A stretch of 64,000 nt of DNA from Sipunculus nudus (Eukaryota; Annelida; Sipuncula; Golfingiida; Sipunculidae), in the NCBI GenBank assembly GCA_026874595.1, contig CM049316.1, positions 56,677,676-56,741,675 on the forward strand, written 5' to 3'. Below are positions 1-64,000 of this stretch, in pieces. Every line of letters begins with the position of its first letter. Positions within the stretch are counted from its first letter, which is position 1. Position numbers and translations under genes: made by a program. Under the pieces are notes generated by a model, which saw only the letters and a program-made list of their open reading frames with translations, did not search any database and had not been told where the DNA came from.

Positions 1-927
1 TTCCTATCAGACATCTGAATGTCAGGTTTCATATACACAATTCTGGGAATAATCATTACATAATGAGTCAGGAGTCAGGACAGGCTTAAAGTCCTAGTCC
101 TGGATTTAAGAGTAGAAGGTACTTGGTTCAAGAACCCTTCAGTGTCTCAACAGAACAAGAACACCACAAATGGTGTATAAAATGCCGTTGCATATCTTGT
201 GACCTCATTAAATAAGCACAAATTTTGCAGATAATTTAAATAAGTAGTTTTATAGTACTGTTTAACATTTCATGAAAATTTATCAAATTTCTGGTAGGTC
301 ATCAAAACACCACCAACGTCTGGTTACTTCTGACCTCATTAGATATGCATGGGTTTTGCCAGGAACAAAACTTAGGTGAGATATTATATTGATGAATATT
401 TTTGTTGAGTTTTATAAAAATCATTCATATTCCTGGCAAGTTATTGTTGCGACACCACATAGTAGTCTAGTCACCTCTTACCTCATTAAATATGTGTGAA
501 ATTTGTCTCACCCAGTATTGATAATCTATTGGTTAAAAGCTATGGAGAGTTTTTGTGAAAATAAAAATCAAAGGCCGTCAAGTTATTGCTGCAACATTAC
601 AAGTAACAGAAGAACACAGATGGAGTGTGGGTATGCCACAATGCATCCCGTCACAGACAGGCATATAAAAATGGGGAAATCTCAATAGAACCTCTCAAAT
701 TCACTCTATTTTCTCAATTGCAGGTAATGACTTGCAGATAATTCTTAAAAAAGAATAAAATATTATTATTATCATATGATTACTTACATCTTCGAACAAC
801 CAGAACTGTCATAAACAAGTCATGGACTTATCCTTTAAAATAAAACTGTAAAATTTTTAGAGCAAATTTCTTAAGTTTTATTGAGATTAGTGCCAGTCTT
901 GAATCAGACAGTTCAAGCATCACTCAC
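1..927. other. DUS2 intron (left edge)
   Basis: The sequence after the donor at 927 is AT-rich. No further DUS2 exon, and in particular nothing resembling the expected dsRNA-binding domain, could be read on the minus strand here. A loose 150-170 bp similarity recurs (phrases like tcacctcttacctcattaaatatg near 470 and tgacctcattagatatgc near 330, tgtgacctcattaaataagc near 200), suggesting a decayed tandem repeat. Confidence 0.5.
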
Positions 928-10445
<9,518 letters not shown>

Positions 10446-10493
10446 TTATAAATTTATAATTATTGATATATATGTATATAATATATGTATAAA

Positions 10494-10495
10494 TA

Positions 10496-10568
<73 letters not shown>
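10494..10568. repeat. (TA)n microsatellite
   Basis: About 35 TA units with one interruption, 65 bp upstream of the DUS2 coding start, inside the 5' UTR intron. A perfect 7-bp stem with a TTAT loop (10580-10597) follows it. Confidence 0.95.
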
Positions 10569-10571
<3 letters not shown>

Positions 10572-10939
10572 GTCCATCTCTGGACCTTATGGTCCAGTAT
10601 TACCTATATATGTTGGATCTCCATCTGTCCAACAGATCAAACATGATGATATATTAATATCATTATATATACAGTATTTGTGATATTCTCTTTAATTCAG
10701 TAGTTTAATGACTAATGCAAACCATAATATCACATATGACTTAATGACATAATAGGCTACTGGAGTGGGGAGAAAGTTAGAACACAATTTGACACGACTA
10801 TACTATTACTATACTAGAATTACATGGCACTTGTGTTTAGCTGCATGTATTTTGTTTTTCCCACTTATTTTTACCTGCCTCTTACTTCTTCATTACATGT
10901 ATTCTAATCATCACATCGTCCGTCTCTATACGCACATAC

Positions 10940-11090
10940 CTCTTCAAAACAGTGCGTGAGTGCTTCTATAGTTGCTCCGGCAATACGACTTTCTTCAGAG
11001 AGAGGGAGAGACTGAGAAAGATCAGACGGACGGATGGAGAGAAAAAGAGGGGATTTTGAGTCTGACAATTTATTGTGGTCAGACACTGGT
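10940..11090 (-). promoter_or_regulatory. DUS2: likely DUS2 5' UTR exon and promoter-proximal region
   Basis: A good donor (GAAGAG|GTATGTG, exon end 10940) on the minus strand lies 513 bp upstream of the exon carrying the start codon, matching the acceptor at 10434. The region is less AT-rich than its surroundings. The transcription start was not identified; the exon's upstream limit is a guess. Confidence 0.45.
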
Positions 11091-12734
11091 TGTAAACATA
11101 GCCACCGTTTGGAAGCTATCGCGATATCGTCCGTTGCTGATCGTTCATGAACATCAGTATGACTGGATCAGTGACTTACTGTATCAGATCTGTAGGCCGT
11201 GGAAGCAGCAGTCGGATCTAGCTATCACAACAACATGCAACACGCACGTTTTGGCTAAGCGAGACTACGCTCGTTTATTTTTAGTCCGGTAGGTGGCGCT
11301 GAATCAATTCCACTTTGCCTCAGAACTACCAATGCGCTAAAACTTTATAACAATGTATTTAATTATTTTAATAGCCCGTCAATCTGTGTAGTTCAAAAGT
11401 ATGAGGACAGATTAAAGGTAGTGACCCTTGATATAAATTCATCTAAGAACATATGTCCTAATTTCTGTGTTGTATTTTTTATATTTTAAATGTAGCCCGT
11501 TTGTATAATTATCACAATTGAGTCTTAGGCAAATTTTTTTGAAGCACGAGAATCGAATATTTTTATATACTGCAGTATATTTTTATGTTCATTTGTATAA
11601 TAAGCCACGTTTACAAGTGTATCAAAGTTAAGCAAAAAATATTGCACGTATTGAAAACCTCGATCAAAATAGAGAAGAATTCAATGGACCGAGTTTAAAA
11701 ATACAACGCATTAAAATTAAGTAAGTTTTCAGTCATTTAATTTGAATATAATTGTTACTTATCCCTTCCATCCCTCCGTCTTATAATTTAATAAGAGTAG
11801 TTTTAAGAAGAGTTCATAAATGGATTTTATCCGTTCCTGTGCCTCATAGTACGAAGAAAACTAACCTAGATACATACGAGAGAAAACGTACAGAAAGTTA
11901 CGATTAAGATTCAAAATTATTAACTTATATTGACTTCAAATGGATTCGATGATATTTTTGAACTTAAATGGGTATACGTCGGCAAGTGAGACCCTTATCG
12001 GACAAGGAGGTGGGTGTTTCGGTTCAAATCTATATGAATATCTTAATTTTTTGCTCTAAGAAAAACCCTTTAGTTTTAGTTATTCCTTTTCATGATGTAC
12101 ACTTTACATGTCTAGGAAGTGAAGCCTATTAATCAAGTCCTGAATGCCCATTCAGATATATATGCCCAGTGCATGTAAGTCCATTACTGTAAATGGCCAA
12201 GCCAAAGAAAGAATTAACACACTGAACGTTATAATGATAAATAAAATCTTTTCGCAGATATGTACATTTGAGAAATAAAGAGATCACATAGTCCATGGAA
12301 AGAAGAAAATTGTTTTGTGGATTTATATTCCTCATATTTCCCCAATCAGTTTTAATGTGCCTCAAGTTATTAGTAATGCTCTTAAGTATGCCTCGATCAG
12401 GCTCTATACAAATGATTAATTAATGAAGGTATAATTCAAATTATATTTAACCTTGTGTTGTTCACGTATGCACCAATTCGAAAACTGGAGCGCAGGTTTT
12501 CCTGGGTGCTGGCAAAGGTGCATGTATTAATTCTCGACCTGCTAACTATGGAAAATAAATCGCCTTTTGTTCCGGGTGACTAGGTACATCCTTTTCATGC
12601 CAAAAACAAATTAATATTCTGTTCAGCCTTCGATACCTTGCTCTGTAGGCCTATATAGTTTTTAGTTCTATAGATAAAGAATTGTTAAAGTATTGCTTCG
12701 TGGAATATAGGGACACGCATCACAAGAAAATTTT
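11091..12734. other. intergenic, nothing recognised
   Basis: AT-rich unique-looking sequence between the DUS2 5' end and the transposon cluster. No conserved ORF, RNA gene or clear repeat was recognised on either strand. Confidence 0.5.
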
Positions 12735-12931
12735 CAGGGAAAAAGGTGGAATCTACGTTCTGTGAATAGGGTAATCAATTAAAAAAAACTGGTTCAGTTG
12801 ATCGGCAGACTGGGAGTGGCAGGCCAAAGACTGCAAGAACTGAGGCGAACTGAAGAGGACATTCTTTATCAAGAGGACAATCAGGGGTACACATGAGTCA
12901 CAGAGGAAAATTGCAAGTAACTTGGGGATAA
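12735..12931 (+). pseudogene. Tc1/mariner-type transposase, N-terminal HTH remnant
   Basis: Readable across three frames: FQGKRWNLRSVNRVIN, then TGSVDRQTGSGRPKTART, then THESQRKIASNLGI. These fit the paired helix-turn-helix of Tc1/mariner transposases, including the GSGRPRTxRT AT-hook-like linker. Frame changes and stops (TAA near 12780, TGA near 12850) break it. It ends exactly where the LTR begins at 12932. The catalytic DDE part is absent. Confidence 0.7.
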
Positions 12932-13581
12932 TGTAACGGGGAGTGGAAAGTAAGACATGGCCGGTTTAGTCTGCCGGTACCTGTCAGACCTGCTTCCGCC
13001 TGTCATACGAGCTTCCGCTGGTCAGACGGTCTTCCGCCGGTTAGACAGCCTTCCGCCCGTCAAACGGGCTTCTGCCAGAACATCTATGAAAGGGGGCGTT
13101 CGCCAGTTTCTGGGTCAGATCGTCTCGACAGCTCAACGTGTGCCCATCGCCCAGACAGCTCGATCCAACACAGCGAGGCAACAGTGATCAGCGTCTGACC
13201 TTCTCATTAAGTGCGGCGAGATCTCCTGACCAGTCAACTAAAAATTGTGTAATTCTGGGTACTCTGTGTTCAGCTTTACGATATTTCTGGCGATATTTAA
13301 ATTTTTTTAATCTTTAGGAAATCATCTTTAGCATCTTTAGCGGTTTCTGTAAATTATCGGATTTGTATTTAAATACTATATTGTGGAACCATCCTGCATT
13401 ATTTGAAATTGCTATCGTAATTGTTATCGTAAATTGTTGTTTGAATAGGTAGTGTTTAAGTTTATCTGAATCTTTTATAAATTTTCTTCCAGTAGTGAGG
13501 TATGTGAGCAAGTGGTGAGTGATCAGCATGAACTTTTACTTGAATACGACCTCTGACCTTTAAGGTCACTGCTACGTTACA
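12932..13581 (+). repeat. 5' long terminal repeat of the gypsy element
   Basis: A 650-bp segment beginning TGTAAC and ending GTTACA, perfect 6-bp terminal inverted repeats with the standard TG...CA. It is followed after two bases by a primer-binding-site-like sequence. It contains a 19-bp GC-rich tandem array (12993-13076). Confidence 0.75.
12993..13076 (+). repeat. 19-bp tandem repeat inside the LTR
   Basis: Units start CTTCCGCC or CTTCCGCT at 12993, 13012, 13031, 13050 and (partial, CTTCTGCC) 13069. Consensus is roughly CTTCCGCCnGTCAGACGGn. A diverged unit precedes it from 12971. The last full unit holds a CCCGT-CAA-ACGGG stem. Confidence 0.9.
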
Positions 13582-13583
13582 AG

Positions 13584-13603
13584 TGGCGGCAGCACTTCGA
13601 TCC
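13584..13603 (+). promoter_or_regulatory. candidate tRNA primer-binding site
   Basis: TGGCGGCAGCACTTCGATCC begins two bases after the LTR end. TGG is the complement of the universal tRNA CCA tail, and TTCGA lies where the complement of a T-loop is expected. A tRNA-Ser-like primer is possible but the tRNA cannot be fixed from here. Confidence 0.55.
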
Positions 13604-13979
13604 TAGGCTATTACAGTTCTGAAGTGAATAAATGTCTAACAGTAGTCAATATTTTTCATACTTCTTGAATTCATGCCGCATCATATTTTCCCAACAAGCT
13701 TTCTTAATTGTAGTGTAACTACTTGAAAATATTATAACTAGGTCTCATATTTGACACCAGGTGTCACTGCTGCATGTACAGAACATTAGTTGACAGGTGA
13801 AACTGTTTGCAACAATTTAATATTACATTTATCCAATTATACAAATTGAACAACAGAAAGTTCAGTTGGGTGTTCAAACTGCATACAACTTTAAAACATC
13901 CCAGAATATCCCAAGAATATCTGAACCAGGTTTAAACAATTAAACGCCACTGCTCACCAATGAAAGTGATCGAGATATC

Positions 13980-15020
13980 ATGGCCAGCAATCAACATCAG
14001 CCTAAAACACAGCAACTAAGCAGTGATTACAACCAGCTTTCTTCAAATATTGATGGCACTGATCCCATCTGTGACATAGATGGCCCCCTGCTAGTTGACG
14101 CACCTCTTCATGCATGGGGCTCACTGACATCGTTTGACCTGGGCGGTATGATAAGTTTACTTAAAGATATTCAAGCTTCAATGGATCAGCAATCACGCGA
14201 ATTGCAAGAGATGTATATTCAGCACAAGCAACAGGTAGAGATGCAACAAATTCAAGCTGTTCAACATCATGACTTCGCTGGATTAGTCGATCTAGTCAAC
14301 AATCAATTACATATCTGCAACAGCAAATGGATTGAGGATAAAAGGTGACCAACCCCCTTGTGGTGGAAATACGCCAATGGCATCAAATTACCATGCGATG
14401 CAGCATATGAATCGGCGCTCAGCTGCCTAAGCCCAACGTCACTGCACCCACCGCACTGCCATCTACGTCAACACCTGTGTGTCAACTTCAAGCAAACGTG
14501 ACTGACGGATTGTTATCATCATGCACAACTTCACAGAGGAGAAAATTTCCACCACTGCCGAAACTCAAAAGGTTTTGTGCAACGAGAGACTCCAATTCTA
14601 GACCGGGTCCCGAAGAAGTCAAATTATTTTCACCGCTTAGACATACCAGATACAATGAAGTGCGTTTTCGGGAGAAAAGTCAGTGTGATGAGATACATCC
14701 AGCACATGTGGTATATTAGCTCCACCCAACATTACATACATCCGTGTTTCACAACTGCTGGTCATTCTCAAGCTGCACCATCAAGTTTCACGCAAGCATT
14801 AAAATTACCCATGCCATCCCATGGTTTCAGATCATCACCTGCTGTGAGTTATAATGGTTTAGGAGTTCGTCAGGACAGTTATCTTCATAACATTAATTGT
14901 TCACCAGCACAATTTGAATCGCTCCATGGAAGACCTGCACTGTCCACAGTAATGAAATTACGGAGCGGAGACTCAATTTGGTGCAACTACCAAAGGTTCG
15001 ACCGATGTCAGTCAACCTGA
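13980..15020 (+). pseudogene. gag-like region of the gypsy element
   Basis: A 122-codon frame (13980-14348) starting MASNQHQPKTQQ is rich in Gln and has a coiled-coil-like stretch (LLKDIQASMDQQSRELQEM). Two later frames (14477-14719, 14577-15020) continue the region. No CCHC zinc knuckle was seen. Assignment as gag rests on position between the primer site and protease; capsid homology was not recognised directly. Confidence 0.55.
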
Positions 15021-15129
15021 TCCTACACATGTTAATCCTACACAATACTTTAAAATGCCAGAAGATGTACGTCCCCCTCTCAAGGACACTAAAATCCAAA
15101 TTAGAAGGGGTGATGGAGAATCGTCGAGT

Positions 15130-15320
15130 CATTTGCAATTGGTGAAGTGGACCTTCCTGTGAAAATTGCACAGCGTGTGTTAATCCATCAAGTGATAGTT
15201 GCAGAAGTGGAAGCGGATGGAGTAATAGGCTTCGAATTTCTTAAACAGCATGGTTTCAGCATTTATATTCAAATTGGTTGTATGCGGGTTGGGGACAATG
15301 ATATTGTCATGTAAACAGGG
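15130..15320 (+). pseudogene. aspartic protease remnant of the gypsy element
   Basis: Reads GEVDLPVKIAQRVL, then VEADGVIGFEFLKQHG, the C-terminal flap and IxGxxFL region of retropepsins. The catalytic DTGA segment expected upstream is not visible, so the domain is incomplete. Confidence 0.65.
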
Positions 15321-15484
15321 GAGAGAAGGGTTCACAATTTCCCTACGTGAGAAGATGACCATCCAAGCCTTAGTGAAATCTTTGTAGTAGGATACATAAA
15401 CGACCCAAAAGACTGCTGTCTTTTGCTGTCGTAGTACCTAATGAAAGATTTCAAGGTGATAATGGAATTCTCGTAGCTAAGATA

Positions 15485-16699
15485 GTGGTAAACCCCAAGA
15501 AAGACTGCATTCCATTGCGATTCACTAATCTCAGCGACTTACCTTTTCAACTTGAGAAAAATGACATGGCTGTTCATGGACATCATCTGGCCCAGGTCAC
15601 TGATATTTCAACTGAACCTGAGAGTGAAAATTCCTTCACCTTTGTGCAGGTCCCTGGACACCTTACAACACTTTGGGAAGAATATTCATCCGAACTAGAG
15701 GAAGAACAACGCCAAGCTGCTCTACAGATGCTCTGCACGGTTCAACATGTGTTTGCTAAGGACAAAGGTGATCTTGGTAGAACTGATCTGATCTAGCACA
15801 GCATCAGCACTGCATGGAGACGCCCAACCTATAAACAGGCAGCACGGCGACTTCCATTAAAAAGAAGGGATAGTTTATCCAGGATATTCAGCGGATGCCC
15901 AAGCAGAAGGTCATCGAGCATTCAAATAGCCCCTGAGCAGCCCTATTGTGCTGGTCAGAAAGAAAGATGGGTCAACACGTTTTTGTGTGGGTACAGGAAA
16001 TTAAAAATGTAACGCTCAGAGGCAGTTATCCACTTCCCTAGACGCCGTTGGTAGAGCCAAGTAGTTTTCCACACTCGAGCTTGCCAGTGCCTACTGACAA
16101 GAGGTTATGAAACTGAAAATGTTTAGAAGATAGCTTTTGCCACAGTCACAGGATTTTATCAGTTCAAAACAATGCCACTCGGTCTGTGCAATGCACCAGC
16201 GACATTTGAACGCCTGACAGAATGCGTTCTGGCAGTCTTACTATGGCATACATGTCTACTCTTAATAGACGATGTCATAATCTTCAGTCCTGAGTTCAAC
16301 AGTCACCTTGGGAGACTTTAAGAGGTCATCTGTAGGATCGGCAAAGCTTAACTTAAGCTGGCACCGAAAAAAAGTCACTTATTCAAGAAAAAGATTGAAT
16401 ACCTGGGACATATTGTTTCTGCAGAAGGAATTGCGACTAATCCTGAGAAACTTTCCACTATGAGATATTGGCCCATCCCCAGCAGCGTCACCGAGCTAAA
16501 GAGCTTCTTGGGCTTCTGTTCCTATTACAGAAGGTTTGTCAAGAACTTTGCAACTATAGCCAGTATTATACATACTATTTTGAAACATCAAACCTCTTGC
16601 TACTGGAATGATGCCTGCCAAGAAGCAATCTGTAGACTCAAGAATGCCTTATTGTCAGCTCCCATACTCACCCCACTGGCACTAACATTTTCATTCTAG
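15485..16699 (+). pseudogene. reverse transcriptase remnant of the gypsy element
   Basis: The pre-RT linker ends ...VFAKDKGDLGRTDLI, directly followed by TAG (15794-15796). Downstream pieces include VRKKDGSTRFCV, FYQFKTMPLGLCNAPATFER, LIDDVIIFS (Asp-Asp at 16268-16273, catalytic box), KIEYLGHIVSAEG and LKSFLGFCSYYRRFVKNF. They lie in different frames with several stops. The motif order is that of Ty3/gypsy RT. Confidence 0.88.
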
Positions 16700-17080
16700 A
16701 CACGGATGCTAGCCATACAGGTATTGATGCTGTACTATCATAAGTCCAAGACGTTTACGAGAGAGTCATCGCCTATTACAGTAAGTCCTTTTCAGCAAGT
16801 GAGAAAAACTACTGTGTAACAAAGAAAGAACTGCCGGCAATAATCAAAGCGGTCCGCCACATTCATCACTACCTGTATGGTCGTTAATTTCTAGTGAGAA
16901 CCGATCACGGTGTTCTATCTTGGCTTTTTAATTTCAAGGAGCCAAAAGGCCAACTCGCTAGATGGTTTCAACAACTTGGTTGTTACGAATTTCACATTCA
17001 ACCTAGAGCAGAGCAGGGTCATAGCAAAAAAATTATATCGAGACGCCCATGCTCTACTTCTCTTTGTTATCACTGTGACG
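16690..17080 (+). pseudogene. RNase H and tether remnant of the gypsy element
   Basis: FILDTDASHTG (Asp codon at 16699) is the first RNase H acidic motif. It is followed by YYSKSFSASEKNYCVTKKEL and LVRTDHGVLSWLFNFKEPKG, standard gypsy RNase H motifs. Stops at about 16741 and 16885 break it. The tether ends ISRRPCSTSLCYHC, the LSRRPC...CxxC motif before integrase. Confidence 0.85.
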
Positions 17081-17157
17081 GCTATGAAAAGCGGAAAACA
17101 ACAGAGAGAGTTTAACTCCGGTCAACTGATACCCCGCAGTTCTGTACAATGTAAGGC

Positions 17158-17630
17158 ATGCCTTCAACTGCAGTTTCCTTGCTCGCCGACAGATCTTCAG
17201 TAGAGATTCAGCAACTCCAGCTTGTGGAGCCAGCTATTAACCCAGTTTTTCTGTGGAAAGAAGAGAGAGAGAGACCAACGCACTTCTTTCCAAAGAAGTC
17301 TAGCATTTTTCTCTATGCTAAGCTACACCACATACACGAATTGGCTCGTGAAAAACTTATTGCAGCTAGTGACATGAAGAAAAGTACTATGGCCAGGGGG
17401 AACATAGAGAGGACTATCAGCCAGGTCAAGCAGTCATGATACGGTATACCTTATAGGCGCCGTAGAGGTTATTCACCCAAGCATCAGAAGCGATGGGACG
17501 GCCCTTATCTGGTGCTGCGGCTAATCAGGGATTTTATACAGGAAGTCAGAAGACTCACCGAAGTAAACCGTTTACCATCCATCATGACAGGATAAAGCCT
17601 TATCATGGCACGTATGACAATTGGCTTGAA
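17158..17630 (+). pseudogene. integrase remnants, catalytic core deleted
   Basis: An N-terminal piece (EIQQLQLVEPAINPVFLWKE) is followed by the piece HIHELAREKLIAASDMKK that normally lies after the DDE core. The zinc-finger and catalytic core between them (near 17290-17310) are missing. At 17450-17620 the C-terminal GPY/F module is readable, including KRWDGPYLVL with its codons from 17488. Confidence 0.75.
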
Positions 17631-17660
17631 CAACTGACAATGGCAACTGCAAAAGTATAA

Positions 17661-19383
17661 TTATATACATGTATTTATTTTTATATTTTTGTTCTCTGAG
17701 CAACAATAAAGGGTCATTGTTTTGTTTTCAACTTATTATTGAAGTGACATGTTTTTATAAATCATTGTCCTCTGCTGTTTTACACAATGCTGATGCTTTC
17801 TTTCGTATCAATATGTATTGAAGTATAATAAGAAAAATTTCTATACAATTGATTAATATTATGCATTAAATACATAGACCTATATGAACTCTCTATATTA
17901 AATTTATAACATACGATTCATAAGTTTTTCTTAATTTTCAAATCACACTTAAACCACTACATTACTTACATTCAACCAATGTCAAATCGCATCCTTCCCT
18001 GCCCAGCAAATTCTTAAATTCAAGTCAGCTCGCCCCACGCTGCACAATTTGCATGGCCTATATTCTAACCACCCTGCCCCACAAGGTAACAGTAAATGTT
18101 TTATTGTTGTCACGAAAATCAAACCCAGATTTTGCGATTCACGTGTAGTATTATAATATCACATTTATTGCACAGTTTACTGCGTCTGTTAAGGCCTTTA
18201 TCCGGGTTTGTTAAATATTTGAACAAATATATGTAATAAAAAAATATATTTAATAAAAACAGTAAAATTCTTCAATTTAAATTTATTTTTAATGATACTT
18301 AAATAAATGGACTGAACGGCTTGCACCGGTTCACCTAAACTGCTCCGAACCATGCATCCACAGCTTGCAATTGACTGGACCAGGACCGGACCGCTTATGT
18401 TATGGACCAGGGGACGGTAAGGTCCCCACCTGTAGACAACAGTTTCAATATCAATCATTAAATTTGTTTTAGGTAACATATTTACATATACTTCTTTACA
18501 CTTTGAGTCCTTACCACATGAGGAATGATTTAGGGGGATCGATTAAGTACGTAGCATCGCTGGCAAAAATCTCCTTGAAAAATATCAGCCCAAAAATCAT
18601 TTACGTTTAATACTAGGTCCATGAGGTATATACATGTATCATTTTAAACTTTTGTGATATTCTTTCTGATGGTGTATGTATATATGAAATTAACATTTAT
18701 TTCTTATGAAATTTTAACAAATCTGAAAACTAGATTTGAAGTGATGATTCGATCCTTTCGCTGTATTATGTTAACACACATGTACTTTAGTTTAGAATTC
18801 TTTCAATTAATGTTCAAAAATTATATTTAATATACCGCATGGAATTTGAAACAATCTTTTCAGTAAATAAACATACTTATTCTTATGTTATGCTTTTATA
18901 ATACTTTAAATTAACAATTAACCAGCTCTGAATAAATAAATATCCAAATGTACATAGTTTCTACCAAAATGTACACCACAATGCCCATTGCATGCAATAT
19001 GTTTTTCATCACAATGTTATGTAATTAATACTTTCAAAATACAATAAAAAAATTTAAAAAAGAAGTTGGTTAGACAGGAATAAAAGAAAAGTATTACATT
19101 ATATTATACGAAAGAAATCTGCTTTTGTGATAGCTTCAGTTGGATAACTGTTACACATAAATTGAGTGTGATGAATTTTTTTTTATTTTTCTTTTAAGAG
19201 TTTATAAGCAACTTTAACCCAAATCTCTTACGTGGCCTGAAGCTGCGTCTCCCTGGCGAAGCCGCCGCAAATGGGCCCTGAGGGCAGTTTACACCGTACC
19301 AATCTTACTGCTGTGATGGCTGGTATGACGATTCTTTACGGTAATCGAATGAAGGTTAAGGTCATGTCGTGTCAGCAGGAACC
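17661..19383. other. intergenic, SACM1L promoter side
   Basis: AT-rich to about 19190 with nothing recognised. From 19200 the sequence becomes GC-richer up to the SACM1L start, as expected for a promoter and 5' UTR. An ATG at 19316 lies upstream and out of frame with the start at 19384; whether it is transcribed is unknown. Confidence 0.5.
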
Positions 19384-19412
19384 ATGGCGCTGCTACACGA
19401 GTCTATGCGCCT
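19384..19412 (+). CDS. SACM1L: SACM1L exon 1 (coding part)
   Basis: ATG GCG...: MALLHESMR plus two bases at the donor CT|GTGAGTT. Start context ACCATGG is optimal. Joining to exon 2 gives a split Leu codon and continues into the conserved [10 protein letters not shown]. Confidence 0.9.
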
Positions 19413-22400
19413 GTGAGTTCCTTTATTTATTGTTTATTCCATTATAATTACACATGATCATTGTCTAATGTAGACTGCCGTTAAGCACGCATATAACTGA
19501 AAGTTCTGAGTAATTTTATATTATCAGCTGATGCCAAAATTTATCTGTATAACGCCGCCTTTCTCGGTTCGTTTGGACTGGTCCTCAACTCAAGCCGGCG
19601 AAGTTTGCAGACGAGATCCTAAACAGGGTGAATCACCAGCATAAAGCTGAAATATCGCCGGGTTTTTGCATTTTCTAAAAGAATAAGTGTGAATGAAAAT
19701 TGAGAAAGATGGCCAGTGAATAGAATCGCCATCAAATGTGTATGTAAGTGCTTATTTCGACTTCTGCCTGGCGTTTGTTGTCAAACGATCTACTTTGTTA
19801 AATGGGAGGACGGCTGGCTGTCAAATGTGGCCACGCCCCCGTCCTGGGGGTTGACCCCATCTGCTGTAAGTCTGTTCCAAAGATATTTGTGACATTCAGT
19901 GGTGTTCACCTCAGTTCTTGATACATAAACATAAGTTCAAAATCTTGTCATAATGAACTCACACTTTGCTGTTTGAAAGGTAAAATTTTTACTATAGTCC
20001 GTTCCACCAACCGTGACACTAGGTTTTTTTGGGTTTTCTTCTCATCCTGGATTTATAATGTGTGTTCATAGCGGTACGGCGAATGCTGAGAAAACGACCT
20101 AATTTTGTGTGAAGTTAGCGAAAATTGATGAAAAACAACTTACATCACGACGCCGAGTTGTTGTTTTTCTTTATGTGAGAACTGCAATGCCAACTCAGCG
20201 CTATATGTGAAAAATTTGCCGTCATAATGGAATGACGTAACCTTGACGTCACGGTCGTCGCGTGAAATTTCCTGAATACACGTTATGAAGAAGCCAGCAG
20301 GTGGCACAGTGGTCAGCAGCCAAAGTTGAGCTCTTCTATTTTATAATACTGTATATGGCCGATTTTTAAATTGATAGTGTACGGTACACAGAGCCCTGGT
20401 CATGGCTATGCCCGAAGCTTCATTCGTGTAACTGGTGGTATATGCGTGAAAAATCGCTTTGCTAGGCCCGTCAGCGCGTTTAGTTCTAGACTACAAGTTT
20501 TCTAGCGACAGCCGGTGCGAATCTATTCACATTTTATAAAAATTGCGAATTTTAATTCCCGTCAAATTAACGAATAGAACGTTAACAAAAAAATGCAAAA
20601 AGTTTACAAAATTCCATGCGAATCTACGTATTTCAGGACCCCGAGACACCGGCACTGGCATCTTATCATCCCTATTTAAAATGAACTGGTCAGAATATTC
20701 GCCTAACTTTTTACCGCTTTGTGCGCACTTGCCTTGCAATATGGGCGATCCCATTTCAAGGTTGGGACGACCCCGCACACTTTAGATTATTTTATATACT
20801 AAAGATTTATCCTAGTCCGTACGCGCAGGTTTGGACTAAATTTTTGCTCAAAATTAACATTTTACACAAATTGTTTTTTTGTCATAATCACTGGATATGT
20901 GTCCCATAAAAAAAGGTAGTGCATGGTAATGAATATATATGTTTCTGGGATCGCCAATAAATGCAGATTTGGCCTAAACACATTAATTTAAATCCATTTC
21001 CAAGGAAAATCGTCCAAAAATCAACGCAAGGCAGGCTTGGTACCATGTTAATCAAATACAGTTGTTATTAGTATTGATTTAAACTTTGCCAGAAAATGTA
21101 ATTTACATATATATAAATGACTGTATGAGGGCGAACATAGTTCACTGAAAAAAATGCCCGAGCTTGAAATTGACACAAATGGATTGCGCGACCCCCGCTC
21201 AGAGAGCCACCGGTGATACATTGTAAAAGAAAATCGCTGGTGCTGCATGCCCGGTACACGTGCCTGGGGGAAATCTAGGGCACACAGGCACCGGGTACAA
21301 GTTTCTGGCGTTTTATTATTATTGTTATTGCATCGCCTTTGACCAAAAGGATATTACCCTTTTATCTATATCTAAAATGGGGGGGGGGGGGGACACTTTA
21401 TTTAGAAATCGCGTTCTTTTATGATGAATACGACACTTTTTAGCCGAGATATCAAAATAATTTTATTGTTAATTTAAAAAGAAATTAAGTGTCTTGTATT
21501 CTCAAACTTAAAAAGGATCTCCTCTGACTCTGAAACAATGTACAGTCGTGTAACACGTGCTATATACATGTAACTAATGACAGTGATGTACTGCTGCATT
21601 TTATTATTGATTGACCACTCCACATAGCCAAACAGCTGGAACCTCCCACCTGCAAAATGGAACACCGCTTATGACGTCACGCGCGTGCGAGGCAGAATCA
21701 AATCAGTTGACCAGGCACAAAATGTCGTAAACGCCTGCAGAGTTTCTCCTGGATTTTGATTTTTGTTCATTACAGGCTATTCATCTCGGGTATGTGGCAT
21801 TTTTCCTGTCAGAAAATTAGGTCGCGTTCTAATTTAACTCCTCACCAAAAATCTTTGTTTTGTTTTGATTCTGATTCAAAATATCGCGAAAAAACCTAGT
21901 GTCACGATTGGTGGAACGGAGTATAAATGTAAATTACTATAGTCCGTTTCATCCCCTCATGTCCACCTGTTTTTTGCTATGAAAATTTTTATTAGGTACA
22001 TTTCAAGGGATACAATTATAGTCTAGAGGAGAGGATTACAGAACCTAATTTTCAACTAGGTAACTAAATTCCTACCTTATGCCATATTTGAGTAACAGAA
22101 TTTTCTGAAAATATGAGAAATCAGTCTACATTTTACAACATATCAGACCCATTTATGGCGGTCAAGGTCATTGGTCACATGCAAAAACAGCCTCAACTGA
22201 CAGCTGCTGATTGGATGATCTCATGTAAACACTCTAAAAAATATTACCAGCTAAAACAAAGATGGCTACTTATGGAGGGACACACAATATCTGCCAGATC
22301 ATGATAAAGAGACTAAAATGTTGTGAAACATGAACGGGGGATTTATTGTAAAATTCTTAACTGCCATATTAGGTTGTCACTTCCATATGTTGTTTACTTG

Positions 22401-25400
22401 GAAAATATTGAAAAAAATAAACTTTTAAGTTAATCATCTGCAAAAAACAGGTGGACAGCAGGTGGTGAAATGGACTATAAATATCATATATAATATATTT
22501 AAGTTGGATTTTTTTATACATTCTACTACACAGAGAGGTCCCCTTCACTTTTTGCATTAATGTTTATTCCAACAGGGATCAATCATAGACCCTGATATGT
22601 GGTAAATGTGTACCGATATTTTAGATTTTTTTCAGTGATCTGTTTTACGATCTTTAACATAAATTATAAACAAAAGTCATCTTTGGTGATATACAGGAGA
22701 TGTATAATTTTAGAAAAATAGCAATTATATAATGAAAGGTGGTGTGTTGTTTGAGAGTCAATGTGTCCGTTAAGTCGAATTTATCAGTTAAGATTTTCAT
22801 CTTCCTCCATAACCTTATGCATGACGTTGATGACTTGGCGAGGAAAACTTTGCATTGTTCAAGCTATATTTGAGCATTTTTTGTCAATACATATTAGATA
22901 TACTGGTTATCAACTCTATATACTTTATTCTTATATAAGTAAACATTTCTCTTAATTATAGAATAATAATATTTTGGACATTATGTGATAATGATAGTAA
23001 AATTAGTTTAAAAAAAAACCTCTAAAATGCACAATTAACTTATATGTAACACCAGTTCTCATTATACATCACTGGATGCAAACTTGTTCACATCATCAGT
23101 AATGTTCCCTGGATCAGATGTTTCGGGTTTTCAATGTTATACATCATTTTATTCTATAGATTTAGATCCGTTTTTATCATCCTGCCATTCTTTAAGCAGA
23201 TTATGAATTTGTTTCTCAGAATACCATGACTAACTCTTATCAAAACTAAACAAGCTATATCCATTATGTTCAAATGCACCCACTCCATATTGACTTTCTT
23301 GCCAGAGATCTGTCAGTTTTTACTGGAACACTGTTTCATTTTTATATCTATTCCCATGAATGGCAGTTTCAGGTCCTGACACAAGTGAGAATCAAATATA
23401 TGAACAGAGTATGAAAAAAATGAATGTATTAAGGGATATGGTCCCCATTGCTGCACATTTTCATTTTATATATTTGGATTTGTTTATCCATATGTCACAT
23501 CTGCATCTCATCATGTTAATGTTATATGAAGGTTTCTTAATTCTTTTATTACTAGATTCTTGTCATATTTTTGTTAATGTTTAATGAGGCAGGTTAAATT
23601 GTTGGACTTGCTTCGGATTCAGTGGCCATGGTTGTTCCTTAACCTCTGACATTTGTGAACTGATAATAATGGGAAGATATGTGGGATCAAAAACTTGCTT
23701 ATTTTTACAAGATGATCAGATTACTAGATGACAATCAGTTAAATAACAAATGTTTATCTTGATATAATAGAAAATTCATGATCTGAGCTGTAAAGACTAC
23801 ATTGTGACCTATGTTTTAAAAAGAATACCGTAGTCACAGTTTTTTGTCTGTTTAATCAGTACATTTGTCCACCACTGTGTTAAGTGATGTCCTAAAATGT
23901 CATTTCATCTTGATGTACCCTTATTTTCCAGGCTACAATTCATTGCAATGTGGTATTCATTATTTAAGGTCCAGTGATTTGGTTCCCGAGTACATGCAGT
24001 TTCTGTTCCTGTGAACCTTTTCACAAAGTGATGCCTTCTTTTCCGCCACCATCACTTAGTCACTAGTTCCCAAGGTTATGGTGTTATGGGAAAACAAGGT
24101 TTTTCCTGAATGTTATAAATAATCTAACAGAAATATGCATTAATGGAGAACAAATAAATGCATAGCTTTGTAGATAAGACAAAACAAAATCAAAATGTTA
24201 TGACTTGTATGGGACTATGTACTATGCAATACCAAAATGGTAATGGTATGGAAGAAAATATAATCCACTCCCAAATGGCATGTGTTAAAGGAGCAAAATG
24301 TCTAACATTAAATCAGAAAACAGAAGGAAGTCTGATATTGTAATATACTTAAATTTATTATTTATTTTATATATTTGTGTTCAATGTATTGATCCAGGCT
24401 AATGACTAATTAAATTTCATTCAAATTAATTACTGGTACTATTTGACATGACAAAGGTTTGGTCACTGCATTTCACTGACACAGTCAATAGATCTTCTTG
24501 CTATTTGATTGTAGCCACACCACACCAGACAAATTCTATATTGAACCAACCGACACTGGCACCAATGAACTTCTAATTATTGATCGCCTGACACAGGAGC
24601 TCAGATTAGAAGGTATGTAGGAAGACGTCTGTCAATAAAGCAGATTTTTACAGTGCATGATACTTCTTATCATGCATGAATAGTAGAATATATTTCCTGA
24701 GACCATTCATAACCATGGATATAATAAGATCAAAGGATTAAACAGCATTCAACAGTTTTTCTGGTTGATGAAAGTATTGAAAAGTCAGAAATATAAAGGA
24801 TATGATAAAGATTAATAATTTTATAATTTTAGTGACAGTTTCTTTATTCATCAGTACTATGTGTTGAAATTGATATAGCTAAATTGTGTTTCCTGCTTAT
24901 TTTGGCTTTGCTGAAGCTAAGTGCCATACAGAAGTACTCTAACTAGTTGGCCAATGAATGGCGATATTGATATTTATTTGATATTTCAAGGGTCATTGAT
25001 CTACATAATAGGTGTTTCATAAGATCAAAAGATAAACCCTACCCTGTAAGGTTCATGCATAGTGTCTAAATGAAGGTAGGTTAAACTGTTTCTTGTTAGT
25101 TTCATTCAGATGTTGATCATACCTGTATTATTATTGTTATTGCAGTTTCAAGTAATGCTACTTGATCTGAAGTTATGATTCATGGTACTTTTCACTTTTT
25201 TTCAGCTAATGATGGTCAAATTCCTGCAGCAGCTGTTGTGAAATATATAGATGGCATTCTGGGTATTGTCAGGATCCTTGCAGGTAATATCCTGACTTTT
25301 TGGTGATTTTGAATTGATTATTTTTATAATTCCATTTAATTTTTCAGAAAAATTTATTAATAGAATATTATTAGATTGCTCAGGTTCATAGAAACAGTCA

Positions 25401-28400
25401 AATTTAATCAAAATTAGATGAATATACACACACACACACATATCTATCTATCTATTCTTTTTTATATTTTAATAACTGTTGTTTTTTACAAATAGATTCT
25501 ACAGGAACCACTCTGCATTGAGATATGTATTTCATATGATTGAATCATACAGATACTATATATTTTGGTTTATTATCCTTTAATCTGCAATCAAAAGTCA
25601 ATTGTAAGTTACAGAATTCTGTAATGTGTATTGAAATATTTCAGTGTTGTCAAAAATACACAAGAGGTTTGTAGTTCTGTGCTGAGGCTTTAAGTAATGT
25701 ATTTCAGGTCCTTACCTGATTGTCATCACAAAAAAGGTTAAAGTTGGGGAGATCAATGGACACAGTATATGGAAGATTGCTGGAACAGAGTCAGTTTCAT
25801 ATAAGAAAACACTATTGCACATGAATGAACAACAGGTACATTGTCATATAAATTTGTAGTATTTGATAAAAAAAGTTCTTAATTGTAAATTGTTAAGCTT
25901 AATGAATAAGAATTTTTTCAGTAATAACTTATAAGTGTGCCACCTGTCTATTGTTAATAAGTATCTTACCAACAAATTTAGCTGAAATTAGTAACAATCG
26001 CATCAGCTGTAAGATATATTTGCCAGCTAGCTTGCAGTAACACATGATAAAGAAACCAATCAGTTAACATTGAATTTTAAAAAGATGTTTGATGAATATT
26101 CATAAGCACAGGCATATATGCGCACTTTTAATATGTAAAATGACCAATAATAAAAGAGTAATGGAATTTTTAAATTTCTAAAATTTCACATTTATAGATA
26201 TGAAGTCAACATAAAACATAATTTTGACATTTAATTTACTGTGTCATGTCATTTTGCAGTTAAAAATTTTATGGAATTTATGTTTTCTATTACATATTCA
26301 ATTTTTGTTGCTTTTTGCAGTCACAGGACAATGCACGGTACTTGAGTATGGTAGAACACCTCTCCTCTGTGGAGAGTTTTTATTTTTCATACTCCTATGA
26401 CTTGAGCCATACCCTGCAACGTCTTAACAACACTAGTCCAGAGTTCCTTGTTATGCCATTACATGAGAGGGTAAGTAAATTATGGAAATGAGGTTAATAC
26501 AACTTTTGTATACTTGTACAGTTTGTATTTAGCGTTGACCATTTATGTAAAAAACTCGGGGAATGCTATCATGCACCGTAACGTTTGAATGCCAGGCATT
26601 TTAAGTGTTAATCATCTTTCTAACTTTTATTAAAAAGCCAAAAAAGATAATTATAAATATCTTAGGATCTTCAAATGGTGTTGGGAGGCTGCATTTTATT
26701 TACTTACTGAAAATATTAGAGAATATTATTTCCCAGTGACAATCAGTGATGAAATATGAATTTTTTTCTGAGAGATAGGTTACCACATAACACTGAAAGG
26801 CAATTAAAACATTTGATGCCGGGATTGGGGTGGGGGAGGAGGGTTTAAGTGCCCATGTGCTCTGTTGCTTAGCGATTGTTCTTGCATCTTTGGCAACAAA
26901 GTGGTCTCCTGCAGGGATATCTACATTGTTTGTAAGAAACTGTCATATGCTTAAGTTGAAAATTTGTTACTCATAAGTCTATAGCCAAATGTTTAATTTA
27001 CATTGTGGCATAATCAGTGAAGTTCCAGAAACGAACAAATGGTTCAGAAGGGCAGTCATTATAGGATCTGCGGGTCATATCAGCGGCATCTCTTTATGCC
27101 ATGGATTAACTAGTTTTATGGCCTGTCAGGCACATGGGGCACAGACCAGGCATGGACTTGTGATTCCAGTCCTATAAACTCCTAGCTTAAACTAATTTAA
27201 AAAAAAAAATCAGGTCAGCCCTTTTGTAAAAAATATCATATAAACTAAAAAATTCATTGTAGTTTGTCCACATTAAGTGGAATACAAAAGTACTGGCTTC
27301 TCAATAGTGGTTGCATGGTTGCAATGGTTTCCCTGAAATTTGACATGCTTGGTGACCATAGATATTCATATCTATTGTATAATTCTTTCAGTTTTATACA
27401 CTGTAACAACTATATTGTGAGCTTTCAGTTCATCAATCATATGTTTTACACTGAATCACATGTTGGAACTTTGCTTCACGCAGACATATCCAGTCTTCAT
27501 GCAATGTTTAAAGAATATAGAGTCATTCAGTCTTCAATATGTTGCCAACATTTGTGAAATTTGGCCATTTTGTGCTGATCAACTGAGTGTCACTTGTCAT
27601 CTTTGCAGGCAGACCAGCGATTTGTGTGGAACCTTCATTTGCTGCGTGAATTCACATCTCAACCAGAACTCGCCAACTTTTGCCTTCCCGTCATTCATGG
27701 ATGTATCCTTACATTTGCAGCATGCTCGTTTGACATTTATGCTGTTTTTAGAATGTATGCCTTTAGATTATAATGGAAAACACTATATGTACTACTTTAT
27801 GAGATATATTCAAGGTATATGCACAACCATCGCCAGGGTTGCCTGTGGTCGGGGGGAAAGTCAGGGAAATGATATAAATTATAATGTTTTAAAGGAAGGT
27901 GAAGAGTCAGGGAATGTCATTAAAAGTTATGGAAATGTGTGATTATAAGTGAAAGTCATGGAAAAGTTTGGGGTAACAGTAGCGAGTTATCAGGTTACAA
28001 AGGTTTGACATTCCTTGGTTTAAGGGTCACAATAAATTCATCTGTATATATTATTCATTGTCTTTCAGTTAAGGTTATAGTCTGTATACAGATTTAACTT
28101 TTGTTTTTAGTCAATTTTGTGTATTTGTGGTAGGTCCAGGTTGGCTGTAAAATGAGGTAGTGGAAGCCATATTCAGGTTTTATGTGTTAATTATCGTTGA
28201 AAACCAACTGAAAGTCTGTGAAATGTCAGGGTATTCTTTTTGGGTTTGCTCTTGGAAACCCTGATATCTCATTCATTTCTGAAGGCTTGTTTCAGAAGAG
28301 TGTGCCAATTCTAACACTTTTTTGAGGCTGATGCCAAAGATGTGCTTGAGATTTAAAGTTAAATATGGTGATGTCATCAGTGTCACTGTAGTTTGACAGA

Positions 28401-31400
28401 TTATTTTATTATTTTAAGTGTAAGTCATGTGATTTAAACATGCCCCAAAACCATGACTTCCATGTTACCATGATCCAGTAGAAGGTCGGAGGTCTCTGAC
28501 TATAAAAATTACTGCCCTTGATCCAAGGACATGAACAAGCGGACATGAACAAGCCGAGGAAAAATTGCACTGTAACTTGGCCTTGTAATGTAACTCGAGT
28601 GGTCCAGCTTCATGCTTTCTTAACAATTTTGATCATATAAAATGTAGGTAAAACAGCAACAGTCATGTTTTAATGACACATAAATTATCATGTTTTATTG
28701 ATATCAGACATGAACAATCATTAAAGTTTAAATTTAATGTGCAATGACAGAATGTATGAGAAATCCTTGGCTCTACTATTAGTCTTGAGTGTCAGATGAT
28801 TTTCATATCTGCAAAATACTAAAATACCAGAATAGCATGAAAAAGTTTAAACCTGATATTAACCCTAAAAAGTTACCCTCGACCTATGCGGGGTCCACTT
28901 ATATGCATATTTTTACGGTAGTTTAGGTCATAGGTCAAAGCCTCATTATAATGATGACTCTTAACTCCAGTCAGTCATCGCCATCACACAGTGCAATATC
29001 AAGGGTAGGTCGTTCAACTACATACTGTTGTCCCGGCGACAGACTTTCAGGGCGGGCACACGTTACTATATGCGTGGCCTTGACACAGAGGGATATGCAG
29101 CAAACTATGTTGAAACAGAACAGATCATCGAGTATGAAGGCAGCAGATCAGCATTTGTCCAGGTAAAGTTTTCTGTATACAGCTCTACCATCTGAAGGTG
29201 GGATATTACTTGTATCTAAAGCATCAGACTAGAAAAAAGCAAGCTCCACCCAGCCAGTGCATATGGTGGGTTTTTAATTATCAGTCTGCAAGCCCGGAAG
29301 TTTATGTAAGATTTAAAAATTTGTAATGTGGACACACTGGTGGCATTTCAGTTCTTACAATTGTGTTTGACATGTTTTCAGCTGAAGGCCATGTGTGTTG
29401 CTGAATTTCCCAATAACATCTCTCACTCCTGTATTTTAGAGGTTCTTTTATTAGGCAGTGTGTATTCCAAATAATATAGACATCAAATAGTTATGTCATA
29501 AACAGGATTTTTTTTGACTTGGCAAAATTTTGAAAAGAGACATGCTCTTGAATTTTTTTATTCAGTGCAGTTTGCATGCTATATATCCTAAATTTTTATG
29601 TCACAATGAGCCCTCATAATTTGCATATCTGATGAATCTATAAACACGTTCAATGCATCAAGTCTGACACATTGTAGAAATATAAGCTAATTTTATTAAG
29701 CTTATTTACTTGAGTTTGACTTCATAAATCTGTTTCTTTGTATTTGGGTATCTACAGACAGTACAACAGTTTTCTCAAATTTAAGGCTCTGTACAGATAA
29801 ATATAAAAGTAACCTGTGTGATATCCAGGTAATAATAGTATACAAACTTATTCAGGCTTGCTATCTTTTCAGACCCGTGGTTCCATCCCCATGTACTGGT
29901 CCCAACGACCAAACCTGAAGTACAAACCAGACCCAGTTATCAGCTCAACATTGGACCATGTAAGTGAATACCAGCATATACAAAGTCTTAAAAGTTAAAT
30001 CATTGTTTAAAAGAGTTTATTTTGTATGTATTGGTAGTCTCCATTTCTGTGATCATTTTAGTTAGACTCTCACCTGCTGTTATGGGTAGCCAGTCTTCTT
30101 ACTGTGTAATTTTTTACAAATCACTCAGTTTAGGCCTTTTATTTAAAAATTTTGACTTTTGGAATCAATGTTTGATTGCCAACTTGCTTGCCAAGTGTTC
30201 TCTCCCTCTTTCTCTGTCTCCAGTTTACAGAAGGGAAATTGCATTAACTGAACTTATTGAGCTAAATTCAGTTTTATTTTATGAAGTATATTCACTTGTG
30301 TTTTTGCAGATGAATGGCTTTCAGAGGCATGTAGACTCTCAAATCTATCTTTATGGGAAGCAAGTCTTTATCAATCTTGTAAGTACCTGACTTATTATTT
30401 ACATTTCTCTGTTACAATAACTACAGTAATATTGCTTAATGCAAGTCAGCTTGTAGCTACATATATCACATTGACATAATTTTTGCAGTTTTATTGTGCT
30501 ATTATGCAAGGTCAGAAACATAAACCCAGACAACATGGTATTTCACATAGAGATTTTCTCATTGAATCAGCCATAATATGTGTGAGGTAATATAAGCAAT
30601 ACTTGTGTACTATTCACAAAATTAAATAAAAGGGTATGTATAACCACCATACAATTAATTACTACTCAAAACTTATTTATTTATAATTAAGGTTGGTCTA
30701 TATCAAATTCATTGGGTAAACATAGCCAAACATTTGTATGGTTTCCTATATGTGGATCAGTGACAGTACTGTGGTGGGTTTAATTCTATTTGAACTGCCT
30801 TCCCTGCTAAGACCTCAGGTAAATGTCTGTAACACAAGGGTTCACCCTCTCCACCCAGGAGCCAATGGCTGCTGGCAAATGCAGTATGAATAATCACCCA
30901 GGCCTATCACAGCTGCTTTGGATGTTTACTCTTCACGAGGCTTAGAAAGGCTGCAAGAATTAGTGTTCCCAAAAGAACAGTAAGGCAAAATTAAAAATCA
31001 GATGATGCTGACATCTTCAGTGAAATTAGACTATAAATTAACCTTTACCTTTATCATATACTGGTACATTCTGAGGAGTAAGTCAACAGCAAACTGGTTA
31101 GTGAACACTGCTGACTTAAACTCTAATATTTTACAGCAATTACATAGTCTCACATCCACCAACACACTGTAGTAGCTCCAAAAATGGTAAAATTATCAGA
31201 CAGCAGCCCAAAAAAATGTTTTGATAGACATGGCTCCCAACTCAGCCTTGACAGTCAAAGAGTAAAACATTTGGCTCTCTCTGCTGGCAGTCCGGGTTCG
31301 ATCCCCGGAGGCACCATGAGAGTGGGTTGTAGTAAACCGTCCAAGGTCGGTGGTATCCTCCGATTTCCTCCACCTTTAAAGACTACTGAACTCCACCACC

Positions 31401-34400
31401 CCAGCCATGGAGAGTGCCACCTATTAGTTATTATAACTAGTTTTACAACTCATGTAAATTAAATTAAGTTTATAAAAAAAAAATATAACCAACTTCCAGT
31501 AGTCCTGCATAATTGTTCCTGGACTTGTTGTAAGTGTTAAATGTTCTTTTTGCTCTCTGTTTCTAGTGAGAGTAGTTGAAGGCTTTATATGAGGCAGAAA
31601 GATCTACAAAAATATGGATATGGGATAGAATGTAGCTATAGGGTAAGAGATGGTTGGGGTGAGGGACATGCTTAGGGAGATAATAACATAACAGCCAGTG
31701 TACACATCAACCAAATTAAAGGACAAGTAACAGCAAAGATGTATTGTTGTGTTCCTGCAGCTGCCTCCTCAAACAACAATCCTGTCCACTGCAATATTTT
31801 AAAGCCATAAATGTTCCACAAATTGCATACAGGAAAGAAAGCAAAATGACAGCATGTTTAACTGTTTACTGACATTACCTGTTTCATTCAAATGCTGATT
31901 TCACCTTAAGTGTAAGATTTTAAACAGTGCTTTATAAAATGGGATTATAACTTTGTTATCTATGCAGTTATTGGCAGTCTTGCAGTGGATGTATCATGTT
32001 GCTTCTTTAATGTTTCTAACTGTTTAAACCATGATCTTTCAGATTGACCACAAGGGCCAGGAAGATGCTTTAGAAAAGGCATTTGCCCAGACTGTGAAAA
32101 ATTCACAGAACACTTACATCAGGTGAGTCAGTGTGAATAAAAGCAGAGCTCAACATTAACATTTGTCCAATCACCCATAGCTAATTACCAGTATTCTTTT
32201 GTGAGGATGAGCTTTCCTTGTATCAAAACTTGTTTAAACTAGTTGAAAAGCTTTAAACAAAAATGCTCAGGATCTGATTACTGTAGTTATACTATAAGTT
32301 ATTAAAAAAAAACAGTAATGGGATTTTCCAGGATTTAGTTTGCATATTCAGTGACTAGAAATAAGAAATTCTAATGAATGCCTGCCTCCACCATGTGGGA
32401 GGGAGGGTCTCTGATGTGGGATGCTCCCCCAACCCATGTTCGCATTCACTTAATAAGCCCATATCGAGTGATTCGATCTTGCATAAGTGATGGTACATTT
32501 TTCAGTATTCCTCGATTTTCCTGAATCCAGATCATGAACCAGATCCACACAAAATTTAATAAATTCTTCATCGGGCCATTCCCAGAATCCTCTAAAAATT
32601 TCATGAGATTCTGTTCATAATTGCATGAGTAATGTTGTGAACAAACACAGATACACAAAAAATACACACACATGAATGGGGGTTAATGCATACCCTCCTG
32701 CAGGAGACTATAAGCGTGTGGATTCACCAAACAAGGAATGGGATACATTGACTGATAGAATTAACCCAAACTTTGATAGAACCCATGTTTAAAAATGACA
32801 TTTATAAATAAATATTACAGATGTCTAAGGGATTAGTTTACCGTCTTACCCTGCAAATAATCCGCATTTTTTTGTCATTAAATCTAAACTAATATCCTTG
32901 GTGCATATTATACTTAGAGGTATAATTTTCCAACTATTTTCTGGTGCATTGAACCAGTCTGGTGCATTGGTAGGCGGTGAGACTGCCAAAATATCAGCTG
33001 GTGTTGAGCAATAATTTTGGAATTTAAAAGAAATGATAAGTATTGGTTAAATTGATCTTATATAGGAATGGGATACATTGACTGCTGAAATTAATCCAAA
33101 TTTTAATGGAACTCATGTTTAAAAATAAATATTACAGGTGTTTTAGGGATTAGTTTACAGCAAACATTTTGTGTCTCTTAGTACAATAAATACTTGTGTG
33201 TTTGCAGGTATGAGGCATTTGACTTTCATAAAGAGTGCAGCAAGATGCGATGGCATCGCTTGTCGATTCTTCTTGACCGGGTAGCAGAGGATCAGAGAAG
33301 CTTTGGGTAACAGAGTCTTCATACATTTTCGCCTCTGTCTCTGTCGTCATCTTAACATGTGATTTGGCAAAGTGATGAAAAGAAATAAGAAAAGCTTCTG
33401 TTCCAAAATTATTTTATTATTTGGATAATTAGTGTAATTGCATCCTTTCATTTATTATCTCTCTTTGTATTTTATGTATGTGTATGCATGATTATAACTT
33501 TCCATGTGAACCAGTTTCCTTGAAAAATTGTCATAACAGGATTGACATATAAGATCATGCAAGTCATAGTCTGCGTATGGTAAAAAATAATCTCTGAAAA
33601 AAGGAGTACCAAGAAAAAGATTTAATATCATGAGGCTCTTATATAAAATAAGTCAATAACAATATTTATAACAAAATGGACATTAAAGATTGTGAGATAG
33701 ATAGTTTATTTAGTTTTTATCAGATCAAGGTACATCAAAGTAAACATGTTTTCGTTGCTTATAAAGAAATTGAACTTGGTGCTTCAGGTATTTTATGGCG
33801 GTGCGTGATGGGAAGGTGATATGCAACCAGGAAGGGGTTTTCCGTACAAACTGCATTGACTGTTTAGATCGGACAAATGTAGTGCAAAGTCTCTTGGCCA
33901 GAAGGAGTCTACAAGAACAGCTTATTGTAAGTAAACTTTATGTTATCCATGACCTCAGGAGTAAAGGAGTTCATTATGATAATGGATGCATTTTAATCAA
34001 TACTATAAATTTGGAAACATTTTGCATGAGTATTTTTTAATTTGATTGCTGCAACATGCATTATTTTGTGTTTATATTAAAATAAGCTGTGCATAACTGT
34101 ATGATGTTCATAACCCTAAATTTTACTCTAAAAAATTAAAAAATTTAATTAGCATTTGGTATGCTGCATAAATTTAAATGCATTTCCAGGGCACTTTGAG
34201 CTAAGACTTTATAAGAGTATAACGTCTTGCATGTGGTGTGTGTACTACATAAAAGATTCATTAGTAACCTGTAAAATAATATATATATGTAATCTATACC
34301 GTTGATAACCATACAGTATTTACTCAAGCGTTTACCATTTAGATTTATTTTAGATTTTTGACAAATTCTGATACAGCTTATGTACATTACAGGAAATATC

Positions 34401-37400
34401 TTGCTTAGCTGTATTAACAAAATGTTTTGGAGTTACCACAAAGGGGATTTGCTTAAGGTTAAATGAAATCTTTAGAACTGAAAATATTATGCAATAAGTT
34501 TAACATCAGAACCTCCAGCCAAAGAAAAAAATCTACGTGCCAATCTTTAGTGGTCCTAAATGACCATCTGGACAGTTAAGGGTTAACATGAATTTAGTGG
34601 TAATTTAACATATATTAGTTCACTTGCTGTTATAAATTTGTTTTAGCCTTTTAAGTGTAATTCTTTGATAAAATTGACAGCTGCTGTGATCAAGAGCTAT
34701 AGCATTTGCTTATTTATGTCTTTTCAGCGACTTGGAGTTCTAATGCCAGGAGAGAAGGTTGAAGAGCAAGTGGAATTTGAGTTCATGTTTAAAAATGGTG
34801 AGTCAGTATGGTCACATTCCGCTTTCATCATTCAAGCATCCTGTCAAGCAGATAATCTGCAAGTTTTGTCTGATTTAAATGAGGATTAGAAATTTATTCG
34901 AGTGGTCAGTCATTTTTAAAGAGAATGCTGATGCATATGGTTTGTCATGATTAAGCCTTTTGTATATCATGACTATTGAGAATATTCAAATTTTCATTGC
35001 AACAACTGTAAGGCCTAACTTTTGTTCCACATGTCATATTGTTTGAAAAAAAGTAGCAATACAATTGTTATATATATGTACTTTTTTAATTAAAGCTATT
35101 GCTGAAATCATGACCACTATGTGCTTAAATATATGTTTTGTTCCAGTGCATTATTATGATAACTTGTTATGTCATCATATGATATCTTTAATATATTGTT
35201 TTCTTTTCACCAGTGTGGGCAGATAATGCAGATGCATGTGCTAAACAGTATGCTGGCACAGGGGCTTTGAAAACAGATTTTACAAGGTAATGGTTAACTG
35301 TAGCATTTTTCAAATATGGTACATCTATGTGTAAGCTTATTTGAATATTATAGGTCATTTTGGTATGTAACAATTCTTGTTTAAAAATATCACATAAATG
35401 TATTTTCAGATCTGCAGATTCTGATTTATATATCAAACATTTTAAAATTGTTCCGTCTAATATGTATTACCACCATTGCACTTGAAAGAGGAATTATTGT
35501 TCCAACATTGAGTATGTGTAGACATAAATAATTCATTTTAACTATACATTTTATACATTTGCATAAAGTTTAGGGATTGTATATGAAGCATAAAATGCAC
35601 TGCCCCCGAACTCTTAAAAAACTATGTAAGGAGTGTGTTTGTTATTTTATATTTTTAATTCTTTTACTATTATGGTGTATGATTCAATATATGAAATGCT
35701 GAAAAGGTATGGCAGTTTTATAAGAACAACATTATTGCAAATATCAACATTTGAAACTTCACTCAGATGACTTTGCTTGTGGTTTGATCTACACATTCCC
35801 CTATTATAAAATTTTACATGATTAGTATGGATTATATAGAACTGAATATACATTTTTTACAGGACAGGAAAGCGTACAATCTGGGGATTGATCAAGGATG
35901 GCATTAACGCATCCTACAGATATTTAATGAACAATTTCTATGATGGATACCGGCAGGTGCAGTGATAGGTGCTGCCCTCTGGGCTTGCTTCAACATTAAT
36001 GTTGCTTGATCCTTGTTGATGCACTAAATCACATAATTTAAATTTATGTAAATCTGTGATATTTAGCAACAATGGTTTATTGTAACTTTATCTTACTGTC
36101 TGTCATGGAAGTGTAGAGGATATGTGTATGTAGCTATATGTGTATTTAAAATTAAGCAGAATATTTATACTTTGTACTTTGAAAATTCTGAGAAAGATAC
36201 ATAAGGACTTTGTCTCAAAATAAAAAAGCTCTTGTATTTTGGTCTTATCCAGTGTGCATTCATTTGAAAAATCTTTATTTGAAAAATACAAATATTATTT
36301 TTTTAAATGAAACAATCAAATATTAAAATGTAACTTGTGAATAGAAAATAAAAAATGAGGCAACATAGCAATTAGGAAATATACTTTCTGGAATGTATGT
36401 TTAATACAATTTAGTTAAAGGTGTAAAAAAATTAGATTTTGCTTGAACTAGAAAGAAAGATGAAAAAAGTTGGTATTTGTGAATTCATCTATCCTAAATG
36501 TAAATTTACAGCCAAACATTTTGGAAAGTAAATGCTTATAATAGTTTCTTTGGACCTTTGGACAGAGGATAGTAAAATGTATTTAAAACATGTTGTCATT
36601 ACTTTATGAATTTGTGCATCAAAAAGGACAAGATTTTTTTAAATAACTCTTGCTTTTGTTTTCAACACCATTTTTTGTTTTGCTCAGCTTAGCTGTTGCA
36701 AGCAAGCTAGGCAGACCACTATGCTGAAATTTGGCTGATTCATGCGTTTGTGAATTTTCTTTCTTTATGCTTGGGATAGAAGTTTCTGTTGGCTGGCATT
36801 ATAGCTCCCATGAAAATGACCAGTTTTGAGTGTTGTGACAAGTTTTACATTCTCAGACATTCAGATATGATATAGTTTGTGTGTGGTATAACCATGTTTC
36901 TAGAACTGACAGCTTGTTGTATAATTTTGTATTTATTTACTCTGGCTGTTCCTCAGAATCCTTAGATGCCCTTTTTTGCATGGCCATATATACCATGCCA
37001 CCATGAGATGATGTACCAGGCCTCTCAGCTACCTCATGCATAAGATTTATCTACATCTGCCTGGCATCACCCCCAATTTTTCAAATCAGTAAGGCAGTAC
37101 CGCCTAGAAAAAATTTGCTAATATGTCTATTTTACCAGCATGACTAGAAGTCAGGATGGGGCCTGCAAACACAAATTAATTACAAGTGTTTTCCTTTAAG
37201 TATATACCCAAATGGGCACAGTTAAACTTTTTCAATTGCAGAGTACCAGCCGATGAATTAGTCTAGTTCTAACTTGTTTCATTTAGAAGGCAACTCAGAT
37301 GTTACAGACTTTTTGTTTTATTTTTTTGTGGAGGTAACCGTCACAATTTTTAATGCTTGCCCAACTAAGTACTATGTACATCTGCAGAAATCCCATTCAG

Positions 37401-40400
37401 GTTTTGGACTATGTAACAGGGGCTTACAGTTACATGTGATAAATCTGGCACCAACCAGGCTTGGTGTATCACTTCTGTGGGTCCTGGGTGTGTGTTATCC
37501 CTAATGCTGGGTCATGAAAACACTGAGGAATCCCTGAAAGGCTGACTTGTTTGTGAATGAAAGATGACTGTTGGGCACAGTCTCTCCATTATGCATGCAG
37601 AGTGCTCGCACTGGATAGGGACTGACCATGAAAAATCTCACTGCCTCGGTTGAGGTTCAAACTCAGTCTCCCATTTTTGAGCCCTTTTGTCTACCCCCAG
37701 ATCAGGGAAGATCACTAGAAATCTGAGTTTTCTATTTAATTTAATTTTCTCATGTTCACACACTTTTTGTCTTTTCTTTATTTGCCACCTAAAGACACCA
37801 CCCTGTGGTTGTTAATGAATTCCCTTTCCAGTTTTCCAATTTTCCTATGTTGTATTTATTTAGAAAAGGAAAACGTACCAAATTTGGACTGTTAAAGGAT
37901 GGATACAACTCGGCCATCCGCTACTTCAAGAACAACTTCTATGATGGTTTTCGTCAGGTAACAAATGGAAAGACATTGTGTCTTTATGCCAGCATATTTT
38001 ATGTTTGCCTACTGTTTAATCTTAATGAATAATACTATATTTTCAGAATGTAACCTGAGTTATTAAAGCACAAATATTTTTGTAAAATGTCACAAAGGTC
38101 TGCACAATACGTTTTGTCACAGCCTGTAGAAATTCTTTAATATGCCTTCACCAAATTTTGTCAGTGCAGAAATATGCAGTAACATGAGCACCTGAGGCTT
38201 TTGCAGTCTTCTTTTTGCATCATTTGCGGTATGACATCAACATTAAGTTGCAATTTTTTATAAGTAACCTTGCCTGGTTTCACTGTTTGTTAAATGCTGC
38301 TTGGCTGGCCCTTGCTAGCAGAAAAATACAGTTACTTTTGGCATGCATATATTATGTGTTTGTGTGTATATTTACTCTTTCATTATGCTTTTCATTTGAA
38401 AAAGATGAAATATTTCTTTGTGATTTGCTTGCATTCTTTCATTTCTTTTTGGAAAAAATATGTTTAATTTGATTAACAGAGTAAGAGCTGTGTGAATCAC
38501 AAAAATACCAGAAAAAAAGGTGGAAATATATAATAACATGTACATGGAAAAATAGAAAATGTATTTTTCAGTTTTATTTTTCATCATACAGTTTTCATTT
38601 GCAGTTATATTCTGAAAGACACAGATATAGAAATGCAAAATTAGTAGATAATATTACACTAATGGGATTGATAATCGTGCAAGAATGAATAACATGGATA
38701 TATATAAAATGAATAAAGAGTAGCTGAACTTTATCAGTATGAACATTTGTCAATAACATAAACACTGGCTGCATTTTCTGTGTCCTTGTCATATATAAGT
38801 ATTTCTATTTTGCCATTTTTAGGACTCGATAGATCTTTTCCTTGGGAACTACATCGTGGAGGAGCAGGAAGGAATCAGCAAGTCATGTCCGCTTCGTGAG
38901 GAGCGAGACTGGAAATTCTATGCAGTGAGTATTCCCTTGAGTTACTCCAGTACCACAACCATTAATTAAGGACTATTCCTAGTCCTTCAACAGTGAGCAC
39001 ATGTTTTTTTTCAATTTAAACTTTTTTGTTATTTTTAATTAAAGTGGAACATTTAGCTTATCAGTGTACACAGACATTATTTTGACTCCTTGGATTATTT
39101 AATACTGGATTTGGTCAGCATGAGTTTAACTAAGGGCATTAATTTAAAAGTAGTTGTTCAAACAACACTGGAGAATGAAGTATGACTGAAATCTATTCAG
39201 TGGTTTTAAGTCTATGACAACTTGTGATTGAATTCATATTCAGTGTACAGTGTTTTTTTTTTTTGCTTTTCTGTGTTTTTTATTCAATGATCACTTTTAG
39301 TTGTGTCAGATAAACTGAAAACATATACAGTCAAGCCCACTTTGTGTCATATCAGTTAATAGAAAATCCTGTTTATTGACACATAAATCTAAAATCCCAT
39401 ACCATTTCCTATTTAAACAATGGTAAACCTGACCGTTTAATATCATGGAATATTGTCATAATCCCGTTTATTGTCACGCTTGGAACCCTTGACAGTGATG
39501 TAAGTTCGTTGTTAATATCACATCAAATGCCGAAGCGGCGATCAACAAGACCAAGAGCCTGTTATCTGTCAGGCGTAACAGACCATCACATCTCCCACCC
39601 GTGTGTGGCAGACAAGTGTGGTGATGCATGCGGGTCACTCCACATCACTTAGCTAATTAACGTCTTAAGATACCACTGTAATCTAGATCATTGTGTTTCT
39701 TCATACGACAACAAGGGCGACTTTTGCAATCACATGTCATACATAATGAACTTCTGGCCTTGGCAAGGCCGCGGTTAACACCTCGGTGACGTTTCGCAGA
39801 GATGATATGAAGCACGTGCTGTTAACGTTGCTTATGACTCGAAATCCCCTTTAAAGGTCCCTGAAAGGCTGGAGGTTATGTGAGCACTTGAGGAGATACC
39901 CCGTCCAAAACCTACATTGCCGCAAAACTTCAGAATGTTGACAACAGCTTGATGATGCCCTCTCCCCAAACAGTCCTATCTTAAAGACAGTCATGGAAGT
40001 TTGAGTCATTAATAAGACATCTGGAAAATAAGGCGCAATAGTCTGGAAAGAATATCAACAAAAATAGTTTCCCTTCGCATAATGTTATAAATGTGCTGCA
40101 TTATTCCCAACATTTGACCTCATGACCGAGACTATACATCTTCTTCTGTTGGCAAGTCGGTTATTGCGGCATGCTACACAAAACTTACAGGAAATAAGGT
40201 GTGCATAAACGTAATTTGATATGCCTTTGTGCAATAAAAATCTTCATAAACGTTTCAGGTTCCTTTTTATTAACAATTTATTTAATATAATTTAAGACAC
40301 AATGCTTCTACTATGACTCAAAAGAACATGTTGAAGCTGCATAATATCACATCCATGTCATTATCATAATTCAAGCAAGCACCACTGACATGACAATAAG

Positions 40401-42471
40401 CGAGCTTGACTGTACAGCAGAACCTGTCGTGAGGGGACACCTGTGGGATATCCCCAAAGTGTCCCTACATAGCAGGTGTCCCTTCATAAGAGGTTGGGAC
40501 AGTTGCAGGCAGGGATAATGATTACTGTTTGGAGATTCATTCAACAATTAAAACAAAAGAATCACATACCTATAAGCATATAAAATAAAATGATTTTATA
40601 TCAGTAATATATATAAAAAAATATTTAAATGGACATCTGACCAAAGAAAGCAGATTCTTTGATGTCATGATTAAAAGTCTTTAATGAGCTGGTCCATATA
40701 TAAATACAAATTAAATAAATGGTGAATCATGACTTTAATTTCATAGAAATTATTACTATTTGCTAAAAAAATTTAAAAACAAATTTTTATTCAATAAAAT
40801 AGGATATTTGTAATATTTCTTAATTACATATTGTTCTGAATAAATAAATAAATATGAATAAAAGTCATCCTACAAACCTCTTGTTTAGCCAAATTTATAT
40901 GATAGGAGAATGATTTTTAATAAAAGATAAGGGTGTCATTAGGATATAGTATTCATTTAAATTTTTAGTGAACAATTAAAGTTATGCAACATTCTTTCCA
41001 CAGCACTGAATAATAAATTTATGTCTGTCAAAAGAGTAAGGTCTCTGAATGTCCCTACAGTCCACGGGAAATTATTCAAATGCAGACACCTCTAATTCAG
41101 TATTGAAACAAAATCAATTTTCAACATCAGAATTTTATCCCAACATTGAAATTATGACCGATGCCTCCTATTCAGCAATGGTTTTGTCAGATTGACATTG
41201 AATTGACCCTGAATAGGCTACACATCAGGCGGACATTCAATATGGCAGAAATGCTGGGGTGATCAGGAGCGTTTGGTGGACTTTGGCAGCTGTCGACAGC
41301 CTGTGCTACTCACAATCAAATTTGAACAATGTACAGTGATTTTGTCAGCTGAAATCAATTCAAATAATCAACTTCAAACTCAATATTTGGACAAAAATTA
41401 TTTTCTAACATAAGAAATTTATCCTGACATTGAGATTATGACTGGATGGCTCAGATTTAGCAGTGATTTTGTAAGATTTATATTGCATTGACCGGGCCTC
41501 ATATGATGCGGACATTTAATATGGCTGAAACAATGGGATATTTGGGAGGGTCTGGGGGCATTCAGTTGCTGTCACCTGCTGGTGCACCCGCAATCATATT
41601 TGGATTATACCTGTTAATCAACATTTTGACATCTTTTGCAACAGTTAGAGTTAGAATCTTCAAATGCTATCATTATTATTTTTGCAGCTTTAGAATAGTG
41701 ACCAAAGTTTGCAAGCACAAAACATCTTGTCTGCCATGTTTATACGACAGAAAAAAACTTGGGTCAACCGATGTTGATGCCCATTGGTCGAGTCAGTCAT
41801 GTGTTACAAAATTCCCGTAATTATATGAGATCTATGAATAAATCTAAATAAATGCTGTTCACGGTGTGCATGAAGCGTTTCACAGGGCTGCTTAGCTGCT
41901 ACACTCTTGCAGCATATCTGGTGGCCGCTGATATATCGGACTCAGGTGTCCATTCATTACAGGATTTTTGGGCCAAACATAAGTGTCCCTGTCCGTGTTT
42001 AGCAGGTGTCCACTCATGACAGGTCAATTTCAATGGGAAACGGGTCTGCACAATGGCTTAGTGTCCTTACATTGAAGGTGTCTGCTCATTGGTGGGTCCT
42101 GCTGTGTATATATATATATATACACACATATATTCTTGTTTTAGCTTCTTGCCTCAAGGATATAGATTTGTAGTTTATTGTAAAACCTTTTACTCTTTTA
42201 GTTGCCTTGACCTGAAGTTACCTTAGGGATACTTATGTGTAATACTTGTTTTATTTTAGCTTCCTGTGATCTTCATGCTTGCCTTCTCCATGTGTGTCAT
42301 CAGTGTAGCCATCCCTGATGGTAGGTCTTTACAATTACTTTTATACATACACCACCTCACTTAGTATTATGGCTTAATGTAGAACATTCAGGCCTGCTAT
42401 AATTCAAGGTACATGTAAAGTTGGACAGTATACATCAAAGTAATATCACAATATATCACTGGATTCATTTG

Positions 42472-42529
<58 letters not shown>

Positions 42530-45500
42530 TTAATCTACATGTTTTCTGCAATCTATTAATATATATATTATTCATGATCTGAAAATATTAGCACAAGATA
42601 TGATCACTTTATGTGAGTCTCACATGTATCAATGTTCTTTTTGCACATTCCTGTCAATATTAAGAAATCAAATATTAATAAAAATCAAACACATTTCTTT
42701 GATTGCAATGCTTGTTTTCACCAGTACATGGTGACCCAATTTAAAAAGTGTTGTGACATTGTTTTTTCTGAGGCAGAGGTGTTAAATTTCCCCATCTCGA
42801 TATATTTTACACTTACCAGTGTTTTTAGCGAACCTGTGAGCTTATGCGATGGTGCGGCGTCGTCCGTCGTGCGTCGTCCATCGTCTGTATGTTTACCATA
42901 GCTATCTCAAAAACGGCAGGAGCTAGCATCGCCAAATTTTTTTGCAAATAATCAGTCATCCAAAAAACTGTATCGTATTTTGTTTTTTTTTTCTAACTGC
43001 ATTTTTATAGATTATATAGGGAAAAAGCTTAAAAAGCTTTAAAAATCTTCTTCTCTGAAACTGTCCAGTCAAATAGTCCAATATTTCACAGAAATGATCC
43101 CTGGAACAATCTTTCTCAAATTTGTTCAAATGGTTCCAGTTCGGAGATTTTTGGCCGAGTTACAGGAGGTTGAACTTTGTTAACTGTGCAAAAAAGCATA
43201 TTAAAATTTAAATCTCAGAAACGGCTGGAGCTATCATCACCAAATTTTATGCCAATGTTGGTCACATAGGTCATATCTGAAATTGAGGTATTGGTGGCGC
43301 CACCTGCATCGGCCTTTTTTGTACGGGGTCATCAGTGCCTGTATCACACTGAGGGCTACAAAAAACTTCTTCTCTGAAACCATATGGCCAAAATGTTTAA
43401 TATTGCACAGAAATGATCCTAGGGTAGTGCTTTCTCAAGTTTCTTCAAATGGTCTCTTTTCAGTGACTTTTGGCTAAGTTATGGGAAGCTGAATTTAGTC
43501 ATATGCCATAACAGCCCATTTTAGCTCAGTGGCTACAAAGATCTTCTTCTCAAAAACCACTTGGCCAAATTCTTAAATCTTACACATTAATTATCCTCAG
43601 ATGTTGATAATTCAAGTTTGTTCAAATGGTTTTGGTTCAGTGCTTTTTGGCTGAGTTACGGGAAGCTGAACTTAGCCAGTTTGCTGTATCTTCCTATATA
43701 AGTTATAAAACCTGTGAAACATTTTTCGACTGATGCCACTGAAGCCAGTTTGTTTAATATTTTACAAGAATAATCCCTACAATAATTCTTATAATAATTG
43801 TCATTAATGGTTCCACATGAATGATTTTTGGCTGAATTATGGAGATTGAATGGAGTCATTTTACCATATATGTTAGCTGTGTTATGCTGTTACATCTAGC
43901 CTGGCACCAGTTTATCAGCATCTATTACATCATGCCACTAGACATTTAGATTTCAGGTTATCTTTGGTTAATATTGACAAGAAAGTTTTTTTAAAAGCTT
44001 TTAAAAAATTTAGATTTATGATTTAAGTTATTCATCATACCAGGCAATCTTACAATCATGGATATTCAGTTCTCTGTGGCCAAAACTGTACATGGATTAT
44101 TAATTATTGGTATCCCTACTCAACTTAATTCAAGAATTTGCCATCAATGAGATATATCTGTATTTTAATTTTGCATTCAGTATGCGTCCGTAATAATTTT
44201 ACATATATTCCTGGTTTCTTTTTTTTTATAAAAAGTCAGCTGAAAAGCATTTTGTATTAGGAAAATAAATTTCAAAGTTATTTCAAGTGAGACCACTTCT
44301 GTGTACAGATGGCAGCACTTGGTTTACCATTGGTAGATTGTCAGTGCCTTGATGTTGGCTATTAGCCAAGATGATGTCAGCTCTATAAATAGTTTTGGCA
44401 TAGTGCCAGGATTGGAAGAAGTGCAGCCAGGTATAGGCCAAGAGTTCACTCAGTGCAGTAGCTGCATTCTATTTATAGCTTTGGCAGACTGCTCACTGCA
44501 TCATATTTGGCACCAAAGTTCAGCCTGAATCTATTAATAGCTTTGGCAGACTGCCAACTGTGTCAGATTATGCAACAGGTCAAGAGTTCACTCAGTGCAG
44601 CCAGGTACAGGTCAAAAGTTCACTCAGTCTAGCCAGGTGCAGGTCAAGAGTTCACTCAGTGCAGTAGCTTGAGGCAGCAATTTGTCACAGGTCACTCGGG
44701 GGGCAACTGCCTTACTCACCTAAGCCTTGTCAGCCCAGTGCATCAAACTCTGGAGAAGTTTGACCTGTCTATGCATCTTTGATGGTATTCTCATTTACAA
44801 GACAGGTGGTGCGACCTACATTAACTTTTGCAGTGTATGCGCCTGCTTATTTCTACAGAGGAATTTGATACATCAGCCTAAAATTGGGCATGTTTATACA
44901 TATCGGGTAGCTTTATAGTGTACAAGACTGGTGGCCCCACCTACAATAATTTTTGCACAGTGTATGTCCCTGCTTATTTCACAGGAGGGGTTTGACATAT
45001 CAGTCTGACATTGGGCATATTTATATATCTCTTCGTTGTATGTAAGACTGATGGTGCCAGCTACAATCATTGTATCTGCCAAAACAGAGTTCTGCGGATA
45101 CTATGTTTTCAGTCATACGCCGAGGCTGTCGCCATTGCCACATAGGTTTCTGGAGAACTCCTCCATAACCACTGGGCAGAATTTTTTAAAATTCGGAATT
45201 ATGATCAGTCACATGTGAACTGCTGCGCCCTCATTTTTGGTTGACCTCTGACCTTTCCATTCTGCCCAGGGTCCATTTGTGCATCTGTTTCCACACATAA
45301 ACCCACATATCTCGGGAACCATTAGACCAATCAGGCTAGAAATTTTGCACAAATGTAGCCCTTTGATAGCTTTATAACATACACTAAAAATGGTGGCGCC
45401 ACCTGATACCATTCTTGCACAGCGTCCACCTGTTCATCTGCCTTGCAATAAAATCACTCATATCTCAGCAGTGGTTTGACTTTTCCACCTGAAATTTTGC

Positions 45501-47329
45501 AGGTTTATACATCCTGGACAGCTCTCTTGATTTTATGACAGGTGGCGCCACATGCATTCAGGTTTACTCTGCAGACATCCAAGCTCATATCTCGGGAACC
45601 GTTTGACCGATTGGGCCAAAATGTTGCTTGTTAGATCTCACATAGCTCTTCATCATACGCAAAAGTGGTGGTGCCACCTGCAACCACTTATGCACAGCGT
45701 CCATCTGTTCATCTGCCTTGGGATAAAATCACTGATATCTCAGCAGTGGTTTGACTTATCCACCTGAAATTTTGCAGGTTTATACATCCTGGACTGCTTT
45801 CTAGATTTTATGCCAGGTGGCGCCACCTACATTCAAGTTTACTCTGCAGACATCCAAGCTCATATCTCGGGAACCATTTGAAAAATTGGGCCAAAATGTT
45901 GCTTGTTAGATCTCACATAGCTCTTCATCATACGCAAAAGTGGTGGGGCCACCTGTAACCATTTATACACAGCGTCCATCTGTTCATCTGCCTTGGGATA
46001 AAATCACGCATATCTCAGCAGTGGTTTGACTTTTCCACCTGAAATTTTGCATGTTTTATACATCCTGGATAGCTCTCTTGATTTTTTGACAGGTGGCGCC
46101 ACCTACATTCAGGTTTACTCTGCAGACGTCCAAGCTCATATCTCGGGAACCTTTTTACCGATTGGACCAAAATTTTGCATGTGTATAGATCTCACATAGC
46201 TCTTCATCATAAGCAAAAGTGATGGCGCCACCTGCAACCATTTATACACAGCGTCCAGCTGTTCATCTGCCTTGGGATAAAATCACTCATATCTCAGCAG
46301 TGGTTTGACTTTGCCACCTAAAATTTTGCAGGTTTATACATCCTGGACAGCTCTCTTGATTTTATGACAGGTGGTGCCACCTGCATTCATGTTTACTCTG
46401 CAGACATCCAAGCTTATATCTCGGGAACCGTTTGACCGATTGGGCCAAAATTTTACATGTGTATAGATCTCACATAGCTCTTCATCATAGGCAAAACTGG
46501 TGGTGTCACCTGCATCCACTTATGCACAGAGACCATCTGATCATCTGCCTTGGGATAAAATCACTCATACCTCAGAAGTGGTTTGACTTATCCACCTGAA
46601 ATTTTGCAGGTTTATACATCCTGGACAGCTTTCTCGATTTTATGACAGTTGGCACCACCTACATTCACGTTTACTCTGCAGACATCCAAGCTCATATCTC
46701 GGGAACCGTTTGACCAATTGGGCCAAAATTTTGCTTGTGTATAGATCACACATGCTCTTCATCATAGGCAAAACTGGTGGCGCCACCTGCAACCACTTAT
46801 GCACAGCGTCCTTCTATTCATCTGCCTTGGGATAAAATCACTCATATCTCAGCAGTGGTTTGACTTCTCCACCTCAAATTTTGCAGGTTTATACATCATG
46901 GACAATTTCCTCGATTTTATGACAGGTGGCACCACCTACATTCACGTTTACACTGCAGACATCCATGCTAATATGCAACACACCTCACTCTATTCCCCTT
47001 GCCACTTAATCCATGCCTCACTTCACCTGTCCTACTCTGATTTCTGCGAATACACATATTCGCTTGTCGACTACCCATATTCTAGTTTTAAAATGTCCTA
47101 GTCTGAAACTTGCAGCTCAGAAATGTCCATTTTGCTTTAATAATAATGACTAAGGTAGATATGCAGGACTTAAGAGGATCACTATTAAATTTTAAAAATA
47201 AACCTCCATTGATACTCCCAAACTTTGCACTGGTTCGCATTAGGCTTGTAGGCCTTGTTTAACATGACAGTGAACACAAACATCAAAGGTCACCATATTT
47301 AAGTAATTGCAGTTTAGTACATTAAAGTC

Positions 47330-47392
<63 letters not shown>

Positions 47393-47560
47393 TCTTATAT
47401 AAACTTCTTATAAAACTGTTTTACAGAGAATCCAAGTGAGCAGATGATGTATGTATTGTTCTGGGGCGGAGCAAGCATGGTGACCCTAGGGGTCATTTAC
47501 TATTATGGGATGGAGTTCGTTGACAAACCCAAACTAGCCCAGAAGATAAAAACCGATTAA
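19384..47560 (+). CDS. SACM1L: phosphatidylinositol-3-phosphatase/4-phosphatase SAC1, complete, with duplicated exon 15
   Basis: Eighteen exon positions join in frame: 19384-19412, 24515-24612, 25206-25283, 25708-25835, 26321-26470, 27609-27702, 28975-29162, 29873-29959, 30310-30378, 32043-32122, 33208-33306, 33788-33926, 34728-34797, 35214-35286, one of 35863-35956 or 37864-37957, 38823-38924, 42260-42320, 47427-47560. The sum is 1773 nt, 590 residues, close to the human protein (587). Sac1 is the ER/Golgi integral-membrane phosphatase that removes mainly PI4P. Seen here: the Sac N-domain, the CX5R catalytic motif [10 protein letters not shown] with Cys389, two hydrophobic segments (527-544, about 552-573) and a C-terminal KIKTD (KxKxx COPI retrieval signal). 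All introns are GT-AG. The start context is ACCATGG. Confidence 0.97.
19993..21925. mobile_element. 1.93-kb TIR DNA transposon without transposase
   Basis: The first 37 bp (19993-20029, starting TATAGTCCGTTCCACCAA) are matched in inverted orientation at 21889-21925 with two mismatches. No transposase ORF was recognised inside. A G12 run at 21380 and GC-rich patches (19830-19860) are internal. The TA next to each end suggests a TA or TATA target; the class is uncertain. Confidence 0.8.
21938..22479. mobile_element. 542-bp TIR element, relative of its neighbour
   Basis: About 40-bp TIRs: 21938-21977 (TATAGTCCGTTTCATCCC...) against the inverted 22440-22479, 35 of 40 matching. The outer bases TATAGTCC are shared with the element ending 13 bp upstream, but the inner TIR differs (GTCCACCTGTTTTTTGC). 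Confidence 0.8.
24515..24612 (+). CDS. SACM1L: SACM1L exon 2
   Basis: Residues 10-42: [20 protein letters not shown], then [12 protein letters not shown]. It corresponds to the N-terminal HxTPEKFYVE...IDR segment of Sac1. Acceptor gattgtag, donor AAG|GTATGTAG. Confidence 0.94.
25206..25283 (+). CDS. SACM1L: SACM1L exon 3
   Basis: Residues 43-68: [20 protein letters not shown], then IVRILA. The GILGxxxLxxG strand is conserved across Sac domains. Acceptor ttttttcag, donor CAG|GTAATAT, leaving one base of a Gly codon. Confidence 0.95.
25708..25835 (+). CDS. SACM1L: SACM1L exon 4
   Basis: Residues 69-111: [20 protein letters not shown], then [14 protein letters not shown]. The [12 protein letters not shown] motif is diagnostic of Sac-domain phosphatases. 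Ends in phase 0 at CAG|GTACATT. Confidence 0.97.
26321..26470 (+). CDS. SACM1L: SACM1L exon 5
   Basis: Fifty codons, residues 112-161, including [20 protein letters not shown], the conserved FYFSxxYDLTxTLQR signature. Acceptor ctttttgcag, donor AGG|GTAAGTA, phase 0 at both ends. Confidence 0.97.
27609..27702 (+). CDS. SACM1L: SACM1L exon 6
   Basis: Residues 162-192: [15 protein letters not shown], then FCLPVIHG. RFVWNxHLL is conserved in Sac1. One base (T) is carried into exon 7 to make Phe. The donor T|GTATCC is weaker than its neighbours. Confidence 0.95.
27834..28263. mobile_element. hAT-like MITE (tentative)
   Basis: Starts CAGGGTTGCC and ends GGAAACCCTG, near-inverted 10-bp ends of the hAT type. 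The interior repeats agtcagggaa and agtcatggaaaa. No convincing 8-bp target duplication was found, so the class is tentative. Lies in SACM1L intron 6. Confidence 0.45.
28975..29162 (+). CDS. SACM1L: SACM1L exon 7
   Basis: Residues 193-255: [20 protein letters not shown], then [20 protein letters not shown], then [12 protein letters not shown]. The RAGTRYxxRGxDxxGxxANxVETEQ block is the most conserved part of the Sac domain. The acceptor is the second AG of ccagtcag, fixed by frame. Phase 0 at the end. Confidence 0.97.
29873..29959 (+). CDS. SACM1L: SACM1L exon 8
   Basis: Twenty-nine codons, residues 256-284: [20 protein letters not shown], then PVISSTLDH. RGSIPxxWSQ is a family hallmark. Donor CAT|GTAAGTG. 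Confidence 0.97.
30310..30378 (+). CDS. SACM1L: SACM1L exon 9
   Basis: Twenty-three codons, residues 285-307: [20 protein letters not shown], then INL. Matches the FxRHFDxQxxxYGKQxxxNL segment of Sac1. Phase 0 at both ends. Confidence 0.96.
31233..31470 (+). repeat. tRNA-derived SINE
   Basis: Contains a B-box GGTTCGATCCC (31295-31305) within a perfect T-arm stem (CCGGG/CCCGG, 31292-31308), followed by a body with tcggtggtatcctccg and gactactgaactccaccac and an A/T-rich end. The A-box side is diverged. A headless relative lies at 7140-7270. Lies in SACM1L intron 9. Confidence 0.75.
32043..32122 (+). CDS. SACM1L: SACM1L exon 10
   Basis: Residues 308-333: [20 protein letters not shown], then SQNTYI. 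It is the more variable segment before the FDFHKEC motif. The donor AG|GTGAGTC splits an Arg codon. Confidence 0.93.
32450..32710 (-). repeat. dispersed repeat, partner of 55230-55440
   Basis: Read on the minus strand it contains tgcaattatgaacagaatct and gtggatctggttcatgatct, which align with tgcacaatcatgaacaaaat and gtggatcctgtacataatct at 55300-55390 on the plus strand. About 230 bp of diverged similarity. Function unknown. Lies in SACM1L intron 10. Confidence 0.6.
33208..33306 (+). CDS. SACM1L: SACM1L exon 11
   Basis: Residues 334-366: [20 protein letters not shown], then [12 protein letters not shown]. The FDFHKECxxMRW motif precedes the catalytic loop. Acceptor tgtttgcag, donor GG|GTAACAG with two bases carried over. 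Confidence 0.97.
33788..33926 (+). CDS. SACM1L: SACM1L exon 12 (catalytic loop)
   Basis: Residues 367-413. Carries [20 protein letters not shown]; the nucleophile of the CX5R(T/S) motif is Cys389 by this exon count, the same position as in human and yeast-type Sac1 alignments. It continues [13 protein letters not shown]. Ends in phase 0 at ATT|GTAAGTA. Confidence 0.98.
34728..34797 (+). CDS. SACM1L: SACM1L exon 13
   Basis: Residues 414-436: [20 protein letters not shown], then FKN. Matches the LGVL...E..FE..FKN segment. The donor G|GTGAGTC splits a Val codon completed by exon 14. Confidence 0.95.
35214..35286 (+). CDS. SACM1L: SACM1L exon 14
   Basis: Residues 437-460: [20 protein letters not shown], then TDFT. 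The WADNAD/[19 protein letters not shown] motif is nearly invariant in Sac1. The donor AG|GTAATGG leaves two bases that both versions of exon 15 can complete to Arg. Confidence 0.97.
35863..35956 (+). CDS. SACM1L: SACM1L exon 15a (alternative version)
   Basis: A 94-bp exon, residues 461-492: [20 protein letters not shown], then [12 protein letters not shown]. Strong acceptor (cattttttacag), weak donor CAG|GTGCAG. It is homologous to exon 15b (21 of 32 residues identical by eye), with the same length and phases. Read through the donor, the frame continues Val-Gln and stops at TGA 35963-35965; an AATAAA lies at 36219. It may therefore be a mutually exclusive internal exon or a terminal exon. 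Confidence 0.9.
35957..37863 (+). other. spacer between exons 15a and 15b
   Basis: A 1.9-kb AT-rich interval. It has AATAAA hexamers at 36219-36224 and near 36350. Around 37550-37700 there is repeat-like sequence with gaggttcaaactcagtctcc, insufficient to call a SINE. No third copy of exon 15 was found on the plus strand. Confidence 0.6.
36219..36224 (+). promoter_or_regulatory. candidate polyadenylation hexamer for an exon 15a-terminated transcript
   Basis: AATAAA 254 bp after the TGA that follows exon 15a. Such hexamers are common by chance in AT-rich sequence, so this counts only together with the read-through stop. Confidence 0.3.
37864..37957 (+). CDS. SACM1L: SACM1L exon 15b (alternative version)
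   Basis: A 94-bp exon, residues 461-492: [20 protein letters not shown], then [12 protein letters not shown]. Acceptor gtatttatttag, donor CAG|GTAACAA. It looks slightly closer than 15a to the vertebrate Sac1 sequence as I recall it (DGWNSMIRYYKNNF-type). Entry phase 2 and exit phase 0, identical to 15a. Confidence 0.93.
38823..38924 (+). CDS. SACM1L: SACM1L exon 16
   Basis: Thirty-four codons, residues 493-526: [20 protein letters not shown], then [24 protein letters not shown] closes the Sac domain and DWKFYA leads into the first membrane segment. Phase 0 at both ends. Confidence 0.97.
39328..40412. mobile_element. pogo/Tigger-like non-autonomous Tc1/mariner element
   Basis: Flanked by TA on both sides (39326-39327, 40413-40414). 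Ends are inverted: left CAGTCAAGCCCACTTTGTGT, right (reverse complement) CAGTCAAGCTCGCTTATTGT; with the flanking TA included, 26 of 31 bases match. The CTCGCTTATTG form is reminiscent of Tigger termini. The 1085-bp interior has no recognised transposase. Lies in SACM1L intron 16. Confidence 0.75.
40415..42104. mobile_element. 1.69-kb TIR element with TGTA target duplication
   Basis: Begins CAGCAGAACCTGTCGTGAGG and ends with an imperfect inverted copy (…gggtcctgctg). TGTA occurs immediately outside both ends (40411-40414, 42105-42108). The interior repeats gtgtccctac and aggtgtcc phrases. No transposase ORF. It begins two bases after the previous element, so one probably inserted at the other's edge. 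Confidence 0.65.
42260..42320 (+). CDS. SACM1L: SACM1L exon 17 (first membrane segment)
   Basis: Residues 527-546: [20 protein letters not shown], an 18-residue hydrophobic run that is the first transmembrane helix. Acceptor tttattttag, donor G|GTAGGTC, with one base carried into exon 18. Confidence 0.95.
42473..42531. repeat. (TA)n microsatellite
   Basis: About 28 uninterrupted TA units in SACM1L intron 17. Confidence 0.95.
42822..43900 (+). repeat. dispersed element B with tandem core units
   Basis: The head 42822-42867 (tttttagcgaacctgtgagc...cgtccgt) recurs inverted at 60956-61001. It is followed by units starting cttcttctctgaaac (43048, 43364) and cttcttctcaaaaac (43541) and a ggccgagttacagg / ggctgagttacggg phrase (43152, 43651). 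One exact GGTGGCGCCACC palindrome lies at 43293-43304. Lies in SACM1L intron 17. Confidence 0.65.
44420..44668 (+). repeat. short direct repeats of caggtcaagagttcactcag
   Basis: The phrase (caggtca/aggcca)agagttcactcagtgcag occurs at about 44435, 44577, 44610 and 44641, spaced about 32 bp in the last three. Between the first and second lies a duplicated tatagctttggcagactgc (44475, 44535). Low-complexity, no coding signal. Confidence 0.7.
44720..45065 (+). repeat. diverged ~122-bp palindrome-led repeats
   Basis: Three units each start with a degenerate GGTGGnnCnACCTACA (44805, 44930, 45051) and continue with cagtgtatg...cctgcttattt(c). They immediately precede the main 278-bp array and appear to be an older version of its half-unit. 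Confidence 0.6.
45066..47085 (+). mobile_element. Helitron-like non-autonomous element C1 with 278-bp dimeric tandem core
   Basis: The left part 45070-45390 matches (inverted) 54550-54870. The core 45392-46936 is a tandem array whose GGTGGCGCCACC palindromes lie at alternating spacings of 149 and 126-129 bp (45392, 45541, 45667, 45816, 45942, 46092, 46221, 46370, 46499, 46648, 46776, 46925). The right end 46950-47085 matches (inverted) 53397-53530 and finishes with a GCGAATA-CACA-TATTCGC hairpin (47046-47063) and CTAG followed by T, as in Helitron 3' ends. No Rep/helicase gene. Lies in SACM1L intron 17. Confidence 0.75.
47334..47390. repeat. (TA)n microsatellite next to the last SACM1L acceptor
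   Basis: About 28 TA units ending 36 bp before the AG of exon 18, leaving only cttcttatataaacttctta and a short pyrimidine stretch between them. Confidence 0.95.
47427..47560 (+). CDS. SACM1L: SACM1L exon 18 (second membrane segment, C-terminus)
   Basis: Residues 547-590 then TAA: ENPSEQ, the hydrophobic [20 protein letters not shown], then [18 protein letters not shown]. The C-terminal KIKTD is a KxKxx COPI-type ER retrieval signal, as in vertebrate Sac1. Confidence 0.97.
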
Positions 47561-48737
47561 GCTGCACCAGAGTTCAGCAGCTCGTACATGACACAAACAC
47601 ACCAGTCACCAAATTAAATGGGCACAGTTTTGGAATGTATCCAATTGTTCATCCAACTAGTGTTTTGCTGGTTTGTCTCATGCGTTTCTTGTCAAATAGC
47701 ATCTATATCTTTGTCTAGCAAGTCAGAATTCTCTCTCAAATGATTAAAAATGGTGTTATGAAAACATATACACAATTATGCATTGATAGGACTGACTAAA
47801 TTTGTTTCTAAGATATGAAACAGTATTTTTCTCTGGTGATTGATGGGTTTAGGAAATATTTTTCAAAATTCAGTATATAGGAGTATTTATGCTGGATATT
47901 CATTTAAAGAATACAGGTTTGAAGTATATTAATGAATGGATCAAAAGTTTATTGCTCAGTTTATTTAAAAATTGTAAAATTTAGGAAATTCACAGTTATT
48001 TATTGACCAAGTAATTATTATTTTTATTTTCTTCAGTGTTTCCTGAATGGATGTACATGCATAAAACAAGTGGCATTTTAAAGATTTAAAATGAAATGAA
48101 TTGTTGGTTATAATGCTCTAGTTCAGTGTTTAAAGGAAATTGCACCAATCAGACATGAATGGACAAAATGGATTTGAAATTTGTACAATCTTATCCAATT
48201 TCAAGATTAAATGTGTTGGATAAAGTTTCCTTATTTATAAATCCTATATTCTGTTCTAACACCCCCTGTCCACCTGATTTTTCACAAAATTTCGTTCAAA
48301 TCTTTTTTGTTTTGAACTATTCATTATCTTTTATCAGAGGAGATGTGTTTATTTATGATGATTTAAATAAGTATGATATAAATATATTAACTTTTGCCGG
48401 GACTTGGTGACCTTTCTAGAAAGAGCTGAAAAATTTATGGCATCATTTCAGGTGGCCATATCTGTTTGTCCATGTATAGTAGGAGGGATGTATGTGCGAT
48501 GCAACAAAAGCTTGATGTACAAATACCATTGTGATATCATCTAAATATTGTTAAAAGTGTCAGGTTTAAGGTTGTAAGCTTAGGTCATCACTTATATATG
48601 TTGCAAGACCATAGATCTGCTCAGTAATATTTCTTATGAGATATAATATTAAACATATTTAATGCAGTCACAGAAAAATATTATTTTTCTGATAGATAAT
48701 CACCACATTTGTCTGATTTGTCTCGAAGCTAAATAAA
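47561..48737 (+). other. SACM1L: SACM1L 3' UTR, probable first polyadenylation site
   Basis: Follows the TAA stop. The first good hexamer is AATAAA at 48732-48737. A second lies at 51294-51299 (followed by a GT-rich ttgtgtgttg), so a longer UTR is possible. UTR limits are inferred from hexamers only. Confidence 0.45.
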
Positions 48738-49942
48738 GGTAAGCTTTTGTGCATTTTATAAAAATTATTGTAAAAAAACTGGTTGACGTGGGTAGTGGAA
48801 TGTAGTATAGTTCGCTAGATCCCTGGTCCATGGTCTCATTTTATTATCCTCTTTTGGCCTAAGTGAATGCTGCCTACACATGTTCATTAAAAGTTGATAG
48901 ATAGTGGTTTTGTCCTTCAGACATTATGAGCTGATTATTCATTGACTTAATAATGACATAATTATAATGATAGACTTCTCTTTTAAGAAGGCCATATTTA
49001 CTGGTGCTGCATGTGTCACTGTACACAGGCACTTCATTTTACAGCTGTATCTGTTGTGTGCTATATACAGTACTAATACAAATTTCATCAGATATGAATT
49101 ATCTGTCATTCAGCAATGACACAGGATTACTCTGCATCTTAATGTAATACCTCAGAAGATATAATGAATATCCATTAAGTTCTGTTTATTTAAAAAATAA
49201 AAAATAAAATAAGGACATGATCTGTTAGAAAAACATTTTTGAAGCAAACTTTGTCAGAACTTTGTCCTCTGTTTGGTATTTCTAATTGTAGAATTTATCC
49301 AAATAATGAAAATACTAAAGATATTAGATCACAAGTCAGATTGACAAATAGATGTTAGCCAACCTTATAGCATGTATCTGCAGAACTGCAGTTTATTCAT
49401 CATTTTGTACAGGATGAGTTGAAGGGTAGTTTTAAATTATTCAGCTCACAAAGAGTCCACCAATTCAGCAATAATCAGATTTAAAATTTATCTCGGGTGG
49501 TTCCTTTATAGCAGTCTTGAGATTCAGTATCACAAGACAAAAGTATTAAACTTGAATTTACCAGTTTGGTGATATCAGCATTAAATATTACTCCAGGCAA
49601 CTCCGATACTAAATTTAACAAACAGATATAAGAGGCACCTCTTATTCTGAATATCTTGAAACATGAGCAAAATACAATGGACACTGCAGAATTTTATTTT
49701 AATTTAGGAAAATAAACAACTGCTTCACTACAGAAAATGTATCGAGTACAGGGTAATCATGTATTGGCTCCACATTTGGAAACTGAATGTTTAGAATGTG
49801 AAAATGCATGAAAATTGAATTTAGACCAGACTAAATAGTGTTAATTTGGTAATTTGTGAAAGATGTAACACTTGACAATCAGGCCTGACAGTCTGTTAAC
49901 CTTTCTTTCTCTCCTTCTCTGTCTCTCTCTACATATTCATTT

Positions 49943-50051
<109 letters not shown>

Positions 50052-50222
50052 TATCAGCACCTTTGAATGAGGTATATTTTATCATAACAATGCCATATAA
50101 TGTATGCAGTCAAGAAAAGGTTGCCAGTTGCATTTTACAAAAATAGCAAGAGGAAGAGCTGAGCTGTTGGTGATCACTGCAAGAATTTGAAGAAATGTGT
50201 GATATTTATTTGTACATTATTC

Positions 50223-50238
50223 AACACACACACACACA

Positions 50239-50294
<56 letters not shown>
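50223..50294. repeat. (CA)n(TA)n compound microsatellite
   Basis: A CA run with one CT interruption, followed directly by a TA run. Confidence 0.97.
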
Positions 50295-52200
50295 GCTCTA
50301 CTCTGTTGTCTTCACTATATAAACACCTCAGGTGATAGATTTTATTCTATGTATCTAATCTATTTGTACTTTAATTTCTATCTAAAAAATTATCTATGCT
50401 GTTGTGTAATGAGAGTAGGCATTGGTGCATACTGATTGACATTCAGTGTGGTTGATCTATTCATAAGTGTACATATATATGCTCATCTCCTGATCAGGAT
50501 TTGTTCTTTAATTTCATTATTTCATTATCTGTATGACCATTATTCTGGTACAATTCATGTATAATTATAAAAAGAAGACTAGTTTCTTAAGTTTCATGGG
50601 AAACAGTGAAACATGATGATGACACAATTAGATAGCATGCCTGCAGAGCACATCCTAGCCACAGCTCTCTAATGGGCAAATCTTTCATTTTTGCTACATA
50701 ATTTGATGTGAGGACAGACAAGAATGACAGATTAGCATATATATCATGTCTGAACATTTCTATATAGTATGCTTTTCAGTGGCAAGGATTTAAGGTATAA
50801 TTAACAAGAAAATCATGTTCCAGACTTTAAGATTACAACAAGTATAACAATATTGCTATTGTGCTACTTCATTAGGCTGTAATGGTGTGGTACAGTGAGC
50901 TTGACCTAGACAGTTATAGCATGCTTTATTTAATATTCATCAGGGTTCCGGTTATGTAACTTATAGTCTTTGCACATTGCATCATAAGTACAAGTTTTTA
51001 TTTTAGGTAATTGAGTAAAACTTGGTTGTATCAAATTCCCAAAGAAGAAAACCTCATCTGTGTTAAAGTGAAAGGTTATATGGCCCTCAAAATCCAATTA
51101 CGTCAGCACCAAGGCAGAGACTTGTGCATTGAATCTTTGATATGTTTTAAGTTTTGTATTCTTTCCCTTGGACTGTGAAGCAATGGTAGTGCGCTGGGGT
51201 TAGAGGTGTTGGTAAAATGTTTTGAGATGGTGGAAATATTTATACACAGGAGATTATGAGAACATTTTGTAATTGTTGAGTCCTCTCACGAACAATAAAG
51301 AACTTTGTGTGTTGCTGCTTATACAGTCAAATGCTTTAATGTAATCAGAGCAAAAGGTTTTCATGAACGCACCTATTATACTATAAATAATGCATTTTTT
51401 ATTATATTATGCATTTATATGGATTTTTTTTATCAGTGAAACTATTAAAAAAAATAAAAGGCAATATGGATTCTGTCATTTACTTTAAAGATGAATCCTT
51501 CAAACTAAGTGTTGAAGTACTTTGTGAATGGCCATTTTAGAAATATGAGTAAAATATAGTACCAGTGACACTGTCACATGAAAGTATACAGTTGTTTATC
51601 CTATTATTATTTGTATGTTACAAATCTGGTCTTATTTCAGTATTCAGGACATAAATATTTATCACAGATTAAAAAAATAAAATTTAAGTCACCACTTCTG
51701 AAAACAGCATCAGAAAATCTTTGATAATGGTTTATTATAGGAGAGAGTATAACATAAGAGTATGATCAGAATTGTATTATTTATTTTTAGACAGCACATC
51801 ATTTGTTTATTACACAGAAGTGATTTAATGGTGAGAGGGGTCAGTGAATGTGTTAATGGTTTTGATTCTCTGTTATTGCCAGAATGGGTAGAGGAGACAA
51901 GTACATCTGTGCTTAATGACTGGGATTTATGTATATGCATTAATAAAATTCATAATACAATCATTCACAATGTTTTTTCCCCCCTTGAACTGTACAGATG
52001 AGGTGTCTTTCATTATCATAAGCATGAACTACAGCTCAATCCAATCTTTCCCAGAGTAAAGACTTGCACTTGTATATGAACTTGACACCCCAACTGGTTG
52101 TGCAATGCTGACAATAGTGTCTGGCTGAAAAAGAACACAAAATTGAGAAATTAATGTATTTGGTGCCACTTTTCTTATGTTATTATAAAAATTAAATTAC

Positions 52201-53245
52201 GGACCCATGTGTCTCAATGCTCAGCTGAATTTGCCTATAAGGATATTTTTTAAAGATTTTTGAGACCAAAAAGTCTTAGAACTTATTATTCTTGAACTTG
52301 CAGCATTTAGATTATTGTAACAACTTTTAATAAGTGACCTTGACCTCTGACCAGGTAAGCACAAAATCTACAGATTTCCTCACTTTGGGCAAGCAAGACA
52401 TGTGTGAAAGATGGAGAGTTCAGGATGAAAAGTTTCGTTTACAGTGCATCCACAATCTTTTTAAAGATGTTGCTCGTGTGACTTTCAACTTTAATCTCTG
52501 GACCCTGAAAATCAAAATGATTTACTTAAGTGGTGGGTCATTATTAAATAAAGTTTGAAGCCAATCTGTCTTTCCAAAGCAGAATTATCATCCTTAAACT
52601 AATTTGTGAATGGATGTGACCTTGACCTTTGACCCTAAGACCCCAAAATCGAACAGAATCTTCCCCTATTGGCAGGTTAGCAATATCTTGAAGATGGAAG
52701 GTTTGCAATGAAAAGTTTGGCTTCAAATGCATACTCATTCTTTTTAAAGAAATGGGTCCTGTAACCTTTACCTTTGACCGTTAAACCCAAATTCGACATG
52801 ATTCTTACTTTAGTGGTGAGCCATATATAATTAAGTTTGAAACCAATATGTCAAACTAAACTGGAGTTATCATCTGGAAACTAATTTGTGAACAGATGGC
52901 CCCTGTGACCTTGACCCTTGTGACCCCAAATTCATTTATGCACTCCCCATACTGGCAAGTCCGCTAAATGCACAAGATGGAAAGTTTGGGATAAAAAGCT
53001 TGGCTTAAACAGCCATAATCTTTTTAAATAAGCGAGTCCTGCGACCTTGACCTTTGACCTACTGACCCCAAAATCATATAGGTTCTTGCTTTAGTGGTGG
53101 GTCAGATGTTTCGATCCAACCTTGAGTTATCTGGAAACAGATTTGTGTGGACGAAAGGATGGACAGACAGACAAACAGGGTGATTACTATAGGGCATCCA
53201 CTTGTGATCAATAAACACACCAGGTTTTGGGACACTAGATGTAAT
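52201..53245 (+). repeat. dispersed element A3 with GACCTTGACCTTTGACC tandem core
   Basis: The head ggacccatgtgtctcaatgc resembles the heads at 5451 and 2482. The core has about five units of 150-200 bp, each with (g)accttgacctttgacc followed by cccaaaatc and an aagatggaaagttt phrase. The tail aaggatggacagacagacaa then gggtgattactatagggcat resembles the tails near 3960 and 6270. Confidence 0.65.
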
Positions 53246-53393
53246 CAAAGCTGAGAAACTGACATGATTGTTGTCATTTTATAGTAAAAAACTGAATAGA
53301 AAAATATTCGTTAAAATAAACAAAAAAAATTCAGGAACTGACAAAGCTAATCTTGGGCAATAATCAAGGCAAGATTCATGACAATTCATGCAT

Positions 53394-54940
53394 AAACTAG
53401 AATACAGGTATTCGACAAGCGACTATGTGTATCTGCCAAAATCAGAGTGAAACGAGTGAAGTGAGGCATGGTTTGAGTGGAAAGGGGAAATAGAGTGAGG
53501 TTTGTTGCATATTAGGATGGATGTCTGCAGCCGAAAAATCTATATAGGTGGGGCCACCTGCCAAAAAAAATCAAGAAAGCTGACCAAGATGAATACACAC
53601 GCAACATTTTAGGCAGACCCTATTCTAGTCAAACAACTACATGTATATGAGTGGTTTTAGCCCATGGCAGACAAACAGACTGACATTGTGCAATAATGGT
53701 TGCAGGTGGCTCCTCCAGTTTTGTGTATGATAAAGAGCTATGTGAGATCTATACACAGGCAAAATTTTGGCCCAATCGGTCAAATGGTTCCCAAGATATG
53801 AGCTTGGATGTCTGCAGCGTAAACTAGAATGTAGGTGGTGCCACCTGTCATAAAATTACTGACCAGGATGTATAAACCTGCAAAATTTTAGGCATATATA
53901 TCAAACCACTGCTGAGTTATGAGTGATTTTATTGCAAGGCAGACAAACAGACGGACCTTGTGCAAAAATGGTTGCAGGTGGCTCCTCCAGTTTTGCATAT
54001 GATAAAGAGCTATATGAGATCTATACACATGCAAAATTTTGGCCCAATCGGTCAAACGGTTCCCGAGATATGAGCTTGGATGTCTGCAGTGTAAACTAGA
54101 ATGTAGGTGGCCCCACCTGTCATAAAATCAAGAAAGCTGTTCAGGATGTATAAACCTGCAAAATTTTAGGCAGATATGTGAAACCACTGGCGAGATACGA
54201 GTGATTTTATCCCATGGCAGAAAAACAGACTGACGCTGTGCAAAAATGGTTGCAGGTGGCCCCATCAGTTTTGCCTATGATAAAAGAGCTATGTGAGATC
54301 TATACACATGCAAAAATTTGGTCCAATCGGTCAAATGGTTTACGAGACATGAGCTTGGATGTCTGCAGCGTGAACGTGAATGTACGGGTGCCACTGTCAT
54401 AGATCAAGAAAGCTATCCAGGATGTATATGCATGCCAAATTTCAGGTGAATTAGTCAAACCACTGGGGATATATGAGTGATTTTAACCCAAGGCAGATGA
54501 ACAGATGGACACTGTGCAAACATGGTTGCAGGTGGTGCCACCAATTTTTTGTGTATGTTATAAAGCTATCCAAGGGCTACATTTGTACAAAATTTGTTTC
54601 CTGATCGGTCAAACGGTATCTGAGATATGTGGGTTTATGTGTGGAAACAGACGCACAAATGGATGCTGGGCAGAGAGGAAAGGTCAGAGGTCAACGCCAA
54701 TTGGTTAGGCACCAGTTAACATGTGACCCGATAATTGGTGTAAGTTTAGGAAAAATTTGTCCTGTTGTCTCAGAGGAGTTCTCCGGAAATGAATGTGGCA
54801 GCAGCGGAACCCAGTCAAAAAGACAGTATCCGCAAAACGAACCTTTTGGCAGATACAGTTATATAAATCTGACCAAGATCTATGGTCATGCAAATTTCAA
54901 AATTTACAAATACTGTGAACAACTATTTTAGTGTCCACTA
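53394..54940 (-). mobile_element. Helitron-like element C2, inverted copy of C1
   Basis: Minus-strand copy of 45066-47085 with fewer core units. Its 3' end (CTAG at 53400-53397, preceded by a GAATA-CCTG-TATTC hairpin) and its opposite end (54600-54870, tgtgtggaaacagacgcaca, gttctccgg) match the corresponding C1 ends. Palindrome-like cores lie at 53547, 53705, 53834, 53977, 54106, 54255, 54385 and 54531, again alternating about 129 and 143-158 bp. Confidence 0.75.
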
Positions 54941-55229
54941 ACTGTTTGAACATTAAAGCATAAATTATCCAAACATAGTGAGAAAGAATGATATAAATTT
55001 GTCAGTAGTCTAACTAATCTTGCATGAATAACTTATGCACATTAACTACAAACATGAAAAGAAGTGCCCGCATTCATCATCAAAGGAATTTAGACATGAA
55101 GGAAATGCTGTCTCTCCTCAGACTAGCTGTCAATGATTGGGTTGAATAGAGGGAATTAAAGCTAAAATGGTGCTGATATTGTATCATGCAACCAGTTCAC
55201 ATCAGGGGATCATTGTCAGCAGGACTGGG

Positions 55230-55440
55230 ACTGCATGATTGCCCCCACAAGGAGGGTATGTATTCATCCCTGTTTGTGTGTGTTTGCTCATAGCATAACT
55301 TGCACAATCATGAACAAAATCTCGTGGAATTTTCAGGAATGGGCCAATGAAGAATCAGATTTTGGTGTGGATCCTGTACATAATCTGGATTCAGGTACAT
55401 CAAGGAATATTCACAAATGTACAGTCAATTATGCATGAAT
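55230..55440 (+). repeat. dispersed repeat, partner of 32450-32710
   Basis: Contains aggagggtatgtattcatcc, gaatgggccaatgaagaatc and aatctggattcagg, matching the inverted copy in SACM1L intron 10. Confidence 0.6.
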
Positions 55441-57372
55441 GAACCTGGGTATATTGGTCCGAATAAGTAAATGCAAACAGGGTTTGGGGAGCATCCAACA
55501 ATAGGGACATAGTGGCGACTTGCATTGGAATGCAGGTTTCTAGTACCTCTTTGGATCATCTGAAAATTAAAAGAAAGACCTGTCTGCTTCTTGTGTAATT
55601 ATTTTTATTGAACATTCAGAAATTCAAATGTGTCACACATTTTAGTATTTTTAAATAACATTAGCAAGAGTTAATAAAACTATCATCTAACAAATTATGT
55701 CAACAACTCTGGCGACCTGTGAAGAAATGAACTTGGACATTAACCTAAACTTTAACAATACAAAACAGTCGAAAGCTCCAGCTTCTAACTTTGTGTCAGT
55801 GAAGACGAGAGGTCATATACTAGTACATGTATACGCATTTCTACACTACTGGTGTGGTTTATCATTAACGTGTATACTTTAGTCTCATTTGGACTGTGCA
55901 ACTTTGAACTAGAGTTTTAATATTTGATTCTATTCTTCTTCAGATGCCATAATTTGATTCACAAAAATATATCTCTTCAATTTCATTTGCACTAAAATAA
56001 AAAGATTATAAATAAATAAGAATATTGACTATTGCAAAAGGACCAATACAATTATTAAAGAATCAATGTGATTTTTAATGCCTCAGCAAAGCACTGATAT
56101 GATTTCAAATGTCAGACAAAAATTAAGGCTGTGAAAAAATTAAATAAAATTTTCATTAAAAAGTAAACCAAACCAAGTTTTCAGATTATTCTTCATCTGT
56201 GTCTCACAGAAACCTTTAAAACAGCGTTTGTGAAAGTCTACCAATGCATTTCAAGGCAAAATGAATGTATATGAAACCCTTTTTTTGTTTCATCATGTAA
56301 TATGGTAATTATTCTATTATTAGGTAACAGCAGATGTACGTGTACTGATGCCAGGAATGGACATTTAAATGACTCACTGATCAAACAGGGATAATAGATG
56401 TATCATTTCTGATACTAGCCCACAATTTTATCAACTATCACTTGCAAATACTTAGCAATGACCCATATTAATATTTCACCCATTTTAATCCAATGAAGTA
56501 TTTTGTGCAATTTTAACTTGTTCTTTATCAAAGTACCACACTAACACAGTGATCAATATATACAAGTGAGGAAATGCCAGGAAGACTTTGCGTTTCTTGT
56601 CATCAATAAAACGTCATAAGAGAAGACCATTAAACATGTAATCATTATCAAACATGTAAGAAAAAGATATAAAACAATTATGAATACTCATCAGAAACCT
56701 TATGCTTCAGATTTCTGTACAATCCTATTTTCTTAACCATGATCAATTGCTTTTATACTCCAGCTCTTGTAAGCTGTGGCCCATGCTGTGCTACTGCAGT
56801 GCTGATATTAATCCATCCAGACTGCAATTAAAATGCAAACATGAACAGTAAAGATGAAAACAAATACCAAAGAGTAATCAGATTAATATTTAAATGCTTA
56901 ATGGTACATATACTTCAATTCTGCTGCATTAATATACTCCTATAATGCTTACACAGTTATGAAGTTTTAATGGAACTGTTGTGTTACATTTTTGCTCCAG
57001 TGACTAAGATTTGACTTACATAATTATTAAATACTTTAATTGACAAATCAATATTATAGTGAGGTGGAATCCTGACATTACAAAAGTTTACATCAATTGC
57101 AAACAAGATTTTAGTGCTCCTGTGACCTAATGATAATGGGTACTTTGACAATTCTTTTATACATAACCTGCTTATTAGTGTCATCTAGTGTACAGCAAAT
57201 GAATTACATAATGAATATACCATACAGGAGAAGTTGATAAATCGGTGGTGGAGGTAATAACATCAGTGATTTTAAAATACCCAACTAAATCATTGCACTT
57301 GGTTCCCATTGGTAGAAAGTCTTAGAACTGAGATTTAAGATATGTATGAGGTCTAGTGAAGACCAAACAGAT
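55441..57372 (-). other. KLHL gene 3' UTR or intergenic
   Basis: AT-rich with no recognised gene. On the minus strand an AATAAA lies at 55609-55604, a possible end for the KLHL transcript, but nearer A-rich hexamer variants exist and the UTR end is unknown. Confidence 0.35.
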
Positions 57373-58740
57373 CTACATATATCTCGGTAGGATAAGAACA
57401 CAACAGGCTCTTCCATAGATCCGCGTGGGAAATCTTGTCACCACGGCAGTGGAGTCTGACTGTGGATCATACTCCTGTATGAGATCAGAGAAATAGTGTT
57501 CCCCATTTATCCCACCAATTATGTAAATTTTGTCTCTCAGAACTGTGGCTCCTGCCTCGCGAATGTTGAAGGTTGATGAACAGAATGTCCAACATTTTGT
57601 ACTGGGATTAAATACTTCCACTGCGATTGTTGGCACGGGAAACCCATACGCATCCTCTGTATTGCCACCAATGACGTAGATTTTATTTTTCACACATAAC
57701 ATCACGTGATTGCTTCTGGCGTTTAACATTGACGGTTCTTCATGCCATGCTTTTTTAACTGGGTCATACGATGTCATTTGCCTGCTGTCCCCGTTGAACT
57801 TTTGACCTCCTGATATGTAAATGATATTTTCACATGCTACACCTGCATGGCCACAAACAGTGCAGCTCAGACTCGTTTGGAGGTCCCATTCATTTTTCTC
57901 AATGGTGAAACATTCAACAGAACTCATGACTATATTTTCATCCTGACCAGCTATTGCATAGAGTTTGTTGCCAAGTGCAACCAATGAAAAGTCTTTCCTT
58001 GCCTCGTTCATAGAGGCCAACTCAAACCATGTGTCAAATCGTGGGTCATACCTAAAGCAGCGAGCTGTTGCAATTTCGTTGTTCTCATTGCTGTCATATT
58101 TACCTCCACATGCATACATAAAATTGTCCACTACGCTCACACATGGGTTGTACATTGGCATTGTGGCATCTTTTAAGAAAGCATGTCGATCTTCCTCAAT
58201 TTCATAACTTTCCAAGTTCACAGCATGACACAACATAAGACATTGTCGATCTGAACGCACTTGGGTTCTTTTCGTCTGCAATAAAGGCTGCTTGCTCACA
58301 ACAATGTGATAGTCTTTGGCTTGAGCCAAAAGCTCACTACATTCTTTGTCTTTCTTCATAACTTCAACTCGGCTCACTTTCTCAACAAGTTCTTCACCAC
58401 TGAGTAGGGGAAGTCGGATTCTGCTCATGAGGGATGCTGTGTATTTTTCCCTATTTGCATGATCATGGTTTATCCACTGAAGAACATACTCAAACAGCAA
58501 GTATTCTGAACTTATCGTTAGCTTGTTCTCACTCAGTAATATTTCAAGTTGGGTGTGGCTGAGTTTGAAATAATGTTCATCTTCACATAATTTGTCAAAA
58601 TTTTTCATGATGAAGTTTCTTGCCTTTTCTTGAGCTCTGGTAAGACTGAACAGCTCACTCAAGTTCAGGAAGTCAATGCAGTTATCATGTGTGATGGCTA
58701 AATCCATGTACTGACAACACAGCTCCACCGCCTCATTCAC
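57373..58740 (-). CDS. KLHL coding exon 3 (BACK and kelch domains)
   Basis: A single 1368-bp exon from VNEAVELCCQYMDLA to ILPRYM-stop, following acceptor tttatttcag. Carries all of BACK (DFLNLSELFSL..., LFEYVLQWI) and at least five kelch blades. A large uninterrupted kelch exon suggests partial intron loss. Confidence 0.96.
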   Translation of the reverse strand: MNEAVELCCQYMDLAITHDNCIDFLNLSELFSLTRAQEKARNFIMKNFDKLCEDEHYFKLSHTQLEILLSENKLTISSEYLLFEYVLQWINHDHANREKYTASLMSRIRLPLLSGEELVEKVSRVEVMKKDKECSELLAQAKDYHIVVSKQPLLQTKRTQVRSDRQCLMLCHAVNLESYEIEEDRHAFLKDATMPMYNPCVSVVDNFMYACGGKYDSNENNEIATARCFRYDPRFDTWFELASMNEARKDFSLVALGNKLYAIAGQDENIVMSSVECFTIEKNEWDLQTSLSCTVCGHAGVACENIIYISGGQKFNGDSRQMTSYDPVKKAWHEEPSMLNARSNHVMLCVKNKIYVIGGNTEDAYGFPVPTIAVEVFNPSTKCWTFCSSTFNIREAGATVLRDKIYIIGGINGEHYFSDLIQEYDPQSDSTAVVTRFPTRIYGRACCVLILPRYM

Positions 58741-61235
58741 CTGAAATAAAAATGTAGCAAGTATAAATGTAAGAATACACAGAGAATAAACACTGACTGT
58801 ATTATATATGAAGGCAATAATGCATGGTATTTTAGTTTATTTAAATGCATCCTGGCACTGATTGTGCCTTTAATATTTTGACTTCCTAACTGTTACTAAA
58901 ACACTGTCACCAAATGACCAATGAAGCTCATAGAAATATCAGTTTTATCTATGTTTTTCAATTCTTCTATATCTTCTTTTGTGAAAGATACACCTTGAAG
59001 AATGAACTAACTTTGTACATCTGTCAGGAACTGAGACTGATACTGGTTTCTGGATAAGAACCTTGGTACTAAGAAAAATAGGTTTTCACTATTCAAGCAA
59101 ACAGGTACCAGTAGCTGAAAAAGTTTTTCACATAATCAGTCAATGCAGTTGAATTTTCCCTTGCTGTTTCTATTTCTCTGAAGTCTGAGCCTTGGGCTGA
59201 GATTATGGGCATGATGTCATTGATATTTTTGGGGTGAAAAAGAAGGAAAATACTTTTGATTCCCAATTTATAAATGTTTCAATGACTACAAATAAATACA
59301 AATGCAATACGCTCAAACATGTCTTCAGTCCATGAACTTATTCACATGTTTATACATGAGATGTCTTCTACATGTAACATACCTTAGACATGGTGCAACA
59401 TACCCTTGGATAAGGTGTAATGATTTGTAGATGTGGAGAATTATTTTAAAATTTGCATGATGTAAACTACCTGTGGAGTGTTGAGTAACTGACCTATACA
59501 TGTAACATGAATGAAGACATAACAACGTACCAGTAGATGATATTTAACATACCTGTAGATGCGATGCTGCTGCTAGAATCTCTTCCAAATTATCCAGACA
59601 CAGTTCCAGCAGCCCTGTGTAAGCGAAGTGGACTACAGCCTGCAGCCCACGAGCAGTGACACCCTGTAACACCACCCCACTCTCCTGACTCTCACGCATA
59701 CTGATACTCAGCATGGCCTGGAAGTAGTCACTGCATGACACCATCACACACTTGTGTACCTAGAGAGAAAATACATAAATTATCACTATCTAAAATGTAT
59801 CATGGTGTGCAGTTTGTAAGTGCCAGTAAATACCAATTTACAGGTGAACTACTTGCAACAGCATTTATATGCTTCTTTAGTAATATAAATGCGCTAACCA
59901 TTCGCAGACATAAAAAGATCCAGCCATTGGCTTAGAAACAAGAAAGTGTTTAAAATTGCATGTAATTGGGGCCTAAACATAAAAAAGTTTAAAATCCATT
60001 GTAGGGGTATAACCAATCCCATAACCCTACCCCTGAATCATTTACCTTTAAGTGTACTATACAATATTGCTTGTGTTAATACTTTATGATCTTCACATAT
60101 TTAATGTGGTAAAACCTACAGAATAAACATAAAATATACCTGTCATATAAATGTCTTCATACTTACGGATAATAAAGTAACTAAATCGTGATAACAATTA
60201 CACATTAGGTATTTACTGTGGCTTAGACTACTCATGAAAGATTAAATGTTTGTGGTAACTTTGGGTTTTTCAAAACACTCAGCAAAGAGAATGGCTGGAG
60301 AGGTAAATATATCAATAGAACAAACAAAATTACAGAGTTGGTCATTCAGATCAAAATACCTCAAATTTAAGAAAGGAATTTTCTTATTAAGACAGAATTT
60401 ACTTTCAGTTAATGGATAATTTCAGAACTTGGTATTGGTGCCCTCTTACAGGTTATTATCAGATTCCTCATCCAGCATGTTAGCTAGGAATGTACTGTTG
60501 CCAGTAACAATGAGCCAGGCTTAATGAATATACCCTATCAGCTGTATAAGTAACAATTTAATAAATTATGTTGAACAAGCTTGGATAACAACATACAGTT
60601 ATCATCTGTATTTCCAAGCTGATGTTTAAATGATCATACTTTTAGAACCTCAAGCTCCAACCTAGATCTTTCTGAGAGCTGACATTAACATAAATTGAGA
60701 GTTCATGGCCTTTAATGTTATGATTTGCTCCTTGCTTATTGACAGGAATGTTGAAGAAGGAAATAAAAACATTGCTCCCTACAAATGTGTATTAATAACA
60801 AGGCATATAGGCCTAATGCAAACCTGTGCAATGGAATAAACATCAGGTATAATGCTTCTATGCTGGACCATTACTTTTCAAGTACAAGTGTGAACATATA
60901 TATATATATGTAAAATGCAAGTCTTGCAATTTTTTTAGATAGTATGGGTAAATGTACGGACGATGCTACACCATCGCATAAGATCACAGGTCCGCTAAAA
61001 ATTCAGATACCTGTGCTTAAGCAAGTTGAGGTAAAATTCTTACAGAAATGATTGTTGCCTATACCTTTAGGGTCATACTTTCTGCTGTGACAGTGTAATC
61101 ACACAGAGAACCTTCCTTGCGCAGCATGTTCAGCCCCTGCAGGATTTTGCTGCTGTAGTTAGAGGATGCCAATGTCATCACAATCCTGGTGATCTCTGGC
61201 TCCAGCACCATCTGAATCTTCTTGGGCGAGGCCAT
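57373..61235 (-). CDS. BTB-BACK-kelch protein (KLHL family), three coding exons
   Basis: Exons 61235-61065, 59759-59553 and 58740-57373 join in phase 0 to 581 residues, the usual KLHL size. KLHL proteins are substrate adaptors of Cullin-3 ubiquitin ligases: BTB binds Cul3 and dimerises, kelch blades bind substrate. BTB spans about 35-140 (GSLCDYTV..., HKCVMVSCSDYFQAML, FAYTG), BACK about 136-241, and kelch repeats about 320-575 with turn motifs ACGGK (335), AIAGQ (387), ISGGQ (434), VIGGN (481) and IIGGI (532). RYDPRFDTW and GVTARGL recall the KLHL9/13/26 group, but the exact orthologue cannot be fixed. ATG context CAAGATGG; an acceptor at 61246 implies an upstream 5' UTR exon. Confidence 0.94.
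59553..59759 (-). CDS. KLHL coding exon 2 (BTB core)
   Basis: Sixty-nine codons: VHKCVMVSCSDYFQAMLSIS, then VVLQGVTARGLQAVVHFAYT, then LEEILAAASHLQ. Acceptor ttctctctag, donor CAG|GTATGTT. This is the classic H-x3-L/V-x-x-S/C-S-x-YFxAM BTB core. Confidence 0.95.
60956..61001 (-). repeat. solo 46-bp head of element B
   Basis: On the minus strand it matches 42822-42867 at 41 of 46 positions (tttttagcggacctgtgatc...). The element body is absent. It lies 64 bp inside the intron from the KLHL exon 1 donor. Confidence 0.75.
61065..61235 (-). CDS. KLHL coding exon 1
   Basis: Fifty-seven codons: MASPKKIQMVLEPEITRIVM, then YSSKILQGLNMLRKEGSLCD, then YTVTAESMTLK. The segment LQGLNxLRKEGxLCDxTV is the standard entry to KLHL BTB domains. 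Donor AAG|GTATAGG, phase 0. Confidence 0.95.
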
Positions 61236-61245
61236 CTTGAAATGG

Positions 61246-64000
61246 CTAAAATATGTACAAAATCAGTATAAGTACCAGGTTTTATTCTGATAATTATATA
61301 GTAAGTACTTAATCTTCTGCTCTGTACTTTTTTTCAGTCTAGTCAGTTGGTTCTAGGATTGAGCTGTCTTTACAACAAGGTGCAAAACTAATATATACAA
61401 TACACACATGTATACAAACATATGCGTATGTATAGAGTAAGACACTGGTGAGTAAAAGTCATACATCAGAACAACTGATTACATATCTGAGGTTCAATAG
61501 CACTAGACTTATTATCTAGACATAACTTATATTTTAAAATATATATCTTATGAGATTGTTTAACTCATATTTCATTGCAACCAAGTCCTCTGATACAATA
61601 ACATATGAATACACCTTTTTGCAAATGTCTACCTTGCCAGTCAGTGAAGAAAAAAAAAGCTTTTCATGCTGCCTTTATAATAAGACTGAGGCAACAAATA
61701 AAACATGACTAGGAGGTAATGTTGGTTAACTGACGTTAAGTACTGATATATACTAATACATACTGGTACACTGATATATCAACCTAGTTCTACATCAGAT
61801 AATATTCATTATGGATACTATATGGACACCGGTACCCCACCATCATCTAACTGTCGATACAGTAAAGAGTTTAATTAAATCAGTCTGCAGCACTAATGTT
61901 TATCCACATTAAACTGCCCCATAACTGTATTCAATGAAATAGGACTAATTAGTAACAAATAACAAGTAATTGGAATAGTGTTAATTAATTATACTAAAAC
62001 ATAATGGTGTCACTTGATATACGGTCAATCTTTACCTTAACATCCATTTTTAAGAGTGCTCAGGGTCCCTTTGTATTTATCTTATAAAACATGCAGAAAT
62101 GGTTAATTCATATTTAATACATGCAGTTAAATTATACCCATTTATAGTAATTCCTAGAGTTGAGGCTATATAAAGTTATAAATATAACTTTTATTTATTT
62201 TACATTTATCTACCCATTTTTATGTATATCAACTTATAAGAGCCTAAAGGTCAAGAAAAGAAAAACATTGCATATTCTTAGATGATTCATTATATATTAT
62301 GAAATATTAAAAAATATGACACTATTATGGTTTGTGGACATGTGTAAATTACAGAAAAGACCTGATAGGCAACAGAGCAACTTCCTGCACTGCATATATA
62401 CAGATACCTAACATGACATGTTTAAAGACTTACCTACTGCAACCTAAGTCCTTTAGGCAAAGATTCATGTTACCACTACAGGTAGATGAAAGCCAGTATA
62501 ATGCCAGGAAATAACTGAGAAATGTCCAGCACAACATGCATAGAACATCAACCATGAAACATGTTCAGACATGCCCACGGATTCATTAGACTTAAGAAGA
62601 CTGGCCATTTGTAACCACAAGAGGTTCATAATTATCAGTTATCCACACTAGCAGTTTACTTGCATTAAGGATACTGCCAAATGACAATATGATTCTGTAT
62701 TTGATCATAATGTACAACACCAACACAAAACACTCATGGTTTTATGATGGCCTGACAGATCAGTCATCATGAATATGCATCATTCAGGATCTGGATGTAA
62801 AGCATCTTGCCTGACACACAGGTTCTGTCAGGACCACTCATTAACTGGACAACCTAGTCTGAGATAAAAGCAAGCATCACTAATTAATCATTGTGCAATA
62901 CTGCCTTATTTGATCCTTCCTAGTGCTGACATTAAGATGTTCATAAACTCTAACATCAAATCAGTTCATATACTTACAAGAACATCAAATCAGGTATGTG
63001 TAAGGTATACTGCTTTGATCTTGATTTTCTAAAAAAGATCAACCACTGGTATCCTGGTTATAAAATTTACAGTGTCATATAGTTTAAAACCCTGTACCAG
63101 ACAAAACTGTATCATAGATAGACTCCTTACACATCTTAGGCTGCACAGCATTATACTTCTATAGTATAGTACAGTATTTAAAAATCTTTGTCTGAATCCA
63201 AGTCAAGACCACTTGTATGAAGTGTATCATCAGTGAATTATCATGTTTGTTGTCATGTCAGGAACACCTGTAGGTTGGTCTGATTATTCAGTTTTGAGAC
63301 TTTCGACTGTTCGAGACCTAACAGGATCAAGCCGAAATCATTGTAAAACAGTGACTGGGATTGTAGGGAGCTCAGGGATCTGCTTTATTATTTTCTACCT
63401 CAATTAAATTCAAGGTTGAAGCCTGGGATAAACTTTATGATTTGAACATAAATATATTTGTAAATTGAGCTAGACAAAATATTCCTGAGATAAACCATAT
63501 TATTTAAAATAAACAAAGAGTATTCATAAATTAAGCAAGAATAAATATTTACGCTTTCTGAAAAAAATTGTATGACCCCTATTATGCAAAATTTTGAACT
63601 TTTTATATTACAGGAAAAATTATATTTTAATTGTTCACTATAACATTCCTCCATACCATTAATACTTTTGCTTATATAAAATGTACTATTATTAGTATTA
63701 ATGAAAATTAAAATAAGCGTAAAATGATGATTAAACTGTGAGTATGAAGATTTTTTTACAAGGATTAATATTATCAGGAATGCAAATCAGGAATAACATT
63801 TTTATAAGCAACACAAGTATAAACATACTTAATTTTTCACACCCCGCTGTTTCAGGATGGGGTTTAGCAATGCAACCTGAACGCACAAAATCAGGTTACC
63901 AGATTGCCCAATAAGCTCAACAGGTGCATCTGCATTTTTATAAAGTAAATTTGCATTATTCTTGGTAATAATGACTAACAGGACTAGCGACCTAAAACTG
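61246..64000 (-). other. KLHL upstream region or 5' UTR intron, nothing recognised
   Basis: An acceptor (tattttag, AG at 61247-61246) ten bases before the KLHL ATG implies an intron extending upstream on the minus strand. The first exon could not be identified. No other gene or clear repeat was recognised; the sequence is AT-rich. Confidence 0.4.

Follow-up and report, generated by a model that had tools for sequence, protein, structure and literature searches.

Does the Sac1 gene at this locus carry two versions of one exon, only one of which enters any given mRNA, and what would such a choice change in the enzyme? At membrane contacts, lipid exchange is powered by Sac1 through its removal of PI4P in the endoplasmic reticulum; how the head of the enzyme gains access to its substrate has been a matter of debate, according to an excerpt of PMC5829913. 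The two exons described here, 15a and 15b, are best explained as the products of an old tandem duplication within the Sac1 gene, with a single one of them spliced into each mRNA, a reading to which we assign a probability of roughly 0.8. Mutually exclusive use appears by far the best reading of the pair, and its exclusivity rests on the reading frame. The exons are adjacent, homologous and of equal length, have the same phases and intact splice sites, keep the frame open when included singly, and are both under constraint.

The window, the whole stretch of 64,000 nucleotides that was analysed, is from one contig of a 1.43-Gb assembly and holds an intact-looking Sac1 (SACM1L) gene. The following features are relevant, all on the + strand:

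24515..47560, +, Sac1 (SACM1L) gene, exons 2-18, delimited by comparison with a provisional human SAC1 sequence and by splice sites; exon 1 was not located
33788..33926, +, exon 12, encoding the catalytic CX5R loop, aligned to yeast Sac1
35214..35286, +, exon 14, ending ...TDFT-AG (phase 2), the shared upstream partner of the pair; aligns to yeast Sac1 from about residue 437
35863..35956, +, exon 15a, 94 nt, phase 2 to 0, acceptor tatacattttttacag, donor CAG/gtgcag
35957..37863, +, intron between 15a and 15b, 1907 nt, long for steric exclusion; read-through from 15a meets TGA after two codons
37864..37957, +, exon 15b, 94 nt, phase 2 to 0, acceptor tgttgtatttatttag, donor CAG/gtaaca
38823..38924, +, exon 16, the shared downstream partner of 15a and 15b

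Joined with one exon 15, exons 2-18 encode 580 residues free of stops. In the 15b form of this 580-residue model, the Sac homology domain is found at residues 49-335 (Pfam Syja_N, E 1.9e-86), and 356 of 576 aligned residues are identical to the provisional human sequence. The last 163 residues of the same form align with yeast Sac1 437-586 (E 2.5e-29); the Fig4 match to these residues covers 540-609 only (E 9.7e-4). The C-terminal part of the gene can be aligned across the transmembrane region of yeast Sac1 and ends in KIKTD, the membrane anchor being placed by alignment only. Judged by its Sac domain, its CX5R loop and its C-terminal juxtamembrane and anchor regions, the gene is a Sac1/SACM1L phosphoinositide phosphatase. 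Elsewhere in the assembly, Sac-domain matches occur on three contigs (C14, C6 and C1; 12 matches altogether). A search of the assembly for mitochondrial COX1 gave 11 family matches, and one contig with such a match, C123, looks bacterial by eye. Scanning the whole window for Rfam families and tRNAs gave no matches.

The initial annotation placed two 94-bp exons at 35863-35956 and 37864-37957. These coordinates proved exact, with AG immediately before each exon and GT immediately after it. The claimed identity of 21 of 32 residues corresponds to 20 of 31 whole residues plus an arginine at the junction, whose codon takes its first two bases from exon 14 and reads AGG or AGA, arginine in both cases. 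Both exons enter in phase 2 and leave in phase 0, as had been proposed, when exons 2-18 are joined. The DNA repeat finder run on the window did not list the pair; with 64 of 94 bases identical, the two exons resemble each other chiefly at the codon level. A search of the assembly with the 15b peptide (E up to 10) returned at least two matches, and those listed were only 15a and 15b; a search with 15a DNA returned at least one, and among those listed was only 15a itself. A second Sac1 gene or a retrocopy was rejected as the source of the pair, since among the listed matches the 15b peptide was found only at these two places.

Four isoforms were computed from the joined exons. With 15a alone or 15b alone between exons 14 and 16, the frame stays open for 580 residues. 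The two early stops foreseen by the initial annotation were reproduced: using both exons leads to TGA after 26 codons of 15b, and using neither, with exon 14 joined to exon 16, gives Arg-Thr-Arg-TAG at the start of exon 16. Beyond the stop, two exon junctions follow, at 115 and 176 nt when both exons are included and at 92 and 153 nt when both are skipped. As a rule, mRNAs whose stop lies far enough ahead of later exon junctions undergo nonsense-mediated decay. Because the double and skipped forms both stop well before later junctions, decay of their mRNAs is predicted. Double inclusion or skipping would lead, by way of the early stop, to nonsense-mediated decay and loss of the membrane anchor, and exclusivity would be enforced at least by frame. 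The proposal that splicing must choose one exon thus appears strongly supported by the anatomy of the pair, together with the constraint on both exons considered below. Decay of double-inclusion mRNAs is a contributing mechanism elsewhere, with FGFR2 cited, in the part of PMC6071210 that concerns it.

The early stops of the two faulty combinations, each followed by two junctions at least 92 nt downstream, would also suit a pair that mainly regulates the amount of Sac1, the double and skipped poison forms lowering it through mRNA decay while the two proteins are equivalent. This is unlikely, because 15a and 15b differ at 11 of the 31 residues and by three net charges, and both protein versions are strongly constrained, which a mere poison exon would not need. 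Regulation of amount is compatible with the mutually exclusive reading, and the two do not exclude each other.

The intron sequence beyond 15a raises a further alternative. TGA and TAG stand directly beyond the 15a donor, AATAAA occurs at 36219 and 36347, and ATTAAA occurs at 36322, so that 15a might serve as an alternative last exon: its donor would go unused, translation would end two codons on, and a soluble, anchorless Sac1 would result. However, base composition predicts about 1.8 AATAAA for this intron, and 15a has kept its exact 94 nt, its phase and its GT donor though a last exon needs none of them. The protein would also lack the enzyme's tether to its membrane, an objection that is not decisive because anchorless human Sac1 works when artificially recruited, as an excerpt of PMC5829913 describes. 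Taken together, a last-exon role for 15a is very unlikely.

The mutually exclusive reading predicts two working exons, and the substitutions between them bear on this point. Of the third codon positions 16 of 32 differ, as do 14 of 62 first and second positions. By the NG86 method, pS is 0.70 (dS about 2, saturated) and pN is 0.215. The initial annotation had suggested a dN/dS check on 15a; run as a comparison of 15a with 15b under a maximum-likelihood codon model, it gave an omega well below 1 (about 0.07; 2dlnL 18.3 against omega = 1), although the fitted kappa is implausibly low (0.15), which makes the exact value of omega soft. Yeast Sac1 and the provisional human sequence agree at 19 of the 31 sites, and each exon keeps 16 of these 19, indicating that neither is decaying faster. 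Among these sites, the W/F and L/F losses fall at the same positions in 15a and 15b, T1 is lost in 15b only and S16 in 15a only.

A neutral simulation let each exon drift without selection and scored copies that kept their splice sites, acquired no stop and retained at least 20 identities (200,000 trials per level, indels omitted). At 0.3, 0.5, 0.8, 1.0, 1.5 and 2.0 substitutions per site, drift from 15b left 2287, 6, 0, 0, 0 and 0 such copies of 200,000, and drift from 15a left 2042, 3, 0, 0, 0 and 0. Half of the NG86 dS corresponds to about 1.0 substitution per site, a level at which 0 of 200,000 copies stayed intact from either exon. Indels would speed decay further.

These results bear directly on whether 15a has died or is decaying as a duplicate, hardly or never used, with 15b as the sole working exon. 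The 15a donor has only 5 of 9 U1 matches, and 15a is slightly less like the provisional human sequence (20/31) than is 15b (22/31). Yet synonymous change is saturated while 20 of 31 residues are kept, 15a keeps as many of the old-conserved sites as 15b, and neutral drift from 15b rarely (0.3 and 0.5) or never (0.8 and above) left an intact copy. It is therefore highly improbable that 15a is dead or dying, though a copy that lost its constraint only recently is conceivable. The verdict of function comes from constraint, by which both exons are under strong purifying selection while their synonymous sites are saturated.

Identity to yeast Sac1 is 16/31 for 15a and 17/31 for 15b. Judged by the residue identities, the distance between 15a and 15b is about that of each from human. 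On these counts the duplication may be about as old as the split from vertebrates, although a segment this short gives no date and a speed-up after duplication would mimic age. Ungapped identity of the flanks of 15a and 15b is 30 and 32 percent over 100 nt, about the level expected of unrelated AT-rich DNA, and 37 and 20 percent over 30 nt. Chance similarity, doubling of alleles in the assembly and recent duplication are ruled out by the saturated synonymous sites together with the flank identities of 30-32 percent.

How one exon would be chosen over the other is less apparent than the consequence of a wrong choice. Splicing regulators would set the choice between 15a and 15b. Agreement with the U1 consensus extends to 7 of 9 positions for the 15b donor and to 5 of 9 for the 15a donor (gtgcag), which makes 15b the likelier default; the donors of exons 6, 11 and 16 in the same gene have 4 or 5 of 9 matches. 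The donor duplex energies, -6.8 for 15a and -8.0 for 15b, differ by 1.2 kcal. The energy of the 15a donor is mid-range, stronger than 8 of the 16 other donors of the gene, and lies near that of 15b, which weakens the case for 15b by default. There is only a lean toward 15b as the default exon.

Steric exclusion and U2/U12 incompatibility were rejected as causes of exclusivity, given the 1907-nt intron and the ordinary GT-AG sites around both exons. The AG exclusion zones around the pair measure 21 and 30 nt. Complementarity between intron 14 and the 15b-16 intron scored 36.0, compared with a maximum of 35.5 in 100 shuffles, and for the other two intron pairs 56 and 30 of 100 shuffles scored equally high. 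Across the three intron pairs no convincing docking or selector pairing emerges, one score being marginal. TGCATG, the RBFOX site, occurs twice between the exons and 15 times in the gene, where 4.6 are expected by composition. This enrichment extends across the whole gene and is not specific to the exon pair; RBFOX sites were accordingly set aside as a specific regulator. In the sequence itself, the only enforcement to be seen is that of the reading frame.

The exon 15 segment, in both versions, aligns to residues 464-496 of yeast Sac1 and to what we take to be residues 461-492 of human SAC1. It had been described as closing the Sac domain next to the membrane. The juxtamembrane position holds, as the segment precedes the first transmembrane helix; closure of the domain does not, as it lies beyond both the Pfam Sac match (49-335) and the CX5R loop. 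A stretch of about 70 residues before the first transmembrane helix of Sac1 is needed for catalysis, according to a passage of PMC5829913. The juxtamembrane region of yeast Sac1 takes on structure, with an amphipathic helix, when it touches the membrane, as an excerpt of PMC10550967 reports, and we infer that this helix would lie in the exon 15 segment. Anionic phospholipids activate Sac1, in work cited in a passage of PMC6563779.

The two versions differ in charge and hydrophobicity. The 31 residues have a net charge of +3 in 15a and +6 in 15b; for the 32-residue segment the values are +4 in 15a, in yeast and in the provisional human sequence, and +7 in 15b. Mean hydrophobicity of an 18-residue core is 0.17 in 15a, -0.09 in 15b, 0.08 in the provisional human sequence and -0.15 in yeast, and the corresponding moments are 0.49, 0.44, 0.46 and 0.37. 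Since the yeast core is as little hydrophobic as that of 15b, whose value thus falls inside the span of the family, only charge sets 15b apart. The three extra positive charges of 15b make membrane docking or lipid preference the likeliest property to be affected, and it is a reasonable inference that the switch would act on one of these; an effect on partner choice is possible. The two juxtamembrane versions would differ in how they seat the catalytic head on the bilayer. With a charge of +6 and a less hydrophobic core, 15b would favor membranes rich in acidic lipid, and 15a, with a charge of +3 and a tryptophan, would lean on hydrophobic insertion. Isoform choice would then tune PI4P turnover by tissue or compartment.

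In its fullest form, which we offer tentatively and at less than even confidence, this proposal envisages two Sac1 enzymes that differ only in a docking segment, one being more cationic and the other more hydrophobic, arising from a duplication that by residue counts is about as old as the split from vertebrates, with the switch setting the membrane or the geometry of PI4P removal. If true, the cis/trans question for Sac1 could be put to the test with these two naturally occurring isoforms. Natural isoforms that differ only between head and anchor would allow the segment to be tested without artificial linkers.

The human SACM1L gene presumably has one version of the segment. The U2AF1 exons Ab and 3 are a duplicated pair that is also frame-enforced. 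Like them, and like FGFR2 IIIb and IIIc, 15a and 15b would be either-or exons; lengths and genes differ, and no common regulatory element was identified in the Sac1 pair. The U2AF1 exons are governed by branch point and pyrimidine tract, in the account excerpted from PMC5224494. Dscam likewise makes a mutually exclusive choice within a tandem exon array, but the Sac1 array consists of just two exons, and no convincing pairing was seen of the competing kind formed by the Dscam docking and selector structures. Yeast Sac1 (PDB 3LWT, 4TU3, 8C81) and human SACM1L belong to the same family as the present gene and share its catalytic loop, juxtamembrane segment and C-terminal part; unlike this gene, yeast Sac1 has one version of the segment (464-496).

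Among the open papers listed, none describes mutually exclusive or alternative exons in Sac1 or SACM1L. This agrees with the initial annotation, which knew of no such description in SACM1L. With a scope of open papers, it is quite possible that a Sac1 pair has been annotated without being discussed. Among the papers listed on molluscan or lophotrochozoan mutually exclusive exons, no title names Sac1. The evidence suggests that an either-or exon mechanism known from other genes occurs in Sac1, where it is undescribed in the open papers listed.

Substitution of tandem duplicated exons is a known and usually ancient kind of event, according to a human survey (PMC9741552). As in the exon pairs of that survey, 15a and 15b are adjacent homologous exons with conservative changes that swap one homologous region; unlike those pairs, they concern a lipid phosphatase, and their exclusivity is predicted from the frame. 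Neither SACM1L nor Sac1 is mentioned in the main text of the survey. A recursive-splicing study among the papers listed (PMC6224609) names SACM1L once. One calcium-channel exon pair is conserved across protostomes, molluscs included, as stated in a passage of PMC9741552.

Complementary stretches lie at about 35668, in intron 14 of the Sac1 gene, and at about 38510, in the intron after exon 15b, and their score was marginally above those of 100 shuffles in this one of the three intron pairs tested. The predicted pairing would loop out both of the candidate mutually exclusive exons, 15a and 15b. The motif TGCATG occurs 15 times in the Sac1 gene (24515-47560), against 4.6 expected from base composition.

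Judged from its sequence, intron 6 of the gene looks like a minor (U12-type) intron; its donor and an element close upstream of its acceptor resemble the U12-type consensus. Three long-period tandem arrays were also recorded in the window.

27703-28974, Sac1 intron 6, donor gtatcctta, tcttaac close upstream of the acceptor
2667-3939, tandem array, period 339 nt
45378-46974, tandem array, period 278 nt, inside Sac1 intron 17
53645-54569, tandem array, period 272 nt

A core resembling GGTGGCGCCACC is common to the displayed units of all three arrays, with the variant GGTGGCTCCACC in the third.

Elsewhere, the assembly seems to include bacterial contigs, which are perhaps associates of the animal. 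In the 20 kb inspected of the 112-kb contig C123, which carries two COX1-family loci (L020 and L021), reading frames resemble by eye those for nucleoside catabolism, for a cbb3-type oxidase and for a metal-transporting ATPase. Nine other COX1-family matches, on other contigs, have near-equal scores (418.8-420.4 bits, 577-578 aa) and may also be bacterial.

Contigs C60-C89, COX1-family loci L012-L019
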